A stretch of 64,000 nucleotides of DNA. Source: Candidatus Aminicenantes bacterium (lineage in GTDB: Bacteria > Acidobacteriota > Aminicenantia > Aminicenantales > UBA4085). Positions 1 through 64,000 of the stretch are shown piece after piece; the stretch's first letter is position 1, and each line of letters opens with the position of its first letter. The translations under genes were made by a program, and so were the position numbers. Under the pieces are notes generated by a model. The model did not search any database, was not told the origin of the DNA, and was given only the letters and a program-made list of their open reading frames with translations. The stretch is from positions 1 through 64,000 of the forward strand of contig JAPKZJ010000072.1 of assembly GCA_026393855.1 (NCBI GenBank). The letters are read 5' to 3'.

Positions 1-1385
1 AGGGCCCGTTTGATCGAGCGAATCATCTCGAGGTAGGGCTCGTCCACGACCAGGCGCATGAATGCTTTTCTTTTATGGCCGATGCCGTGTTCGCCGGATA
101 TCGTCCCTCCCAGGTCCTTCGTCAGCTTGTACATCTCCGTCAGGATCAAAGGGATCTTTTCGCGCCATTCCTCGAGCGTCCACTCGGGGTTCATCACCGG
201 TGTGGCATGGAGGTTCCCGTCGCCCGCGTGACCGTAGCAGGGAATGGGGCAGTCCCATTTTTTGGATAAGGCGATGAGCCCTTCCACCATCTTGGCGATC
301 TGGGCCGTGGGGACGACGATGTCCTCAAGACTCTGGTGGGGAGAAAAAACTTTGAAGGCCTCGGCGATATTGCGGCGGACCTTCCAAATCCGCTCCGAAG
401 TCGTGGCATTGTCGGCCACATACACCTCGATTGCGCCGGCGGCCAGGCAGACTTCCCCGACCGCTTCGTATTCCCGCTCCACCTGGATCGCATCCATCCC
501 ATCCACGGTGATGAGCAGCATGGCCCCCGCCCGGTGGTAGGGGATGGTCTCGTTGAGATACTGGCAGGCTGTCGTGAAGGCGGACTGGTCCATGAACTCG
601 ATGGCCGTGGGGGTCGCTCCGCCGGCCAGAATCCGGGAAACCGAAGCGATGGCCTCTTCCGGGGTTTTGAAGAGGACCAGGATGTCGACACTGGCTTTGG
701 GCAGCGGCAGCAGTTTCAGAATGACTTTGGTGAAGATCCCCAGCGTGCCCTCACTTCCCACCATCAGCCCGATCATGTTGTAGCCGGTGACGTCTTTAAC
801 CAGCTTGCCCCCTAGGTGGACGATTTCCCCGATGGGCGTGACGACCTCAAGGCCCATCACGTACCGAGCGGTGACGCCGTATTTGACGGCTTTGCCTCCG
901 CCCGCGTTTTCGGCCACGTTGCCTCCGACAAAACACGTTTCCAGGCTCATGGGATAGCCGGCATAGAACAATCCGTATTCTTTGAGGACCTGGTTGATCT
1001 CGTTGGTGACCACCCCGGGTTCGACGGTGATCATCATATTGTCCCGGTCGATCTCCAGGATGCGGTTCATGCGGTCGGTCAGAAGAACGATCCCGCCATG
1101 GATGGGAACCGCCCCCCCGGAGAGCCCGCTTCCCGCCCCGCGGGGCGTCACCGGGATCTTCTCCCGGTTGGCCAGCTTCATGATCGCCGCGATTTCCCCG
1201 GCGGCGACGGGGCGGACCAGCGCCTCGGGCATGTGCGCATATGCCTTATCCGCCACTTCGTCGTGAGAGCAGGCTTCGAGCTTCTCCGGGTCGCCAAAGA
1301 CCACATACCTATCCCCGACGATCTTCTTAAGCTCCTCGACCACCCGCAGCGTTACAGGGTTATAGCGGGGTTTTTGATGATCCAT
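1..1385 (-). CDS. glcD: FAD-binding 2-hydroxyacid dehydrogenase (GlcD/D-lactate dehydrogenase family), 3' end off window
   Basis: Oxidises a 2-hydroxyacid (glycolate, lactate or similar) to the 2-oxoacid with FAD as cofactor. The frame opens with ATG at 1385 ([12 protein letters not shown]) and stays open to the window edge, giving about 461 residues; the family is usually 455-470, so only a few C-terminal residues are missing. A PCMH-type FAD-binding domain is visible ([11 protein letters not shown], then [18 protein letters not shown]), followed by the FAD-linked oxidase C-terminal domain with GHAGDGNLH and [14 protein letters not shown]. It lies 45 bases downstream of etfA in the same orientation, so its electrons probably pass to or from the Etf pair, as in the Etf-linked lactate dehydrogenases of anaerobes. 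The exact substrate cannot be read from the sequence. Confidence 0.9.
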
Positions 1386-1430
1386 GTTCCTCCGGCCTTG
1401 CCGCGGGCCCCGAACGGTCCGGGAATGCGG

Positions 1431-2432
1431 CTACTTCGTCCCTTTCAGCTCCTGCAGCTTCGCGGTCAGCGCCGGCACGACTTCAAAGAGGTCGCCGACG
1501 ATCCCAAAATCGGCCACTCGGAAGATCTGGGCCTCCGGATCGGTATTCACGGCCACGATGGTTTCCGAGGTCTGCATCCCGGCCAGATGCTGGATGGACC
1601 CCGAGACGCCGACGGCGACGTATAATTTGGGCGTCACCGTCTTGCCGCTCAAGCCGATCTGGTGAGGATAGCTCAGCCAGCCCCGGTCGACCACGTCCCG
1701 GGTCGCGCCCAGGGCGGCATCCCACTTCTCCACAAGCCCGTTCACGATCCGGATATTTTCTCCCTTTTTGATCCCCCGGCCCACGGTGACGATCACTTCC
1801 GCATCCGCCAGCCCGTGCTCTTCGGCGGCGGCTTTGAAGCCGACGCGCTTCACCCGGCTTGCCAGCAGCGGCGTCGGCGCCGGAAGCCGGGTGATCTCCC
1901 CCTGGCGCCCGGCCCGGCGGGGAGCTGGTTGGGCCGAACGGGACCGGACCGTGGCCATCTGGGGCCGGTGATCGGGGGTCTTGATGGTGGCCATGATGTT
2001 TCCACCGATAGCCGGCCGGGTCTGGAGGAGGTTTCCCGTTTCTTCTTCAATATCCAGGACCGTGCAGTCCGCCGTCAACCCGGCGCCGACCTTGACGGCG
2101 ACGTAGGGCATGAGCGTCCGGCCCGTGGTTGTCGCGCCCGCGATCATGATTTCGGGTTTCCGCTCCTGAAGGAGGCAAGCCAGGCAGGCGGCGTAGGGCT
2201 CGGGCAGGAAATACTCGAGCTCGGGGGCTTCCATGGCCAGGACCCGGTCCGCCCCGCGCTCGATCAGCTCTTCCAGGTCTTCGGCGCTGATCCGATGGCC
2301 CAGAATCACTGCGGTCAGATCCGTGCTTCGCTTATCGGACAGCAGGCGTCCCCGGGTCAACAGCTCATGGCTGATCCGCTGCACCCGGCCGGCCGACTGC
2401 TCGGCCAAGATCCACACTCCGCTGTGTTCCAT
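1431..2432 (-). CDS. etfA: Electron transfer flavoprotein, alpha subunit
   Basis: Alpha (FixB-like) subunit of an electron-transfer flavoprotein, 333 residues, normal length for the family. The N-terminal half is the Etf adenine-nucleotide-like fold. The C-terminal half carries the FAD-binding region: [19 protein letters not shown], then HLAGMQ and a [20 protein letters not shown] stretch, all hallmarks of EtfA. It starts 5 bases after etfB ends and is followed by glcD, so the three genes form one transcription unit (etfB-etfA-glcD). This order matches lactate dehydrogenase/Etf complexes in which oxidation of a poor donor is coupled to NAD and ferredoxin. Whether this one bifurcates electrons is inference. 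Confidence 0.93.
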
Positions 2433-2437
2433 GGCGC

Positions 2438-3262
2438 TTACACCAGGTCCTTCTGCCGCAAAAATTGGATGAGCTGATCCACGGCCGACGAAATGGCCTG
2501 CTCGTCGCCGGCCGGGATTTTCTGCCCCTGCCGGGTGATCTTGGGATGGAATATCTTGACTACCCGGGTGGGGGAGCCTTTGAGCCCGATCTTGTCGCTC
2601 GGGATTTGGAGCTCGTCCGGGCCCCAGATGGGGATGTCCGCTTTCTTGGCCTTCTGTTTTCCCCGGAGCGTAGGCAGGCGCGGATTAGCCGCTTCTTTCA
2701 CCACCGTCAAAACCGCTGGCATCCGGACTTCGAGAATCTCGTACCCTTCTTCCACCAAGCGCCGGACCCGGCAGATCCGGCCCTCCACCGCTTCGATCTT
2801 GCTGACATAGGAAGCCACGGGAAGGTTCAAGAAGGAGGCGATCCCGGGCCCCACCTGGCCGGTATCCCCGTCCGTCGCCCTCTCTCCGCACAGGATCAGG
2901 TCGAAGCTATAATCGTCTCCGTCGGGGATGTCGGTGCCCATCTTCCGGATGGCCGTCGCCAGGGCGAAGCTCGTCGCCCAGGTGTCGCTGCCGGCAAACG
3001 CCCTGTGGGACAGCAAGACAGCCCGGTCGATGCCCATGGCGATGGCTTCTTTCAGGGCGGTCGCGGCCTTGGCCGGGCCCATGGACAGGGCGATGACCTC
3101 GCCTCCGTACTGCTCCCGCAGGAGGATGGCGGCCTCGATGGCATACAGATCCAGGGGGTTGATGATCCCCTCCACCCCCTCGCGGATCATGGTTCCCGTG
3201 GCTTCGTCCATCTTCACCGCGGTAGTTTCCGGCACCTGTTTGATCGGAACGATGATCCTCAT
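2438..3262 (-). CDS. etfB: Electron transfer flavoprotein, beta subunit
   Basis: Beta (FixA-like) subunit of the Etf heterodimer, about 274 residues from ATG at 3262 (MRIIVPIKQVPETTAVK). A start six codons upstream is possible, but MRIIVPIKQVP is the classic EtfB N-terminus. Family signatures are INPLDLYAIEAAI, the ALSMGP and LSHRAFAGSDTWAT stretches, and LILCGERATDGDTGQVGP (nucleotide-binding region) followed by LNLP. It is the first gene of the etfB-etfA-glcD unit. The upstream 148 bases are shared with the divergent deacetylase. Function is certain at family level; the redox partner is taken from gene order. Confidence 0.93.
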   Translation of the reverse strand: MRIIVPIKQVPETTAVKMDEATGTMIREGVEGIINPLDLYAIEAAILLREQYGGEVIALSMGPAKAATALKEAIAMGIDRAVLLSHRAFAGSDTWATSFALATAIRKMGTDIPDGDDYSFDLILCGERATDGDTGQVGPGIASFLNLPVASYVSKIEAVEGRICRVRRLVEEGYEILEVRMPAVLTVVKEAANPRLPTLRGKQKAKKADIPIWGPDELQIPSDKIGLKGSPTRVVKIFHPKITRQGQKIPAGDEQAISSAVDQLIQFLRQKDLV

Positions 3263-3351
3263 GGCTCGGGATATTAGCATAATCCGCGGGGCCTTTCACT
3301 TCCCCGGCGCTGCCTTGGAGGAGGGCCGGCGCCCTTGCCGATATCGTTCGC

Positions 3352-3380
3352 TTGTCATATTCGCGGTCTCCGATTAGAAT
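3352..3380 (+). promoter_or_regulatory. Sigma-70-like promoter for the polysaccharide deacetylase gene
   Basis: TTGTCA (3352-3357), a 17-base spacer and TAGAAT (3375-3380); both boxes match consensus at 5 of 6 positions. The start codon at 3411 lies about 30 bases beyond the -10 box. Confidence 0.55.
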
Positions 3381-3410
3381 CGCTTCTTGACCGGGAGGCC
3401 GATAGCATCG

Positions 3411-4355
3411 ATGAGTCAATCTCCGCGGAGCGCCGTTTTATCCTCTGTTCTTTTTCTCCTGCTTCCATGCTTCATGAGGGCCCAATCGGTCGCCTTCACC
3501 TTCGACGACGGTCCTCAACTGCGGGAGACTCCGCGATTGGACGCCGCGGCGCGCAACGCGGCGATGCTCGACGCGCTGAAGCGCCATCACGTCAAAGCGG
3601 CGCTCTTCGTGACGCTGAACCGCGGAGCGGACCGGCCGCAGGGGCTGGCTCTCGCGCGCGCCTGGGGCGAAGCCGGGCAGTTCATCGCCAACCACACCGT
3701 GACTCATCCCGATCTCAACGCCGCGGAGACAAGCCTGCCGATGTATCAAGCCGAGATTTTGGCTTGCGACTCCGTGATCCGTGCCCTGCCGGGCTATCGG
3801 CCGTGGTTCCGCTTCACCTTCCTGCGGGAGGGCGATACGCCCGAAAAGCGCGACGGCATGCGGACGTTCCTGAAAGCGCACGGCTTGCGCAACGCCTATG
3901 TCAGCCTGGATACGTCCGACTGGCGGCTCAATGCCGCCCTCGAAGAGACCCTGCAGGCGCGGCCCGACGCGAGCCTCGCCCCTTTTCGCGCCGCTTACTT
4001 GGCCCACCTGCGCCAGCGGGCCGAAGCCTACCGGGATCTGTCGCGCCGCCTCTTCGGCCGCGACATCCCGCAGATCCTTCTGCTCCACCACAATCTGATC
4101 AACGCTCTCTTTTTGGATGATGCGATTCGGCTGTTCCAGGACATGGGCTGGAGTATCACCGATCCCGACGCTGCCTATCGCGATTTCGCGTATACCCTCG
4201 AGCCGCAACGGCCTGCGCCCGGGCAGAGCCTGTTGCTTTCGGCCGCCCGAAGCTTGGGCTACAGACCGGAAGGTTGGGAGCGGTTGGTGGATGACGGCGA
4301 TGCCGAAATTGATGCCTTGCGTGGTTTGGGGGTCTTGCCGAAGCGCCAAGAATAG
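3411..4355 (+). CDS. Exported polysaccharide deacetylase (NodB homology domain, CE4-like)
   Basis: Removes N- or O-acetyl groups from a polysaccharide such as peptidoglycan, chitin or xylan; the substrate is not visible. The ATG at 3411 gives 314 residues with an N-terminal hydrophobic signal (SSVLFLLLPCFMRAQ), so it acts outside the cytoplasm. The NodB core follows at once: AFTFDDGP (metal and catalytic Asp pair), later NHTVTHPDLN (the metal-binding HxxxH) and WRLNAA in the later part of the domain. A GGAGG-like SD lies about 10 bases before the chosen ATG; an in-frame TTG at 3387 is less likely. It is monocistronic and ends 10 bases from the convergent kinase-like gene. Confidence 0.82.
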   Translation: MSQSPRSAVLSSVLFLLLPCFMRAQSVAFTFDDGPQLRETPRLDAAARNAAMLDALKRHHVKAALFVTLNRGADRPQGLALARAWGEAGQFIANHTVTHPDLNAAETSLPMYQAEILACDSVIRALPGYRPWFRFTFLREGDTPEKRDGMRTFLKAHGLRNAYVSLDTSDWRLNAALEETLQARPDASLAPFRAAYLAHLRQRAEAYRDLSRRLFGRDIPQILLLHHNLINALFLDDAIRLFQDMGWSITDPDAAYRDFAYTLEPQRPAPGQSLLLSAARSLGYRPEGWERLVDDGDAEIDALRGLGVLPKRQE

Positions 4356-4365
4356 CCGTCATCCG

Positions 4366-4980
4366 TCAGCGGGGCGGCCATTCTCCGGCTGTGATCTCTT
4401 CGGCCCTCAGGAAATGGACGAGGACGTCTTTCGTTCGTTCCGCCGCGCGTTCGTCGCTGATGAATTCGATAACGTCGTCGTGGGCGATGGGGAAGCGAAA
4501 AGGTTCCCGCTTCATGAATTCCGGCCAATGGTCGAGCTTCCATTGGTCCCATTTCGATTCGTTTCGTCGGATTCGGTCTGCGATCCGCTCTTTTAAAATT
4601 TCTTCGCTTGGGGGAATGCAGCGGATGATGGCCAGCCTGGCTAGATGCTTTTCGGCCGCCGTCTTGAAGGGCGGAACCCAATCCCGGTATGCGTCGTTTC
4701 TCCAGTGATTGATGGAGAAGGGGGCGTCGATGATCGGGATTTTGCCGAGGGCCAGTTGAGTATCCGCGAAAGCGACCAAGATCCTGAAAGCGGGCCCCCG
4801 GATCATCGCGTAGATGTCGCCGGCGACTCGTTCCGAGTCGGTGAAGGGCGTCTCAATCAAATCCTTCGAGAGGTACGCCGAATTCGCTATTTGTCCGGCC
4901 AAGGCCCGGGCCAGGGATGACTTGCCGCCGGCCGGAACGCCGACGACCAGACATAAAACCGGATGGCTCAGGAGATACAG
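4366..4980 (-). CDS. P-loop kinase-like (AAA_33) protein, start codon damaged or non-canonical
   Basis: A small P-loop NTPase that probably phosphorylates a small molecule or RNA end; the target is unknown. The frame carries a Walker A of the form GVPAGGKSSLARAL near its N-terminus and a C-terminal region rich in Arg and Trp (RIRRNESKWDQWKLDHWP) typical of zeta-toxin/AAA_33-like kinases. The start is the problem. An ATG with a good GGGAG SD at 5022 is followed after eight codons by an in-frame TAA (4996-4998), and the Walker A lies downstream of that stop. Between stop and Walker A the only start-like codon is CTG at 4980, six bases after AAGGAGAG. The first TTG (4902) would delete the P-loop. 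I give the CTG start; a nonsense mutation of a longer gene is the alternative. Confidence 0.6.
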   Translation of the reverse strand: MYLLSHPVLCLVVGVPAGGKSSLARALAGQIANSAYLSKDLIETPFTDSERVAGDIYAMIRGPAFRILVAFADTQLALGKIPIIDAPFSINHWRNDAYRDWVPPFKTAAEKHLARLAIIRCIPPSEEILKERIADRIRRNESKWDQWKLDHWPEFMKREPFRFPIAHDDVIEFISDERAAERTKDVLVHFLRAEEITAGEWPPR

Positions 4981-5155
4981 CGGGATCTCTCCTTGTTAGA
5001 TAGGGAAGACAATTCGGTTCATAGGCTTTCTCCCTCCCCGGGGCTGATTTCCGTTCAATATGACCATCCTTCGGCAATCCCTGCCGTCCCCGTAGCGCCG
5101 TTCGGGGCCGCCCGGACACCTCGATGATCGAATGAGGACGCTTGGGAAATATAAC

Positions 5156-8100
5156 CTATTTGACCAAGGCGACTTCCCGACGCCTGCGGGTGAAATCAAA
5201 CAGGGAGGGCTGCTGCGCCTTGGCTTCCGCCGCCACTTCTTCCAAAGCCTTCCCGCGGCTCTTTCCGCTGGAGCCCGCCACAACGATTTTTGTCTGCCCC
5301 CCGGCGCTGACTCCGAAGTCCTGGATCTTTCCCGCCCGCAATTCTTCATAGAGCTTCGGCACGCGATCGACGCCGTAAGACAGCCATTCTCCGATGTTGA
5401 TAACGCTATCCTTCGGCTTGTAATCGGCTTGCCGCGCCTCGATGCCGTCGCGGACGAGCGCGTAGGTCAACAAGCCTTGTTTGATGAGGGTGCTTTCCAG
5501 CGCCACGTTATCGGCTTGGGTCGCCGTCAGGATCTTCATGCCCTTGTCGTAGGAGAGCTGGCCCAGCCCACGGCTTCCCATCGGGCCGGGCTTGAAATCG
5601 CCGCCTTCGATGGCGGCTGCGGAATGGCAGGCATCTACGATCAAGACCATCTCGCCCGCATCAACGTCTTGCAGCCAGAGGGAGAGCTCGTCGCTCGAGA
5701 TGCTGTGCCGGCGGACCGAAGCGGTAAAGACCTTGCCCGTGCCCGGACCGGTGTCGTAGGGAATGAAGTAGAAGCGGCCCGCCCGGTCGGCGTAGCCGTG
5801 ACTCGAATACATGATGAGCACGAGATCATCGGGCGTGGCTTGCCGCAGCCGGTCCGCATTCTTGATCCCTGTGAGCATCCGGCCATCGACTTTTCGTCCC
5901 GCAAGAAGCTTCAACACGGCGTGGAACTTGTCCTTGGTGGCTTGCTTCTCCGTGACGATTCTCCGGCTCTCTCTCGTTTCATAATCCGAGATCAGGGTGA
6001 CCGGAATGACCGCTTCATACCGGCCCGTGGCCGTGAGCCTCGCCCCAATCACGTCGGAGACGCGCCGCGCATCAGCGGCCGTGAACTCCAGATCGAAATC
6101 TTGATTTTCGTAAGCGTTCACGCCGACCGCGATGATATAAGCCCGCGGTTGGACGGGTTGCGCCTTCGGCAGCTTCGCCGTCTCGTCGTCCGGCCAGGCC
6201 CATTTCGCGGTCCGGCTCTTGACCCGGTCTTCATTGAATCCGTACGCGCTGAACTCGATCGACGAGACGTCTTTCTCTCGCGGCAGCTTCACGCGCAAGG
6301 GCGGCAGCGTCATCATTCCCGTTCGCGGGTCCGTCTTGACCGCGCGGCCCGGTTTCACTTCCGTCGCCTGTTGCCAATCATGCAGTTCTTCCAAGAACCG
6401 CTCTTCACCAGTCAGCGCTTCAGTCGCCCGGACGTCTTCCGACGCGCGTTGCAGCAGCTTCTCCGCGCCGTCACGGGGCCATCCGCCGACCATTTGTCCG
6501 TCACGGAACAGGCGCACATCGTAAACCCCGGTCGCGGCCAGGCTCTCCCGGCCGCTGCCCGGAGGGGGGTCCTCGCCGGGGCCGACTTCGACGGTGACAT
6601 TCACATAGCCTTCGGCATCCGAAGCGGACACACGGGCGATCTTCACGGGAGGCTGAACGCGATTGAGCGTCGAGATGTCGCGAACGGGCTTGAACTCCCT
6701 TTCGAAGTCGATGGTTTCGCTGCACTTGAGAAGCCGAGGCAGTAAGCGCGGCTCGTAGTAATCGCGCATGAAGATCTCAAGCGGCAGAGGCGTAAACGGA
6801 GCATCGGGCATCACCCAATGCAGCCCTTCCATGTTCTCGAGGCTCTTCGTGTCGAAGCGGTTGTCCGGCGTGACGACGACCCAATCCTCTTGATCGAGCG
6901 AGATGAGCGTCGCCAGCGGCGTGTCGGCGTCGGTTCGCCACAGCTTCATCGTGGCGTCGGCGCTGCCGCTCAGAAGCACTTTTCCGTCCGGGCTGAAGGC
7001 GACTGAATTGATCCAATTGGTATGGCCGGCGAGCGCGCGCAACGGCTTGCCGGTCGCGGCGTCCCACAGCTTGATCGTCTCATAGCTGCCGCCGGCAATG
7101 ACTTTCCCGTCGGGGCTGAAAGCGATCGATTTAACATTCGGGCCGGCGTGACCCTCGAGGGGGCGCAGCGGCAGTCCGGTCGCGGCATCCCACAGCTTGA
7201 TCGTGTCGTATCCGCCGCTGGCAATCACTTTCCCGTCGGGACTGCAGGCGACGGCTGCGCCCGCGCAAGAGGAGTCCCCTTCAAGGAATCGAAGCGGACG
7301 GCCCGTCGCCGCGTCCCATATCGTGATGATATCGTCGACGCCGCCTCCACTGACGAGCGTCTTCCCGTCGGGACGGAAGGCGATGGAGTCGGAATGATCC
7401 TCGACCGAGAAGAGCTGTTTCCCGGTCGCGATATCCCACAGCCTGATCGTGCCGTCCAAGCTGCAGCTGGCGATCGTTTTCCCGTCGGGACTGAAGGCGA
7501 CCGACCAGACCGTGTACGTATGGCCGGTGAGCGAGCGTAACGGATCGCCGGTTGCGGCGTCCCAAAGCCTGATCGTCTTGTCGGCGCTTCCGCTGGCGAT
7601 CATTTTCCCGTCAGGGCTGAAGGCGACGGAACTGACCCACCAGCCGTGACCTTCAAGGGAGCGCAATCGGCTGCCGGTCGCGGCGTCCCACAGCTTGACG
7701 GTCCCGTCTTGGCTGCCGCCGGCCATGACCCTCCCATCCGGACTCGAAGCCACCGAATTGACCCCCCAGGCGTGTCGGGTGAGGGAGAGACGCCGGCGGC
7801 CGGTTGCGGCGTCCCAGAGCCGGATGCTTCCGTCTTCGCCGCCGCCCGCGATCACTTTCCCGTCGGGGCTGTAGGCCACGGCTAAAGCCACAAAAGAGGC
7901 ATCGCCGGCCATAGAACGAAGCGGCTCGCCTGTCGCCGCGTCCCACAGCTTGACGGTCCCGTCAACGAAGCCTCCGCCGGCGAGAGCTTTCCCGTCGGGA
8001 CTGAAAACGATGGACCCGACCGCGGAGGCGATGAGGCGCAATTGTTTCCCCGTCGCCGCGTCGCGCAGCTTGATCGTTTTGAGGACAGAGTTGTAGCTTG

Positions 8101-8761
8101 CAATCACTTTCCCGTCGGGGCTGAAGGCGACGGTCGATCCGGCTCCATTCCTATAGCCTTCAAGAGTGCCCAGCGGCTTGCCGGTCGCGACGTCCCACAG
8201 CTTGACCCAGCTGTCGTAGTTGTCTCCGCTGACGATCACTTTCCAGTCGGGGCTGAAGGCCATCGACCCGATCGAGTCCGTCGGCTCACCGAAGGAGCGC
8301 AACGGCGCGCCGGTCGCGGCGTCCCACAGCTGGACCGCTTGGGCTCCACAACTGGCCAGCCTCTTCCCGTCGGGGCTGAAAATGACCGAATCGATCGAAG
8401 TCGCGGCCTTAAGAGAGCGCAGCTGCCGGCCCGTCGCCGCGTCCCACATCTTGATCGTAATATCCCCGCTGCCGCTGGCCACGACTTTCCCATCGGGGCT
8501 GAAGGCGACGGATCTGACCCCGTCGGTATGACCGGCCAGGGAGCGCAGCTGCTTGCCCGTCGCCGCGTCCCACAGCTTGATCGTCAGGTCGTCGCTGCCG
8601 CTCGCAATCACCCGGCTGTCGGGACTGAAGGCGATCGAATTGACCCGGGCGGCGTGACCGGTCTGGACCACCAGCTGCGGCGGCTGCGCGGCGGCGGCGA
8701 AGCCGACGACAGACAGAGACAGGAGTCCAAACAAGACTGGGAAGCTGTTCTTCATCGGCAT
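5156..8761 (-). CDS. Exported 14-WD40-repeat protein with C-terminal caspase-like (peptidase C14) domain
   Basis: 1201 residues. A signal peptide (about residues 1-26, ending FAAAAQ) is followed by 14 WD40 repeats (about residues 33-645). Each has the core VxSVAFSPDGKxIASG..DxTIKLWDAATG, enough for two seven-bladed propellers. A linker region (about 650-865) precedes a caspase-hemoglobinase fold starting near RAYIIAVGVNAY. The catalytic dyad is visible: His988 in YSSHGYAD and Cys1045 in VDACHSAA. Such orthocaspase/WD40 fusions cleave proteins after basic residues in characterised relatives; the propellers probably bind the substrate or trigger. SD GAGGGAGGG precedes the ATG. The gene is divergent from an exported TPR-repeat protein, a likely functional neighbour. 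Export is unusual for a prokaryotic caspase and implies a periplasmic or surface role. Confidence 0.85.
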   Translation of the reverse strand: MPMKNSFPVLFGLLSLSVVGFAAAAQPPQLVVQTGHAARVNSIAFSPDSRVIASGSDDLTIKLWDAATGKQLRSLAGHTDGVRSVAFSPDGKVVASGSGDITIKMWDAATGRQLRSLKAATSIDSVIFSPDGKRLASCGAQAVQLWDAATGAPLRSFGEPTDSIGSMAFSPDWKVIVSGDNYDSWVKLWDVATGKPLGTLEGYRNGAGSTVAFSPDGKVIASYNSVLKTIKLRDAATGKQLRLIASAVGSIVFSPDGKALAGGGFVDGTVKLWDAATGEPLRSMAGDASFVALAVAYSPDGKVIAGGGEDGSIRLWDAATGRRRLSLTRHAWGVNSVASSPDGRVMAGGSQDGTVKLWDAATGSRLRSLEGHGWWVSSVAFSPDGKMIASGSADKTIRLWDAATGDPLRSLTGHTYTVWSVAFSPDGKTIASCSLDGTIRLWDIATGKQLFSVEDHSDSIAFRPDGKTLVSGGGVDDIITIWDAATGRPLRFLEGDSSCAGAAVACSPDGKVIASGGYDTIKLWDAATGLPLRPLEGHAGPNVKSIAFSPDGKVIAGGSYETIKLWDAATGKPLRALAGHTNWINSVAFSPDGKVLLSGSADATMKLWRTDADTPLATLISLDQEDWVVVTPDNRFDTKSLENMEGLHWVMPDAPFTPLPLEIFMRDYYEPRLLPRLLKCSETIDFEREFKPVRDISTLNRVQPPVKIARVSASDAEGYVNVTVEVGPGEDPPPGSGRESLAATGVYDVRLFRDGQMVGGWPRDGAEKLLQRASEDVRATEALTGEERFLEELHDWQQATEVKPGRAVKTDPRTGMMTLPPLRVKLPREKDVSSIEFSAYGFNEDRVKSRTAKWAWPDDETAKLPKAQPVQPRAYIIAVGVNAYENQDFDLEFTAADARRVSDVIGARLTATGRYEAVIPVTLISDYETRESRRIVTEKQATKDKFHAVLKLLAGRKVDGRMLTGIKNADRLRQATPDDLVLIMYSSHGYADRAGRFYFIPYDTGPGTGKVFTASVRRHSISSDELSLWLQDVDAGEMVLIVDACHSAAAIEGGDFKPGPMGSRGLGQLSYDKGMKILTATQADNVALESTLIKQGLLTYALVRDGIEARQADYKPKDSVINIGEWLSYGVDRVPKLYEELRAGKIQDFGVSAGGQTKIVVAGSSGKSRGKALEEVAAEAKAQQPSLFDFTRRRREVALVK

Positions 8762-8915
8762 CGGCCCTCCCTCAGTGTACTCCCTGCGAATGGAAAGAGC
8801 GAGGCTCCGACCGGTTCCCTGTTTCCCGGGTCAAGGCATCAAAATTCCATCAAGGGTGCGGGCCGAATTCGGAATAGGTTATACTGGTCGGGTGCGGATC
8901 AGGAGCGATAACACC

Positions 8916-10559
8916 ATGAGACGATCACTTCTGGGACTGTTGGTCATATGTTCTCTCGCGGTTCCCGCGGCTTTGGGGCAAACGACCGCCAAGGATTATT
9001 ATAATCGCGGCGTGGATCGGCAGGAAAAGGGCGATCTCGACGGCGCCCTTGCCGACTACACCAAGGCCATTGAGCTGGATCAGAAATATGCCCTGGCCTA
9101 CAACAACCGCGGCTTTGCCAGGCAAAGCAAGGGCGACTTCGACGGCGCCCTTGCCGACTACAACCTGGCCATCCTGTTCGAGCCGAAGTACACCCTGGCC
9201 TATATCAACCGCGGCAATGCCAAGCAGGGCCGGGGCGACTTCGACGCCGCCATCGCCGATTTCAGCCGCGTCGTCGAGCTCGATCCGAATAATTTCTTCG
9301 GCTACAACAACCGCGGCAACGCCAGGCAGGGCAAGGGCGATTTCGGCGGCGCCATCGCCGACTACAACCGGGCCATCGAGCTGGATCCGAAGTATGTCGC
9401 CGCCTACTACTATCGCGGCGCGGCTCGGCTGGAGGTGGGCGATCTGGACGGAGCGATCGCCGATTTCACCCGTGCGATCGGCTTGGATCCGAACCACGCC
9501 AATGCCTTTTACAACCGAGGACTGGCCCGCTATCAAAAAAGAGATTTGGACGGGGCCCTGGCCGATTTCGACAAATCCATCGAGATCGACCCGAAAGACC
9601 CCGATCGCTACAACGGCCGAGGCTATACCCGGCAGGCGCGAGGCGATCTCGACGGGGCGATCGCCGATTACGACCGGGCCATCGAGCTCGATCCGAAAGA
9701 CGCCGATGCGTACGTCAGCCGCGGCCATATCAGAAGGGTGAAAGGCGAGATCGATGCCGCCATCGCCGATTTCGGCCGGGCCATCGAGATCGATCCGAAA
9801 CATGCCCTGGCCTACAACAACCGCGGCGAGGCGCGACGCGCCAAGGGAGACGTTGACGGCGCGATCGCCGACGGCAGCCAGGCGATCGAGCTGAACCCGC
9901 GTTCCGCCGCCGCGTACTCCAGCCGCGGATTGGCTCGCTATGACAAGAGCGACTGGGACGGCGCCGTCGCTGATTTCAACCGGGCGATCGAGATTAATCC
10001 GAAATATGCGAAGGCCTATGCCGGCCGCGGCGACGCCCGAAACGGCAAGAAGGACCTGGCCGGCGCCGTCGCCGATTACACCAAAGCCATCGATCTCGAC
10101 GCCCGATATGCGGACGCCTACCGGTCGCGAGCCTGGGCCAAGATTTATTTGAATGACGGCGCCGGGACTTATCAGGACGCCTCGCGATATCTCGAACTGA
10201 GCGGGCTCAAAGACAGCCAGGCTCCGTCAGCGATCATTTTGGGCTACTTGGGCCTGCGAAAAGCGGGGGGCATCGCGGCCGCTAAAGCGTTTGTGGAGGG
10301 TCGGCTGACGCACGTCGATGCCCAGGCCTGGCCGGCCAAGATCATGCGGTTCCTGGCCGGCCAATTGAACGCCGAACAATTGCTCGCTTTGGCCACCGAT
10401 AAGGGCAAACTGACCGAAGCTCACGCGTATATCGGTGAGGTGCAAATGCTGGCCGCCGATCGCCCCGGCGCGCGTCTCCATTTTCAATGGGTCCGGGACA
10501 ATGGAAGCAAGACGAGGCCCGAATACGATCTGGCCTTGGGGGAGCTCAAGCGTCTTTGA
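8916..10559 (+). CDS. Exported TPR-repeat protein
   Basis: 547 residues from ATG 8916, preceded by AGGAG at 8901. The signal peptide (about residues 1-22: LLGLLVICSLAVPAALGQ) is followed by at least 11 near-identical 34-residue TPR units (A-Y-NRG-A---KGD-DGAIADY--AIELDPK-A), plus one degenerate repeat and a helical C-terminus. TPR superhelices are protein-binding scaffolds, so no enzymatic role is implied. The repeats are very uniform in spacing, suggesting recent duplication or strong structural constraint. It is divergent from the caspase/WD40 gene with a 154-base shared upstream region, which suggests a functional pair. A TATACT -10-like box lies at 8880-8885 without a convincing -35. Confidence 0.85.
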   Translation: MRRSLLGLLVICSLAVPAALGQTTAKDYYNRGVDRQEKGDLDGALADYTKAIELDQKYALAYNNRGFARQSKGDFDGALADYNLAILFEPKYTLAYINRGNAKQGRGDFDAAIADFSRVVELDPNNFFGYNNRGNARQGKGDFGGAIADYNRAIELDPKYVAAYYYRGAARLEVGDLDGAIADFTRAIGLDPNHANAFYNRGLARYQKRDLDGALADFDKSIEIDPKDPDRYNGRGYTRQARGDLDGAIADYDRAIELDPKDADAYVSRGHIRRVKGEIDAAIADFGRAIEIDPKHALAYNNRGEARRAKGDVDGAIADGSQAIELNPRSAAAYSSRGLARYDKSDWDGAVADFNRAIEINPKYAKAYAGRGDARNGKKDLAGAVADYTKAIDLDARYADAYRSRAWAKIYLNDGAGTYQDASRYLELSGLKDSQAPSAIILGYLGLRKAGGIAAAKAFVEGRLTHVDAQAWPAKIMRFLAGQLNAEQLLALATDKGKLTEAHAYIGEVQMLAADRPGARLHFQWVRDNGSKTRPEYDLALGELKRL

Positions 10560-10612
10560 CGTCAGGCAAAGGGGATTCTTCGACCTTGGCTTAGAGTGGA
10601 AGGGGTGGCGTT

Positions 10613-11329
10613 CTAGCGAGCGAATTTATACCCGACCTGGCGGACGGTCTTGAGGATGGCCGGCCGGGAGGGGTTCGTTTCGATTTTTTGCCGCAGGCTG
10701 AGGATGAAATTGTCCACGGTGCGGGCGGTGCCGTCGAACCCGAAGCCCCAGACTCGATCGAGAATATCGTCCCGCCGGAAGGCCTTGCCGGGGGATCCGG
10801 CCAGCAAGGCCAACAAATCGAATTCCTTGGCCGAAAGCCCGATTTCCAGGCCCCGGAGCGTCACCCGGCGTTCCGGCAGATCGATGATCAGATCGTCGAA
10901 TGCCAGCCGCGAATTTTTGCTCTTTGCCGCCCGCCGCCGCCGCAGCAGCGCTTCGACACGGGCGAACAGCTCGGAAAGCGCGAAAGGCTTGGCCAGGTAA
11001 TCATCGGCTCCCAGCCCCAGCCCTTCGATCTTGTTGTCGGTCGTGCCTCGCGCCGAGAGGATCAGGATGGGGACGTCCCGGCCTTTGGCCCGCAGCTCGG
11101 AGAGGATCTCCAAGCCGCTGAATCCCGGCAGCATGATGTCGAGGACGATCAGATCCAGGCCGGAATCGAAGGCCAGCCTGATGCCCTCGTCGCCGTCGGC
11201 GGCGGTCAGGACGCGGAAGCCGCGCAGCTCGAAGTTCATGGCCAGGCCGCGCCGCAGAGCCCGATCGTCCTCGATCACCAGAACGGTATCGGTTCCCGAA
11301 TCCGCGGGCCGTTTTCCGTGGGGCTTCAT
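10613..11329 (-). CDS. OmpR/PhoB-family response regulator
   Basis: 238 residues. Receiver domain at about 15-130: acidic pair near Glu20-Asp22, phospho-acceptor Asp64 in LIVLDIMLPG, and conserved Lys114 in DDYLAKPF. Winged-helix DNA-binding domain from about 140 to the end (LSAKEFDLLALL, RTVDNFILSLRQKIE, VRQVGYKF). It binds DNA and controls transcription when phosphorylated. Its start overlaps the end of the histidine kinase gene by 4 bases, so the two are translationally coupled and form a cognate pair. The regulon is unknown. Confidence 0.93.
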   Translation of the reverse strand: MKPHGKRPADSGTDTVLVIEDDRALRRGLAMNFELRGFRVLTAADGDEGIRLAFDSGLDLIVLDIMLPGFSGLEILSELRAKGRDVPILILSARGTTDNKIEGLGLGADDYLAKPFALSELFARVEALLRRRRAAKSKNSRLAFDDLIIDLPERRVTLRGLEIGLSAKEFDLLALLAGSPGKAFRRDDILDRVWGFGFDGTARTVDNFILSLRQKIETNPSRPAILKTVRQVGYKFAR

Positions 11330-12279
11330 TGCGGGGGGCTTTCCTCCCGGGCGACGGGCAGGTGGATGGTGAAAAGGCTGCCCCGGCCCGGCTCGGATTC
11401 CACTAAAATCTTCCCCCCGTGTATTTTCACCAAATGCTGAACGATCGCCAGCCCCAATCCGGCCCCGGGCGCCTTGCTCCGCAGGCCGGTATCCACGCGG
11501 TAGAACGGATCGAAGATCTTCTTCTGGACGGACCGCGGGATGCCGATGCCGTTATCCCGGACGGCGATCGCCACACCCCCGTCTTCATCCCGTGCCTCGA
11601 TCCGGACCTTTTTGTCCGGCCCGGTGTACTTGTACGCGTTGACGAGAAGGTTTAAAGCAATCTCTCCGATCGCCCGCCGGTCGTGCCGGACGGGCAGGGT
11701 CGTCTCGATCTGGACGCTCAACTCGGTTTCGGCCGGAGGGGTCATCCGGGTGAAGCGAAGCACGGCTTCCTCGAGCGCCGGCCGGATGGAGGCCGTCTCC
11801 ATATTGAGGACATCGCGGTCCCGGGCGGCCATGCGCCAAGTCAGAACGCGATCGATCATCGCGTCCAGCCACTCGGTCTGCTGAAGGATCAGGTGCAGGC
11901 TCTCCTCGGTCCGGACCGGGTCGTCCTTGAGCAGGCCGCTCAAGAGCGACTCGGCGTACATCCGGACGGCGGCCAGGGGGGTCCGCAGCTCGTGCGAGAC
12001 GTTGGCCAGCAGGTCGGCTTGCAAGCGGGCGATGCGGGCCCGGCGTCCCAGGAGGATCACCACGATGATCGCCGCGCCGATGGCGGCCGACGTGAAGCAG
12101 ACGACCAGGATGCCGAACAGGAGGCTGACCGAGGATTTCCCGAGGATGAGCAGAAGAATGCCGGCCGAGGCCGAGAGGAAGACCGGCACGATGACGCCCA
12201 CGGAAAGGGTCACCAGCGGGCCGGTCATCGCGGTCTGCCGGTTGATGCGCTTGAGCTTGGCTGTTACCGGTGTGGCCAT
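11326..12279 (-). CDS. Sensor histidine kinase with two closely spaced membrane helices
   Basis: 317 residues. Two hydrophobic helices (about 22-46 and 53-77) are separated by only a few residues, leaving almost no extracytoplasmic loop, as in intramembrane-sensing kinases. Next come HisKA with His96 in NVSHELRTPL, the N box (NLLVNAYKY), G1 (DNGIGIP), F box (FDPFYRV) and G2 (GAGLGLAIV) of the HATPase domain. It phosphorylates the response regulator encoded by the overlapping downstream gene. It lies 72 bases downstream of the B12/rSAM gene in the same orientation and could be co-transcribed with it. The signal is unknown. Confidence 0.92.
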   Translation of the reverse strand: MATPVTAKLKRINRQTAMTGPLVTLSVGVIVPVFLSASAGILLLILGKSSVSLLFGILVVCFTSAAIGAAIIVVILLGRRARIARLQADLLANVSHELRTPLAAVRMYAESLLSGLLKDDPVRTEESLHLILQQTEWLDAMIDRVLTWRMAARDRDVLNMETASIRPALEEAVLRFTRMTPPAETELSVQIETTLPVRHDRRAIGEIALNLLVNAYKYTGPDKKVRIEARDEDGGVAIAVRDNGIGIPRSVQKKIFDPFYRVDTGLRSKAPGAGLGLAIVQHLVKIHGGKILVESEPGRGSLFTIHLPVAREESPPQ

Positions 12280-12351
12280 GGAACCTGTCCGCGGCCTAAA
12301 AAGGCGCCGCTCCTTCTTGTACTGCTATTGAGCCCCGGAAGCAAGAAGGGC

Positions 12352-14085
12352 CTACAGGTTCGTCGAGATCCGGGCCGCCGCGGACATCCGGGGAGCCTCG
12401 GAATCGCCGGCGGCCGGGCGGAGGGAGACGATGTCCGCCGTCCGTCCGGCCCTGGCCTTAGATGCGGCGGCATACCGGGTGACGATGGTCCGGGGTTGAA
12501 TGCCGTCGCCGACGACCCGCAGCCGGAGCTTCCAGGCCGCGGCCAGAAGGATAGAGGCCGCCCGGCCCAACCGGGCGACGATCGTTCGCGGCCCGAAAGC
12601 GACCTCGATTTTTCGCTCCAGGTCCAGAGCCCTCCGTCGTTCGCGTTCGTTGACCGCGTGCCGTTCGATGGCCGCCAGAATGGGGGCGTAATCGAGGGTC
12701 CTCTTCCGCAGTTGTTCCGCGCGCGCGGCCAGCCAGGGATCCGACTCGCCTGTTTCGCTCTTGGCGGCCAGGGTTCGGGCGCCGCGGAAAGAGGTTTCGA
12801 TGAGGCGATACATGGAGCTCGAGTTCTCCTCATAGTCCTTCCGAAAAGCGGCCTTGATCCAGTGCTCCGCCGCATCGCCGGGGAACATGGGATGATTGAA
12901 GTTGAGCCTCTTTTGTCCGTGCCAGTCCTCGAAGGGGAGGTCCATCTTCAGGAGGCCGCGCTTTTGCAGATCCCGGTAGAGCTCGGTGACGGGGATGGGG
13001 ATGAGCAGCATGAACTGGACGAGGTCCGACTCCATCCCGACCAGGTGATCGATGTCGATCTGGATGTTGTCGGGCGTGTGGTGCTCCATGCACAGGATGC
13101 CCGAGGCCAGGACCGAGACGCCGTGGTCGCGCAACTGCCGGATGAGCCGCTGGGGGTCCAGCCCGCGATTCTTTTCGAAGTTCTCCGCCTGATTCTTGGT
13201 CTCGACTCCCAGCCACAGGAATTTGACGCCCAGCCGGGCCAGGTTCTCGACGCCGAAGGCCTGAATGGCCTCGGCCGAGGAGAAGATGGAGAAGTCGAAG
13301 AATCGCTGATGGGCTTCCATCTCTTGCAGCAATTCCATGGCCCGGGTCCGATCCTTGAGGAAGTTTTCGTCCATGACGAAGAAGTCGTCCGATCCCGTCT
13401 CGTCCGCGATGCGGCAGGCCGTCTCGAAAAGCTCCTGGCCGGTGGCTAAGTAGGGAGTGTAGGTGCGGCCGAAGAAATGGGACGTGCTGCAGAATTTGCA
13501 GCCGTTGACGCAGCCCAGGCCCGGGACGAGGAGGCTGGCGGATTTCCCGAACAAGGGCACGCCGAAGATCCTCATATACTGGGCGCTTCGCAGCGTCGGG
13601 TGGTAGATGGGCGCCTCGGGGTCCTGGCCCAGGTAGGTGCGCAGCCAGCGGATGCCCTCGCCCTTGGCGACTTCGTCGCAGTCAATGAGCGTTTCGATGC
13701 CTTCGATGGCCGTGCCGTGCCCGCCCAGGACGATCTTGGCCTGCGGCGCATGGAGCCGGACGAGGCGGGCCATTTCCTTGGCCTTGATGAAGTTGGGCAT
13801 GATGAACGAGATGCCGACGATGTCGTAGCCCTTCTTGATCTCGCGGATGAATCGCTGCCGGGAGGGAAAGTCCAGGACGGTCACGTCCGCGTCGATGTTG
13901 GCGGCCAAGAAATAGAGCCCAAACGACCGGTGATGAAAGCGAAAGGAGCCGATGCCCTGGGCTTTGGTGACCTGGTTGTGGAAGAGCTCCATGATGTTTT
14001 CTTTCCGGCCGTAGGCGTCGTCGACACCGTAGGGTCCGAAAACAGCGGACAACAAAATACGTTTCGGCTGGGTGGTGGTCTTCAT
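12352..14085 (-). CDS. B12-binding-domain radical SAM protein
   Basis: About 577 residues from ATG 14085 (MKTTTQPKRILLS; GGGAG about 10 bases upstream). The N-terminal cobalamin-binding-like Rossmann domain (about 10-150) includes DIVGISFIMPNF and KIVLGGHG but lacks the DxHxxG motif, which is common in this class. The radical SAM core contains CVNGCKFC, the CxxxCxxC cluster-binding motif, and a WLGVETK strand. The C-terminal roughly 150 residues are helical and basic with no recognised domain. Class B relatives are methylases or lipid/peptide-modifying enzymes; the substrate here is unknown. It is followed by the two-component system and divergent from rhlE. Confidence 0.85.
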   Translation of the reverse strand: MKTTTQPKRILLSAVFGPYGVDDAYGRKENIMELFHNQVTKAQGIGSFRFHHRSFGLYFLAANIDADVTVLDFPSRQRFIREIKKGYDIVGISFIMPNFIKAKEMARLVRLHAPQAKIVLGGHGTAIEGIETLIDCDEVAKGEGIRWLRTYLGQDPEAPIYHPTLRSAQYMRIFGVPLFGKSASLLVPGLGCVNGCKFCSTSHFFGRTYTPYLATGQELFETACRIADETGSDDFFVMDENFLKDRTRAMELLQEMEAHQRFFDFSIFSSAEAIQAFGVENLARLGVKFLWLGVETKNQAENFEKNRGLDPQRLIRQLRDHGVSVLASGILCMEHHTPDNIQIDIDHLVGMESDLVQFMLLIPIPVTELYRDLQKRGLLKMDLPFEDWHGQKRLNFNHPMFPGDAAEHWIKAAFRKDYEENSSSMYRLIETSFRGARTLAAKSETGESDPWLAARAEQLRKRTLDYAPILAAIERHAVNERERRRALDLERKIEVAFGPRTIVARLGRAASILLAAAWKLRLRVVGDGIQPRTIVTRYAAASKARAGRTADIVSLRPAAGDSEAPRMSAAARISTNL

Positions 14086-14233
14086 TGAATGATCGCTCCC
14101 GTTAGATTGAAGGTCGTTCGTCCGAGGAACCGTTTCCTCTTTCAGGGATATGGTAAACGGACCCATGTCATGGCTTTGTCACGCCGCCGATATTTTTTTT
14201 CATCCCTTTCCAAGCCCCCGCTTGACGAGTCGA

Positions 14234-14262
14234 TTGACACCGCGAGAGGGTGGCGATAAACT
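14234..14262 (+). promoter_or_regulatory. Sigma-70-like promoter for the rhlE-like helicase
   Basis: Perfect TTGACA (14234-14239), a 17-base spacer and TAAACT (14257-14262, 4 of 6). The 5' leader would be about 75 bases before the ATG at 14345. Confidence 0.6.
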
Positions 14263-14344
14263 CTTGTTAGGGATTGCGGGAGAGTCCGCGACGCTCCTCA
14301 TCCGTTTTCGCGCCGTCCCCCCACCGACCAGCAAAGGAATGATC

Positions 14345-15706
14345 ATGCCCTTCAGCAGCTTGCATCTCCATCCGACCCTCCTCAAGGCGCTCAAGGAGCT
14401 CGGCTTCGCCCGCCCCACCCCGATTCAGGCCGACGCCATCCCGCCCGCGCTGGCGGGGCGCGACGTGTTGGCCAGCGCCGTCACGGGCAGCGGCAAGACC
14501 GCGGCCTTCCTGCTGCCGATCCTGCACCAGCTCATCGACCGGCCGCGCGGAACAACGCGCGCCTTGGTCATCACCCCGACCCGCGAGCTGGCGGCGCAGA
14601 TCCTCGAGGATCTCAACGACCTCGCGGTTCACACGCCCCTCAGCGCCGCGTCGGTCTTCGGCGGCGTCTCGATCGGGCCGCAGGAGCACGCCTTCCGCAG
14701 CGGTGTGGACGTCATTATCGGCACGCCCGGCCGTCTCCTGGATCACTTCCGGTCGCCGTACGCGAAGCTCGGCGGGCTCGAGCATCTGGTACTGGACGAG
14801 GCCGATCGCATGCTCGACATGGGCTTTCTCCCGGATATCCGCCGCATTCTGCGCCATGTGCCGGCCCGTCGGCAGACGCTTTTCTTCAGCGCCACCATGC
14901 CTGCGCCTATCGGCATCCTGGCCCGCGAGATGCTCCGCAACCCGGCCACCGTGAACATCAACCGCGTCGCGGCGCCGGCCGTGGGCATCACCCAGGCGGT
15001 GTATCCGGTCGCCCAGGAGCTCAAGGCGGCCCTGTTGGTCGCGCTCCTCGAGCGCGGCGACATACGCGACGCCCTGGTCTTCACCCGGACCAAGCACCGC
15101 GCCAACCGGCTGTCCGAATTCCTGGTTCGCCACGGCATCAAGGCCGAGCGCATCCACGGCAACCGCTCGCAGGGGCAGCGGACCGAGGCGCTGGCCGGCT
15201 TCAAGGCGGGGAAGTACCGCGTTCTGGTGGCCACCGACATCGCCGCCCGCGGCATCGACGTGGTCGAGCTGGGACACGTCGTGAACTTCGACGTACCGCT
15301 GGTGCCCGACGACTACATCCATCGCGTCGGCCGCACCGCCCGCGCCGAGGCCACCGGGGACGCCTTCACCTTTGTCTCGCCGCAGGAACAGGGCGACCTG
15401 GCTCAGATCGAGCGGTCGATCGGCAAGCGGCTGCCGCGCGTCACGGTTCCCGACTTCGATTACAACGCCCGACCGGAGGCGCGCCTGGAGGTTCCTCTGG
15501 CCGAGCGCATCGCGGCCATCCGCGGCCGTAAAGCCGAGGAAAGGGCCCGCGCTAAAATGAAGTCCGAACGCCAAGCCGCTCGCCCGACGCCGGGGTCTGC
15601 GCGCAGCGTCCCGAAACCGGAACCAAAGCGGGGCGCGCCGGCGCCCGGCGCCCGCGGCCGACACGACAACGGACGCCGAACGGGGGGCGGGGGGCGTACC
15701 AGGTGA
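14345..15706 (+). CDS. rhlE: DEAD-box ATP-dependent RNA helicase, RhlE-like
   Basis: 453 residues; unwinds RNA duplexes in ribosome assembly or RNA decay. The start is the ATG at 14345, 6 bases after AAGGA; the ATG at 14339 touches the SD. All helicase motifs are present in order: Q motif (FARPTPIQ), I (AVTGSGKT), Ia (PTRELA), Ib (TPGRLLD), II (VLDEADRMLDMGF), III (FSAT), IV (ALVFTRTK), V (VATDIAARGIDV), VI (HRVGRTARA). A 70-residue Lys/Arg/Pro/Gly-rich tail, usual for RhlE-type proteins, probably binds RNA without sequence specificity. It has its own promoter and no operon partner. Confidence 0.92.
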   Translation: MPFSSLHLHPTLLKALKELGFARPTPIQADAIPPALAGRDVLASAVTGSGKTAAFLLPILHQLIDRPRGTTRALVITPTRELAAQILEDLNDLAVHTPLSAASVFGGVSIGPQEHAFRSGVDVIIGTPGRLLDHFRSPYAKLGGLEHLVLDEADRMLDMGFLPDIRRILRHVPARRQTLFFSATMPAPIGILAREMLRNPATVNINRVAAPAVGITQAVYPVAQELKAALLVALLERGDIRDALVFTRTKHRANRLSEFLVRHGIKAERIHGNRSQGQRTEALAGFKAGKYRVLVATDIAARGIDVVELGHVVNFDVPLVPDDYIHRVGRTARAEATGDAFTFVSPQEQGDLAQIERSIGKRLPRVTVPDFDYNARPEARLEVPLAERIAAIRGRKAEERARAKMKSERQAARPTPGSARSVPKPEPKRGAPAPGARGRHDNGRRTGGGGRTR

Positions 15707-15864
15707 TCGGCCCCTCGCTTCAGCCGGCCGGTCGGCGGAGCGTTTCCGGATAGTTGCGCGATTCGGGCCGGGCCGTTCGGCCCGCGTCGGCCAATGTTGA
15801 TCAGGCCCAATAAATAGCCCCCATGCAACAAGCTCGGCCGTCGATTCGTAATAGAAACGAAAGG

Positions 15865-17256
15865 ATGGAAGCCGTGCCGCGATTCAGAGGTCTGGCCGTT
15901 TCGCTGGCGGCCTTGAGCTTGTTCTCTTTGGTCGAGAAGGATTTGGGCGGGTCGGCCCAGGCGGCTGCGGCAAAAGAAGGCCGTATCGCCTATTTGAAGA
16001 AACACGCCGTTCCGGTTCGTTCGATCGACGCCGAAGACGGAAATTTCGCCGACCTGGAACCCCTGCGTGAAGCGATCGGTAGCCGGCGCATCGTGATGCT
16101 GGGCGAGGCCACTCACGGCGACGGCGCGACTTTCGCGGCCAAGGTCCGCCTGATCAAGTTTCTTCATGAACGGATGGGCTTCGACGTCCTCGCTTTCGAA
16201 AGCGGGTTCTATGACCTGCGCCGGGCTTGGTCGGCCCTGCAGGCCGGACAGGACCCTCGCCAAGCCGTCTCTTCGGGTTTGTTCGAGGAGTGGAGCGCCA
16301 GCCGCCAGACGCAGCCGCTTTGGAGCTACCTCGCCGAGCAGTCGAAGACGAGCCATCCGCTGGCGTTAGCCGGCTTCGATATGCAATTCACCGGAAGCGC
16401 TTCCCGCGATCATCTTTTGGATGATCTGAGCAATTATCTGGCCGGAGCCGGATTGCCTCCGGGCGCTGCGGAAGCCGCTGAAGCGGCGGCCCGGGTGAAG
16501 AAAGCCCTAGCCTTGGTCCTTGAGAATCCGAACTTCATAGGAAACGGAAGCGAATTCAAGAACATCAAGCCCGAGGATCAGGCTGCCGTCCTGATCGCCC
16601 ATCAGGCCCTAGGCCGGGCGCTCGGCTTGCTTCCCCCAACCGACGAGCCTGGGATGCTCGAGCGGGACTTCTGGATGCAGTTCCTTAAAAGCAGCGCCGC
16701 GTACCTGGAGCAGAGCTGGCGCGTCCAGCCGGAGTCGTTGGACGACGCGGTTTTGGATTGGGCGATCGATCTCAGGGACCGGCAAATGGCCGACAACTTC
16801 ATCTGGCTGGCCAAACGGGCCTATCCGACGCGCAAGATCATCGTTTGGGCCGCGACGTCGCATATCATACGTTACCGCCAGTTCTCCGTGAACAAGAATG
16901 ATCCTAAAAATTTGATGGGCGACTGGATCGACAAGGCGATGGGGCCCGAGGTTTACGTCTTGGGATTCACCGCCTATCGAGGCCGGTGGGGAACGGTCCA
17001 GATGCCTACGTCCAGGGAAGTGGGCCCGGCCGCTCCGGACAGTCTGGAAGAGCTGTTTTTCTCCGCGGGCTTTGAATATGCCTGGTTGGATTTTCGAAAT
17101 TCCGGGGCCGACGGCGCTTGGCTCCGAGAGCCGCTTTCCAGCCGCCCGTTGGGCTACAAGCCCATGCTCACGGATTGGACCCGCATCATGGACGGGATGT
17201 TTTTCATCAAAGAGATGGTCCCCAGCCCGCGGATCGAGATAAACTTTTTTCGGTGA
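15865..17256 (+). CDS. Exported erythromycin-esterase-family protein
   Basis: About 463 residues. Family motifs include MLGEATHGDG (the Glu/His pair of the active site in EreA/EreB), VLAFESGFYDLR, LRDRQMADN and IIVWAATSHI. Most chromosomal members are not proven macrolide esterases, so resistance should not be assumed. A signal-like segment (VSLAALSLFSLV) near the N-terminus suggests export, unlike classical cytoplasmic Ere enzymes. The start is uncertain: ATG 15823, ATG 15865, or GTG 15874, which has AAAGGA about 8 bases upstream. It ends 7 bases from a convergent 46-codon membrane-protein gene. Confidence 0.78.
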   Translation: MEAVPRFRGLAVSLAALSLFSLVEKDLGGSAQAAAAKEGRIAYLKKHAVPVRSIDAEDGNFADLEPLREAIGSRRIVMLGEATHGDGATFAAKVRLIKFLHERMGFDVLAFESGFYDLRRAWSALQAGQDPRQAVSSGLFEEWSASRQTQPLWSYLAEQSKTSHPLALAGFDMQFTGSASRDHLLDDLSNYLAGAGLPPGAAEAAEAAARVKKALALVLENPNFIGNGSEFKNIKPEDQAAVLIAHQALGRALGLLPPTDEPGMLERDFWMQFLKSSAAYLEQSWRVQPESLDDAVLDWAIDLRDRQMADNFIWLAKRAYPTRKIIVWAATSHIIRYRQFSVNKNDPKNLMGDWIDKAMGPEVYVLGFTAYRGRWGTVQMPTSREVGPAAPDSLEELFFSAGFEYAWLDFRNSGADGAWLREPLSSRPLGYKPMLTDWTRIMDGMFFIKEMVPSPRIEINFFR

Positions 17257-17263
17257 CGGGCGG

Positions 17264-17404
17264 CTATTCCTTCGCCGCGATCTTCTTGAGCATATCGCGG
17301 ATCTCGACGAGCAGATGATAGATGGGGAATAATCGGCAAATGGCGATGAGAATGATGAACCCGAGAAGCAGGGAGAGGGCTGTCAGGATCGGCGTTTCGG
17401 GCAT
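17264..17404 (-). CDS. Single-helix small membrane protein, 46 residues
   Basis: ATG at 17404 is preceded by GAGGAAAAC, a strong SD, which supports a real gene despite the size. The protein begins MPETPILTALSLLL and has one hydrophobic helix (about residues 5-30), then a short amphipathic, charged C-terminus (EIRDMLKKIAAKE). I do not recognise the family. It is divergent from the leader-like/thioredoxin-like gene, with 135 bases between them. Confidence 0.65.
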   Translation of the reverse strand: MPETPILTALSLLLGFIILIAICRLFPIYHLLVEIRDMLKKIAAKE

Positions 17405-17475
17405 GTTTTCCTCCGTATGAGCGGTTCTTTTAAGGCGTCCCCACGAATGGATTCTATCCTCTTTTTGTCCCCAAG

Positions 17476-17484
17476 TGGTATACT
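17476..17484 (+). promoter_or_regulatory. Extended -10 promoter element upstream of the leader/thioredoxin-like gene
   Basis: TGG-TATACT (17476-17484): an extended -10 (TGn) followed by a 5-of-6 -10 hexamer. No good -35 is seen. The ATG is at 17540, with GGAGG between. Confidence 0.4.
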
Positions 17485-17539
17485 GAAAACATAGAAAAAT
17501 CCTCGCCCGCGGAATCATCAATTGGATGGAGGGGACCCC

Positions 17540-18385
17540 ATGAACAAGCCAAAGAACGGACTCGACAATCCCGCTGCGGAAAAGCTCGCCAGAGCCGGCG
17601 AAGCGCCGGGTCCGGACAAGACGATCGTCGGCGGGAGACCCGCTCGCCAGGAAACGATGATCAAGGGGCTGCCGTCGGGAATCCAGAAGCTGATCATCTC
17701 CGCCTCCATGAACGACGGAATCAAGGCGTCGGTCGTTCGGAACCCCTCGCTGGCGGCGAAGGAGCTCCAGATCGAGCTGTCCGACTCGGAATCCGCGATC
17801 CTCTCGTCCGTCCCCGCGAGCCAGCTGATCGCCATGATCGAAGGCCGGACGGACAATCCGAACATCCCGCGGCGTGGTTTTCTTTTCGAAACGGCCGCCG
17901 CCCTCGCCGCCGTCGCGGCCTCGGCCTTGGGCGTCACCGCCGACGCCGCTCAATATCCGGCCACCCAAGGGATCTCCGCGACGAGGGGGATCTCTCTCGA
18001 TAGGCCCGCCGTGATCTGGACCGACACGCTGGAGCGGGCTTTTCTGGAGGCCAAGAAAAACAGCCGGCCGCTGCTGGTCGTCTTTCTGCCTCGCGGGGAG
18101 CATCCCATTCAACATCTGCCGACCGAGGCGGAGCTTCGTTCGGAAGCGGTCTGCGAGCTCAACGGCCCGGATCTGCGCCGAGAGATCTCTAAAAACCGCT
18201 TGATCCCGGTGAGGGTGACTGATGAAAAAGTCGCCGTCCAATACAAGATGACGGTTTTCCCGTCCGTCCTATTCCTCTCGCCGGACGGAGCGGAGCTTGG
18301 CCGAGTCGTTCAGCCCAAGGAGGAACTCGAGATATTGGAACCCCTGCTGAAAGCGATGGCCGCTTATCAGGCCATCCCTAAATAG
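17540..18385 (+). CDS. Three-part protein: RiPP-leader-like N-terminus, internal Tat-like segment, thioredoxin-like C-terminus
   Basis: 281 residues from ATG 17540 (SD GGAGGGG). Residues 1-100 are helical and contain KASVVRNPSLAAKELQIEL followed by LSDSESAILSSVPASQLIAMI. That layout (xLLxdPxxAL..xgieLsdxExxxL) resembles nitrile-hydratase/Nif11-type leader peptides; this is my reading of pattern, not a search result. Next comes RRGFLF plus an Ala-rich hydrophobic helix (about 112-136), like a twin-arginine signal placed internally. Then YPATQGISATRGISLDRP holds two short ATxGIS units. The last 120 residues look like a thioredoxin fold (LLVVFLPRG, cis-Pro in TVFPSVLFL) with no CxxC, so redox activity is doubtful. 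A B12/rSAM enzyme gene follows after 37 bases. It may be a modified exported protein; function unknown. Confidence 0.7.
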   Translation: MNKPKNGLDNPAAEKLARAGEAPGPDKTIVGGRPARQETMIKGLPSGIQKLIISASMNDGIKASVVRNPSLAAKELQIELSDSESAILSSVPASQLIAMIEGRTDNPNIPRRGFLFETAAALAAVAASALGVTADAAQYPATQGISATRGISLDRPAVIWTDTLERAFLEAKKNSRPLLVVFLPRGEHPIQHLPTEAELRSEAVCELNGPDLRREISKNRLIPVRVTDEKVAVQYKMTVFPSVLFLSPDGAELGRVVQPKEELEILEPLLKAMAAYQAIPK

Positions 18386-18422
18386 ACCGACGGCAAGCGA
18401 TCATTTTCAGGCTCTTCCGGCC

Positions 18423-19946
18423 ATGAAAGACATCACCCTCGTCAATATGAATATGCTTTTTATCAGGCATTTCGACCATATTGAGAGAGAGATCCATCTC
18501 CCGTTGGGTCCTTTATACTTGATCTCCGCGCTCGAACAGGCGGGGCTCTCCGTCGATTTCCGGGATTACCAACTGGGCGATTATGAGGACCCGTTCCGGC
18601 CGGAATCCATCCTCGATTTTTTCAAAGAACCCGCCGCGATGATCGGCGTTTCGGTCATGACGAATTTGCTGCCGTTCGCGATTCTGGCCTTGCAAAGCCT
18701 GAAAGAGCGTTATCCCGATCGGCCCATCATCCTCGGAGGCGTGGGGCCCAAGTCTGTGGAGAGGCAGATCATGGAGCGTTTCCCCTGGATCGACGTCATC
18801 GCTATGGGGGAAGGCGAGATCAGCGCGCCTGGGCTTGTGGCCGCTCTGCGGCAGAAGAGGGAATTATCGAACATTCCGGGCATCGCGTATCGCCGCCACG
18901 GCGAAATACTCGTCAACCCCCGTCCGCCGCGCATCCGGGAATTGGACTCGATCCGCTTCCCCGCTTTTCACCGGATCGACCTGAAAAGATATGCCGGCTA
19001 CGGCATTTTGACGTCCCGAGGATGCCCCTACGAATGCACCTTCTGCTCGGTGGCGCCGATATGGGACCGGATCAGCTATTCACGCTCCGCCGAAAATATC
19101 ATTCAGGAGATGCGGTTCGTCCATGAGAAGTCCGGGGCCGATCTCTTTTTGTTCCAGGACGAATTCTTCGTCTCCTCAAAAAGACGGGTCCTGGATTTCT
19201 GCCGAGAGCTTAAAAAAAGCGGTTTGCCCGTCCAATGGAAGACCTTCGGGCGGGTGGATCTGACGGACGAAGAAACGATGGCCGAGATGGCCGACGCGGG
19301 ATGCATCGAGATCCGATACGGAATCGAGTCGGGATCGGCGAAGATTCTCGAGCGAACCAAAAAGGGATTTACGCCCGATGAGGCCGTCAAAGTCATTTCG
19401 CAGGCCGTCCGCCATTTCCCCCGGGTCGACACGTTTTTTGTCTGGGGGTTTCCCTTCGAGACCATGGAGGACTTCCATCAATCCCTGTTTCAGATGATCA
19501 ATTTCCGGGCGATGGGCGCCCGGGTGCTGCCGAGTCTGCTGTGTTTTCTGCCTCAGACCGCCATTTATAATGAATACAAGGATCAACGAGGTTTCACCTT
19601 CTGCTCGGATCTCTTGCCGGAATATATGATCACCGGACATGAGACTTTTCGCGGGTCCCGGATGGAAATCGGGGATCGGCACAGGCCGATCTTCGACTTC
19701 ATTAAAGAGAACATCGATATCTTTCCCGGCTTTTTCCACTACCGGCCCGAAGAGAACGTGATTCCGAAGCTCAAGATTCTGCAGGAATTCGGGTTCTATC
19801 CGTCAGGCACCGCTCAAGGGGACGAGACGGAGTCCTGCGGCGCCCATTCCCCGAAAACGACGGCTCAGTTTAGAGGCGACGCGGACATGCCGTCGCGGGC
19901 GGCCGCCGCGACGAGACGCCGATGGCCCGGAACAGGCTCCCGTTGA
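18423..19946 (+). CDS. B12-binding-domain radical SAM enzyme
   Basis: 507 residues. The N-terminal cobalamin-binding-like domain (about 1-150: GPLYLISALEQAGL, IIGVSV-type strand, ILGGVGPK, GEGE) is followed by a radical SAM barrel with CPYECTFC (CxxxCxxC) near residue 205 and later IEIRYGIESGSAKIL. The C-terminal 60 residues are low-complexity and basic and probably not folded. Members with this layout methylate or rearrange unactivated carbons, and several modify ribosomally made peptides. It lies 37 bases after the leader-like gene with no terminator between, so that protein is the natural candidate substrate. A terminator follows. Confidence 0.85.
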   Translation: MKDITLVNMNMLFIRHFDHIEREIHLPLGPLYLISALEQAGLSVDFRDYQLGDYEDPFRPESILDFFKEPAAMIGVSVMTNLLPFAILALQSLKERYPDRPIILGGVGPKSVERQIMERFPWIDVIAMGEGEISAPGLVAALRQKRELSNIPGIAYRRHGEILVNPRPPRIRELDSIRFPAFHRIDLKRYAGYGILTSRGCPYECTFCSVAPIWDRISYSRSAENIIQEMRFVHEKSGADLFLFQDEFFVSSKRRVLDFCRELKKSGLPVQWKTFGRVDLTDEETMAEMADAGCIEIRYGIESGSAKILERTKKGFTPDEAVKVISQAVRHFPRVDTFFVWGFPFETMEDFHQSLFQMINFRAMGARVLPSLLCFLPQTAIYNEYKDQRGFTFCSDLLPEYMITGHETFRGSRMEIGDRHRPIFDFIKENIDIFPGFFHYRPEENVIPKLKILQEFGFYPSGTAQGDETESCGAHSPKTTAQFRGDADMPSRAAAATRRRWPGTGSR

Positions 19947-19965
19947 GTCGCGTCGGAAGATCCAT

Positions 19966-20008
19966 CCCGCCGGCTCCTCCTGATCCGCCGGCGGGCTGCG
20001 TTTTTTTT
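19966..20008 (+). terminator. Rho-independent terminator after the B12/rSAM gene
   Basis: A perfect 9-base stem (CCCGCCGGC 19966-19974 with GCCGGCGGG 19987-19995), a 12-base loop, then CTGCG and eight Ts (20001-20008). Confidence 0.65.
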
Positions 20009-20109
20009 CTGTCCGGATTAAGCGCTTTTATGGGAAAATTCGTTATCCTAGCGGGCCGAATGCGCAGGTTATGCCGTCACTTGAATTTCTCGCCTCGCGG
20101 GATGGGTTT

Positions 20110-21336
20110 ATGAAGCGATCGAAAGGTTCGCTCGCGGTTATATTGGTTTTCGTCTTGGCGGCCTCGAATGTTTTCGGCTTCGGTTCCGCCGACTCCCGGC
20201 TGGGTCTCCAGTCGGAGCGGCCGACGGCTTCTCCGGGCAAAAGGGCCTCTCCTCCCCAAGCGAAAAGAGACTTTGCCGATCGATCCGACGCCTTCGCCCC
20301 CGTCGCCATCGGGGGAAAAACGAAGGCCGAAGCCGTGATCCAGAAGAAAAAATTCCCCTGGCTGCTGGTGGGCGGGCTGGCCGTGGTGGGCGTCGTTGCG
20401 GCGGTCCTAATTTTTAAAAAAAAGAAGAATCCTAATCCGGCGGCCGGACCGATCGGACCGACGGGGAATATCCAAATCGAATCCACGCCGACCGGGGCGA
20501 AGGTCTATCGCGGCGGGGCCGATACCGGACTCAAGACCAATACGACGCTCCACGGCGTACCCGTAGGGGCTCAAACCATCAAGCTGGCTCTGGACGGCTA
20601 TAAGGATTACGAGCAGTCCGTGGATGTCCAGGAGGGACAAACGGCCGAAATCAAAGCGACCCTGATCTTGAACTCCATTCTGGAGCCCGTCCTGGTCCGC
20701 ATCCCCGGAGGGACGTTTCTGATGGGTTCAGACTCGGAGGAGGCGTTGCCCGAGGAAAAGCCCGTGCACCAAGTGACGGTCTCCGGCTTCCAGATCGGTA
20801 AATTCGAGGTGACCCAGGAGCAATGGTTCTCGGTCATGGGAACGAACCCCTCCGTCTTCAGGGGGGATCGGCTCCCCGTCGATAATCTGCAATGGGACGA
20901 TTGCCAGGCCTATATCGAAAAGCTCAACGCAGCGACGGGAAAGCGCTATCGGCTCCCGACCGAAGCGGAGTGGGAATTTGCCTGCCGGGCGGGGACGACG
21001 GGGGATCGCTACGGGGAATTGAATTCGATCGCCTGGTATAACGGAAACTCCGGCGGCACGACGCACGATGTCGGAGGGAAGCAGCCCAACGGCTATGGGC
21101 TTTACGACATGCTGGGGAACGCCTTCGAGTGGTGCTGGGACTGGTACGGCGATTACACCGCAGACACTCAAATCAATCCCAAGGGGCCCGATACTCCGAC
21201 TCCCGGGACTCCGCATCACATCCTGCGCGGCGGCTCCTGGTTGCTGGAAGCCGTGGCCGCACGGGCGCCGTTCCGCAGCCTTCACGTCCCGGCCCACAAG
21301 GCCGACGTTCTGGGCTTCCGCGTGGCGATGGATTAG
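20110..21336 (+). CDS. PEGA-domain / formylglycine-generating-enzyme-fold membrane protein
   Basis: 408 residues from ATG 20110. An N-terminal signal or anchor helix (about 7-20) is followed by a charged linker, a second membrane helix (about 83-103, FPWLLVGGLAVVGVVAAVLI) and KKKK. A PEGA domain (about 119-190: STPTGAKVYRGG, LDGYKDYEQSVDV) and an SUMF1/FGE-type domain (about 196-408: IPGGTFLMGSD, KFEVTQEQW, YRLPTEAEWEFACRAG, LGNAFEWCWDWYG, LRGGSW) complete it. True formylglycine-generating enzymes carry catalytic cysteines after the RGGS motif. Here that region (RGGSWLLEAVAARAPFRSL) has none, so this is probably a binding or structural member. The stop shares bases with the convergent gene. 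Confidence 0.83.
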   Translation: MKRSKGSLAVILVFVLAASNVFGFGSADSRLGLQSERPTASPGKRASPPQAKRDFADRSDAFAPVAIGGKTKAEAVIQKKKFPWLLVGGLAVVGVVAAVLIFKKKKNPNPAAGPIGPTGNIQIESTPTGAKVYRGGADTGLKTNTTLHGVPVGAQTIKLALDGYKDYEQSVDVQEGQTAEIKATLILNSILEPVLVRIPGGTFLMGSDSEEALPEEKPVHQVTVSGFQIGKFEVTQEQWFSVMGTNPSVFRGDRLPVDNLQWDDCQAYIEKLNAATGKRYRLPTEAEWEFACRAGTTGDRYGELNSIAWYNGNSGGTTHDVGGKQPNGYGLYDMLGNAFEWCWDWYGDYTADTQINPKGPDTPTPGTPHHILRGGSWLLEAVAARAPFRSLHVPAHKADVLGFRVAMD

Positions 21337-22421
21337 AGGGGCGTCTCGGTCTCCGGGGGCACGAGCGGCAGGTCCAGCCAGGCCAGCCCGATGTCCCGTC
21401 CCATGTGGCTGCGGCTCGCGCCGCCCGGCGCGTCGTAGAGGATGGCCAGCCGGTCCTTCACCTTGAGCACCGACGGCAGGCCGATGCACCGACGGCTCCA
21501 GGCGCAATTGGATCCATCCAGGACGACGGCCTTATGTCGGGCGTCCCAGCGGGCGAGGTCCTTCGTCCAATAGACCCAGACGGCGTCGGTGTACTCGAAG
21601 CCGTCCAGCCCGACGTGGTTGGTGAACAGAAACCAGGTTTGATTGGCCGGCTCGAAATAGAGCGAGGAGTTCTCGACTTGCTCCTCGGGCGGCACGATGG
21701 GCTCCGGATCGATCGTCCAGGGGCCGTCAAGATTCCTCGTTCGGGCGATTCCGATTGTCCGCTTCATTGAGGCGCTGAAAAACATCAGGAATTCCTCGCC
21801 GGACTTGACGACATGCCCGGGGCTGGCGGTGTCTTGGTAATATGTTCCTGGCCATGTCCGAAAGGGAACGATGTCCGGACGCTTGATCCAGGGCCCGGCC
21901 GGGGAGTCGCCCTGCGCTTTCATGGTCAGATAGGGAAAGCTCGGAATCAGGTCCGGTGCCGGCGAAGTGTGGGGCGTGCCCAGGTAAAACATGTGCCACT
22001 TCGCGCCGTCGAAATAGGTGACGCCGTAGGAAGCCGAAGCGGAATCGTCCGCGCCGGGAGCGCCGAAATCCAGAACCGGACCGCGCGGCGTCCAATGAAC
22101 GAGGTCGCGGCTGACGGCCAGACAGGCCAGCCAGCCCTTCGCCCCCGCCCCGTCGTAGTTCATATAGTAGGTCCCGTCCCACTCGTAAGCCCAGATATCG
22201 CGGGCTCCCAGCCGATCGCAGCCGTCCGGGCCGCCGCCGTGACGGAAGACCACGCCCTGGTCCCGGGCCTCCAGACGATACCCCGCCGCCGGGCGATGAT
22301 CGGGGTAGGATGCGGCGGCGGCGGGGACGATGTGGGATCCCGTCCCGAACGGGATCATCCGCACGGCGCATGCGCCCAGAATAAGGGCCGCTCCGGCCAG
22401 GCCGGCCCGCAAGATCTTCAA
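21333..22421 (-). CDS. Glycoside-hydrolase-like five-bladed propeller lipoprotein (GH43/32/130-like)
   Basis: 362 residues. The lipobox LILGAC in the first 20 residues marks it as a lipoprotein. The rest has the repeated strands of five-bladed beta-propeller glycosidases: RDIWAYEWDGTYYMNYDG, VSRDLVHWTPRGPV, FDGAKWHMFYLG, SPGHVVKSGEEFLMFFS, NSSLYFEPANQTWFLFTNH, YWTKDLARWD. No clean catalytic triad for a named GH family can be assigned by eye, so the substrate is unknown; a plant- or host-type oligosaccharide is plausible. It starts 18 bases after the M28 peptidase gene and is probably co-transcribed. It ends in a shared TTAG with the convergent PEGA-FGE gene. Confidence 0.72.
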   Translation of the reverse strand: MKILRAGLAGAALILGACAVRMIPFGTGSHIVPAAAASYPDHRPAAGYRLEARDQGVVFRHGGGPDGCDRLGARDIWAYEWDGTYYMNYDGAGAKGWLACLAVSRDLVHWTPRGPVLDFGAPGADDSASASYGVTYFDGAKWHMFYLGTPHTSPAPDLIPSFPYLTMKAQGDSPAGPWIKRPDIVPFRTWPGTYYQDTASPGHVVKSGEEFLMFFSASMKRTIGIARTRNLDGPWTIDPEPIVPPEEQVENSSLYFEPANQTWFLFTNHVGLDGFEYTDAVWVYWTKDLARWDARHKAVVLDGSNCAWSRRCIGLPSVLKVKDRLAILYDAPGGASRSHMGRDIGLAWLDLPLVPPETETPL

Positions 22422-22439
22422 GGTGGTCCTCGGCCCGGC

Positions 22440-24197
22440 TTACCGGCCTCTCTGGCCCTGGGCCGCCAACGGCTTGCGCGGGATCTTCTCGTCGCGGTTC
22501 GCCGTGAGGTAGGCGAACACCGCGGCGATCGTCGCGTCCTTCATCATATCGTTCGGCTGCAGGCGCTCATACGTGTCCTGGTTGGTGTGATGGATGATCG
22601 GGTTGTACTCGGTCTCATCCTGGATGAACTGGAAGCCCGGCAGGCCCACGCCGTCGAACGACTGGTGGTCGGTGCCGCTCGTGTTCCGAATCGTGACCGC
22701 CGTCACGCCCAGGCCGCGAAGCGCCTCGATCCACTCGCGGAAGATCGGCCCCGCGGCGTCGTTGCCCTGGAGGTAGATGCCCCGGATGGCGCCGGTGCCG
22801 TTGTCGATGTTGTAATAGGCCGAGAGCTTGTCGTATTCCGGCTTGAACTCCAGCGGGCCTTGGGGGCCGCCGAATCCGCCGCGCTGGCCGGAGGTCACAA
22901 GTGCGTTGACGGCCGCGGGAGGCGCGCCCGCCGCCGGTACGGCCGCCTGCCGGGCGGCGAAGTGGGCGGCCACGTATTCACGCGAGCCGATCAGGCCCTG
23001 CTCCTCGGCGCCCCACAGCCCGATCCGGACGGTGCGGCGCAGCTTGACGCCGGTCGCCTTGAGGATGCGCATCGCCTCCATCATGGCCGTGACGCCGCAA
23101 CCGTCGTCAGCCGCGCCCGTGGCGGCGTGCCAGGTGTCGAGGTGGCCGCCAAGCATGACGATCTCGTCCGCCTTGTCCGTGCCCGGGATTTCGCCTACCA
23201 CGTTGAAGACCTGCGGGTTCGGATAGTAGGTGCTTTTGATGTCGGCTTCGATTGTCACCGGGATCTTCTTGGCCAGCATCCGTCCGATCCGGCCGTATTG
23301 TTCGGCCGGGATGACGACCGCCGGGAGGGTCGTCGCGGGATCGGCCGCCCGGTTGCCGCCGATGGTATAGATGCCATGGCCCCGGGGGGTCGTCGACAGC
23401 AGGCCGAGGACGCCCTCGGCCCGGAAGAACTCGTTGCGGGCGTTCATCGCGCCGAACCCTCCGCGCTGGCCCGCGGCGGGAACGGCGGGCGCCGCCGGAA
23501 CGGCGGCAGGGGCCGCGGCCGGCTTGGCCTGGGGCGCGGGTGTGACTGGGGCGGCGACCACGGGGGCTCCGGCTCTTTGGCCCGGAGGCGTGACACCGAA
23601 TTCGAGTCCCGGCGCCGGGTTGAGCTCCATGGCGGCCAGCTCCTCGTTCGTGAAGCGCTTCGAGAGCACGGTCCAATAGGCCGGGACGTCGGGGACGGCC
23701 TGGGTCAGGACCCATTTGCCTTTGAGCTTGCCCTTATAGGCGGCCAGCTCCTCGGGCGTCGCAGCGGTCACAAGCACCGCTTCGCCGTGGATGAGGCCGT
23801 TCGTGCCCGGCGTCCAGCCGGTCGGCGTCCCCGGAATGGGGAACGGCTCGGGCGAGGTGACGGCCATGTAATACTTGTCGTTCGTCCAACCGCGGTCGAA
23901 CCCGTTGCGGTTGAGCCAGGGCTCGGCCTTGACGTTCGCCAGGCCCCATTCTTTCATCTTGGCGATGGCCCAATCGGCGGCCTTGGCGTACATCGGCGAG
24001 CCCGTCAGGCGCGGGGCGTATACGTCCGACAGCCAGCTCGAGAGGTCCATGACCTGCGAGCGCTGCAGGCCTTCGGCCTTGATCTTGTTGATGTCGGCGT
24101 AATTGATGACCTCGTTGGTCGCCCGCAGGGGGAGGATAGCCAGGGCGGCCAAGGTCATCGCGACGAGGGCGGCGACGGAAATTCGGGTTTTCTTCAT
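22440..24197 (-). CDS. Exported M28-family zinc aminopeptidase/carboxypeptidase
   Basis: 585 residues with a signal peptide ([19 protein letters not shown]). A PA-like protease-associated insert (about 130-330) contains a Pro/Ala-rich low-complexity stretch (about 215-245). The M28 metal site follows: [17 protein letters not shown] (His and bridging Asp), [10 protein letters not shown] (catalytic Glu pair), [23 protein letters not shown], and HTNQDTYE (last His ligand). It hydrolyses peptides from an end in the periplasm or outside the cell. A second Gly/Gln-rich insert ([12 protein letters not shown]) sits between the metal-binding elements, and a related QRGGFG occurs in the first insert and QRGR at the C-terminus. 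It is transcribed with the propeller lipoprotein. Confidence 0.88.
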
Positions 24198-24350
24198 CGG
24201 TCGGCTCCTTTTCCAAGGACTTGGGGACGATTACGAAAATCGATCATATGCCCCGTAATTCGGCCCTGTCAAGCGCAGGGAAGAGAATCGATTCCGGCCC
24301 GGATTTCTTAGGCCGTGCCGGATATGATAGAATTATTCTTAAGAGTTGGG

Positions 24351-25322
24351 ATGAAAAAACAGCAAGTCCGGGCCGCGGCTTTATTTTTATTGATGTTTTT
24401 GCCGCTTTCCCTGACGGCCCAGGGACCGCGGGACATTGAACCGACGGACGGTCCGGCTCGAGATTTTTCCCTCGCCCTTCACTCGTTGGCGACCGCTCGG
24501 CCGCTCTCCTTTGGACCCGTCTCCTCGGCCTTCACACCCTCGATTCCGCAGGAACCGGAAAGCCACACCCTCAAATCCCTGTCCGGCGATTTCCTGAAAG
24601 ACGCCGGCGAAATTTGGACCTACCCCCTCCATATACGGACAAGAGACATTCTGCCGATCACGGGCCTTGCGGTCCTGACCGCTTTCCTCATCAGGAACGA
24701 CGAAGCCATCCGCCGGGATATTTTGGAGTATCGGACCCAACACGCTTGGGTCAGATCCGTCAGCCCGGTCATCACGGAGATGGGCTCTTCCGGGGCTTGG
24801 GGCGTTGCGGCCGCTTTTATCTGCGTCGGCTGGCTGGCTAATAACGATCAAGCCCTCGAGACGGGCGTGCTGGCGACGATGGCCATGCTGGAGAGCGGGG
24901 CCCTGGTCACAATCCTCAAAGGGCTGGCCGGGCGGCAGCGCCCGCTCTGGGCCGATGGGGAGGACCACTGGTCCGGACCGGTCGGCTTTTTCAAGAGATT
25001 CGGATCGGGGCAATATGGGCGGTATGATTCCTTCCCCGGCGGGCACTCGATCACCGCGTTCAGCCTGGCCACGGTCCTGGCCATGCAATACCGGGAGACC
25101 GTCTGGGTGCCCATCGTGGCCTATACGATGGCTACGGGCGTCGCCCTGTCTCGAGTCACCGAGGGCAAGCACTGGCTTTCGGATTGCGTGGTCGGCGGCG
25201 TTCTCGGGTGCGTCATCAGCCGGATGGTCGTTCTCAATCACCGCAGCCGCTACCACATCCTTCCCGCGGCCGGTTCGGTTCACGGGTCGCCGTCGTTTAC
25301 CCTGACCTTCTCCTTCCAGTAA
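24351..25322 (+). CDS. PAP2-family phosphatase, membrane-associated
   Basis: 323 residues from ATG 24351. A signal or anchor helix (AAALFLLMFLPLSLTAQ) is followed by several membrane helices. The three phosphatase motifs are complete: KGLAGRQRP (KX6RP), FPGGHS (PSGH type) and SRVTEGKHWLSD (SRX5HX3D). Such enzymes dephosphorylate undecaprenyl pyrophosphate or other lipid phosphates on the outer face of the membrane. The C-terminus (SPSFTLTFSFQ) alternates like a final outer-membrane strand, which is unusual for the family, but I would not assign a barrel from that alone. It is divergent from the M28 gene. Confidence 0.85.
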   Translation: MKKQQVRAAALFLLMFLPLSLTAQGPRDIEPTDGPARDFSLALHSLATARPLSFGPVSSAFTPSIPQEPESHTLKSLSGDFLKDAGEIWTYPLHIRTRDILPITGLAVLTAFLIRNDEAIRRDILEYRTQHAWVRSVSPVITEMGSSGAWGVAAAFICVGWLANNDQALETGVLATMAMLESGALVTILKGLAGRQRPLWADGEDHWSGPVGFFKRFGSGQYGRYDSFPGGHSITAFSLATVLAMQYRETVWVPIVAYTMATGVALSRVTEGKHWLSDCVVGGVLGCVISRMVVLNHRSRYHILPAAGSVHGSPSFTLTFSFQ

Positions 25323-25392
25323 CGGCCGATTCCGCCGCCTCTCTGCCGATGCATCCCGGGCCGCCCTCTCCGCGGAACGGTTCCCTTCGAAA

Positions 25393-25422
25393 TTGACAAT
25401 GTTTTTCCGGCTGGGATATTAT
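25393..25422 (+). promoter_or_regulatory. Sigma-70-like promoter for the NtrC-type regulator/hybrid kinase operon
   Basis: Perfect TTGACA (25393-25398), an 18-base spacer and TATTAT (25417-25422, 5 of 6). The ATG is at 25468. The activator gene itself is therefore probably read by the housekeeping polymerase. Confidence 0.6.
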
Positions 25423-25467
25423 CTCCCTGGTCCGGGGACACGAGGAATAAAAAAACAGGGCATCCAA

Positions 25468-26877
25468 ATGGCCAGACTCCTTATCGTCGACGATGATCCT
25501 CTGATCGGTGAGTCGCTTTCCTTGGTCATTCGGAAGATGGGGCACGACGCCCGCCTGGCCCGGACCGTCCGGGAGGCTGCGGACGAGATCGCTTCCCGCC
25601 CGTTCGACATCGCTTTCTGCGACGTCCGGATGCCGGACGGCTCCGGCCTGGACATCCTGCCCGAGATCCGCAAGAGCCCCGCTGCGCCCGAAGTGATCAT
25701 CATGACCGGGTTCGGTGACCCCGACGGCGCGGAGCTGGCCATTAAAAAAGGGGCCTGGGATTACGTCCAGAAGCCTTTGACGGCCCAAGAGATCCGGCTG
25801 ACGATCGAGCGCGCTCTCCAGTATCGGGAAAAAAAGAAGAGCGTTCCGCCGATGATGGCCCTGAATCTGGCCGGCATCATCGGCAACAGCCCCCCGCTCA
25901 AGCCCTGTTTCGACGGGCTGGCCCAGGCCGCCTCGAGCGAGTCCAATGTCCTGATCTCGGGCGAGACGGGAACCGGGAAGGAGCTTTTCGCCCGCGCCAT
26001 CCACCGGAACGGCTCGCGATCGCGCGAGAATTTTGTCGTGGTCGACTGCGCCGCGCTTCCCGAGACGCTGGTCGAGAGCACGCTGTTCGGCCATCTCCGC
26101 GGCGCCTTTACCGGGGCGGACAAGCCTCGGGACGGGCTGGTCAAACAGGCCGATGGGGGAACGCTTTTCCTGGACGAAGTCGGCGAGCTCTCGATCTCGG
26201 TCCAAAAGGCGTTTCTTCGCGTGCTTCAGGAGCGGCGGTTTCGCCCGGTCGGGGGGGGCAGCGAGATCAAGAGCGATTTCCGCCTTGTCGCCGCCACGAA
26301 TCGAAACCTTGAGGGGATGGCCGGGAAAGGGGCTTTCCGCGAGGATCTCCTCTTCCGGCTGAGGACGCTGGTCATCGATCTGCCGCCTTTGCGGGCCTGC
26401 CGGGACGATATCAAGGACCTAGCCCTGCACTATATCGCCAAGGCCTGCGAGCAATCCCGAGTGGCGATGAAAGGCATGGCCTCGGCTTTCCTCGAAGGCT
26501 TGACGGCCTACGACTGGCCGGGCAACATCCGGGAGCTGGTCCAAGCGCTCGAGAAAGCCGTCGTGACCGCGGGGGAGGAGCCGATGCTTTTCCCGGTCCA
26601 TTTGCCGGACCATATCCGCATCCGTCTGGCTGCGGCCGCCGCCGGTCGGAAGAAAGGGCCGCTCCGCGAAGCCGTCGTCTCTCCCGACTCCGACGGCGGG
26701 CTTGTTCCGTTGCACGAATTCCGGGAGGCCGGCTTGGCCGGAATCGAGCGGGAATATCTCGATCGGCTCATGAAGAACACGGGGGGGGATATTTCGAAGG
26801 CGGCCCGGATCTCGGGCCTGTCTCGTTCCCGTCTCTACACCCTCCTGAAAAAGCGCCGCATTCCCCCGTCCGCATAG
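25468..26877 (+). CDS. NtrC-family sigma-54-dependent response regulator
   Basis: 469 residues from ATG 25468. Receiver domain with IVDDD and phospho-acceptor Asp52 (FCDVRMPDGSG). AAA+ domain: Walker A GETGTGKE, the intact sigma-54 contact loop GAFTGA, Walker B GGTLFLDEVGEL, and an arginine-finger region (AATNRNLEGM, FREDLLFRL). C-terminal Fis-type helix-turn-helix (ISKAARISGLSRSRLYTLLKKR). It activates sigma-54 promoters when phosphorylated. The hybrid kinase gene starts 37 bases downstream, so that kinase is its likely partner. I found no clear sigma-54 promoter in this window, so the targets probably lie elsewhere. Confidence 0.93.
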   Translation: MARLLIVDDDPLIGESLSLVIRKMGHDARLARTVREAADEIASRPFDIAFCDVRMPDGSGLDILPEIRKSPAAPEVIIMTGFGDPDGAELAIKKGAWDYVQKPLTAQEIRLTIERALQYREKKKSVPPMMALNLAGIIGNSPPLKPCFDGLAQAASSESNVLISGETGTGKELFARAIHRNGSRSRENFVVVDCAALPETLVESTLFGHLRGAFTGADKPRDGLVKQADGGTLFLDEVGELSISVQKAFLRVLQERRFRPVGGGSEIKSDFRLVAATNRNLEGMAGKGAFREDLLFRLRTLVIDLPPLRACRDDIKDLALHYIAKACEQSRVAMKGMASAFLEGLTAYDWPGNIRELVQALEKAVVTAGEEPMLFPVHLPDHIRIRLAAAAAGRKKGPLREAVVSPDSDGGLVPLHEFREAGLAGIEREYLDRLMKNTGGDISKAARISGLSRSRLYTLLKKRRIPPSA

Positions 26878-26914
26878 GCGCCGGCGGCCAATGGGGGAGC
26901 GAGAGGACAAGGCC

Positions 26915-29900
26915 ATGAGCCAACTCGAATCGCGCTCGCTCCCGAGCAACGATCTTCTGGATGCCGTCACCGAGGGGCTCGACGTCATCATTGCCGCCCT
27001 CGACCTGGAGTTCCATTATATTTTCTTCAACCGCGCCTATCGGGAGGAGATCAAACGGCTGACCGGCCGAGATCTCCGCATCGGGATGCGCCTGGCCGAT
27101 CTCTTCGCCGATATCCCGGAACAGGGCGAGATCGCCCGCCGCGAATGGACCCGGTCGATGGCGGGCGAGAGCGTCAATCAGCGGATCGAGTTCGGCGATC
27201 CCGCCCGTCATCGCCGGGTGTACATGACGCTCAAGAGCCCCCTGCGGGATGCGGAGGGCCGGATCTGGGGCGCCAAGGAAATCGCTTACGACTTCACGGA
27301 CCAGGCCAAGGCCGCGGAAGCCCTCCGCGAGCGCGAGTCCGGCTTCCGGCGGGAGCTGGAAAAACAGGTTGCGGAGAGGACCGCTGAGCTGGCCGCAGCC
27401 AATGAGAAGCTGCAGCGGGAAGCCGGCGATCGACAACGCATCGAGACGGCCTTGTCCGAAAAATCGAGAATTCTCGAAGCCTTTTTCGCCACCAGCATCA
27501 ATCCCATGGTCATCCTGGACAAGGATTTCAATTTCCTTCAAGTCAATGACGCCTATGCCAAAGCTTGTCAGAAAGAGCCCTCGGAGTTCCTGGGGCATAA
27601 TCATTTCGAGTTCTACCCGAATCCGGAAAACGAAGCCATCTTTCGCCGGGTCGTGGCCAGCAATGTCTCGTATCAAGCTCAGGCCAAACCCTTCTCTTTC
27701 CCGGATCACCCCGAATGGGGCGTCTCCTATTGGGATTGGATCCTCTCGGTCATTCCCGGGCTTTCCGGCGAAGCGGAGTTCCTTGTCTTTTCGCTGCTCG
27801 ACGTGACCGCTCGGACCTTGGCCCTGGATCAGATCAAGCAGAACGAAGAGCTTCTGCGGGAGGTCTTGGAAATTCTCCCGGTGGGCGTCTGGATCACGGA
27901 TCCGTCCGGAAAGATCCGGCAAGGGAATCTGGCCGCCCTCGATATCTGGCGAGGCGCGAGGTACGTGGGTCCCGATCAGTTCGGAGAGTACAGGGCTTGG
28001 AGGGTGGATACGGGCGAGCGGATTGAGCCGGACGAATGGGCGGCCGCGCGGGCCATCGCCAATGGGGAAACGACCCTCAACGAGGAAGTCGAGATCGAAT
28101 GCTTCGACGGCAGCCGCAAGTTCATCCTGAATTCGGCCATGCCGATCCGGAGCCGGGCTCGGGATCTGGCCGGGGTCATTATTGTCAATCAGGACATCAC
28201 CGAACAGCGGAAGCGCGAGGCCTCTCTTCGGAGCCAGGCGGCCGCCCTCGACCTGGCCCACGACGCCATCTTCGACTGCGCCCTCGACGGCACGATCCTG
28301 TCCTGGAATCATGGTGCGGAGATGATGTATGGCTGGACCAAGGCCGAGGCCCTGGGCCAAATCTCCCACCTCTTCCTCAAATCCGGGTTTCCGGAGCCGA
28401 TCGAGCGGATCACCGAAACCATCGTCCGGGAGGGCCGGTGGGACGGGGAATTCTCCCAGATCAGTCGCTTCGGCGTTCCTCTCGAGGCCGCCGGGCGCTG
28501 GGCCTTGCGAGTGGATGCGCAGGGTCGACCGGCGGGAATCCTGAAGATCAACATCGACATCACCGAGAGCAAGAAGGCTGAGCATGCTTTGAAAGCCTCC
28601 TCGCAGTATACCCGCAGCCTGATCGAAGCCAGCCTCGACCCCCAGGTGACCATCAGCCCCGAAGGCAAGATCACCGACGTCAACCGGGCCACCGAACTGG
28701 TGACGGAGGTGCCGCGCTGCAGCCTGATCGGGAGCGACTTCTCGGATTATTTCACCCAGCCCGAAAAAGCCCGGGAAGGCTACCGGCGGGCGTTCTCGGC
28801 GGGGGCCGTTCGCGACTACCCGCTGGCCATCCGGAGCGCGTCGGGAGGCGTGACCGAAGTCCTCTATAATGCCACCGTGTACAGGAACGAAAGCGGGGAG
28901 GTCCAGGGCGTCATCGCCGCCGCCCGGGACATCACCGAGCGGAAGAAGGCCGAGGAAGAGCGCCTCCGCCTGGTTAAAGCCCTGGAGCAGGCCGCGGAGG
29001 GAATCGTCATCATGGACACCGGCCTCGAGATCCTGTACGTCAATCCCGCTTTCGAGAAGATCAGCGGCCTGCGCTCGGACGATATCCTGCGCAGCACCTA
29101 CGGCGACATCCTGAGGATGTCGGGCGACACGGACGGCCTGGAGAACCGGATCAAGGGCGCCCTCAAGCGAAGCGGGCGCTGGAACGGGCACATGATCCGT
29201 CGGAAGAAAGACGGCCTCTCCTACGAGCTGGACGTCATCTTCTCGCCGATGCTGGATGAGGCCGGGAAGGCGAAAAATTTTGTGGCGGTCGAACGCGACG
29301 TGACGGAAGAGGTCCGGATCCAGGAACATCTCCGGCAAGGGCAGAAGATGGAAGCCCTGGGCACTTTGGCCGGCGGGATCGCCCACGATTTCAACAACAT
29401 CCTGATGCCCATCCTGATCAACACCGAGATGTCGTTGGCGGATGTTTCAGAGGCGGGCGCCGTCTCCGGGCAATTGAAGATGGTCCTCGAAGCGGCCAAC
29501 CGGGGCAAAGACCTGGTTAAGCAGATCATCGCTTTTTCGCGCCGCAAGGAACCCGAGAAGAATCCCGTTAAGGTCAGCGCCATCTTCAAGGAAGGACTGA
29601 GGCTCCTGCGGGCATCCATTCCCAAAAACATAGAGATCGTCGACGGGATCGCGGACGAGGCCTTCACGGTGTTGGCGGATGCGACCCAAATCCATCAGAT
29701 CCTGATGAACCTTTGCAGCAATGCCGCCTATGCCATGCGGGAGAAGGGCGGGATCTTGGACGTCCGACTCACGGCCATCGAGGCGGGGCCGGATCTGGAG
29801 GCCCGGAATCCGGACATCCGGCCCGGGCCGTACTTACGGCTCGTAGTGAGCGATTCGGGCTGCGGCATGACGCCCGCCGTCAAGGCCAGGATCTTTGACC

Positions 29901-30469
29901 CGTTTTTCACGACCAAGGGCCCCGGCGAAGGCAGCGGCATGGGGCTGCCGGTCGTCCACGGCATCGTCAACGGGCTGGGCGGGGCGATCGTCGTCCGCAG
30001 CGAGGTCGGGAAGGGGTCTGACTTCGAAGTCTTTTTGCCGCGGATCGAGGGCCGGGTGGAAGCCCTTCCGGAAGCTCCGTCGATCCCCGCGGTCGGGCGG
30101 GGCCGGATTCTGTTCATCGACGACGAGGAGATTCTGGGCCGGAGCGTGGTTCCGATGCTCGAGCGGTTGGGGTATCAAGTGACGGCCGAATCCGACGCCG
30201 GGAAAGCGCTCGAGGCGTTCCGGCGCGGTCCCGACGCCTTCGACCTGGCGATCACCGATCAGACCATGCCGTCCCTGACGGGCGAAAGCTTGTCCCGGGA
30301 GCTTTGGCGCCTCTGTCCGGACCTGCCGATCATTTTATGCACCGGATTCAGCGACTCCGTCGACGAGGACAAGGCCAAGGCCCTGGGTTTTGCCGGCTTC
30401 CTGATGAAGCCCTTCTCGATGCAGGAGATCGCCCGGGCGATCGACGGCGCCTTGCGGGCGAACCATTAG
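26915..30469 (+). CDS. Soluble multi-PAS hybrid histidine kinase with C-terminal receiver
   Basis: About 1184 residues from ATG 26915 (GAGAGG 8 bases upstream; ATG 26891 is also possible). Six PAS-like units are visible, cued by ALDLEFHYIFFN, MVILDKDFNFLQVN, VWITDPSGKIRQGN, DGTILSWNHGAE, VTISPEGKITDVN and IVIMDTGLEILYVNPAF. A coiled coil (ELEKQVAERTAELAAANEKL) separates the first two. HisKA has His824 in GGIAHDFNNIL; HATPase shows SNAAYAM, SDSGCGMTP and GSGMGLPVV. The C-terminal receiver has Asp1115 (ITDQTMPSL). There are no membrane helices, so it senses a cytoplasmic cue such as redox state, gas or a ligand. It is co-transcribed with the NtrC-type regulator and ends sharing TTAG with the convergent superoxide reductase gene. 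Confidence 0.92.
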   Translation: MSQLESRSLPSNDLLDAVTEGLDVIIAALDLEFHYIFFNRAYREEIKRLTGRDLRIGMRLADLFADIPEQGEIARREWTRSMAGESVNQRIEFGDPARHRRVYMTLKSPLRDAEGRIWGAKEIAYDFTDQAKAAEALRERESGFRRELEKQVAERTAELAAANEKLQREAGDRQRIETALSEKSRILEAFFATSINPMVILDKDFNFLQVNDAYAKACQKEPSEFLGHNHFEFYPNPENEAIFRRVVASNVSYQAQAKPFSFPDHPEWGVSYWDWILSVIPGLSGEAEFLVFSLLDVTARTLALDQIKQNEELLREVLEILPVGVWITDPSGKIRQGNLAALDIWRGARYVGPDQFGEYRAWRVDTGERIEPDEWAAARAIANGETTLNEEVEIECFDGSRKFILNSAMPIRSRARDLAGVIIVNQDITEQRKREASLRSQAAALDLAHDAIFDCALDGTILSWNHGAEMMYGWTKAEALGQISHLFLKSGFPEPIERITETIVREGRWDGEFSQISRFGVPLEAAGRWALRVDAQGRPAGILKINIDITESKKAEHALKASSQYTRSLIEASLDPQVTISPEGKITDVNRATELVTEVPRCSLIGSDFSDYFTQPEKAREGYRRAFSAGAVRDYPLAIRSASGGVTEVLYNATVYRNESGEVQGVIAAARDITERKKAEEERLRLVKALEQAAEGIVIMDTGLEILYVNPAFEKISGLRSDDILRSTYGDILRMSGDTDGLENRIKGALKRSGRWNGHMIRRKKDGLSYELDVIFSPMLDEAGKAKNFVAVERDVTEEVRIQEHLRQGQKMEALGTLAGGIAHDFNNILMPILINTEMSLADVSEAGAVSGQLKMVLEAANRGKDLVKQIIAFSRRKEPEKNPVKVSAIFKEGLRLLRASIPKNIEIVDGIADEAFTVLADATQIHQILMNLCSNAAYAMREKGGILDVRLTAIEAGPDLEARNPDIRPGPYLRLVVSDSGCGMTPAVKARIFDPFFTTKGPGEGSGMGLPVVHGIVNGLGGAIVVRSEVGKGSDFEVFLPRIEGRVEALPEAPSIPAVGRGRILFIDDEEILGRSVVPMLERLGYQVTAESDAGKALEAFRRGPDAFDLAITDQTMPSLTGESLSRELWRLCPDLPIILCTGFSDSVDEDKAKALGFAGFLMKPFSMQEIARAIDGALRANH

Positions 30470-30894
30470 ACGAGCGGCGAGGGGAGGGCGGCGTAGGTCG
30501 TTTCAAGCTCCAGGGGCTGGGAATTCTGCCACAGCCCGTGGATGTTGCACAGGCTGGTGGCGAAGAGAGTCCCCGGCTTGTCCGTTTTGAAGCTCATCAC
30601 GACCTCGTGGTGGGTGTAGATCGTGCTGGTATCCGGCCCCTGGGTGGAGGCCCCGTGCGCGCTGAACTCCGCCGTTCCGATCTGGTGGGCGAACTTCTCG
30701 CCGACCGGAAGGAAATAGATGTCGATCCGGCTGATGTGGTGCTCGGTCTTGTTGGGGTGGGTGATCTCCTTCCCGATCGACACCTTGACCTGGACGATTT
30801 CGCCTTTCACCGCCTTGGTCGGGAATTCAATGACCGGGACGTGTTTTTCCCTTCGCCAATCCGCGCTTTGAATCAATTCCTTAAGATCGGCCAT
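30466..30894 (-). CDS. sor: Superoxide reductase (neelaredoxin type, single-iron)
   Basis: 142 residues; reduces superoxide to peroxide without making oxygen, an anaerobe-type defence. The complete iron site of the neelaredoxin class is present with the right spacing: Glu16 and His18 (EKHVP), His46 (THP), His52 (EHHIS), Cys116 and His119 (CNIHG). The N-terminal desulforedoxin domain of class I enzymes is absent. SD AAAGGA lies 7 bases before the ATG. It is last in a minus-strand unit with the Hsp20-arm-like and zinc-ribbon genes, and this neighbourhood looks like a stress response. It implies an anaerobic or microaerobic host. Confidence 0.92.
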   Translation of the reverse strand: MADLKELIQSADWRREKHVPVIEFPTKAVKGEIVQVKVSIGKEITHPNKTEHHISRIDIYFLPVGEKFAHQIGTAEFSAHGASTQGPDTSTIYTHHEVVMSFKTDKPGTLFATSLCNIHGLWQNSQPLELETTYAALPSPLV

Positions 30895-30947
30895 TGGAGC
30901 ATCCTTTCCGTCCCCGCCAGCGCGGGAAGCCGATGATGGTCAATTAT

Positions 30948-31121
30948 TCAAGACTTCTGAATCTGCGCTCCGCCGGCGGGCTTGTCCGTTGAGCCGGGCT
31001 CGCCCGGCCCGGGCGTTTCATTCGGCGCTTGGCCGTCGGTGAGCGATTCATCGAGTACCCGGCCCAATCTTTCCCGGAACGTCGTGAGCTCGCTGAACGG
31101 CTCCCATTTGACGATATTCAT
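30948..31121 (-). CDS. 57-residue peptide resembling the N-terminal arm of small heat-shock protein Hsp20, no crystallin domain
   Basis: Begins MNIVKWEPFSELTTFRERL then GRVLDES, which matches the usual Hsp20 opening (MNxVxWdPFxEL..LxxrmxrlFdE). It then runs into a Pro/Gly-rich tail and stops before any alpha-crystallin domain. AAAAGGAG with a 9-base spacing supports translation. It is either the remnant of a truncated hsp20 or a stand-alone oligomer-modulating arm. It lies 53 bases upstream of sor and 35 bases downstream of the zinc-ribbon gene, all on the same strand. Confidence 0.6.
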   Translation of the reverse strand: MNIVKWEPFSELTTFRERLGRVLDESLTDGQAPNETPGPGEPGSTDKPAGGAQIQKS

Positions 31122-31156
31122 GGGCGCTTCTCCTTTTGGGATAGTTGAACGGCTGG

Positions 31157-31516
31157 TTAGAACGCCCGGACGGCGGAGCTTTTTCGACGCGACGGGGTCT
31201 CCAAGCTCGGCCGAAAACAGCCATGGGGGCATTCGGCGCAGAGATGATTGAATTCGGCTAAGCGCCGCCTGGGGAAGCCGGTCCCGGCCGCCTGCTGGAT
31301 CTCCCGAACCTCCTCGTAACAGCGCTGAGGATGGAGCATGGTGGTCCGGCAGTGCAGGAATAGCGCGCCGGCTTCCTGCTGGCGGTCGGCCCAATACCAC
31401 TTCTCGCAGTCGCCGCACTCCATGAGCCGAGAGCGGTTGTCCGCTCCCCGATAGACTGGATGAGCCCCCACCTGTTTGACGTTCCGGCTCCAGCAAAAAG
31501 GACATTCCTCGTTCAT
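31157..31516 (-). CDS. Zinc-ribbon-like cysteine-rich protein, unknown function
   Basis: 119 residues from ATG 31516 with an excellent SD (GAGGGAGGG, 4-5 bases away). Two Cys pairs (ECPFC near the start, then MECGDC about 30 residues later) form a likely zinc ribbon. A second cluster lies in HLCAECPHGCF, and a lone Cys and His occur in LFLHCRTTML. The C-terminus is basic. I do not recognise a named family. It is probably the first gene of the unit that ends with superoxide reductase, so a role in oxidative or heat stress sensing is possible but unproven. Confidence 0.68.
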   Translation of the reverse strand: MNEECPFCWSRNVKQVGAHPVYRGADNRSRLMECGDCEKWYWADRQQEAGALFLHCRTTMLHPQRCYEEVREIQQAAGTGFPRRRLAEFNHLCAECPHGCFRPSLETPSRRKSSAVRAF

Positions 31517-31706
31517 AGGTCCCTCCCTCGATGGATCATTCGAATAGCTTGCCACGCGTGGAGATTATTCAAGAAACATGCCAAGTCCCAACCTCAGGAG
31601 AATCCTCGTTTCCAGGCCGAAACCCGAAAAATCGGCCTCCGGAGCGGCTTCTGGGCCGGTTCTTGTTTTGCCAAGAAGGACGGAATCCTCAATTACAAGA
31701 CAAAGG

Positions 31707-31735
31707 TTGAATAAGGGAACGGTCGGCGCTATATT
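31707..31735 (+). promoter_or_regulatory. Sigma-70-like promoter for the ABC exporter operon
   Basis: TTGAAT (31707-31712, 4 of 6), a 17-base spacer and TATATT (31730-31735, 5 of 6). The ATG at 31757 lies 22 bases beyond the -10 box, and no clear SD is seen. Confidence 0.5.
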
Positions 31736-31756
31736 GGCTGCCTTGGCCCCCGACCC

Positions 31757-33550
31757 ATGAGCCCACTCTTCTCGCTCTTTTCGTTCGTTCGTCCCTATTG
31801 GAAACGGGCCGCGGTCGCTTTGGCGGGCCTGGCCGCGCTCGTCGTCATGGATTTGGCGATTCCCCGTCTCGTCCAGAAGATCATCGATCAAGGGATCGCC
31901 CGCCATGATTCCGGCGTCGTCCTCCGGACGGCCCTGCTGATGCTCGGCATATCGGCCGTGAGCGCGCTCGTCGCCATCCTCAACAACATCCTGTCGGTGC
32001 AGGTCGGCGAGGGGGTCGCCCGCGACTTGCGCTTGGCGCTTTTCCGGAAGATCCAGGGTTTCTCCTACGGCGACTTGGATCGGATGAGGACGGGCCGTCT
32101 CATGGTCCGCCTGACCAGCGACACGTCCGCGCTGCAGCGCTTGACCCAAGTCTCGCTGCGCATCGGAACGCGGGCCCCGCTGCTGATGGTCGGGAGCCTC
32201 ATCCTGATGATCCGGACCAGCCCAAGCCTGGCGTTGACCATGCTGCCGCTTCTAGGCCTGACCTCGGCGATCCTGATTCTGTTCGCGCTGAAGATGGAGC
32301 CGTTGTTCCGGACCGTCCAGCAGAAGCTGGACCGGCTCAACGTCGTTCTGCAGGAGAACATCGCAGGCGCCCGCCTGGTCAAGGCCTTTGTCCGAGCCGG
32401 CTATGAAAGCGCCCGTTTCGGCGCGGCCAACGAAGCGGTGACCGGCCGTTCGATCAGGGCGCTGCGGTTCATGTCCATCCTGTCCCCGACCCTGACGGTT
32501 TGCGTCAACGCCGGCATGGTTCTGGTGATCGGCGTCGGCGGCCGCCAGGCCATCGCCGGCCGCATGTCCATCGGCCAGATCGTGGCCTTTACCAACTACC
32601 TGCTGACGACCATGACGCCGCTGATCATGATGACGATGCTGTCGAACGTCTGGGCCGCCGGCCTGGCTTCGGCCAAGCGCGTGCGGGAGGTTCTGGACGT
32701 CGTCCCGGAAGTCCGGGACGCCCCCGATGCAGCGGACGTGTCGAGGGAAGCCCCCACCGCCGTCGATTTCGAACATGTCGCGTTCCACTACCGGACCGGA
32801 AGCCAAGCCCCGGTCCTGGAGGATGTCGACCTGACCGTGTCGGCGGGGCGGACCGTGGCCATTCTGGGAGCGACCGGATCGGGCAAATCGAGCCTGGTCC
32901 AGCTTGTGCCCCGGTTCTATGACGTCACGGCGGGAAGCGTCCGCGTTGCCGGCGCAGACGTCCGGGGGCTGCGCCAGGCATCCCTGCTGGGGACTATCGG
33001 CATCGTTCCTCAAGACACGGTCCTTTTTTCCGGCACGGTCCGCGACAACATCCGTTACGGTCGCCCAGAGGCCGAGGATGCGGATGTCGTGGCCGCGGCC
33101 AAGACCGCCCAGGCCCACGATTTCATCCTGGCCATGCCCCAGGGCTACGACAGCCGCGTCGAGGCCCGGGGCGCCAATCTGTCGGGCGGGCAGAAGCAAA
33201 GGCTGGCCATGGCCCGGGCCCTTCTTCTCAAGCCCTGCATTCTGATCCTGGACGACAGCACCAGCGCCGTCGATATCGAAACGGAGACCCGGATCCAGGC
33301 GAGCCTGGCGGCGGACGACCCTTCGCGGATCGCGTTTGTCGTGGCCCAACGCATCAGCACCGTTCTCAATGCCGATCGGATCGTCGTTCTGGATAAGGGA
33401 CGCGTCGTCGCCTCAGGACGCCACGCCGAGCTCATCCGGTCCTCCCCGATCTACCGGGAGATCTACGAATCCCAGCTGGGCGGGGAGGCGCTGCCCGACG
33501 GCTCCCCGGACCGGGGCGGAGGGGGACTGGACGGGAGGGTCCGTCCATGA
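31757..33550 (+). CDS. ABC exporter half-transporter, degenerate-site subunit
   Basis: 597 residues: six-helix exporter domain (about 1-320) and nucleotide-binding domain (about 335-580). The NBD shows Walker A GATGSGKSS, signature LSGGQKQR and Walker B CILILDDSTSAVD. The catalytic glutamate after Walker B is Asp500 instead, and the switch histidine is Gln531 (VAQRIST). This pair of substitutions marks the subunit that carries the degenerate ATP site in heterodimeric exporters of the TM287/288 or BmrCD kind. It overlaps the next gene by 4 bases (ATGA), so the two are made in equal amounts. The substrate (lipid, peptide or drug) cannot be told. Confidence 0.9.
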   Translation: MSPLFSLFSFVRPYWKRAAVALAGLAALVVMDLAIPRLVQKIIDQGIARHDSGVVLRTALLMLGISAVSALVAILNNILSVQVGEGVARDLRLALFRKIQGFSYGDLDRMRTGRLMVRLTSDTSALQRLTQVSLRIGTRAPLLMVGSLILMIRTSPSLALTMLPLLGLTSAILILFALKMEPLFRTVQQKLDRLNVVLQENIAGARLVKAFVRAGYESARFGAANEAVTGRSIRALRFMSILSPTLTVCVNAGMVLVIGVGGRQAIAGRMSIGQIVAFTNYLLTTMTPLIMMTMLSNVWAAGLASAKRVREVLDVVPEVRDAPDAADVSREAPTAVDFEHVAFHYRTGSQAPVLEDVDLTVSAGRTVAILGATGSGKSSLVQLVPRFYDVTAGSVRVAGADVRGLRQASLLGTIGIVPQDTVLFSGTVRDNIRYGRPEAEDADVVAAAKTAQAHDFILAMPQGYDSRVEARGANLSGGQKQRLAMARALLLKPCILILDDSTSAVDIETETRIQASLAADDPSRIAFVVAQRISTVLNADRIVVLDKGRVVASGRHAELIRSSPIYREIYESQLGGEALPDGSPDRGGGGLDGRVRP

Positions 33551-35367
33551 GCCGCCCCGCCGGCCCCGGCGTGCGCGCCGTCCTGCAGACGCCCCGCCAC
33601 GGCGCCGTCGGACGGATCGAGAAAGCCCGTCGGCCCCGACGGGCGTTGACCCGGCTGCTCTTCTACTTGGCGCCGTTCAAGCTGGTCCTCTCTCTCGTCC
33701 TGGTCCTGGTTTTGGCCTATACCGCCCTGGGCTTGGCCGGGCCTTATCTGACCGGCCTGGCCATCGATCGGTTCATCGCCCCCAAGCGCGCCGACGGCCT
33801 GACGACCATCGCCCTGGCCATGCTGGCGGTCTATATCCTGAACAATCTGTTCCAGGCTTGGGCCGGCTGGATCATGGCCGGTGTTTCGCAGAAATCCTTG
33901 CGGAATCTCCGGCAGGACCTCTTCCAACGCCTGCAGAGCCTGCCCCTGGCCTTTTTTGATCGCAGCCCGGCCGGCGAGCTGATGAGCCGCCTGACCAACG
34001 ACATCGACGCCATCAATCAGGCCGTCTCCCAGAACATCACTTCGCTGCTGGCCAGCGTCCTGTCCATGGGCGGCATCTTGACGGTCATGTTCATCCTGAA
34101 CGCCGGCCTGGCGCTCGCCTCGCTCCTGGTCGTGCCGATCATGGCCTGGTTCGCCCAGTTCGTGGCCCGCTACACCCGCAAGGGGTTCCGCGAGCTGCAG
34201 AAGGTTTTGGGCGATCTCAACGGCTTGGCGGAAGAATCGATCAGCGGGCTCAAGGTCATCAGCGCCTTTCGACGCCAAGACTCTGTCCGGGCCGAATTCG
34301 AGACGCGCAATCAGGCCGTTTATAAAGCCGGAGTCGCGGCCAATTCCTACGCTCTTCTGCTGATGCCGCTGACGAACGTGCTGGGCAATTTTTTCGTCAT
34401 CGTCCTGGCCGGCTTGGGCGGCGGACTGGCCTTGCGCGGGCTGGTCTCCGTCGGGATCATCGCGACCTTCATCGCCTACGGGCAGAATTTCATCAATCCC
34501 CTGCGCCAGCTGGCCAACATGTACAATTCCATCCAGGCGGCCCTGGCCGGGGCCGAGCGCGTCTTCGAGATCATCGACTCCCCGCCGGAGCCGGATGCGG
34601 CCGCGAACTCCGCTCCTCCGGCGGAGACGCGGGGACATGTCCGCTTCGAGCACGTGGATTTTTCCTACCGGCCCGGCGCGCCCGTCATCCGGGACATGTC
34701 GTTGGAGGCCCTTCCCGGGCAGACCATCGCCTTGGTCGGCCCGACGGGCGCCGGCAAGACGACGATCATCAATCTGCTGACCCGGTTCTATGAGATTGAC
34801 CGGGGCCGGGTGACCATCGACGGCCGGGACATCCGCGAGATGCCCAAGGCGGACTTGCGACGCCTGTTGGGGCTGGTCCTGCAGGACACCTTCCTGTTCG
34901 CCGATACGGTCATGGAAAACATCCGCTACGGCCGGCGCGGGGCGACGGACGAGGAGTGCATCCGGGCGGCTCGGACGGCCGAGGCGGATCACTTCATCCT
35001 CCGGCTGCCGCAAGGCTATCAAACTGATTTATCCGAGCGGGCCGGCAACATCAGCCAGGGCCAGCGCCAGCTCCTGGCCATCGCCCGGGCCATCCTGGCC
35101 GATCCGGCCATCCTGATCCTCGACGAAGCCACCAGCAGCGTCGACACCCGCACCGAGGCCCGGATCCAGAAAGCCCTGCTGACGCTGATGCGGGGCCGGA
35201 CGAGCTTCGTCATCGCCCATCGCCTGAGTACCATTCGCGACGCGGACAAGGTCGTGGTCATCGACCAAGGCGCTGTCGTCGAGGAGGGGACGCACGACGA
35301 GCTGCTGGCCCGCAAAGGGTTCTACGAGCATCTTTACCGCAGCCAATTCAAAGGGCTGGCGATCTGA
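33547..35367 (+). CDS. ABC exporter half-transporter, catalytic-site subunit
   Basis: 606 residues: a basic N-terminal extension (about 1-35), six membrane helices, then the NBD with Walker A GPTGAGKTT, Walker B AILILDEATSSVD with the catalytic Glu527 intact, and switch His558 (IAHRLST). Its own signature is altered (ISQGQRQ rather than LSGGQ). That is the expected complement: in the dimer this signature faces the degenerate Walker site of the upstream subunit, so one of the two ATP sites is inactive. Translation is coupled to the upstream gene by the ATGA overlap. No accessory protein gene is adjacent to hint at the cargo. Confidence 0.9.
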   Translation: MSRPAGPGVRAVLQTPRHGAVGRIEKARRPRRALTRLLFYLAPFKLVLSLVLVLVLAYTALGLAGPYLTGLAIDRFIAPKRADGLTTIALAMLAVYILNNLFQAWAGWIMAGVSQKSLRNLRQDLFQRLQSLPLAFFDRSPAGELMSRLTNDIDAINQAVSQNITSLLASVLSMGGILTVMFILNAGLALASLLVVPIMAWFAQFVARYTRKGFRELQKVLGDLNGLAEESISGLKVISAFRRQDSVRAEFETRNQAVYKAGVAANSYALLLMPLTNVLGNFFVIVLAGLGGGLALRGLVSVGIIATFIAYGQNFINPLRQLANMYNSIQAALAGAERVFEIIDSPPEPDAAANSAPPAETRGHVRFEHVDFSYRPGAPVIRDMSLEALPGQTIALVGPTGAGKTTIINLLTRFYEIDRGRVTIDGRDIREMPKADLRRLLGLVLQDTFLFADTVMENIRYGRRGATDEECIRAARTAEADHFILRLPQGYQTDLSERAGNISQGQRQLLAIARAILADPAILILDEATSSVDTRTEARIQKALLTLMRGRTSFVIAHRLSTIRDADKVVVIDQGAVVEEGTHDELLARKGFYEHLYRSQFKGLAI

Positions 35368-35415
35368 AGCCCGGGAGGCAAGACACGGGGTGTCCATTTC
35401 CTCCCATCTTTCGGG

Positions 35416-35421
35416 TATGAT
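35416..35421 (+). promoter_or_regulatory. -10 box close to the GH106-like start (possible leaderless mRNA)
   Basis: TATGAT at 35416-35421 ends 9 bases before the ATG at 35431, so transcription would begin about at the start codon. The only purine run (GGAGA) touches the ATG, too close for an SD. Confidence 0.35.
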
Positions 35422-35430
35422 AGTCGGAGA

Positions 35431-38400
35431 ATGAATCCTCTCCGTGTTCTTGCCGCGGCCCTCGCGGCGATGGCGCTGGCCACCGGCGCTCCGGCGGGCT
35501 GCCAGAGCCCGACCGGGTTCGCGAATCCGGAGAATATCCCTCCCTTTCCCGCCCACGCCATCGGCGTCCCCTCGCGGGCGCCGGATTTCGACGCCTGGCC
35601 CGGCTTCCAATCGCCCCCTTCCGGATATGGGGAAGTGGCCTTCTTCTGGTGGCAGGGGGACCCGCTGACCAAGGAGCGCCTGACCTGGCAGCTCGATCAG
35701 CTTACTGGCAAAGGCATCACCGGCCTCCAGATCAATTATGCCCACACGGATAAAGGCGGCGTGTCCTACGGACTGTCGATGCGGAGCGATCCGCCGATCT
35801 TTTCGCCCCCCTGGTGGGATCTCGTCCAATGGTTCGCCGCCGAGGCCCAAAAACGGGGCCTATCGATCAGCCTGAGCGACTATACCCTCGGCCTGGGGCA
35901 GGGGAAGGCCATGGACGAGGCGGCCGCTGCCGTCCCCGGCTTGGTCGGGTCCGAGCTCCGCCTGGAAACGAAAGCTGTGGCCGGCGGCGAGGCGCTGGAT
36001 TGGGCGCCTCCGGCCGGCTGGATTTCCCTGACCGCGCTTCGGGAAGGGGAAGTGGGGCGCGTCTCGGAGCCGATGGTGGATTTGCGCGACCATGTCCGGG
36101 ACGGCCGACTGCTCTGGCGGGTGCCCGAAGGCCGCTGGAGCGTCATCGCCGTCTTTCCGCAGAAGGTGAACCCTTCGCTCGATCCGACCCATCCGGACTC
36201 GGGCCGGGCCTATATCGAGCATTTCTTCGCGCCTTTTGAGCGGCACCTGCCGGGCCAGGGCGGGAAGGCGCTGAATTTCTTCTTCTCGGACGAGCTCGAA
36301 TTCCGGCTTCCGGGGCTCATCTGGAGCGAGCGGCTGGCGGACGCGTTTCGGGCCCGCAAGGGCTACGACCTCCGGTCCCTGCTGGCCGGGCTGTTCGTCG
36401 ACATCGGGCCGCACACGCCCAAGATCCGGATGGATTACAACGACGTCCGGGTGGCCTTGAGTGAGGAAAATTTTTTTCGTCCGGTCTTCGAATGGCATCA
36501 GAAGCGGGGCATGATCTACGGCTGCGACCACGGCGGCCGGGGACTGGACGTCACCGAGTTCGGCGACTATTTCCGCACCCAGCGCTGGAACCAGGGGCCG
36601 GGCTGCGACCAGCCGACCCTGGATAAGAATTTAATCAAGGCCAAGGTCGCCTCTTCGATCGCCCATCTCTATGACCGGCCGCGGGTTTGGCTGGAAGGCT
36701 ATCACAGCAGCGGCTGGGGCACGACCTCGGCCGCGATCGCCGACGCGACCTTTGCCGATTTCCTGATGGGTCACAATCTCCTGTCCTTCCACGGCCTGTA
36801 TTACTCCACTCACGGCGGCTGGTGGGAATGGGCCCCGCCCGACAACCACTGGCGGATGCCTTACTGGGGCCATCTGGACGGCTTTATGACCGCCATCCGC
36901 CGATTGAGCTTCCTCTTCTCGCAAGGCCGGCACGTCTGCGATGTCGCGATCATGTACCCCGTCGCCCCGGCCGAAGCCGGAATAGACGGAGCCCGTGCCG
37001 TCGAGACGGCCTTTGCCATAGGACGGAAGCTCTACGGCGAGGGCATCGATTTCGACTTCATCGATTTTGAGTCGCTGAAACGGGCCCGGATCGACCGGCG
37101 GGCCTTGAGCGTTTCGGGCGAGCGATACCGCGTCCTCCTTCTGCCGGCGATGCGAGCCATCCGTTTCGCCGCCCTGCGGAAGGCGGCGGAGTTCGCCGCA
37201 GCCGGCGGGACTGTGATCGCCGTTGGGAGCCTGCCCGAAGCCAGCGAACGAGCCGGCCGGGACGACCCCGTCCTGAACAAGATCGTGCTGAAGACTTTCG
37301 GACTCGAGGCCGGGCCAGCGGCTGCCTTGAAGAGCCCGTTCGTCCGGCTGGGCGAAACGGGTGGGCTGACCGCTGTGGCGCCCGGTCCCGAGGATGCCGT
37401 CGGCGTCATCCAAAAGACAAACGCACCGGACTTGGCTTTCGAGACGGGGGGAAAGACGCCCGTTTATTTCCTCCACCGGCGCATCGGGCCGCGCGATGTC
37501 TATGGACTTTATGGGCTTCCCCAAGGCGCCTCTGTCCGATTCCGGGCTTCCGGCCGGGTCGAGCGTTGGGATCCGTGGACGGGCCGGGCCAGCCCGCTCG
37601 CGGTCCAGGAACAGGCGGACGGGCATACGCGCCTCCGCCTGCCTCTGTCCGCGGAGGAAGTCCAGCTGATCGTCTTTAGCCCCGGCCGTGCAGAAATCGA
37701 AAAAGCCGTCGCCGCGGCGGAGTCCGAGATCATCGAGATCGGCGGCCCCTGGACGAGCGAGCTTCGGCCGACGCTGGACAATCGGTGGGGCGATTTCCGC
37801 TGGCCGCCGAGCCCCGGATTCATCGGGGCCGAAGTCCGGCGCTTCCGCTATGCCTTCGAGGACCGGCCGGGGGCGGGCCCGACGGCGCCCGCTGCCGACT
37901 CGCCGTTCTGGCGGCCGCAGACGGCTTCCTTCGGACAGCGATTTTGGCGGCTCGGGCCCGTTCCCGACGGCGTCGATACGGGCGAGCTGGAAAAGCGGCT
38001 GCTCGAACAAGGCCGGCCGAATCCTTCCCGGCCGGTCCCGGCAGGCGGCGACAGGCTCGTCTGGGCCCCCTACGATTTTTCCTGGCGCGAGGGTGTTGAG
38101 GGCGATCCTGGCCACCAGGGATATCACGGCTTGAAAGAAGAAATGCCCGACGATTTCATCCGCTTGGGAAAGCCCAGGCTGGAATCGACGACCATCGTTC
38201 GCGAAAAAGAGGCGGCCGGATCGCGTTATTACCTGTGGACGGCCATCGCGGCGGCCCGCATGTCCGCCGGACGGCTCGTCGCCGGCGGGATGAAACCGGC
38301 GGCGGTCTGGGTCGGCGGGCGCCTGATCGTGAATTTCGACTCGCCCTTCGAGCTTGAGGCCGGCGCGACTCCCGTATTGCTACGCTATGATCAACCGGGA

Positions 38401-39147
38401 ACCGGCTGGCTTCTCGCCGTCGAGCCGGATTTCCATATGCCCGAACCCATCCCCGGCTCGCTGGCCATGAGATGGGAAGGCGCCCAGGGCGTATTTCCGT
38501 TCGATGTGCGGCCCGACGATCCGCATCCCGCCGGCTGGTATCGGTTCAAGGCCGCTCCCGGCCTGAAGGCCATGATCGTGACCGCTATCGGCGAAGTCGA
38601 GGCCTGGGCGGAGGGAGCGCCGCTGGCGTCCGCCGAAGCGGCGGGCGGCGCGCGCGGGGCCCGTCGGCTCCGTTTCGCGCTTCCCGGGATCATCCGCGGC
38701 GAAGCCGATATCGTCCTGCGCATCCGCCACGAACGCGGCGTCTACGGTGGAGCGGCCTTGCCGGAGCCTGTCGAACTCGAGTGCGGCGAGGGCGAGCTTG
38801 CGGCCGGGGATTGGTCCCGATACGAGGGACTGGAGAGCTATTCCGGAGGGATGCTATATAAAAAAGAAGTCTCCGGGCTCAACCCGCCGGACGGCGGGCG
38901 CGTGACGCTCGATCTGGGCGGAGTCTCGTCGTCGGCCGAAGTCATCGTCAACGGGAAATCGTGCGGCATCCGGGTCGCGCCGCCCTGGCGCTGGGATATC
39001 GGCGAACGGATTCGGAAAGGTTCGAATTCCATCACGATCCTCGTCTGCAATACCCTGGCCAACCACTACCTGACCATCCCAACCCGGTATCGAGGGAGCC
39101 CCGTATCCGGACTGCTGGGGCCGGTGCGTTTGTTCGTTGAAAAATAA
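35431..39147 (+). CDS. Exported GH106-like alpha-L-rhamnosidase (lipoprotein)
   Basis: 1238 residues. A signal with a possible lipobox (TGAPAGC) is followed by the N-terminal barrel-type catalytic region typical of GH106: VAFFWWQGDPLTKERLTWQL, FSPPWWDLVQWFAAEAQKRG, FFFSDELEFRLPGLIWSERL, then GTTSAAIADATFADF and GLYYSTHGGWWEWAPPDNHW. The C-terminal part carries beta-sandwich modules ending in a galactose-binding-like domain (LDLGGVSSSAEVIVNGKSCG, APPWRWDIGERIRKG). Enzymes of this type remove rhamnose from plant or bacterial polysaccharides outside the cell. Length and layout fit the family. Assignment is by motif pattern, so another GH2-clan activity is possible. It lies downstream of the ABC exporter genes but with its own apparent promoter. 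Confidence 0.75.
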   Translation: MNPLRVLAAALAAMALATGAPAGCQSPTGFANPENIPPFPAHAIGVPSRAPDFDAWPGFQSPPSGYGEVAFFWWQGDPLTKERLTWQLDQLTGKGITGLQINYAHTDKGGVSYGLSMRSDPPIFSPPWWDLVQWFAAEAQKRGLSISLSDYTLGLGQGKAMDEAAAAVPGLVGSELRLETKAVAGGEALDWAPPAGWISLTALREGEVGRVSEPMVDLRDHVRDGRLLWRVPEGRWSVIAVFPQKVNPSLDPTHPDSGRAYIEHFFAPFERHLPGQGGKALNFFFSDELEFRLPGLIWSERLADAFRARKGYDLRSLLAGLFVDIGPHTPKIRMDYNDVRVALSEENFFRPVFEWHQKRGMIYGCDHGGRGLDVTEFGDYFRTQRWNQGPGCDQPTLDKNLIKAKVASSIAHLYDRPRVWLEGYHSSGWGTTSAAIADATFADFLMGHNLLSFHGLYYSTHGGWWEWAPPDNHWRMPYWGHLDGFMTAIRRLSFLFSQGRHVCDVAIMYPVAPAEAGIDGARAVETAFAIGRKLYGEGIDFDFIDFESLKRARIDRRALSVSGERYRVLLLPAMRAIRFAALRKAAEFAAAGGTVIAVGSLPEASERAGRDDPVLNKIVLKTFGLEAGPAAALKSPFVRLGETGGLTAVAPGPEDAVGVIQKTNAPDLAFETGGKTPVYFLHRRIGPRDVYGLYGLPQGASVRFRASGRVERWDPWTGRASPLAVQEQADGHTRLRLPLSAEEVQLIVFSPGRAEIEKAVAAAESEIIEIGGPWTSELRPTLDNRWGDFRWPPSPGFIGAEVRRFRYAFEDRPGAGPTAPAADSPFWRPQTASFGQRFWRLGPVPDGVDTGELEKRLLEQGRPNPSRPVPAGGDRLVWAPYDFSWREGVEGDPGHQGYHGLKEEMPDDFIRLGKPRLESTTIVREKEAAGSRYYLWTAIAAARMSAGRLVAGGMKPAAVWVGGRLIVNFDSPFELEAGATPVLLRYDQPGTGWLLAVEPDFHMPEPIPGSLAMRWEGAQGVFPFDVRPDDPHPAGWYRFKAAPGLKAMIVTAIGEVEAWAEGAPLASAEAAGGARGARRLRFALPGIIRGEADIVLRIRHERGVYGGAALPEPVELECGEGELAAGDWSRYEGLESYSGGMLYKKEVSGLNPPDGGRVTLDLGGVSSSAEVIVNGKSCGIRVAPPWRWDIGERIRKGSNSITILVCNTLANHYLTIPTRYRGSPVSGLLGPVRLFVEK

Positions 39148-39160
39148 AAGCCGACGGTGG

Positions 39161-40006
39161 CTACGCGGGCTGCCGGGTCAGTTCCTGCAGGTCTTTTTGA
39201 AGCCGCATCGTGATCGCGCCGGGCCGGCCCGTACGGAAAGGGCGGCCGTGAATCCGCACGACGGGGGTGACCTCCGTCGTGGTCCCGACGATCATCAGCT
39301 CTTCGGCGCGATCCAGATCCGACTCGAAGAGAGGCGCTTCCCGGCAGGGGATGCCTGTCTTGCGACAAATCTCAAGGACGGCCATCCGGGTGATCCCGCC
39401 CAGGATATAGTTTGTTTTCGGAGGCGTGACGACGACGCCGTCGTAAACCGCGAAAAGATTCGTGTGCGTCCCCTCCAGGAGCGCTCCGTCGCGGACGAAG
39501 ACGGCTTCCGCGGCCTGTTGCTCATGAGCCGCCTGGTTGGCCAGGACATTGGCGGTCAGGCCCACGGTTTTGACGTCGCAGCGGGCCCAGCGCTGGTCGG
39601 AGACCAGGATCACGTTGACCCCGTCGGCCAGGTCGTCGACATGGGGGAAAAACGGCTTGACGGCCGCATAGACGGTCAAGGCCGTTTCCGGGGGAGGAAA
39701 ACGATGGGTCCGGGTCGCGGTCCCGCGGGTCACCTGGATATAGACAGTGGCCTCGCCCTCGGCCAGCCGGTTTTCCTCGATCAGGTTGGCGGTGATATCG
39801 GCTAAGTCGTTAAAGTCGGTCGTCTTCAGGCGGAGGGCCCGGGCTCCGTTATTCAGGCGCTCGAGATGATCCGCGGATCGGAACAGCCGGCCCCGGTAGC
39901 TGCGAATGACTTCGTACAGGCCGTCGGCGAACAAAAAACCCCGGTCGTCCGGCGAGACCGTGATCTGTTCTTGCGGCAGGTAGCGCCCGTTCCAATAGGC
40001 GAGCAT
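39161..40006 (-). CDS. dat: D-amino-acid aminotransferase (class IV PLP enzyme)
   Basis: 281 residues. A fold-type IV aminotransferase that interconverts D-amino acids and 2-oxoacids, feeding D-Ala/D-Glu to peptidoglycan. The PLP lysine is Lys146 in RCDVKTVGLTANVLA, at the same position as in Bacillus D-alanine aminotransferase. Other marks are YWNGRYLPQEQITVSPDDRGFLFADGLYE split at the start, EGTHTNLFAV and GGITRMAVLEI. A branched-chain aminotransferase is less likely given the motif around the lysine. It starts 11 bases downstream of engB and is probably co-transcribed with it. Confidence 0.88.
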   Translation of the reverse strand: MLAYWNGRYLPQEQITVSPDDRGFLFADGLYEVIRSYRGRLFRSADHLERLNNGARALRLKTTDFNDLADITANLIEENRLAEGEATVYIQVTRGTATRTHRFPPPETALTVYAAVKPFFPHVDDLADGVNVILVSDQRWARCDVKTVGLTANVLANQAAHEQQAAEAVFVRDGALLEGTHTNLFAVYDGVVVTPPKTNYILGGITRMAVLEICRKTGIPCREAPLFESDLDRAEELMIVGTTTEVTPVVRIHGRPFRTGRPGAITMRLQKDLQELTRQPA

Positions 40007-40017
40007 CGGCCTCCCCT

Positions 40018-40587
40018 CTATCCGAAGATCTCGGCGGCCAGCTCTTTCTGACCGATCCCCTTGTCCGAGGAATAGGGGATGACCTTGTGGCCTCCGAACA
40101 GGCCCCGGAGCTCCCGCAGGCGAGCCTCGGTCCTGGCTTTCTTGATTTTATCGACCTTGTTGGCGACTATGACGAGGGTCTTCCCCGTTGCCTCCAGGGA
40201 TCGCAGCATCTCGAAATCGTTTTCCGTCGGACCGACCTCGGCGTCGATGATGAGGACGACGCACTTGGGCCGGTAGGGGGATTGGAACAGGTACCAGTCG
40301 ATCAGGCGGTGCAGCTCGCGCTTCCGCTCCAGCGAATGCTTGGAATACCCGTAGCCCGGCAGGTCGAGGAGGTAGAAGCGGCCCTCGATCAGGAAAAGAT
40401 TGATCTCCTGCGTCCGGCCGGGAAACGAGCTGGTCCGGGCCAGGCCTTTCTGGCCGGTCAGGGAATTGATGACGCTGGATTTTCCGACGTTGGAGCGGCC
40501 GATAAAGGCGATCTGGGGCTTGCCGTCCTCCAGGACGGAATCGGGCTTGACGATGCCCTTGAGAAAGCGCGCCGAAAGGATCTTCAC
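40018..40587 (-). CDS. engB: Ribosome-biogenesis GTPase EngB (YihA/YsxC)
   Basis: 189 residues; a small GTPase needed for 50S subunit assembly. G motifs are in order: G1 GRSNVGKSS (30-38), a G2 region with SSFPGRTQEIN, G3 DLPGYGY, G4 NKVDK, G5 near YSS. Length is normal for the family. It is upstream of dat with an 11-base gap and divergent from the GIY-YIG gene. Confidence 0.95.
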   Translation of the reverse strand: MKILSARFLKGIVKPDSVLEDGKPQIAFIGRSNVGKSSVINSLTGQKGLARTSSFPGRTQEINLFLIEGRFYLLDLPGYGYSKHSLERKRELHRLIDWYLFQSPYRPKCVVLIIDAEVGPTENDFEMLRSLEATGKTLVIVANKVDKIKKARTEARLRELRGLFGGHKVIPYSSDKGIGQKELAAEIFG

Positions 40588-40685
40588 TCGGACATCATAA
40601 CAGAAACGGGGCCCGGGACGCGATTGACTTCGCTCCTCGGGCCGTCGTATCCTCGGCCCGTGACGACGCCGACAGCTGAAGAATC

Positions 40686-41072
40686 ATGAAACCGATCTAC
40701 CGACGCATGCTGCGCGGGATGAAAGCCAAGGCGGAGGGGTCCGTCTCGGAGTCGGCGGCCGTGTGGCACCTCTACATCCTGTGCTGCGGCGATGGGTCGT
40801 TTTACACGGGCGTGACCACGGATATCGAACGCCGCTTTCGCGAGCATCAAGAAGGGACGGCCTCCCGATATACCCGGACCCATCGCCCCGTCGGGCTTGT
40901 CCATCGGGAGGAGTGCGGCACCCGGTCGCAAGCCCTGTCGCGGGAGTGCGCCGTCAAGACTTTGAGCCGCGAGAAGAAGGAGGCGCTTGTCGCGGGCGGC
41001 GCAAAGCCGAAAGCCGCCGGAGCCGGGAAAACCCTCAAAACGAAGAAGGCCGCGCCGAAGCGCAAACGATGA
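40686..41072 (+). CDS. GIY-YIG nuclease-superfamily protein (UPF0213/YhbQ-like) with basic tail
   Basis: 128 residues. The core WHLYILCCGDGSFYTGVTTDIERRFREH matches stand-alone GIY-YIG proteins of the UPF0213 group (shown here in family order; the conserved Tyr, Arg and Glu positions are intact). About 20 N-terminal residues precede it; a later ATG (40707 or 40719) may be the true start. The Lys/Ala/Pro-rich tail (about 98-128) suggests nucleic-acid binding. Possible role in DNA repair or branched-DNA cleavage, unproven for this subgroup. The stop overlaps the next start (ATGA). Confidence 0.8.
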   Translation: MKPIYRRMLRGMKAKAEGSVSESAAVWHLYILCCGDGSFYTGVTTDIERRFREHQEGTASRYTRTHRPVGLVHREECGTRSQALSRECAVKTLSREKKEALVAGGAKPKAAGAGKTLKTKKAAPKRKR

Positions 41073-42160
41073 AAGCCCGTCGGGCCTGGCTCTGGATGTC
41101 CCTGGGTGCGGCGGCCTTCGGCCTCCAGCTTGGGCTGGGTCGGGAATCCGTCCTGGTGGAGCGGGTCTTCTCCCGAGGTCTTTTCGTCGCCTTCCGCTGG
41201 GTCTGGGACTACACCCTGGGGCTCTCGCCCGTTCCGCTGCTTGACGTCTTTCTCGCGGCGGTCGCGATCGGACTCGGCCGGTGGATCGTCCGGCGTCTCC
41301 GGGGCGCGGCCCGGGCCTCCGACGCTCTGCGGAAGAAACCGGTTCGGCGGTTCCTATTCGCGGCGCTGGCCTGGGCCGGGAAGCTCGTCTTCTTTTTCTA
41401 TATCCTCTGGGGCTTCAATTACAACCGCGTCGGAGTGGCTCGACAGATGGGCCTCGAAACAACGCCTTTGAGCGCGGTCGAGCTGGCGGCCGAGGCGGGT
41501 TGGGCCGGCCGGCAGGCGTCCGAAGCCCGGGCTTCGATCCCCGGCGCAACGGCCGCGATCTTGAGTGACGCGAGTCTTCCCGGCCGTTTGGAGTCTTCCC
41601 TGCGCGGCGACTTGGCGGCGGTCCTGAAGCGGGCCGGCTATCCCGCCCCCGGCCGCGTCCGGGTAAGGACTTTCTTCCCGGGCGGCTGGATGATGCGCTT
41701 TTCCAGCACCGGCATCTATATCCCGTTCTTCGGGGAGGGGTATACGGCGGGCAACCTCCTGGCCTACGAAAAGCCTTTCACGATGGCCCACGAAATGGCC
41801 CACGGCTTCGGGATCACGAACGAGGGGGAAGCCAACTTCCTGGCCTTTCTGGCCTGCCGGGCCTCGGGCTGGCCGATCGTAAGATACTCCGGATACGCCG
41901 GCTATTGGGAATATGCGGCCGGAGAGCTGGCCCGCGCGTCCAGGGATGATTTTCGGGTGCTTTGGGCGGCGCTGCCCGAGGGGATGCAAGGCGATCTCCG
42001 GGCGGCCCAGGCGAACGCGGCCCGATACCGCGGCGCCCTGGAGCGAGTGAGCAGCCGAGTGTACGCGCAATATCTCAAATCCCAAGGCATCGCCGAAGGG
42101 CTGATGAGCTATTCGCGCTTCGTCGGCCTGGTCGCGGCCTGGAAGAAGAAAAGCGGCTGA
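41069..42160 (+). CDS. DUF3810-family membrane protein with zincin-like HExxH
   Basis: 363 residues from ATG 41069, overlapping the GIY-YIG stop by 4 bases. Three hydrophobic segments in the first 120 residues (around LWMSLGAAAFGLQLGL, VPLLDVFLAAVAIGLG and LFAALAWAGKLVFFFYILWG) anchor it. A large following domain carries FTMAHEMAHGFGI, the HExxH zinc-protease motif, with an Asn-Glu-Gly-Glu-Ala-Asn run just after it that can supply the third ligand. This matches DUF3810, whose substrate is unknown. It is convergent with the small Cys-rich gene, 12 bases away. Confidence 0.82.
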   Translation: MKARRAWLWMSLGAAAFGLQLGLGRESVLVERVFSRGLFVAFRWVWDYTLGLSPVPLLDVFLAAVAIGLGRWIVRRLRGAARASDALRKKPVRRFLFAALAWAGKLVFFFYILWGFNYNRVGVARQMGLETTPLSAVELAAEAGWAGRQASEARASIPGATAAILSDASLPGRLESSLRGDLAAVLKRAGYPAPGRVRVRTFFPGGWMMRFSSTGIYIPFFGEGYTAGNLLAYEKPFTMAHEMAHGFGITNEGEANFLAFLACRASGWPIVRYSGYAGYWEYAAGELARASRDDFRVLWAALPEGMQGDLRAAQANAARYRGALERVSSRVYAQYLKSQGIAEGLMSYSRFVGLVAAWKKKSG

Positions 42161-42172
42161 CCGGCGGCGGCC

Positions 42173-42361
42173 CTAGCCCGTTGCGATCCCGCCATTGGCC
42201 GGGTTCGGGATCGGAGCCCAGTCCGGGCAGGCGAACTTGTAGTTCTCCATCCGGGTCATGATGCTGTATTTCAGGCATCGCCCGACGAAGGGCTGGGTCT
42301 CCTCGAACCAGCGGCAGGCGCCGCAGAACTTCTTCGGCTTTCGATTGGTCGCAGGTTTCAA
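42173..42361 (-). CDS. Small four-cysteine protein, TTG start
   Basis: About 62 residues. Cysteines are spaced as FCGACRWFEE, GRCLKY and FACPDW, probably a zinc- or cluster-binding knuckle. No ATG lies before the cysteines. TTG at 42361 sits 6 bases after AAGGGGGG, a strong SD, so a TTG start is likely; TTG 42367 is the alternative. The family is unknown to me. Confidence 0.55.
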   Translation of the reverse strand: MKPATNRKPKKFCGACRWFEETQPFVGRCLKYSIMTRMENYKFACPDWAPIPNPANGGIATG

Positions 42362-42484
42362 TTCCAACCCCCCTTCTGCAAATTTAATTTTACGAAGACC
42401 CGATCGGGCTGTCAAGCCGCGTTTTTTGTTTCGCCGTCGAAACTGCTATAGTGGAGGCGCCCCGAACGGGGCCGGAGTATCGAC

Positions 42485-43171
42485 ATGCCCCTTCTCAACG
42501 ACATCCCCGCGCTCGTCGACGAAAAAGCCTTCCGGCGCGCCCTGCGCGTACCCGAGGCCGGCGACGAGGCGTCGGGGGCGGCGGAAATTCTCGCGGCGGC
42601 CGTCCCCTTGCTCAAGCCGCGGGCCTATTTTCGGGACGCCTTCGTCGACGGCCGCGACGACGGCGGCGTCGTCATCGGCGGATGCGCCTTTCGCAGCCGG
42701 GTTTTGCGCGCGCAGCTGGATTCGATCGAGAGAGTCTTCCCCTTCGTCATCACGGTCGGCGGCGAGCTGGAGGCGGCGGCCTCGCTCCAGGATGATCTCC
42801 TTCGCCAGTACGCCTTCGAGATGATCGCGGATTTGGCTCTCGATGCGGCCGGGGCCAAGCTCGAGGCGCACATCCGCCGCGTCTTCGAGACCGGGCCGCT
42901 GTCGGCCATGAGTCCCGGCTCCCTGGAGGACTGGCCGCTCGAGGAACAGCGTCCGCTTTTCGCCTTGCTCGGCGAAGCCGAAGCCAAGCTGGGCGTGCGG
43001 CTGAACGACAGCCTCCTGATGGTGCCGCGCAAATCGGTCTCGGGGATCTTCTTCGCTTCCGAGGAGTCGTTCACCTCCTGCCGGCTCTGCCCGCGGGAGC
43101 GCTGTCAAGGGCGCCGTCAGCCGTTCGATGCCGCCAAGCGCCTGGCCTTCGGCCTGGAGGACAAGGCATGA
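42485..43171 (+). CDS. Stand-alone MetH-reactivation-domain-like protein with C-terminal Cys motif
   Basis: 228 residues, SD GGAG before the ATG. The second half matches the activation domain of B12-dependent methionine synthase: MSPGSLEDWPLEEQRPLFALL, then LGVRLNDSLLMVPRKSVSGI. It ends with CRLCPRERC, a CxxCxxxxC motif that could bind a metal or cluster and is not part of the MetH domain. In anaerobes such free-standing proteins accompany corrinoid enzymes and may bind SAM to help reactivate Co(II). It overlaps the next gene by ATGA. The two B12/rSAM enzymes elsewhere in the window show that this organism uses cobalamin. Confidence 0.82.
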   Translation: MPLLNDIPALVDEKAFRRALRVPEAGDEASGAAEILAAAVPLLKPRAYFRDAFVDGRDDGGVVIGGCAFRSRVLRAQLDSIERVFPFVITVGGELEAAASLQDDLLRQYAFEMIADLALDAAGAKLEAHIRRVFETGPLSAMSPGSLEDWPLEEQRPLFALLGEAEAKLGVRLNDSLLMVPRKSVSGIFFASEESFTSCRLCPRERCQGRRQPFDAAKRLAFGLEDKA

Positions 43172-44283
43172 CCCGGGCCCGGCTTGGCTTGGGGACGCGG
43201 GCGGCCCTCCTTCTTGGTGCGGTCGCGTCCATAGCCGGGATGATTTCCGCCGCGGGCTTCGGCCAGGCCGGAATCGTCGAAAGCATCACTTTTTCGAGCT
43301 CCGCCGCCGGCCTCGAAATCAAGGTTCAGGCCAAGGGTTTTTCGGACGCGTATCTGTTCACCATCGAAGGGCCGAACCGGATCATTCTGGACGTCTATGG
43401 CGCCGCTAAAACGACGGCGGCTCCGGCCACCGCGGTCAACGCGGGCGGGGTCAGCCGGATCCGATCGTCCCAATACGAGGCCGGCGTCGTCCGGATCGTC
43501 TTCGATGTCGCTTCGCCCTGGCCGACCTATTCCATGCGGCGGGCGGCCGACGGCTTCATCTTCCTCTTCCCGGCCGATCTGGCTGGGCCGCCGGCGCCCG
43601 ACATCACGGCGCCTGTCGTTAAGCCGGCCGAGAAAAAACCGGAAGCCGTCATCGTTCCGGCGCCGATCCCGGGGCCGGAGAAGAAGCTGGAATCCCCGGC
43701 CCCCGCCCCGATCTCGAAAGCGGCTCCACCCGAGGCCGCGACCACGAAGCCGAAGGCTGTCGAAAATGCGGCGCGGCCGGAAATATCCCGGGCCGGCATT
43801 CCGATCCGTTTTCAGGCGACGGCCGGGCTGGTGTCGCTTCGGGATTCGCTGCTTGCCGCGCGCTTCGGAAACGGCCCGGGGGTTGGCGCGGAAGTTGGTC
43901 TGGGCCTTTGGCCGTTCGCGGAAGTCTGGATTCTCTTCGATCATTTCGGCGCGACGGCCCCGGATGAGATCACCGGCCAGGATCGCACCATCCGCGTCAG
44001 CGTCCCCGCGGCCGGCTTGAAATTCCGGCTGGCCCAAGGGTTCTTAAGCCCCTATGTCGCCGCTGGAGCGGGATACTTTCTTTATTCGGAAAGATCGGGT
44101 TCGCTCGAAACGAAAGCCCGGGGCTTGGGCTTTCTGGCTTCGGCGGGATTCACCCTTCAGCTCGGGCGCCACATCCTGATCGACGCTTTTGCCCGCTATG
44201 CCCGCTGTCCGCTCAATCCCGCGGGGCGGGAGTTTGACGCCGGCGGATTCCGCCTGGGCGGCGGCCTGGGCTGGCGGTTTTAA
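43168..44283 (+). CDS. AMIN-domain outer-membrane beta-barrel protein
   Basis: 371 residues. Signal peptide (about 1-32), AMIN-type domain (about 35-130: VESITFSSSAAGLEIKVQA, FTIEGPNRIILDVYGA, RIRSSQYEAGVVRIVFDV), then a Pro/Ala/Lys linker (about 140-210) and a C-terminal region of alternating strands ending in aromatic Phe (GGGLGWRF), as in OmpA-like barrels (YVAAGAGYFLYSE, GFLASAGFTLQLG, DAFARYARC). AMIN domains bind peptidoglycan, so the protein may tether barrel and wall. It is coupled by ATGA to the MetH-reactivation-like gene, an odd pairing. Confidence 0.8.
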   Translation: MTRARLGLGTRAALLLGAVASIAGMISAAGFGQAGIVESITFSSSAAGLEIKVQAKGFSDAYLFTIEGPNRIILDVYGAAKTTAAPATAVNAGGVSRIRSSQYEAGVVRIVFDVASPWPTYSMRRAADGFIFLFPADLAGPPAPDITAPVVKPAEKKPEAVIVPAPIPGPEKKLESPAPAPISKAAPPEAATTKPKAVENAARPEISRAGIPIRFQATAGLVSLRDSLLAARFGNGPGVGAEVGLGLWPFAEVWILFDHFGATAPDEITGQDRTIRVSVPAAGLKFRLAQGFLSPYVAAGAGYFLYSERSGSLETKARGLGFLASAGFTLQLGRHILIDAFARYARCPLNPAGREFDAGGFRLGGGLGWRF

Positions 44284-44321
44284 CGAGCGAAGTGATTTGG
44301 TTTCTTATAATTGGCTTTCTC

Positions 44322-44598
44322 CCATTCTGCGTCGGGCCGTGAATCGGCTCGGTGTTTGGCCAACGGCGAAACCGCGCGGGTTTAGCCTTCCTGCGCACCT
44401 CCGCGAGGGAACCCAACGGGCGCCGAGGGATGTTTGAGCACGTGAAGATCAAACGAGAAAGAGACAGAGTGGGGGGACTATCGAGTTCGAAAGATCGAGC
44501 GTGCGGAGTTCCGCAGGCGCCGAGCGGAGAAGCGCGAGAAAGGCGTGAAAAACCCGCGCCGCCGGGCCAAATACCGAGCCGCCGGCCACGCAGAATGG
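44322..44598 (+). repeat. Dispersed giant-hairpin repeat, copy 1 (277 bases)
   Basis: Outer arms CCATTCTGCG (44322-44331) and CGCAGAATGG (44589-44598) pair perfectly. Next, CGGCTCGGTGTTTGGCC (44346-44362) pairs with GGCCAAATACCGAGCCG (17 pairs, one wobble), then GCGCGGGTT with AACCCGCGC. The core contains AACGGGCGCCGAGGG, TGTTTGAGCACGT and a perfect TGCGGA-GT-TCCGCA hairpin, also found in copy 2. It fills the 322-base gap between convergent genes. There is no U-tract after the stem, so it is not a simple terminator. Confidence 0.8.
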
Positions 44599-44605
44599 AA
44601 AAAAC

Positions 44606-47353
44606 TTATCGTTTTACCGTAATCAGGTTCCGCTTGCGCAATTCCTCCACCGCCGGCTTCCAGCCCCCCGGCGCAGCCCATAAATAATAAGAAAAGTACC
44701 GCCGCGTTTTCTGAAAGATGGGCACCCAGGGTTGGAACTCGGCGTAATAGTGGTTCGATTCGCCGTTGGAGGGGTGGTTCATCCACATGTGCAGGAATTC
44801 GGGCTCATCGACCGGGAAGGCGCCGACGAAGGCGAGGTCCTCGGTTTCGTCGTAGCCGGCGTTCCAGCCTTCCACGGGATAGAGCACTCGGCCGAAATAC
44901 TCCTCGGGCCGCATCCGGAATTCCGAGAGGCCGCCCTTTTCCGGCACGACGAAGAGGTCCTCGAGCCAATGCCGCTGGCCGAGCTCCAGGATCGGCTGCG
45001 GTCCGAGCATGTTGAGCTCGGGGTTGACGAAGTCCATGGCGAAGCGGACCTCAAGGAGCGGCGAGTCGCCGTAGAGGGTGAAGATCTTCTCCATGCGGTT
45101 GCCGAAATAGTCAGCTGTCATCCGGACACGCACGAACGTCCCTTCGGACCGGACGATCTCGGCCTCATAGACCTTGTGGGTTTCGATGCTGGCTTGGCCC
45201 AGGAAATCCTCGAACCCGCCGTAGGGATAGAAGCCGCGCTCGCGGAACGGCCGCCGGTCGGTGCTCGTTTCCTTCTCCGGCCAGAGCTTGAAGAGGACGT
45301 TGTCGCCCTTGGCCTTGATGGTGTATTCGATGACCCGCGCCCCCGTCGTCAGCAGGACGGCCTTGATGCGCGAGTTCTCCAGCCGGTATTCCATAATCCC
45401 GTCGCCGTTCAAGTCGACGGGCGTGCAGACGGCCCGGCCGGCTGCCGCTTCGACGCCGATCCGGCTCTTCGATTCGGCGCCCAGGGCCGTGACGACGGCT
45501 TCATAGCCGCCGGGAGGGAGGGTCAGCGCGACCTGCGTCTCGCTCCAGCCGCCCGCCGGGATGGTCGCTCGGACCTCGCGCTCGAAGACTTTTTTCCGAT
45601 CTCCGACGCGGTAAACCGCCACCCGGAAGGGGACCTCGGCCGCATCGGAGAAATTGTGGATGGCCACCGGCAGATCGACAGCCGGCGCTTGGCCGTAGAG
45701 CAGCGACGGCAGGGAGACCGCGGGCGGAAGATCGAGGATGGCCAGGGTTCGTTTTCTCCCCCCAGGCCAGGCGAATTCGACCAGGACGGGATTGGTCCGT
45801 CCCATCGCGTCTTGGCTCAAGGTTAGGCGGAAGCTCTCCATGGCCGGAGGGCCTGGGGCGAGGGTCGCTTCCCGATTCGCGCTTCCGACGACCGAGAGCT
45901 CCGGGCCCGTGCGGACCGAGAGCTTTCCGGCCAGGGCCTCCGGTCCTTCATTCGCCAGCCGGACCGTCAGGGTCCGGCCCTGGACTTCGGCCGCGAGCTG
46001 GACGGCGTCCCCGAAAGCGTCCTCCAAATAAGCCCGGTCGAGCCAAAGCATTTGCAGGGCGGATCGGAAGAGCCGCGGGCCCATCATCTTGCCCAGCGGC
46101 AGAATCCCGACCTCGCGCCGCTCGAGAATTGCCTTCCACATGGTTTCCCGGTTGAACGGCTCGCCCTTGGGTGTCAAGAGGACCATGGCGGCGGGGGCGT
46201 CCTCGCGGATCATCCCCGTCTGCAGGATAAAGGGCGTGTTCTCCTCGTCGGCCTGCCTCTTGTTGCCTTCGATGGCGATGACCCCGTCGTAGGCGAAGCG
46301 ATCGCATTCGGGGGCGAAGAGGGGACGGAAAAGATATCCCCCGCGCTCCTTGACGAACTTGATCCATTCCTCCTCGGTCGGCATGTCCTGGATCATGAGG
46401 CCGTCCCAGCTTCGCAAGCCGTAGGCGATCGTCCCCAGGCTGTGGGTGGCCTTGCCCGTGCCGACGTCCGTGACGACGTCCAGGCCGATCTTGCCCAGCC
46501 ATTCGGGAAGCTGGGGCTGGAGAAGAAAGTCCATATAGCCATTGAAAGTGAACCAATCGTTGCCTTGGTTCAGCCCCTTGGCGATGACTTCGAGCGGGTG
46601 GCCGGGGAAGCAGGTCACGCTGTGGAGGAGCGTGCCCGTCCCGAACCAGCCGCGGTGAAGGCCGTAGCGGGCGGTGACGTCGGCGGTGTCCGTGAGGAGC
46701 GAGGCGAACCGGGCTCGATCCTCAGGCTTGTCCGAGAGGACGACGAAAAGCCGCCGGGCCCCGTCCCGCAGAACGAAGGCGCTGAGGGGGGAATAGTCCT
46801 TGGCCCTTGACTGATGCCCCGCGCGGGGACTTTGCGGACCGGCCATCGCCGCCAGCCGGCGTCCGGCTTCGGACCCGAACGGCGAGAAGACGAGAAGCGG
46901 CCGGTCGGAATCGGCCAGGGCCGTATCGACCGCGGCCGGGGCGGGATCTTCGAGCCTCCGGACCGGCGCCGCCAGATACTCCGCCATGAAGCCTTCTTCC
47001 ATTTCCAAGCCGGGGAGCCCCAGCTCTTCCGCCGTGTCGCGCTTGGCCTGGGCGACGGCGGCCTCGACGTCGAGGGTGCTCATCTGGAACAGATTGCCGT
47101 ACTGGTTCCAAACCCACGCCAGATCATGCCAATAATTGGTATATCCGCTGAACGCGCCCGCGGTTCGAATGAGGGGAGACGGCGCCGTTCCTGCCGATGG
47201 CGCGGCCCGCTTGAAGCGGCCCAACGGCCCTTCGGCTTGCGTCTTTTCCGCGGTTGCGGCCCGAAGGCCCGAGGCCGCGATCCCCAAGGCCAAGACTGAC
47301 AACGCGACGACAAGTCCTGAAGCGCGTCTGCGGGGGCGGTCGAAATTGGGCAT
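44606..47353 (-). CDS. Large exported protein of unknown function with C-terminal mutarotase-like beta-sandwich
   Basis: About 915 residues from ATG 47353 (SD GGGAGGG; ATG 47389 less likely). The signal peptide (VVALSVLALGIAASGLRA) sends it out of the cytoplasm. The first roughly 450 residues (GYTNYWHDLAWVWNQYG, FNGYMDFLLQPQLPEWLG, RGGYLFRPLFAPECDRF) match no family I recognise. The middle holds Ig-like beta-sandwiches (GPPAMESFRLTLSQDAMG, LPPGGYEAVVTALG). The last 250 residues (RIKAVLLTTGARVIEYTIKA, FYPYGGFEDFLGQ, WMNHPSNGESNHYYAEFQPW) look like a galactose-mutarotase-like or DUF5107-type sugar-binding fold. A carbohydrate-active role is plausible; no catalytic residues can be named. It is monocistronic. 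Confidence 0.65.
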   Translation of the reverse strand: MPNFDRPRRRASGLVVALSVLALGIAASGLRAATAEKTQAEGPLGRFKRAAPSAGTAPSPLIRTAGAFSGYTNYWHDLAWVWNQYGNLFQMSTLDVEAAVAQAKRDTAEELGLPGLEMEEGFMAEYLAAPVRRLEDPAPAAVDTALADSDRPLLVFSPFGSEAGRRLAAMAGPQSPRAGHQSRAKDYSPLSAFVLRDGARRLFVVLSDKPEDRARFASLLTDTADVTARYGLHRGWFGTGTLLHSVTCFPGHPLEVIAKGLNQGNDWFTFNGYMDFLLQPQLPEWLGKIGLDVVTDVGTGKATHSLGTIAYGLRSWDGLMIQDMPTEEEWIKFVKERGGYLFRPLFAPECDRFAYDGVIAIEGNKRQADEENTPFILQTGMIREDAPAAMVLLTPKGEPFNRETMWKAILERREVGILPLGKMMGPRLFRSALQMLWLDRAYLEDAFGDAVQLAAEVQGRTLTVRLANEGPEALAGKLSVRTGPELSVVGSANREATLAPGPPAMESFRLTLSQDAMGRTNPVLVEFAWPGGRKRTLAILDLPPAVSLPSLLYGQAPAVDLPVAIHNFSDAAEVPFRVAVYRVGDRKKVFEREVRATIPAGGWSETQVALTLPPGGYEAVVTALGAESKSRIGVEAAAGRAVCTPVDLNGDGIMEYRLENSRIKAVLLTTGARVIEYTIKAKGDNVLFKLWPEKETSTDRRPFRERGFYPYGGFEDFLGQASIETHKVYEAEIVRSEGTFVRVRMTADYFGNRMEKIFTLYGDSPLLEVRFAMDFVNPELNMLGPQPILELGQRHWLEDLFVVPEKGGLSEFRMRPEEYFGRVLYPVEGWNAGYDETEDLAFVGAFPVDEPEFLHMWMNHPSNGESNHYYAEFQPWVPIFQKTRRYFSYYLWAAPGGWKPAVEELRKRNLITVKR

Positions 47354-47529
47354 GGAGGATCCCTCCCGATGGATTTCGTTCCGGCCCATTCTATCAGATT
47401 CCCGGAGCTTCCGGAGAGGGCCGGTCCCGGGCCGGAATTGCGGCGCCGGCGTGGCTCGGCTACAATGATTCCCTGAGTGAGAATTTCCCGTCCGCCGAGC
47501 GTCTGGATTAAATGAGGAGGGATGGGACG

Positions 47530-48462
47530 ATGGCCAGCGAGCTGATAAACCTCGAGATTCCGCGGCGCTTCCGACCCTGGCTCCGGATCGGGACCTGTTC
47601 CTGGAAGTACGATTCCTGGAAGGGCCTCATCTACGACTCGGAGAAAACTTATAAGGCCCAGGACTACCTTCCCGACTACGCCAAGCGCCTGGGCTCGGTG
47701 GAGGTCGACCAGTGGTTCTGGAGCCTGTTCCCGGCCGGCATCCGCCTGCCCGAACCGCGCGACGTCCGCCGCTACGCCGAGGCCGTCCCGGACGATTTCG
47801 TCTTTACCGTCAAGGCGCCTAATGCCCTGACCCTGACCCATTTCTACGCCAAGCTGGACGGAGCCGATAAGGCTTTCGCCGGCCGGCCCAACAGCTCTTT
47901 CCTGAAGATCGACCTGCTCGAACGGTTCCTCGACCGGTTGGCTCCCTTCGGCAAAAAGCTGGGGCCGATCATGTTCCAATTCGAATACCTGAACCGGCAG
48001 AAGATGCCGAACCGCGACGCTTTCCTGGAGGCGATGGGCGGATTTCTGGACAAAGCCCCCAAGGGCTTCGCCTATGCCCTCGAAACCCGCAACCCGAATT
48101 ACTTGGGCCCGGAGCTTTTCGACTTTCTCAAGGGTCGCTCCATCGGGTTCGTCTACCTGGACGGATATTACATGCCGCCGATCGGGGGCATCTTCGAGGC
48201 CCACCATCCCCGGACTGCGCCGTTCAATGTGGTTCGCCTGCACGGCGGCGACCGGGGCGAGATCGAGAAGGAGACGGGCGAAGTCTGGAACAAGATCGTA
48301 GCTCCCAAGCCCGAAGCGTTGAAAGCCGCGGCGGCGATCACGGTTGAGAACATCCGTCATAAAATCGTCACGCACCTCAACGTCAACAATCATTTCGAGG
48401 GCAGCGCGCCCCTGACGATCGTCCGCTTCCTCGATGAGCTGAAAAAAGCGACGGCGGGCTGA
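47530..48462 (+). CDS. DUF72 (YecE-like) TIM-barrel protein
   Basis: 310 residues from ATG 47530, just after GAGGAGGG; ATG 47512 lies upstream of that SD. DUF72 marks: LRIGTCSWKYDSWKGLIY, VEVDQWFW, DDFVFTVKAPNALTLTHF, GPIMFQFEY, FAYALETRNPNYL, VRLHGGDRGEIEKETG and NVNNHFEGSAPLT. The fold resembles a UV-endonuclease/xylose-isomerase barrel, but the activity is unknown. It is convergent with the FAD oxidoreductase. Confidence 0.85.
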   Translation: MASELINLEIPRRFRPWLRIGTCSWKYDSWKGLIYDSEKTYKAQDYLPDYAKRLGSVEVDQWFWSLFPAGIRLPEPRDVRRYAEAVPDDFVFTVKAPNALTLTHFYAKLDGADKAFAGRPNSSFLKIDLLERFLDRLAPFGKKLGPIMFQFEYLNRQKMPNRDAFLEAMGGFLDKAPKGFAYALETRNPNYLGPELFDFLKGRSIGFVYLDGYYMPPIGGIFEAHHPRTAPFNVVRLHGGDRGEIEKETGEVWNKIVAPKPEALKAAAAITVENIRHKIVTHLNVNNHFEGSAPLTIVRFLDELKKATAG

Positions 48463-48470
48463 TTCAGATT

Positions 48471-48722
48471 CTTGGCCCAATTCCGGGAAGGGCGGCCCGG
48501 AGTACCGGCCCGGCAACGCTTTGCGTAGTCCTCGCCAGGACGAATTCCTATTCGGTCCTCGCGAGAGCGGCTTCGGGCTCTAGCGATTTCGTCGTTGGCC
48601 GATCTTGCTGCGTTGTTCCCTCGCCACGATCCCGGCAGTAGAAGGAGCCGATCACGCTGCATGATACCGTTGCCCCCAACGGCACACCCCGAACTGATTG
48701 GCCTCCCCGGAATTTGGCGAAG
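48471..48722 (+). repeat. Long inverted-repeat element in a convergent gap (different family)
   Basis: Arms of 21 bases (48471-48491 and 48702-48722) pair at 18 positions around a perfect AATTCCGGG/CCCGGAATT core. They bracket about 210 bases rich in short hairpins. TTTTTTT follows at 48727-48733, so the right side may also terminate plus-strand transcripts. The sequence is unlike the other three repeats. The 318-base gap otherwise holds nothing I can identify. Confidence 0.55.
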
Positions 48723-48780
48723 ATCCTTTTTTTAGGCCCGGCGCGGGCGCAAAGCGAGCGCGGCCGCGGCCGTAAAACGC

Positions 48781-50409
48781 TCACCACGTCTTCATGATCT
48801 CGGCAAAGCACTGCAAGCCGCTCGGGACGACGGCGGCGTATCCGCCGCCGGGGCTCGTCCAAGCGCCTGCAAGATAAAGGTTTTTGATCGGGGTCTTCGG
48901 AGCCATGCGCTGGGGCCCCGAATTGCCGACGGTCTGGTCCCAGCCGTAGATCGCGCCGCGATAATTGCCCGTATAGCGGACGTTGGTCAGCGGGGTGGCG
49001 ATTTCCTTGACCTCGACGGCGCCCCGCAGTCCCGGCAGGAGAGTCCGCTCGACGGCTTCGATCATGATGTCCGCCAGGCGGTTTTTCTCGGCCCGGTAGG
49101 CGTCCTTCCGCCCGGCGAAATAATCGGCTTCGTACTTCAGCCATGGGTCGTAGCCTTGCAGGGTCATGATCGAAAGGGTGTTCTTGCCCGCCGGCGAGTA
49201 ATCCGGGAAAAGATTGTCGTAGAGAGTCAGGCCGAAGCCATTGGCGACATCGCCCCGGACGCAGGCCGCGTAATCGGACTCGATGTCGTAGCCGGAATTC
49301 TTGAAGATCTCCGTGTCTTTGATCCCGGTTTCCTTGATCAAGTTCTTTTTGAGGCCGAGAAAGACCTGAAAAGTGGACAGACTCGGCGTCATCTTGTCCA
49401 TCCGGGCCAGGTAATCCGCGGGGCGCTCGGCGGGCGGCACCATCTTATGGAACAGGTCGTAGGCGTTGGCGTTGGAGACGACGACCCGGGCCCGATACTC
49501 CCGCCCGTCGACGGTCTTGACGCCTTCCGCGGCCTTGTCCCGGACGAGAATCGATTCGACCGGAGAGGACAGCTGGACCGTGCCGCCGCGATCGGCGATG
49601 AACTTGGCCAGGGCGTTGCTGATGGCCTGGGATTTGCCGTGCGGGTAGTACCCGCCCTGGGTCAGGTAGCCGATGGTGGGCAGGGCGTAATAGAACGAGG
49701 ACAGCTTGGACGGCGGAAGGCCGTAGTAGCCCCAGAGCGAAGAGACGAGCCCCTTGAGCTTGGGGTTCTTGACCCGGACGTCGACGAGCGTGCTCCACGG
49801 CTTGCCGAACGCCTTCATCAGGTGGGGAAAGAGCTTGGGGTACTCGGAAAAGGGGGGGGGAGCGGAAGCGGCGGACAATGCGTTGATGTCGCCGGCAATT
49901 CCCGTCATGTCATCGAACAGGGCTTGAATGCCCTCTTTTTCTTCAGGAAATCGATCCGTCAGCAGCTTGATATAGCCGGGGACGTCGCGGGCCGGAACGC
50001 GAATGTCGTCGTCCGGGTAGATGGCCCGGTAGATGTTGGGGTGCGGCGCGAAGGCGACGTCCTTGATCTCCGGAAAGCCCGGGATAAGGTTGTGCACGCC
50101 GTCCCGTTCGCCCACCGTCGTGGAGTGCAGGGAGGCGTCGAAAACAAACCCGCCCGGCCGCTTGAACGTCGTCGCATAGCCGCCCGGCTTGGAGTGCTTC
50201 TCCAGGACGAGCACTTTGAAGCCCTGGCGGGCGAAAGCTGCGCCGCAGCTCAACCCGCCCAGCCCGGCGCCGATGACGATCGCGTCGTAGGCGCCGCCCG
50301 CTTGCGGGCCCCGGCCTCTGGGAAAAGCCGTCCAGTCCCTTCCGGCCAGGGGGATTCCGGCCAGGACGGTCTTTAAAAAATCGCGGCGATCGAGCCGATT
50401 GGGGGTCAT
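48781..50409 (-). CDS. Tat-exported FAD oxidoreductase, phytoene-desaturase/retinol-saturase-like
   Basis: 542 residues. The Tat signal is RLDRRDFLKTVLAGIPLAG. The dinucleotide-binding fold follows (AIVIGAGLGGLSCGAAFARQG, VLVLEKHSKPGGYATTF), and a C-terminal FAD motif is visible (IKNLYLAGAWTSPGGGYAAVV). The middle region and length match CrtI/RetSat-like desaturases and saturases that act on polyprenoid or carotenoid double bonds. No carotenoid genes are nearby, and export by Tat as a folded flavoprotein is unusual for CrtI, so the substrate is open. It is divergent from gatE. Confidence 0.82.
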   Translation of the reverse strand: MTPNRLDRRDFLKTVLAGIPLAGRDWTAFPRGRGPQAGGAYDAIVIGAGLGGLSCGAAFARQGFKVLVLEKHSKPGGYATTFKRPGGFVFDASLHSTTVGERDGVHNLIPGFPEIKDVAFAPHPNIYRAIYPDDDIRVPARDVPGYIKLLTDRFPEEKEGIQALFDDMTGIAGDINALSAASAPPPFSEYPKLFPHLMKAFGKPWSTLVDVRVKNPKLKGLVSSLWGYYGLPPSKLSSFYYALPTIGYLTQGGYYPHGKSQAISNALAKFIADRGGTVQLSSPVESILVRDKAAEGVKTVDGREYRARVVVSNANAYDLFHKMVPPAERPADYLARMDKMTPSLSTFQVFLGLKKNLIKETGIKDTEIFKNSGYDIESDYAACVRGDVANGFGLTLYDNLFPDYSPAGKNTLSIMTLQGYDPWLKYEADYFAGRKDAYRAEKNRLADIMIEAVERTLLPGLRGAVEVKEIATPLTNVRYTGNYRGAIYGWDQTVGNSGPQRMAPKTPIKNLYLAGAWTSPGGGYAAVVPSGLQCFAEIMKTW

Positions 50410-50551
50410 GGGATGAATACTCCTTGGCCGTTTGATTGTATGCCCAATTCCCGACGGTCCGCAAGCGGGGCGACGCCCCCCGGGCGGTCGAACCTTGACA
50501 GCCGGCGGAGGGGCGTGTAAAAAGGTCTTTCGCGGCCAAGGACGCGACTAC

Positions 50552-52489
50552 ATGGCTTATGACTTTGTTTTCAAACCTTTTGCCGACATGACGCCCGAGG
50601 ACTACGCCGCCGTCGGCTTCAAGTCCGGGCTCGAGATCCACCAGCAGCTCCTGACCGAAAAGAAGCTGTTCTGCCGCTGCCCGGCCGGGCGCTACAGCGA
50701 CGCCTACGACGCGGAGATCCTCCGCCATATGCGTCCGACCTTGTCCGAGCTGGGGGAGTACGACGGCACCGCGCTGATGGAGTTCAAGACCAAAAAAGAG
50801 ATCATCTACCGGATCAATCGCGAGACCGTCTGCACCTACGAGATGGACGACACGCCGCCGTTCATGATCGACGAGCAGGCCCTGGATATCGCCTTAAGCA
50901 TCGCCATGCTCTACGAGTGCGTCATGGTCGACGAGCTCCACATCGCCCGCAAACAGTATCTGGACGGGAGCATCCCGACCGGCTTCCAGCGGACGACGAT
51001 CGTCGGTGTGGACGGCCATATCCCGTACCGGGACCGGACGATCCAGATCATCCAGCTCGGGCTGGAGGAGGACGCCTGCCGCGAGGTCAGCGACATCGGC
51101 CACCGCCGCACTTACCTGACCGATCGGCTGGGCATGCCGCTCATCGAGACGGTCACCGGCCCCGACATGCGCACCCCGCTGGAGGTGGCCGAGGTCGCCC
51201 AGATCCTGCGCCGCCTGGTCCGCAGCACGGGCCGGGTCCGTACGGGGCTCGGGGCCGGCCGCGAAGACGTCAACGTCAGCGTCACCGGCGGCACCCGTAT
51301 CGAGATTAAAGGCGTGCCGCGCATCCCGCGCATCCCCCTGCTGACCTATAACGAAGCCATGAGGCAGTGGAACCTGCTCCGCCTGCGCGAGGAGCTGGCC
51401 CGCCGGGGTATCGTCGCCGAGGCGTTCAAGGCCGGAACCGAGGACGTGACCAAAGTGGTCCGGAGGACTAATTATCTGCCTCTGCAGGCCGCCCTCAGCA
51501 GCGGGATGACCGCCTTCGGAATCGTCTTGAGGGGGTTCCGCGGCCTGCTCAACTGGCAGACCCAGACCGGAACGTATTTCCACCAGGAGATCTCCGACCG
51601 CGTCCGGGTCGTGGCCTGCCTGACCCTGCTGCCCAACATCGTCCATTCGGACAGCTTGGGCGAAGGCCTTGCGGGCGGCGAATGGCCGGCCGTCAAGAAG
51701 ATCCTCGGCGCATCCGACAACGATGCCGTCGTGGTCGTCTGGGGGTCCGAGGCCGACGCCAAGCTGGCCGCCCAGGAGACCATCCTGCGGGCCAAAGAGT
51801 CGACGATCGGCATTCCCTCCGAGACCCGCCAGGCCCTGCGGGACGGGACGAACGGATTTGAGCGTATCCTGCCCGGCCCGGACCGGATGTACCCGGACAC
51901 GGATCTCCCGCCCAAGCAGATCGCGGCCGACCGCCTGGCCTGGCTCCAGGCCCGCCTGCCGGTGTCCATCCTGGTCCGCGAGGCCTGGTACCGCGAGATC
52001 GGCGTCCCCAAGGACTTGGTCGAACAGCTCTCCATGTCGCCGTTCGCGCCCGTCTTCGAGACCGCCGTCAAGCGGAGGGGGATCGATCCCAAGCTGGCCG
52101 CGGTCATCCTCGTCCATCATCCCAAGCGGCTTCGGCGCAAGGGGATCACCTCGGCGGCCGGAACGACCGAAGCGGGCGAGGTCTTGGACCAGATCTTCGA
52201 AGCCCTGCAGAACCGACGACTCTATAAGGAAGGCGTCCTGGACTTGCTGGAGGCGGCCCTGACTTCGGGCCGGCCGGTGCCGGTCCTTTGGCCGGAGTTC
52301 ACGGCGGAGGATACGCCGGACCGGGACCAGGCCCGCATCGCCGGCCTGCTGACCGGGCCCCGCTTCCTGGACGCGGGCCGGCGGGAACGGCGGGCCATGG
52401 GCCTGCTGATGGAGAGCTGGCGCGGCCGCACCGACGCCGCGGCCGCCGCCCGGGGCATGGCCGAAGCCCTGCGGAAGGTCGCCCCATGA
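50552..52489 (+). CDS. gatE: Glutamyl-tRNA(Gln) amidotransferase subunit E
   Basis: 645 residues from ATG 50552 (MAYDFVFKPFADM; AAGGA about 10 bases upstream). It activates Glu-tRNA(Gln) with ATP and transfers ammonia to give Gln-tRNA(Gln). It has the GatB/GatE cradle (GFKSGLEIHQQLLTEKKLFCRC, GSIPTGFQRTTIVGVDG, RTYLTDRLGMPLIETVTGPD, TGLGAGREDVNVSV, RIEIKGVPRIPRIPLL). It also carries the GAD-type insert specific to GatE (about 390-490, ending RMYPDTDLPP) and a C-terminal helical tail. Length and insert separate it from bacterial GatB. It overlaps gatD by 4 bases. GatDE is known as the archaeal system, so its presence in an otherwise bacterial segment is notable. Confidence 0.93.
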   Translation: MAYDFVFKPFADMTPEDYAAVGFKSGLEIHQQLLTEKKLFCRCPAGRYSDAYDAEILRHMRPTLSELGEYDGTALMEFKTKKEIIYRINRETVCTYEMDDTPPFMIDEQALDIALSIAMLYECVMVDELHIARKQYLDGSIPTGFQRTTIVGVDGHIPYRDRTIQIIQLGLEEDACREVSDIGHRRTYLTDRLGMPLIETVTGPDMRTPLEVAEVAQILRRLVRSTGRVRTGLGAGREDVNVSVTGGTRIEIKGVPRIPRIPLLTYNEAMRQWNLLRLREELARRGIVAEAFKAGTEDVTKVVRRTNYLPLQAALSSGMTAFGIVLRGFRGLLNWQTQTGTYFHQEISDRVRVVACLTLLPNIVHSDSLGEGLAGGEWPAVKKILGASDNDAVVVVWGSEADAKLAAQETILRAKESTIGIPSETRQALRDGTNGFERILPGPDRMYPDTDLPPKQIAADRLAWLQARLPVSILVREAWYREIGVPKDLVEQLSMSPFAPVFETAVKRRGIDPKLAAVILVHHPKRLRRKGITSAAGTTEAGEVLDQIFEALQNRRLYKEGVLDLLEAALTSGRPVPVLWPEFTAEDTPDRDQARIAGLLTGPRFLDAGRRERRAMGLLMESWRGRTDAAAAARGMAEALRKVAP

Positions 52490-53874
52490 ACGAACCCAAC
52501 CTTTATAAAGGCTACAAAGGCCGGGCCCTCGAGGTCCTGCAGCGCTTCGAAACCGCGGTCTGGTGTGACGCCATGTTTATCACCCCGACAGGGCGCTACA
52601 CCGGCATCGTCCTGCCCCGGTCCGAGACCGCGGACCAGTTCCATATCGTGCTCAAGCTGCGCTCGGGGTACAACATCGGCATTCGGGCCGACCGGGTGAC
52701 CGGCGTCGAGATCTATGGCCGCAAGGAAGCCCACTACAAGATCCCCGAGAAGGCCTTCCCATACGATCCGGTCAAGCCCAAGGTCAAGCTGCTCGGCACG
52801 GGCGGCACCATCGCCAGCCGGCTCGATTACCGAACCGGGGCCGTCATCCCGGCCTTCTCGCCCGGCGAGCTCTACGGTTCCGTGCCGGAGCTGGCCGATA
52901 TCTGTAACCTGGAGACCGAGAAGCTCTTCGGCGTCTTCAGCGAAAACATGGGCCCCGAGCAGTATATCGCCACCGCCAAGGCCATCGGGCGGGAGATCGA
53001 GAAGGGCGTCCAGGGTGTCGTCATCGGCCATGGCACGGACACGATGCACCACACAGCGGCCATCCTGTCGTTCATGGTCCAGAACTCGCCGGTCCCGATC
53101 GTCATGGTCGGCTCCCAGCGCTCCTCGGACCGGCCCTCGTCCGATGCCGCGCTCAACCTGATGCACAGCGTCAAGACGGCGGCCGAGAGCGACATCGCCG
53201 AGGTCATGGTCTGCATGTTCGGGCCGACCTCCGACACGTACGGCCTGCTTCACCGCGGGACCCGGGTCCGGAAGATGCACTCGAGCTACCGCTCGACCTT
53301 TCGGACGATCGGGGACATCCCCATCGCCATGGTCAGCCGGGAGAAGATCACGCCGCTGCGGCAGGACTACAAGCGCCGGCGCCGGGACCGCGAGGTGGTC
53401 ATCAACACGGCCTTCGAGGAGAAGGTGGCCATCGTCTATTACTACCCCAACATGAAGCCGGACATGATCGATTCGCTGATCGACAACGGCTACAAGGGGA
53501 TCATCATCGCGGGGACCGGACTCGGCCACGTCAACAAGCCGCTCTATCCCGCGCTCAAGCGGGCCCAGGACAAGAAGATCGCCGTCTATATGACCGTTCA
53601 GACCCTGTGGGGCTACGTCCAGATGTACGTCTACGACACCGGGCGCGACATGATGGAGCTGGGGGTCGTGCCGGCGGCCAATCTTCTGCCCGAAGTCGGC
53701 TACGTCAAGCTGGCCTGGGCCCTGGGGCAAACGAGCGACTTGGACGAGGTTAAGAAGATCATGCTGACGCCCATCGCCGGCGAGATCACCGAGCGCGAGC
53801 CGTCCAACGGCTACCTCATCTTCCAGGGCGGTATCCCGGAAGTCGAGGAGTTCATCTCCAAGTATCGGAAATAA
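52486..53874 (+). CDS. gatD: Glutamyl-tRNA(Gln) amidotransferase subunit D (asparaginase-like)
   Basis: 462 residues from ATG 52486, within the ATGA overlap with gatE. The N-terminal SH3-like domain (about 1-85, MNEPNLYKGYKGRALEVL) is followed by an L-asparaginase-type domain: GTGGTIASRLDYRTGAV (first catalytic Thr), GHGTDTMHHTA (second Thr/Asp pair) and MVGSQRSSDRPSSDAALNL. It releases ammonia from glutamine or asparagine for GatE. It has normal archaeal GatD length and motif order. The SH3-like domain rules out an ordinary asparaginase. It is followed by repeat copy 2. Confidence 0.94.
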   Translation: MNEPNLYKGYKGRALEVLQRFETAVWCDAMFITPTGRYTGIVLPRSETADQFHIVLKLRSGYNIGIRADRVTGVEIYGRKEAHYKIPEKAFPYDPVKPKVKLLGTGGTIASRLDYRTGAVIPAFSPGELYGSVPELADICNLETEKLFGVFSENMGPEQYIATAKAIGREIEKGVQGVVIGHGTDTMHHTAAILSFMVQNSPVPIVMVGSQRSSDRPSSDAALNLMHSVKTAAESDIAEVMVCMFGPTSDTYGLLHRGTRVRKMHSSYRSTFRTIGDIPIAMVSREKITPLRQDYKRRRRDREVVINTAFEEKVAIVYYYPNMKPDMIDSLIDNGYKGIIIAGTGLGHVNKPLYPALKRAQDKKIAVYMTVQTLWGYVQMYVYDTGRDMMELGVVPAANLLPEVGYVKLAWALGQTSDLDEVKKIMLTPIAGEITEREPSNGYLIFQGGIPEVEEFISKYRK

Positions 53875-53885
53875 TCGGCGCTTCT

Positions 53886-54162
53886 CCCATCTCCGGGGCC
53901 TGCGTCACGATGTTCGGCCCGGCGGCGCGGGTTTTTTACGCCTTTTTCTCGCTACTCTTCTCGGCGCCTGCGGAACTCCGCACTTTCGATCCCCCGAATC
54001 TGCATGATTCCCCCACTCCGTCTCGTTCCCAATGATCGTTACGTGCTCAAACATCCCTCGGCGCCCGTTGGGTCCCCTCGAAGAGGGGCGGAAAAAGGCT
54101 AAACCCGCGCGGTTTCGCCGTTGGCCGAACATCATGCCGCCTGACCACCCCCCGGAGATGGG
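53886..54162 (-). repeat. Dispersed giant-hairpin repeat, copy 2 (277 bases, opposite orientation)
   Basis: Outer arms CCCATCTCCGGGG (53886-53898) and its exact complement (54150-54162) pair over 13 bases. Next, GATGTTCGGCC pairs with GGCCGAACATC (11 bases), then GCGCGGGTT with AACCCGCGC. The core is the same as copy 1 read on the minus strand, including TGCGGA-GT-TCCGCA. The arms share no sequence with copy 1 yet pair fully. It fills the 326-base gap between the convergent gatD and the four-helix protein. Confidence 0.8.
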
Positions 54163-54200
54163 GAAATACCGTCAGAGAAGGAACGGGTGGTTTTCCCTTT

Positions 54201-54632
54201 CTAGCGCTGGACGGGGGGGATGTATCCGGAATCCCGGTCCATGGTGATGTCCCGCCGGGCCGTCGTGATCGTCACGGTGAAGCCGGCGATGACGTCGAAC
54301 AACGACATCAGGGCCAGGATGAAGAAGGTCGAGGTCCCGGCGCCCTTGACGATGATGAACTCGATCAGGAAGATGATGAAGACCAGGGTCGAGAGGATGT
54401 GGTCGACGATGGCGGCCTGCGAAGTCCGGGTCGACTTGAGGACCTCGATGAACAGAAAGACCAGGCCGATGATGACGAACAGATCGCCCACCGTCATGAA
54501 CCAGACGGCGCCCGACATCAGCTTGAACTTGAAGAGCAGGTTGTTCATGATCTCGCCCTTGCCGAGCAGGATGAAGATGTCGATCAGGATCAGCAGAAAG
54601 CCGAACATCGGGATCTTTTTTAAGGTTTTCAT
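54201..54632 (-). CDS. Four-helix membrane protein, unknown function
   Basis: 143 residues from ATG 54632, preceded by AAGGAGG with 6-base spacing, a near-perfect SD. Four hydrophobic helices (about 8-24, 40-63, 80-97, 101-123) and a short charged C-terminal tail (TTARRDITMDRDSG) are visible. No family is recognised. The 69-base upstream region is shared with the divergent phosphatase gene. Confidence 0.75.
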   Translation of the reverse strand: MKTLKKIPMFGFLLILIDIFILLGKGEIMNNLLFKFKLMSGAVWFMTVGDLFVIIGLVFLFIEVLKSTRTSQAAIVDHILSTLVFIIFLIEFIIVKGAGTSTFFILALMSLFDVIAGFTVTITTARRDITMDRDSGYIPPVQR

Positions 54633-54681
54633 AAGGTCCTCCTTATCAGTGGCGCCATTATAACAGAGAAAGAAATCCCTG

Positions 54682-54687
54682 TATAAT
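54682..54687 (+). promoter_or_regulatory. -10 box of the PP2C/SpoIIE gene, possible leaderless transcript
   Basis: Consensus TATAAT (54682-54687) ends 14 bases before the ATG at 54702, leaving a 5' leader of about 8 bases with no SD. TTATAA at 54658-54663 is a weak -35 (18-base spacer). Confidence 0.45.
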
Positions 54688-54701
54688 AGGCCTCGAACGC
54701 C

Positions 54702-57035
54702 ATGACCCAGGCTAAGCCGACCGATCCCTTCGCCGTCACGGGGCGGAAGACGATCGCCGTCTCCCCGCTGCATGCCCCCGTCCATCGCCTGATCCTGCTG
54801 GCTGCGGCCGGAAGCGCGGCCGCCTGGCTCGTCCAGACCTTCTTCGGTACGGCCCGCCTTTTCCCGATCGCCGCGGCCGCGGCCTTCCTCGGTATCGCCT
54901 GGGCGGCGGCCTTGCGCCTCCTTTTTCTGGACCTCAAGGGGCGCGGATTCTGGGGCGTCTGGGTGGCGGCGAGTGTCGTCTCCGTTCTCGCCACCAAGGC
55001 CGGCGGCAGCCTGTGGGTCACGGGAGCGGTTTTGTCCGGGGTTTTCCTCCTCGCCCGCCGCTTTCGGCCATTCTCCTACCTGACCCACCGCAGCCGGGCC
55101 CGCATTTTCTTCGTCTCTTTGGCCGCCTGGAGCGCCCTGACCTGGGGCTGGTTCGTCGGCGGCCGGGAGCTGTTCGCCGCCTCGGGCCCCGCCGCCGGGT
55201 ATCTCGTCAACCTTCTCCGCTATGCCTGGATCAGCCTGCAAGCCTTCTGGACCCTGACCTTGCTCCACCTGTTCTTCAAAGCCCGCCTCCACTCGCTCAA
55301 GATCCGGCCAAAGCTGGCGATCAGTACGCTCCTTATCGCCGTCGTCCCGCTCGTTTGGCTGCTGGTGATGGGGGGAGTGACGATGATCAGCATCGTCGGC
55401 GAGATGCAGGCGGCCCGGGCCGGGCTCGTGCTTCAAGACTGGGCCGGGCTGGCCTTCGAGAATCCGGATCTGGCTCGGACGCTTTCGGGAGCATCGTTCG
55501 TCCTCGGCGGGCCCGGCGGACAAGGAGCGTCCGGGATGCCGCCGGCCTGGTGGCCCGCGATCGAGTCGGCGGCCGGAAAGCCCAAGAACGCGGAGGCGAT
55601 CGGATCGGCCGCCAAGGGTCCCGGCTTCCTGCTCCGGGTCGACCGTGAAGTGTGGGGCATCAGCCGAGGTCCCGCGGCCCGCTGGACCGGAGGATTTCGG
55701 ATCGACGAACGATTTCTGGGCCGGATGGCCCGCATCATCCACGCCGACGTTGAGCTTAGGCCCGAAAATCCGCTACGCGAGGCGGCCTTGTCCGAGGCCA
55801 AAGAAGGGGCCCCCGCGCCGGAGGATCGGATAAAGCCCGTCTCGATCGGCCGGCTCGACCCGTCCCGGCCGGCGAACGAGAATTGGCGCATCGGCACGAT
55901 CCATCTCGACCTGCTCGAATACCGTGACGGCAAGTTTGCCGTTTCAACCGCCTTGCTGACGGTGCGGACGTCTCCGGGGCTGGTCTGGGATGAGGTCTAT
56001 TCCCGCAGCGATCTCGTCAGCCGGATCATCGTCGGCGCCCTGATCATCCTGGGCGCCACCCTCCTCACGCTCGAAGCGTTCGTGCTGGCCTTCGGCATTC
56101 GGATCACGGCCGGCATCACCTCGGCCGTCAGGGCCCTCCATCGGGGTGCCCGCCGAATCGCCGCCGGCGATCTTGAAACGCCGATCGAAATCCCCAACGA
56201 GGATGAGCTGGGCGACCTGGCCGCCGCGATCAACGAGATGGCGGCGGGCGTCAAGCGGGGCCGGGCCGAAGCCTTCCAGCGCGAAGCCCTGGAGCGGGAG
56301 CTGGCCGTAGCCCGCGAAATCCAGGAGCGCCTTCTGCCCCACGTCATGCCGGCCGTGCCGGGATTCGAGATTTCGGGCACCAGCCTGCCCAGCCAGCAGG
56401 TGGGCGGCGATTATTTCGACTTCCTCGATTTGGAGGATGGTCGCCTCGGCATTGCCATCGCCGACGTTTCGGGCAAGGGCATTCCGGCCGCTCTGCTGAT
56501 GGCCAACCTGCAGGCCATCCTGCGAGGCCAGGCCGATGAGCGCGGCGACGTCTCGGCCATTCTGGCTCGGGTCAACAACTACCTGGTCCGATCCACCGAT
56601 GCCCATATGTTCGCCACGTTCTTCTATGGTGTCCTCGATCGGGCCGGCGGCCGATTCCTTTCTTCCAACGCCGGGCATAACCCGCCGCTCCTGCTGCGCG
56701 CGGACGGCCGTCTGGAGCGCTTGTCCGCGGGCGGGTTGGTGCTGGGGTTCCTGGCCAACCAAGCGTATATCCAACAGACGACGAATTTGGAGCCCGGCGA
56801 TGTCGTGGTTCTCTTCACCGACGGGATCACGGAAGCGTCCTCACCCGGTTCCCCGGATCGGCCGGATCGCTTTTTCGGCGAGGAGCAGCTGATCCAGGCG
56901 GTGCGGGAGTGCGCCGGGCGGACGGCGGGCGAGATCCAGACCGCCATTCTGAACGCAGTGGCCGGCCATACGGCGGGCTCGCCCCAGGGCGACGACATCA
57001 CCCTGGTCGTCATCAAGCGGCGGGCGGGGTCATGA
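54702..57035 (+). CDS. Membrane HAMP-PP2C (SpoIIE/RsbU-type) serine phosphatase
   Basis: 777 residues. About seven hydrophobic helices occur in the first 230 residues, then an extracytoplasmic segment (about 235-430), another helix (about 435-462), a HAMP domain (ALHRGARRIAAGDLETPIEI, DELGDLAAAINEM) and a coiled linker (EALERELAVAREIQERLLP). The PP2C/SpoIIE catalytic domain has GGDYFDFLDLEDGRLGIAIADVSGKG (metal-binding Asp residues, listed in part), SSNAGHNPPLLL, VLFTDGITEA and GDDITLVVI. Such proteins dephosphorylate anti-anti-sigma factors in partner-switching cascades. No anti-sigma or STAS gene is adjacent. The DUF457-like gene follows after 1 base. Confidence 0.9.
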   Translation: MTQAKPTDPFAVTGRKTIAVSPLHAPVHRLILLAAAGSAAAWLVQTFFGTARLFPIAAAAAFLGIAWAAALRLLFLDLKGRGFWGVWVAASVVSVLATKAGGSLWVTGAVLSGVFLLARRFRPFSYLTHRSRARIFFVSLAAWSALTWGWFVGGRELFAASGPAAGYLVNLLRYAWISLQAFWTLTLLHLFFKARLHSLKIRPKLAISTLLIAVVPLVWLLVMGGVTMISIVGEMQAARAGLVLQDWAGLAFENPDLARTLSGASFVLGGPGGQGASGMPPAWWPAIESAAGKPKNAEAIGSAAKGPGFLLRVDREVWGISRGPAARWTGGFRIDERFLGRMARIIHADVELRPENPLREAALSEAKEGAPAPEDRIKPVSIGRLDPSRPANENWRIGTIHLDLLEYRDGKFAVSTALLTVRTSPGLVWDEVYSRSDLVSRIIVGALIILGATLLTLEAFVLAFGIRITAGITSAVRALHRGARRIAAGDLETPIEIPNEDELGDLAAAINEMAAGVKRGRAEAFQREALERELAVAREIQERLLPHVMPAVPGFEISGTSLPSQQVGGDYFDFLDLEDGRLGIAIADVSGKGIPAALLMANLQAILRGQADERGDVSAILARVNNYLVRSTDAHMFATFFYGVLDRAGGRFLSSNAGHNPPLLLRADGRLERLSAGGLVLGFLANQAYIQQTTNLEPGDVVVLFTDGITEASSPGSPDRPDRFFGEEQLIQAVRECAGRTAGEIQTAILNAVAGHTAGSPQGDDITLVVIKRRAGS

Positions 57036-57036
57036 G

Positions 57037-57561
57037 ATGAGCCCTATCGCCCATCTCGGGATCGGACTCCTCGGCTGGCAGGTCTTCGATCGCAAGAAAA
57101 CGCTGGGTACGCTGGGGATGTTCTTCCTGGCGGCCAATCTGGCCGACATCGATTTCCTATTTTATATGGTCTTCGGGCCCAAGCCGATCTTCATCCATCA
57201 GTACTACACCCACAACGTCCCGTTCATCCTGGCCGGCTGCGGCCTGTTGGCGTTCCTCCTGCCGCGAGGTCGGAGCCGTTGGGGCCTTCTTCTGACGGGG
57301 CTCTCCCATCTGCTCCTGGACATCATCGTCATCGACACGCTCAAGCCGATCGGCATGCGGCTCTTCTTCCCGTTCTCCGACACTTACTACAATCTGGGCT
57401 TTTTCCCCTTCCTCCGTCGCGTCCCCAGGAAGGTGATGACGAGTCCGCACAACTTCCTGGTCCTCGGCCTGGAGTTCGCCTGCTTCGTCCTGCCGATCTG
57501 GCTGCTGTTCCGCCGCCGCTTAGCCCGGCGCTTTTCCTCGCGCGCCTTCTGGCGGCTGTAA
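57037..57561 (+). CDS. DUF457-like membrane-bound metal-dependent hydrolase
   Basis: 174 residues, starting 1 base after the phosphatase stop and so probably co-translated. It has the YdjM/DUF457 layout: an N-terminal MSPIAHLGIG with His, ANLADIDFLFY (Asp-x-Asp), HQYYTHNVPFIL (His run) and LTGLSHLLLDII (HxxxD), set between four hydrophobic helices. The metal ligands are all present, but the substrate of this family is unknown. It is followed at once by repeat copy 3. Confidence 0.78.
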   Translation: MSPIAHLGIGLLGWQVFDRKKTLGTLGMFFLAANLADIDFLFYMVFGPKPIFIHQYYTHNVPFILAGCGLLAFLLPRGRSRWGLLLTGLSHLLLDIIVIDTLKPIGMRLFFPFSDTYYNLGFFPFLRRVPRKVMTSPHNFLVLGLEFACFVLPIWLLFRRRLARRFSSRAFWRL

Positions 57562-57580
57562 CCAATGGTTTTTTGTTCGT

Positions 57581-57910
57581 TTCCCGATTCCGGGAAAAAC
57601 ATGCGGTTCGGAGTGTCGGCCGACGGCGAAACCGCGCGGGTTCCGGCTTTTTACGCCTCTCCGCGAGGGCACCCAACGGGCGCCGAGGGCTGTTTGAGCA
57701 CGCGATCATCTAACGGAATCGAAACGGAGTGGGTGGTCTCCAAGACTGGACGATCTCGAATGCGCAGTTCCGCCCTCGCGGGGACGGTCGGAGCGACGTC
57801 CCTACGAGGACTGCGAAGCGCTGGAGGCGCCGAGCGGATTGGCGTAAAAAGGAGTGGTGAACCCGCGCCGCCGGGACGACACTCCGGACCGTGTTTCCCG
57901 GAATCGGGAG
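57581..57910 (+). repeat. Dispersed giant-hairpin repeat, copy 3 (330 bases, longer variant)
   Basis: Outer arms CCCGATTCCGGGAAA (57583-57597) and TTTCCCGGAATCGGG (57894-57908) pair perfectly over 15 bases. Next, CGGAGTGTCG (57609-57618) pairs with CGACACTCCG, then inner CGGCG/GCGCGGGTT elements pair as in copies 1 and 2. The core keeps AACGGGCGCCGAGGG and TGTTTGAGCACG. About 50 extra bases (around 57770-57825) replace the small TGCGGA hairpin. It ends 6 bases before the stop of the convergent S9 gene. Confidence 0.8.
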
Positions 57911-57916
57911 GTGAAA

Positions 57917-60310
57917 TTAGTTTTTCAGGTTTGTCTCGAACAGCTTGAAGATCCTCTTGTACTCGTCGGCCCAGGAATCGGCGTTGACGAAGCTGTGGTT
58001 CTCACTCGGATAGAGAGCCAGCTCCCAGTTCTCCTTGCGCAACTCGATCAGCCGTTGGGCCAGCCGGATGCTGTCCTGGACGTGGACGTTGGTGTCCACC
58101 ACCCCGTGGCAGATGAGGAGGGCGCCTTTCAGGCCTTGGGCCAGATAGAGGGGCGAGCTCTTCTTATAGGCCTCGGCGTCCTTTTGCGGCAGGTTCAGGA
58201 TATCCACGGTGTAGCCGGCGTTGTAGGCGGCCCAATCGGTCACCGGCCGCAGGGCCGCTCCCGCCTTGAACGCCTCGGGAGCTGTGAACATCGCCATCAG
58301 CGTCAGGAAGCCACCGTAGCTGCCGCCATAGCAGCCGATGCGGCCGGCGTCGACCCCGCAGGACTCGACCAGGAACTTGGCCCCATCGACGACGTCGTTC
58401 AGATCCTTTCCGCCCATGAACCGGTAGACGCCCGTGCGGCAATCCCGGCCGTAGCCGGACGAGCCCCGGTAATCGAGGTCCAGGACATGGTACCCGGCGG
58501 CCGCGAGCAGGTTATGGAACATGTATTCCCGGTAATAGGTGGACCAGCCCTTATGGGCGTTTTGCAGATATCCCGCGCCGTGGATGAAGATCACGGCTGG
58601 ACGTTTGGGGTTGGCCGAGGCGGGCCGGAAGAGACGAGCGTAAATATCGACGCCGTCGCGGGCCTTGAAGCTCAAAACTTCCGGTTCCATCCAAGCATAA
58701 GAGCGGAACTCCTCCGTCGTGGAAAGGGTCAGGGTCCGGGCGGCGGCCCCCGGCTTGGCGGGCTGGACATAGAGCTCGCCCGGCTTGGTTGCCGTGCTGA
58801 AGATCGAGGCCAGCGTCGTCTCGTCCGGCGAGAGGGATACGGCATGCTGGCCGGTCATCGCAGTTAGCCGGGTCCTGGGTCCACCCTGGGCGGGCATAAC
58901 ATAGTAGTGGAGCTCGCCGGGATGGACTTCGCTCGAAGTGAAGTAGATCTTCGTTCCGTCGGCCGATAGGACGGCGTCGCGCACCTCGAAACGGCCCGAG
59001 GTCAATTGGGCCCTTTCTTTTCCTTCGGCGGAAACTCGATAGATATGGGCGAACCCGTCTTTCTCGGAGACATAAACGACGGCCTTGGCGTCGGGCGTCC
59101 AGGCGACCGAAGTCAGCCCGAGATCGCCGACCCAGGCGTCGTCATGGATCGTTTCCAGCGGCAGGAGGGTTGCGGAAGCGGGATCGAGCCGGTAGAGCCA
59201 GTCGTCCTTGCGGTCGTCCGTCCGCACCTGGACCAGCCCCCAGCGTCCGTCGGGCGACCAGCCCAGGAAGGACTCGGAGAGCTTCCTCTCGCCCTGCCCG
59301 AAGTCGAGCCAGCGGACCTCGCCCGTGGTGGTCGCCATCAGGCCCATCCGCCCCGACCGGGTCCAAGAATACGCCGCCTTCGGCCGCGACGGGATATCCT
59401 CGGTGTAGCCGGACCTCGTGACATAGTTGGGGACGATAGTTTGGCGGATGTCGGCCACAGGCTCGGAGATGGTGAAGACCACTTGGCTCTCGTCCGGCGA
59501 AAGGTCCTGTCCGGAGACAGTCTGATTCTCGGCCAGGGGGAACGGCCGCCGGCGGGCCATCGGACGGGCGCCCGTGCCCGTCGGGGGCCCCACTGGCATT
59601 TGGCCGCGGCCTTCGCCCCCGACCCGTTTAAACATTTGGAAGAGCTCCAATTGCTGGTCCTGGTACCATTTGTCGATATCGGTCGTCTTGCGCGGTTCGA
59701 CGGCGGGGGGCCGCTTGGCGAACGATGTCATCTGCCGCAGCTCGCCGCCGTCTAAGGCCATAGCGAAGACGTTGTCGCCGACGGTATAGACGACTTTCTT
59801 TTGGTCGAACGAGAATCGGACGCCCGCCTCCCGATCGTCGGTGGCGAGAAGCGGTCGGACGGCCCCTGTTTTCAAATCCATGAGTTTGACGTCGCCGCCT
59901 TCGACGAGGAGGGCGCGCTTGCGGGCCTTGTCGGGGACGGGCTGAGCGCCGCCGCCGAAGCCGCCAAATCCACGGCCGCGGCCCGGGGCCGAGGCGGGAG
60001 GCCGCTTCATCATCGCCTCGGCCGTAATCTTGCGCGGCGCTGCATCGGCCTTGCCGAAGGCATAAAGCTCGGCCGCCGGGGCGCCGGGTTTCTTCCACCG
60101 GAAGTAGAGGACTTGGCCGTCATAGGACCACTGCAGGTCCGAAGGGGTGGTGCCGATAAGCTCCTCGCCCCGCATGATGTTGTCGATGGTCAGGCGGAAC
60201 GGACCGGGCGCCGCAGCTTGGCCGGGCAAGGGCGCCGGCGCCAGAACGGCGACGATCGCCACAAGCGCAGCGGCGAGAATCGGAGCAAGGGCGGATCGGG
60301 TTCGGGCCAT
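57917..60310 (-). CDS. Exported S9 (prolyl oligopeptidase/DPP4-like) serine peptidase
   Basis: 797 residues. Signal peptide (about 1-33), N-terminal beta-propeller-like domain (about 40-530, with SPDG-type strands such as LGWSPDGRWG and AVLSADGTKIYFTSS), then an alpha/beta hydrolase domain: HGAGY (oxyanion region), Ser664 in GGSYGGF (nucleophile), Asp in HGVVDTNVH and His in SENHSF. It cleaves short peptides outside the cytoplasm, probably dipeptides or tripeptides from N-termini. A Gly/Arg-rich low-complexity insert (GRGRGFGGFGGG) resembles that in the M28 peptidase of this window. It is divergent from the M1 peptidase gene. Confidence 0.9.
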   Translation of the reverse strand: MARTRSALAPILAAALVAIVAVLAPAPLPGQAAAPGPFRLTIDNIMRGEELIGTTPSDLQWSYDGQVLYFRWKKPGAPAAELYAFGKADAAPRKITAEAMMKRPPASAPGRGRGFGGFGGGAQPVPDKARKRALLVEGGDVKLMDLKTGAVRPLLATDDREAGVRFSFDQKKVVYTVGDNVFAMALDGGELRQMTSFAKRPPAVEPRKTTDIDKWYQDQQLELFQMFKRVGGEGRGQMPVGPPTGTGARPMARRRPFPLAENQTVSGQDLSPDESQVVFTISEPVADIRQTIVPNYVTRSGYTEDIPSRPKAAYSWTRSGRMGLMATTTGEVRWLDFGQGERKLSESFLGWSPDGRWGLVQVRTDDRKDDWLYRLDPASATLLPLETIHDDAWVGDLGLTSVAWTPDAKAVVYVSEKDGFAHIYRVSAEGKERAQLTSGRFEVRDAVLSADGTKIYFTSSEVHPGELHYYVMPAQGGPRTRLTAMTGQHAVSLSPDETTLASIFSTATKPGELYVQPAKPGAAARTLTLSTTEEFRSYAWMEPEVLSFKARDGVDIYARLFRPASANPKRPAVIFIHGAGYLQNAHKGWSTYYREYMFHNLLAAAGYHVLDLDYRGSSGYGRDCRTGVYRFMGGKDLNDVVDGAKFLVESCGVDAGRIGCYGGSYGGFLTLMAMFTAPEAFKAGAALRPVTDWAAYNAGYTVDILNLPQKDAEAYKKSSPLYLAQGLKGALLICHGVVDTNVHVQDSIRLAQRLIELRKENWELALYPSENHSFVNADSWADEYKRIFKLFETNLKN

Positions 60311-60392
60311 GGGGTACCTCCGGGGAAGGGTCGGCGCGAAAAACGTATTTTAACCCCGGAGGCCGGCTATTTCCAGCCGGGGACGGCGTTTT

Positions 60393-60421
60393 TTGACTTG
60401 CGTTTTTCCTTGTGTTATATG
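60393..60421 (+). promoter_or_regulatory. Sigma-70-like promoter for the M1 peptidase gene
   Basis: TTGACT (60393-60398, 5 of 6), a 17-base spacer and TATATG (60416-60421, 4 of 6). The ATG is at 60453 after GGGGAGAG. Confidence 0.5.
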
Positions 60422-60452
60422 CTACCCAGCTTATTCTCGGGGAGAGCCCGTC

Positions 60453-62387
60453 ATGTCCAAGACACTTCTTGCCGCTCTCATCCTGGCCCTCTTGGCTCCC
60501 GCTTGGAGCCAGACGGTCCCTGCGAGTCCGATCGTCCAATACGACATCCAGGCTCGGTTGGTCCCCGAATCCAAGACCATCCAAGGCCGAGAGACGCTTG
60601 TTTGGCGCAACGATTCGGACCAGCCGGTAGCGGAACTCCGCTTTCACCTTTATATGAACGCCTTTAAAAATAACCGTTCGACGTTCATGACCGAAAGCCG
60701 GGGCTCAAGCCGCGGCTTCCGGGCCGACAAGGAGAACTGGGGCTTCATCGATGTGACCGAAATCGGGATCAAGGAAGGGGCCGACCTGACGCCGACCATA
60801 GAGTTTGTCCAGCCCGACGACAGAAACGCCGACGATCAGACCGTGATGAAAGTCACCCTGCCGGCGCCGGTCAAGCCGGGCGATTCGATCACCCTGACGG
60901 CCGCTTTCACGGTCCGACTTCCCAAGGTCTTCGCCCGGGCCGGATTCGCGGGCGATTTCTTCATGGCCGGCCAATGGTTCCCCAAAATCGGCGTGCTCTG
61001 GAAAGGGGCTTGGAACTGCCATCAATACCACGCCCAGAGCGAATTCTTCGCCGACTACGGGACGTACCGGGTCGACCTCACCGTGCCCGAAAAGTTCGTG
61101 GTCGGCGCGACCGGCAAGCGGATCGGGGACAAGAAGAACGCGGACGCGACCAGGACCTTTACCTACGCCCAGGACAACATCCATGATTTTGCCTGGACGG
61201 CCTGTCCCGATTTCGTCGAGTCGAGGGAGCGGTTCCATCTGGCCGAGCCCGCCGTCGACACCGAGATGATCTTTCTCGTCCATAAGGAGCATCTGGGCCA
61301 GCGCGACCGTTACGTCCGGGCCTTGAAGCAGGGGCTGGAGTTCTACAGCCGCAGCTACGGCGCCTATCCCTACCCGACCATCACCCTGGTCGATCCTGCA
61401 CCCGGGGCGACCGGCGCGGGCGGGATGGAGTATCCGACCCTCTTCACCGCCGGCACGGTCGCTTTCATGCCGGCCGGGCTGCGGATGCCGGAGATGGTCA
61501 CCATCCACGAGTTCGGCCACGGTTACTGGTACGGGATGGTCGGCTCGAACGAGTTCGAGGAGGCTTGGCTGGACGAGGGCATCAACACCTATTCCGAGAT
61601 CAAGGCCATGACCTTGTTCTACGGCCCCGACCGCTCGCTCATCGACCTTGGGCCGATCCGGATCGGCGATCTGGCCTACCAGCGGCTGGCCGTCATCGGC
61701 TCGGGCCGGTTCGACCCGATCCTGAAGAAATCCTGGGATTTCGTGGGCGGCGGCAGCTACGCCGCGAATGTCTATGCCAAGGCCGGCCTGATGCTCCTGA
61801 CCCTGGAGCGGTATCTGGGGGAGGAGACGATGGGCCGGATCATGCGGACCTACTTCGAGACCTGGAAGTTCCGCCACCCGACCTCGGAGGACTTCATTCA
61901 GACGGCCGAAACGGTCAGCGGCCGGGATCTCAAGTGGTTCTTCGACCAGGCTCTTCGCAGCCCCGACAAGCTCGACTACGCCGTGAGCTCCGTGAGCTCC
62001 GAGCCGGTTCTCGAGGCCGAGGGGATGTTCAAAGGCAAACTGGTCAAAGCCGACCCGGCGGCGGCCAAGACGCCTGCCGCCTATCGCAGCGAGGTCGTCG
62101 TGGTCCGGAAAGGGGAGTGGATCTTCCCGCAGGATATCCTGGTCGTGTTTGCCAATGGCCGCAAGATCAAGGAGACCTGGGACGGCCGCGAGCGATGGAA
62201 GCGCTTCGTCTACACCGGCCCCGACCGTCTGGACTACGCCCAAGTGGACCCGGAAGGCATCTGGCTGCTGGACGTCGACCGGGCCAACAACTCCCTGCGG
62301 CTCGAGCCTCGGCCCGGCGGCGTGCGCAAGGCCGCCCTGAAGATCGCGGCCTTGTTCCAGCACGTCCTGTCCCTGCTGACCCTTTGA
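60453..62387 (+). CDS. Exported M1-family zinc metallopeptidase
   Basis: 644 residues from ATG 60453 (SD GGGGAG). Signal peptide (LLAALILALLAPAWSQ), an N-terminal beta-sandwich domain, then the gluzincin core: exopeptidase motif GGMEYPT, the zinc site HEFGH (His352, Glu353, His356) and the third ligand Glu375 in WLDEG, exactly 18 residues later. The rest is helical plus a C-terminal beta domain. It is an aminopeptidase by family. Together with the S9 and M28 enzymes here it suggests peptide scavenging from outside the cell. The downstream membrane-protein gene starts 10 bases later, so they share a transcript. Confidence 0.9.
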   Translation: MSKTLLAALILALLAPAWSQTVPASPIVQYDIQARLVPESKTIQGRETLVWRNDSDQPVAELRFHLYMNAFKNNRSTFMTESRGSSRGFRADKENWGFIDVTEIGIKEGADLTPTIEFVQPDDRNADDQTVMKVTLPAPVKPGDSITLTAAFTVRLPKVFARAGFAGDFFMAGQWFPKIGVLWKGAWNCHQYHAQSEFFADYGTYRVDLTVPEKFVVGATGKRIGDKKNADATRTFTYAQDNIHDFAWTACPDFVESRERFHLAEPAVDTEMIFLVHKEHLGQRDRYVRALKQGLEFYSRSYGAYPYPTITLVDPAPGATGAGGMEYPTLFTAGTVAFMPAGLRMPEMVTIHEFGHGYWYGMVGSNEFEEAWLDEGINTYSEIKAMTLFYGPDRSLIDLGPIRIGDLAYQRLAVIGSGRFDPILKKSWDFVGGGSYAANVYAKAGLMLLTLERYLGEETMGRIMRTYFETWKFRHPTSEDFIQTAETVSGRDLKWFFDQALRSPDKLDYAVSSVSSEPVLEAEGMFKGKLVKADPAAAKTPAAYRSEVVVVRKGEWIFPQDILVVFANGRKIKETWDGRERWKRFVYTGPDRLDYAQVDPEGIWLLDVDRANNSLRLEPRPGGVRKAALKIAALFQHVLSLLTL

Positions 62388-62397
62388 GGAGAGACCT

Positions 62398-63267
62398 ATG
62401 AGCGTCATGAGAATCTACGGCAAGGGCCTGCAGGAAGCCCTGATCCGGCCGCAGGCGGTTTTCGTCTTCTGGGCCGTCAACGTCGTCTTCGCCTCGGCCG
62501 TTTACGCCGTCGCCGCCTCGGTCCTGGCCGCGCCGCTGGCTCGCAGCTTGAGCGGCGACGCCCTGATGTCCGGACAGGCGACCGACGTCCTGATCGAAGT
62601 CCTGACCGGCTCCGGCCCCGCCTTGAACGCCCTGCTGACCGCGGCGGCAGCCCTGCTCGGCCTGTACTTATTCGTCTCGCCGTTCCTCTACGGCGGAGTG
62701 CTCAGCGAGCTGGTTCGGCTGCGCGAGGCCCAGGGCTTCGCCGCTTCGTTCTGGGCGGGCGGCGGGAAATATTACGGGCGCTTCTTCCGCGTTGCCGCGC
62801 TATCGCTGCTGCTTTGGGTCCCGGCGGCATTCCTCTTTTTCCTGGCCGGGCGTGGGATCGCCGCGGCCGGGCCTGATCCGGCGCGGGAAAAAGTCCAGTT
62901 CCTGTTGGTCTTGGCCCGGATCGCCATCGGGCTATTCCTCTTCTTCCTGGTCAAGATGATGCTGGATTACGCCCGGATCCGGATCGCAGTCACAGAGGGG
63001 CGGAGCGCCCTGGCCGCCCTGGGTTGGGCCGTCGTTTTCGTCGTCCGCAAGTTGGTCCGGACGCTGGCGTTATATTATCTGCTGGGCTTGACGGCCCTGG
63101 CCGGGTTCGCCGCTTACTGGCTCCTGCAGGCGTCTTTCGCTCGGACGACGACGGCGGCCGTCCTGTCCGGATTCTGTCTGGTTCAAATTCACATTCTTTG
63201 GCGGTGTTGGATCAAAGTGGCCTACCAGGCCGCCGAGCTCAAGCTCTACGCCCTGGAAGCCCATTAA
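62398..63267 (+). CDS. Polytopic membrane protein, unknown function
   Basis: 289 residues, SD GAGGAGAG. About six hydrophobic helices (about 20-45, 78-105, 130-153, 172-200, 225-250, 255-275) separated by basic loops (YGRFFR, YARIRIA, VRKLVRT). No domain is recognised. Its place 10 bases after the M1 peptidase suggests a shared envelope role, perhaps as a transporter-like or anchoring partner, but nothing in the sequence confirms it. Confidence 0.72.
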   Translation: MSVMRIYGKGLQEALIRPQAVFVFWAVNVVFASAVYAVAASVLAAPLARSLSGDALMSGQATDVLIEVLTGSGPALNALLTAAAALLGLYLFVSPFLYGGVLSELVRLREAQGFAASFWAGGGKYYGRFFRVAALSLLLWVPAAFLFFLAGRGIAAAGPDPAREKVQFLLVLARIAIGLFLFFLVKMMLDYARIRIAVTEGRSALAALGWAVVFVVRKLVRTLALYYLLGLTALAGFAAYWLLQASFARTTTAAVLSGFCLVQIHILWRCWIKVAYQAAELKLYALEAH

Positions 63268-63274
63268 CGCGGCT

Positions 63275-63466
63275 TTAACGGAAGCCGCGCAGGGCTCGGG
63301 CCGGGAGCGTGATGACGGCCTTGAAGAGATCGAAGACGGCGTCGACGGTGATGCCGATCAGCCGGAACGGAAGCACAAGCAGCCAGACGATCGGATAGAG
63401 GACGACGGCCAACAGGGCCAGCGGCCAACACAGGATGAACAGGATCAGCCAAAGCAGAAGATTCAT
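63275..63466 (-). CDS. Small membrane protein, 63 residues
   Basis: ATG at 63466 with GAGGTG 6 bases upstream. Two hydrophobic stretches (about 2-24 and 25-48, rich in Leu/Trp/Val) and a basic C-terminus (LPARALRGFR). It resembles many unnamed two-helix small membrane proteins and has no assigned role. It is convergent with the polytopic membrane protein gene, 7 bases away. Confidence 0.6.
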   Translation of the reverse strand: MNLLLWLILFILCWPLALLAVVLYPIVWLLVLPFRLIGITVDAVFDLFKAVITLPARALRGFR

Positions 63467-63514
63467 CGGCGCACCTCGTCACACGATGATACGGGAACGG
63501 GGAGGGAAAGGTTC

Positions 63515-64000
63515 ATGAGCTCTGATCGGGAACAGCAAGTCCTCGCGGCCCTCGCCGCGCTCGGCCTGGCCTACGCCAAGCGCGATCACCCGCCCGCGGC
63601 CACGGTCGAGGAGGCCGTCGGATATTGGCAAGGCATCCCCGGCGCCCATTGCAAGAATCTTTTCCTGCGCAATAAAAAGGGGAATCATCACTACCTGGTC
63701 ATTGCCGAGCACCGGCGGCCGATCGACCTCAAGGCCCTGGCCAAGATTCTCCCGGACGACCGCCTCAGCTTCGCCTCCGACGAGCGGCTGGCCCGCCACC
63801 TCGGAGTGACCCCGGGGGCGGTCTCGCCCTTCGGCTTGATCAACGACGAGGCCCGGGCGGTGGTCGTCATCGTCGACGAGGGCCTCCGCGAGGCCGCATT
63901 CGTAAGCTTCCACCCCAACGTCAACACCTCCACGGTGACGATTTCTTGGGCGGCCTTCCAGGCCTTTCTGGCCTGGCGGGGGAACCCGGTCCGCACCGTC
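63515..64000 (+). CDS. Prolyl-tRNA editing protein ProXp-ala/PrdX (YbaK superfamily), 3' end off window
   Basis: 162 residues visible from ATG 63515 (GGAGGGAAAGG upstream); the frame is open to the edge and the family is about 165-175 residues, so only the last few are missing. Marks: HCKNLFLRNKKGNHHYLVI (substrate pocket Lys, given here to 19 residues), LSFASDERL, LGVTPGAVSPFGLIND and FHPNVNTSTVTIS. It hydrolyses Ala mischarged on tRNA(Pro) in trans, guarding translation fidelity. With GatDE, it is the second tRNA-quality enzyme in the window, but they are not linked. Confidence 0.9.
   Translation, partial: MSSDREQQVLAALAALGLAYAKRDHPPAATVEEAVGYWQGIPGAHCKNLFLRNKKGNHHYLVIAEHRRPIDLKALAKILPDDRLSFASDERLARHLGVTPGAVSPFGLINDEARAVVVIVDEGLREAAFVSFHPNVNTSTVTISWAAFQAFLAWRGNPVRTV

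Follow-up and report, generated by a model that had tools for sequence, protein, structure and literature searches.

The window analysed here, a 64,000-nucleotide stretch of Candidatus Aminicenantes DNA, contains three copies of a giant hairpin whose outer arms vary from copy to copy and yet remain self-complementary, which raises the question of whether such a stem is kept as RNA, as DNA or as part of a mobile element. The copies noticed in the preliminary description are real, since their mutual alignment (44320-44602, plus strand; 53882-54164, minus strand; 57616-57880, plus strand) gave 81-89% identity or complementarity, and their arms do pair with themselves while differing in sequence. 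Every copy folds as a single long hairpin, with energies of −153.8, −153.9 and −194.6 kcal/mol for copies 1, 2 and 3 (z = −7.5, −7.6 and −9.1), and none of their shuffled versions reached the native stability. With the ends included, the full elements span about 44312-44604 (copy 1; plus strand, model score 327.6 bits), 53877-54170 (copy 2; inverted, minus strand, 323.4 bits) and 57574-57917 (copy 3; plus strand, 276.5 bits). Copy 1 comprises terminal inverted repeats, inner arms and an RNA core at 44363-44570 on the plus strand (the corresponding region of L044 scores 143.4 bits with model R2), and the core shows the landmarks CGGCGAAACCGCGCGGGTTTAGCC ... AACGGGCGCCGAGGGATGTTTGAGCACG ... GCGGAGTTCCGCAGGCGCCGAG ... 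GGCGTGAAAAACCCGCGCCG. The 8-mers that flank this copy, CTTATAAT (44304-44311) and CTTATCGT (44605-44612), match at 6/8 positions. Copy 2, whose core occupies 53905-54129 on the minus strand (146.5 bits and E 1.2e-33 with R2), has the gatD stop codon (~53874) on one side and a convergent reading frame on the other, and shows no clear target duplication (flanks match 5/8). Copy 3 is flanked by a 7/8 target duplication, TGGTTTTT (57566-57573) and TAGTTTTT (57918-57925).

The covariance-model search proposed in the preliminary description recovered the element throughout the genome and across a whole order, the genome-wide statements being based on searches and on the stretches retrieved with them. 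In this genome the family numbers in the order of 100 copies (131 matches to covariance model R1, opposite-strand duplicates included), and a pattern search found 37 copies, with none in the controls. The elements are short (~130-520 bp), dispersed and intergenic, and hold no transposase gene. Their ends are short inverted repeats of the form GG..TC...GA..CC, and in 84 copies the outer 15-20 nt were complementary, with ~80% Watson-Crick pairs, as in the terminal inverted repeats of a MITE; such pairs are also present at elements in other genera. In addition, A/T-rich 8-bp target duplications flank many copies: a match of at least 7/8 was found in 32 of 78 copies against 7.5 expected (0/2000 permutations), and exact 8/8 duplications in 9 copies against 0.69 expected. 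The remaining 46 of the 78, copies 1 and 2 among them, fall below 7/8, which is as expected for old copies but is not proof. In other genera, too, copies have perfect or near-perfect duplications at their flanks (AAAAAATT, AAAAGCGT and AAAAATTA; null scan 0/854), and under strict criteria both ends and duplication could be called clearly at 5 of 48 loci outside the element's own genus, two of the five being the same copy. At the gatD/convergent-gene locus of a close relative (L211) the element is absent, showing presence and absence at an orthologous site; an exact empty site was not recovered there, the intergenic DNA beside gatD being too diverged to show the junction. The mismatches within the outer arms are strand-neutral (58 G·U and 50 A·C), as expected for DNA. 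It had been argued that the three arm sequences are unrelated and that in an ordinary terminal-inverted-repeat transposon the arm sequence would be conserved. The arms instead fall into recurrent classes common to many genomic copies, that is, several subfamilies of ends, and since a single transposase has to recognise both ends, paired change between them is to be expected. With terminal inverted repeats, a duplication of constant length and many short, transposase-free, intergenic copies, the outer arms are the terminal inverted repeats of a short non-autonomous transposon (MITE).

The interior of the element is one long rod-like stem with conserved non-Watson-Crick loops, and the evidence there is of another kind. 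In an alignment of 51 sequences of the core (~170–230 nt), 24 pairs were scored, and 94.7% of cells were paired compared to 81.7% in shuffles; compensatory double changes were present at 18 of the 24 pairs (0/500 shuffles) and covariation was 0.455 compared to 0.202 (0/500), by shuffles that do not control for phylogeny. When the pairing scheme was slid along the alignment, only 38-59% was paired. The wobbles in the core are strongly strand-biased, with 63 G·U against 7 A·C (p = 2e-12), and the bias persisted without a structure model, when the strands were aligned with symmetric scoring (58 against 7, p = 4e-11). In addition, the unpaired motifs TGTYTGAGC...GAGTTC, CGAG and TTTAG...CGTTAAAAA are fixed throughout the order. 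The loop formed by TGTYTGAGC and GAGTTC was considered as a kink-turn, but its bulge is not a clean fit to the standard motif and no such claim is made. Could the whole nevertheless be a DNA palindrome, in which a MITE pairs over its full length through hairpin extrusion, or through template-switch correction of palindromes in replication, with no RNA selected? Both strands of the element are near-palindromic, the reverse one folding nearly as well (−153.3 versus −153.8 kcal/mol), and the outer ends lack strand bias; however, nothing in a DNA process would favour one strand, so the bias in the core argues against it, as do the unpaired motifs kept across the order, and we consider this explanation improbable. 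Of the options raised in the preliminary description, a structured RNA is supported, and the wobbles argue against a DNA cruciform for the core; its conclusion that the stem itself is selected stands for the inner stem, although the outer arms from which it was drawn do not carry that argument. Judged from these alignments, the core is a genuine structured RNA with a stem kept in place by selection, and the strand-biased wobbles by themselves point to its transcription. It combines covariation across diverged sequences with a strand-specific RNA signature, as an RNA family in the Rfam sense does, and no Rfam family matched either the whole window at the gathering threshold or copy 1 at E <= 5.

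Three further explanations were weighed. A host-encoded regulatory or housekeeping RNA, essential in trans and secondarily enclosed by transposon ends so that the MITEs are recent carriers, would agree with the conservation of the core across the order inside several different end types and with the low copy number of some genomes (one or very few in G004 and G070). An essential RNA should not be patchy, however, and of 142 genomes of its class 56 had the core, every one of them in the order Aminicenantales, while among 396 genomes sampled from the phylum none outside that order had it; even within a genus it was found in one genome and not in another (G021 versus G028). In a rough look at the lengths and starts of reading frames, no shared neighbouring gene was evident at the low-copy loci, and this explanation appears unlikely. 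Alternatively, the RNA may belong to the mobility mechanism, as a guide-like or transposase-bound molecule with a role like that of omega RNA in IscB/TnpB elements. Structured RNAs associated with transposons, such as HEARO/IscB omega RNA, are already known, and the present core moves with its element, is structured and has conserved loops. Yet the Rfam searches, with the relaxed E-value for copy 1, returned neither HEARO/omega RNA nor any other family, the mode of insertion differs, and the 8-bp duplications and end repeats indicate DDE-type cut-and-paste. Moreover, shorter siblings without the large core (e.g. L210, L291 and L292) also bear target duplications; therefore the core seems to be cargo of the element and not part of its transposition machinery, which leaves a role in mobility very unlikely. 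Least probable of all is that the elements are intrinsic terminators or represent a simple repeat of the REP/BIME type located at the ends of genes. The hairpin is stable and the sites do cluster at gene 3' ends (by crude gene calls, 27 copies lie between two neighbouring 3' ends and 9 at divergent promoters), but a scan of copy 1 saw neither a promoter nor a terminator, and no consistent T-run follows the stem. The elements, at ~290 nt, are also much longer than the REP/BIME palindromic unit, given as 20-40 nt in the description in PMC3733652, and their end repeats and 8-bp duplications are foreign to REP. By the same crude gene calls, the elements point almost at random with respect to the upstream gene (44 plus, 36 minus), which lends little support to a cis role in 3'-UTRs.

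The ends also suggest which transposase may have moved these elements. GGNTC-form ends and an A/T-rich 8-bp target duplication are shared with insertion sequences of the ISL3 family, as shown for an ISL3 element in G021 (ends GGTTCATC..., 8-bp duplication GAAAAAGG); unlike these, the present elements contain no transposase gene. ISL3 transposase genes (DDE_Tnp_ISL3, PF01610) were found in 7 of the 30 relatives searched, and an insertion sequence in G026 has the ends GGCTCTTCAGCCAAAAGTGTGG. The ends of RNA-carrying elements in G025 and G024 are identical to the ends of these insertion sequences at 15/20 and 14/20 positions, where the background rate of 14/20 identity is ~2e-4, whereas in the window's own genus the ends of the elements reach no more than 9-12/20 against the ISL3 ends found. 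The case for ISL3 is thus stronger in some relatives than in the genome of the window, in which (G000) searches found neither a PF01610 nor a PF00872 (IS256-type) transposase. Its single PF01609 (DDE_Tnp_1) transposase was rejected as a partner, since its ends (CAGGASTTACCCC) are unrelated, and an end-pattern search of the same genome for an autonomous partner gave, among the places listed, close pairs or single ends with no IS-like spacing.

Overall, these results support the view, which we hold to be probable, that the elements are copies of a MITE from the order Aminicenantales with a structured RNA inside. The element would be cut and inserted through its end repeats by a transposase of the ISL3 type, acting in trans and no longer present in the draft genome, and when a new subfamily of ends arises both would change together because one transposase must bind the two. 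The inner stem would be maintained as RNA upon transcription of the element, most likely from neighbouring genes, because no promoter or terminator of its own was seen. The weakest step concerns what the RNA does: its most likely role, doubtful when taken on its own, would be to let the host tolerate the insertion or profit from it, by providing a stable, structured stretch at the 3' ends of genes, with protection or processing of mRNA ends, or insulation of transcription, as candidate benefits. A wider reading, which we hold only tentatively, is that of an order-wide, previously undescribed RNA family riding as transposon cargo, with the same core re-housed among several ISL3-type end sets, so that the RNA would be the conserved, selected unit and the ends replaceable vehicles, and a function of the RNA itself (e.g. 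shielding host transcripts or rendering insertions harmless) would drive the spread to ~100 copies per genome. In bacteria, MITEs generally pass for inert remnants of insertion sequences; those described here contain a conserved RNA fold throughout an order. This would constitute a new RNA family, and it poses the question of why a selfish element retains a structured RNA. The evidence sets apart the DNA ends, where selection shows no strand bias, and the RNA, where it shows one of 9:1, and this contrast between G-U and A-C can serve more generally, in other repeat families, as a simple means of distinguishing RNA hairpins from DNA palindromes.

Among known systems, we regard the elements as a new family of RNA-carrying MITEs, modular in build and with a putative RNA function and a predicted transposase, that is nearest in kind to bcr1, BOX and QMITE. 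The repeats bcr1-bcr18 of the Bacillus cereus group are dispersed, intergenic and 100-400 bp long, with up to ~130 copies per genome; bcr1-3 are MITE-like, and bcr10 and bcr18 have a conserved RNA structure and are transcribed within UTRs (PMC3446304, PMC6542083). The present elements resemble these in being dispersed, intergenic and MITE-like and in having conserved RNA structure, but they differ from bcr, as described, in having GG..CC end repeats and 8-bp duplications where bcr mobility is tied to a TTTAT motif, and in an RNA core that spans an order with different end repeats where bcr is confined to one species group. QMITE of Coxiella burnetii has the same layout, with direct repeats of 7-9 bp, inverted repeats of 23-29 bp, a core and a transcript predicted to form a long stem (PMC10969869); its QMITE2 core is 113-145 bp, whereas the RNA core here is longer, with covariation and strand-specific wobbles shown across many genera. 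BOX, RUP and SPRITE of Streptococcus pneumoniae are likewise stem-forming repeats that occur bunched and nested in one another (PMC10969869), in a different host and with apparently different modules (boxA-C).

Modularity is also evident within the present family, in which end classes occur in combination with different core classes. Copy 3 is longer than copies 1 and 2 because it carries an inserted 51-nt repeat, a second dispersed hairpin module (CCCTCGCGGGGACNGTCGAAGCGACGTCCCTACGAGGACTGCGAAGCGCTG, ~57773-57823, plus strand), and its RNA core with this insert spans 57615-57887 on the plus strand (R2 match in L057:1556-1828, 69.2 bits). The module has 50 matches in the genome at <=3 mismatches, with none for the reversed control, and is frequently paired, ~147 bp apart, inside one element.

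The three copies named in the preliminary description were present in the window at 44312-44604 (copy 1, forward strand), 53877-54170 (copy 2, reverse strand) and 57574-57917 (copy 3, forward strand), and their outer arms, as had been claimed, differed from copy to copy and yet paired with themselves within each copy. The copies aligned with one another at 81-89% along stretches of ~90-130 nt, and each formed a single long hairpin whose stability none of its dinucleotide shuffles reached (z = −7.5, −7.6 and −9.1). By its closest gatD matches, the host is a Candidatus Aminicenantes bacterium. When the host genome (3.68 Mb, 144 contigs) was searched, a 20-nt core string gave 37 matches compared to 0 for the reversed control, and a covariance model (R1) built from an alignment of 18 clean copies (A1) detected on the order of 100 copies.

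The outer arms of the element are the ends of a transposon. Alignment of the flanks revealed short A/T-rich direct repeats just outside the GG..TC / GA..CC boundary. Flanking 8-mers matched at 7 or 8 positions in 32 of 78 host-genome copies, compared to 7.5 expected when 5' flanks were mispaired with 3' flanks (0 of 2000 permutations equalled the observed number), and nine of the 78 matched perfectly (0.69 expected). Target duplications included GGTTTTAT (L053), AATAAAAG (L050), TATTCTTT (L172) and CTTTTTAA (L064). In the window, copy 3 was flanked by TGGTTTTT/TAGTTTTT and copy 1 by the degraded pair CTTATAAT/CTTATCGT; inspection of the copy 2 flanks found no clear 8-bp duplication. Copy 2 lies at a gatD locus whose convergent gene pair is also present in a close relative (95% GatD identity), there without the element. 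Duplications were also found in other genera (AAAAAATT in G011, AAAAGCGT in G005, AAAAATTA in G028), and a null scan over the same loci gave 0 of 854 matches to the end and duplication signature. By the definition tested here the element is a MITE, with end repeats, a constant target duplication, short length and no transposase. A ~50-nt minimal palindrome consisting of element ends only (GTTCTTCTCCCGATTCCGGGAAAC...GGAAACGAAC; G000:C92:4360-4403, in L027) adjoined a full copy on its 3' side, with TTAAT(AAAG) repeats between them.

The core of the element, as read from comparison of its sequences, is a structured RNA. Elsewhere in the order, copies in other genera and families kept the interior, with everything outside it altered. 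Alignment of 27 diverse cores (A2) yielded a rod in which freely varying helices separate fixed unpaired motifs: TTTAGCC opposite GGCGTKAAAAA, TTCGAGGG opposite CGAGAA, and TGTYTGAGC opposite GAGTTC. In an alignment of 51 distinct cores (A4), the 24 consensus pairs were 94.7% paired compared to 81.7% in shuffles, 18 of the 24 showed changes on both sides, and pairing fell to 38-59% once the partner was shifted by 1-3 columns. The A4 covariation score was 0.455 compared to 0.202 in shuffles, and none of 500 shuffles attained any of these pairing or covariation measures; since such shuffling takes no account of relatedness, and the A4 alignment had been fitted to its own model, an independent strand test was performed.

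Where a hairpin is selected as RNA, its own strand tolerates G-U and not A-C, whereas a palindrome in DNA, whether or not template switching repairs it, is expected to accumulate both equally. The core contained 63 G-U and 7 A-C cells (p = 2e-12), with 15 pairs leaning to G-U and one to A-C, and a count made without a structure model (strands aligned, symmetric scoring) gave 58 versus 7 (p = 4e-11); these p values are optimistic, since the copies are related and the cells therefore not independent. Together with the covariation, this supported the structured-RNA reading raised in the preliminary description. In contrast, the 15 outermost pairs of the host-genome copies, the region of the transposon ends, summed to 58 G-U and 50 A-C, while host-genome cores leaned to G-U (247 versus 41 A-C), an excess owed in part to a few wobbles that the copies inherited in common. 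Seen within the same copies, the difference between ends and core is independent of the p values, and it separates ends selected as DNA from a core selected as RNA, which is our main result.

End and core classes were reshuffled, class A ends being paired with at least two core types. Some copies without the large core kept GGCC-CGGCGAAATCGCGA...CGAAGCCGCC-GGGCC, full ends and target duplications (exact in L210, TTTTATTT; near-exact, as judged by eye, in L291 and L292), and the core is therefore probably dispensable for transposition. Further dispersed hairpin modules were inserted in the element body. A 51-nt hairpin module (CCCTCGCGGGGACNGTCGAAGCGACGTCCC...GCGCTG), at 57773-57823 inside copy 3, had 50 matches in the genome; it sat inside some copies, often twice at symmetric positions ~147 bp apart, and elements with a core missed by the first probe carried it too. 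A third module of ~95 nt, itself a hairpin (beginning ATTCCGAAGGCGC, then ...ATTGATATCACCACCCC...GCGCCTTCGGCTGCATG), replaced or interrupted the apical part in L006, L024, L032, L036 and L037.

An ISL3-type transposase likely mobilises the family, judging from similar ends. Relatives carry ISL3 transposases (PF01610), including a 1306-bp element in G021 with ends GGTTCATC..., an exact 8-bp duplication (GAAAAAGG) and a stop inside the transposase frame; an element in G026 has ends GGCTCTTCAGCCAAAAGTGTGG. Ends of RNA-carrying elements were identical to these at 15 of 20 positions in G025 and 14 of 20 in G024, and 14/20 identity occurred at ~2e-4 of background positions. The end GGCTCTGTGACGAAAAGTGGGG had 11 matches in G019 and 14 in G024, several facing each other in pairs ~130-410 bp apart, with the RNA core inside some pairs and absent from others. 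Since a profile search of the host genome found neither PF01610 nor PF00872, and its one DDE_Tnp_1 element, considered as autonomous partner, has unrelated ends, we only infer ISL3-type mobilisation in this genome.

A covariance model of the RNA core (R2) matched 56 of 142 class genomes; among the matches listed, all belonged to the same order and spanned several families. Copy number was high in many genomes (at least 15) and low in others, presence was patchy within genera, and in a phylum sample of 396 genomes R2 matched only members of the same order. No Rfam 15 family matched, and a literature search with most subscription journals and preprints outside its reach found no description of the Aminicenantes element. 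The element is alike in kind to bcr elements (PMC3446304, PMC6542083), QMITE2 and pneumococcal BOX/RUP (both PMC10969869), but differs from them in having one RNA fold conserved order-wide with interchangeable ends, and measured strand-specific selection.

By a rough gene call, 27 elements lay between two gene 3' ends, 42 between co-directional genes and 9 between divergent genes. Among the neighbors in the window are genes for an AMIN-domain protein, GatE, GatD, a HAMP-domain SpoIIE phosphatase, a YdjM-like membrane protein and an S9 peptidase, with no evident functional link among them, and a scan of copy 1 saw neither a promoter nor an intrinsic terminator. Our best guess, held with low confidence, is a cis role within host transcripts, where the RNA might be a stable segment limiting insertion damage or altering mRNA ends. 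A correlation has been reported between a longer mRNA half-life and the presence of bcr3, a comparable B. cereus repeat, in the transcript (PMC3446304). At 50432-53874, adjacent genes encode GatB/GatE-catalytic and GatD domains, an archaeal-type GatDE amidotransferase in a bacterial host; GatD proteins closely related to this one are present in Ignavibacteria and further bacterial phyla. Elsewhere in the window, tandem DNA repeats at 6938-8662 and 9003-10124 have periods of ~126 nt (42 codons) and 102 nt (34 codons), as would be expected of the repeats in WD40-like and TPR-like proteins.
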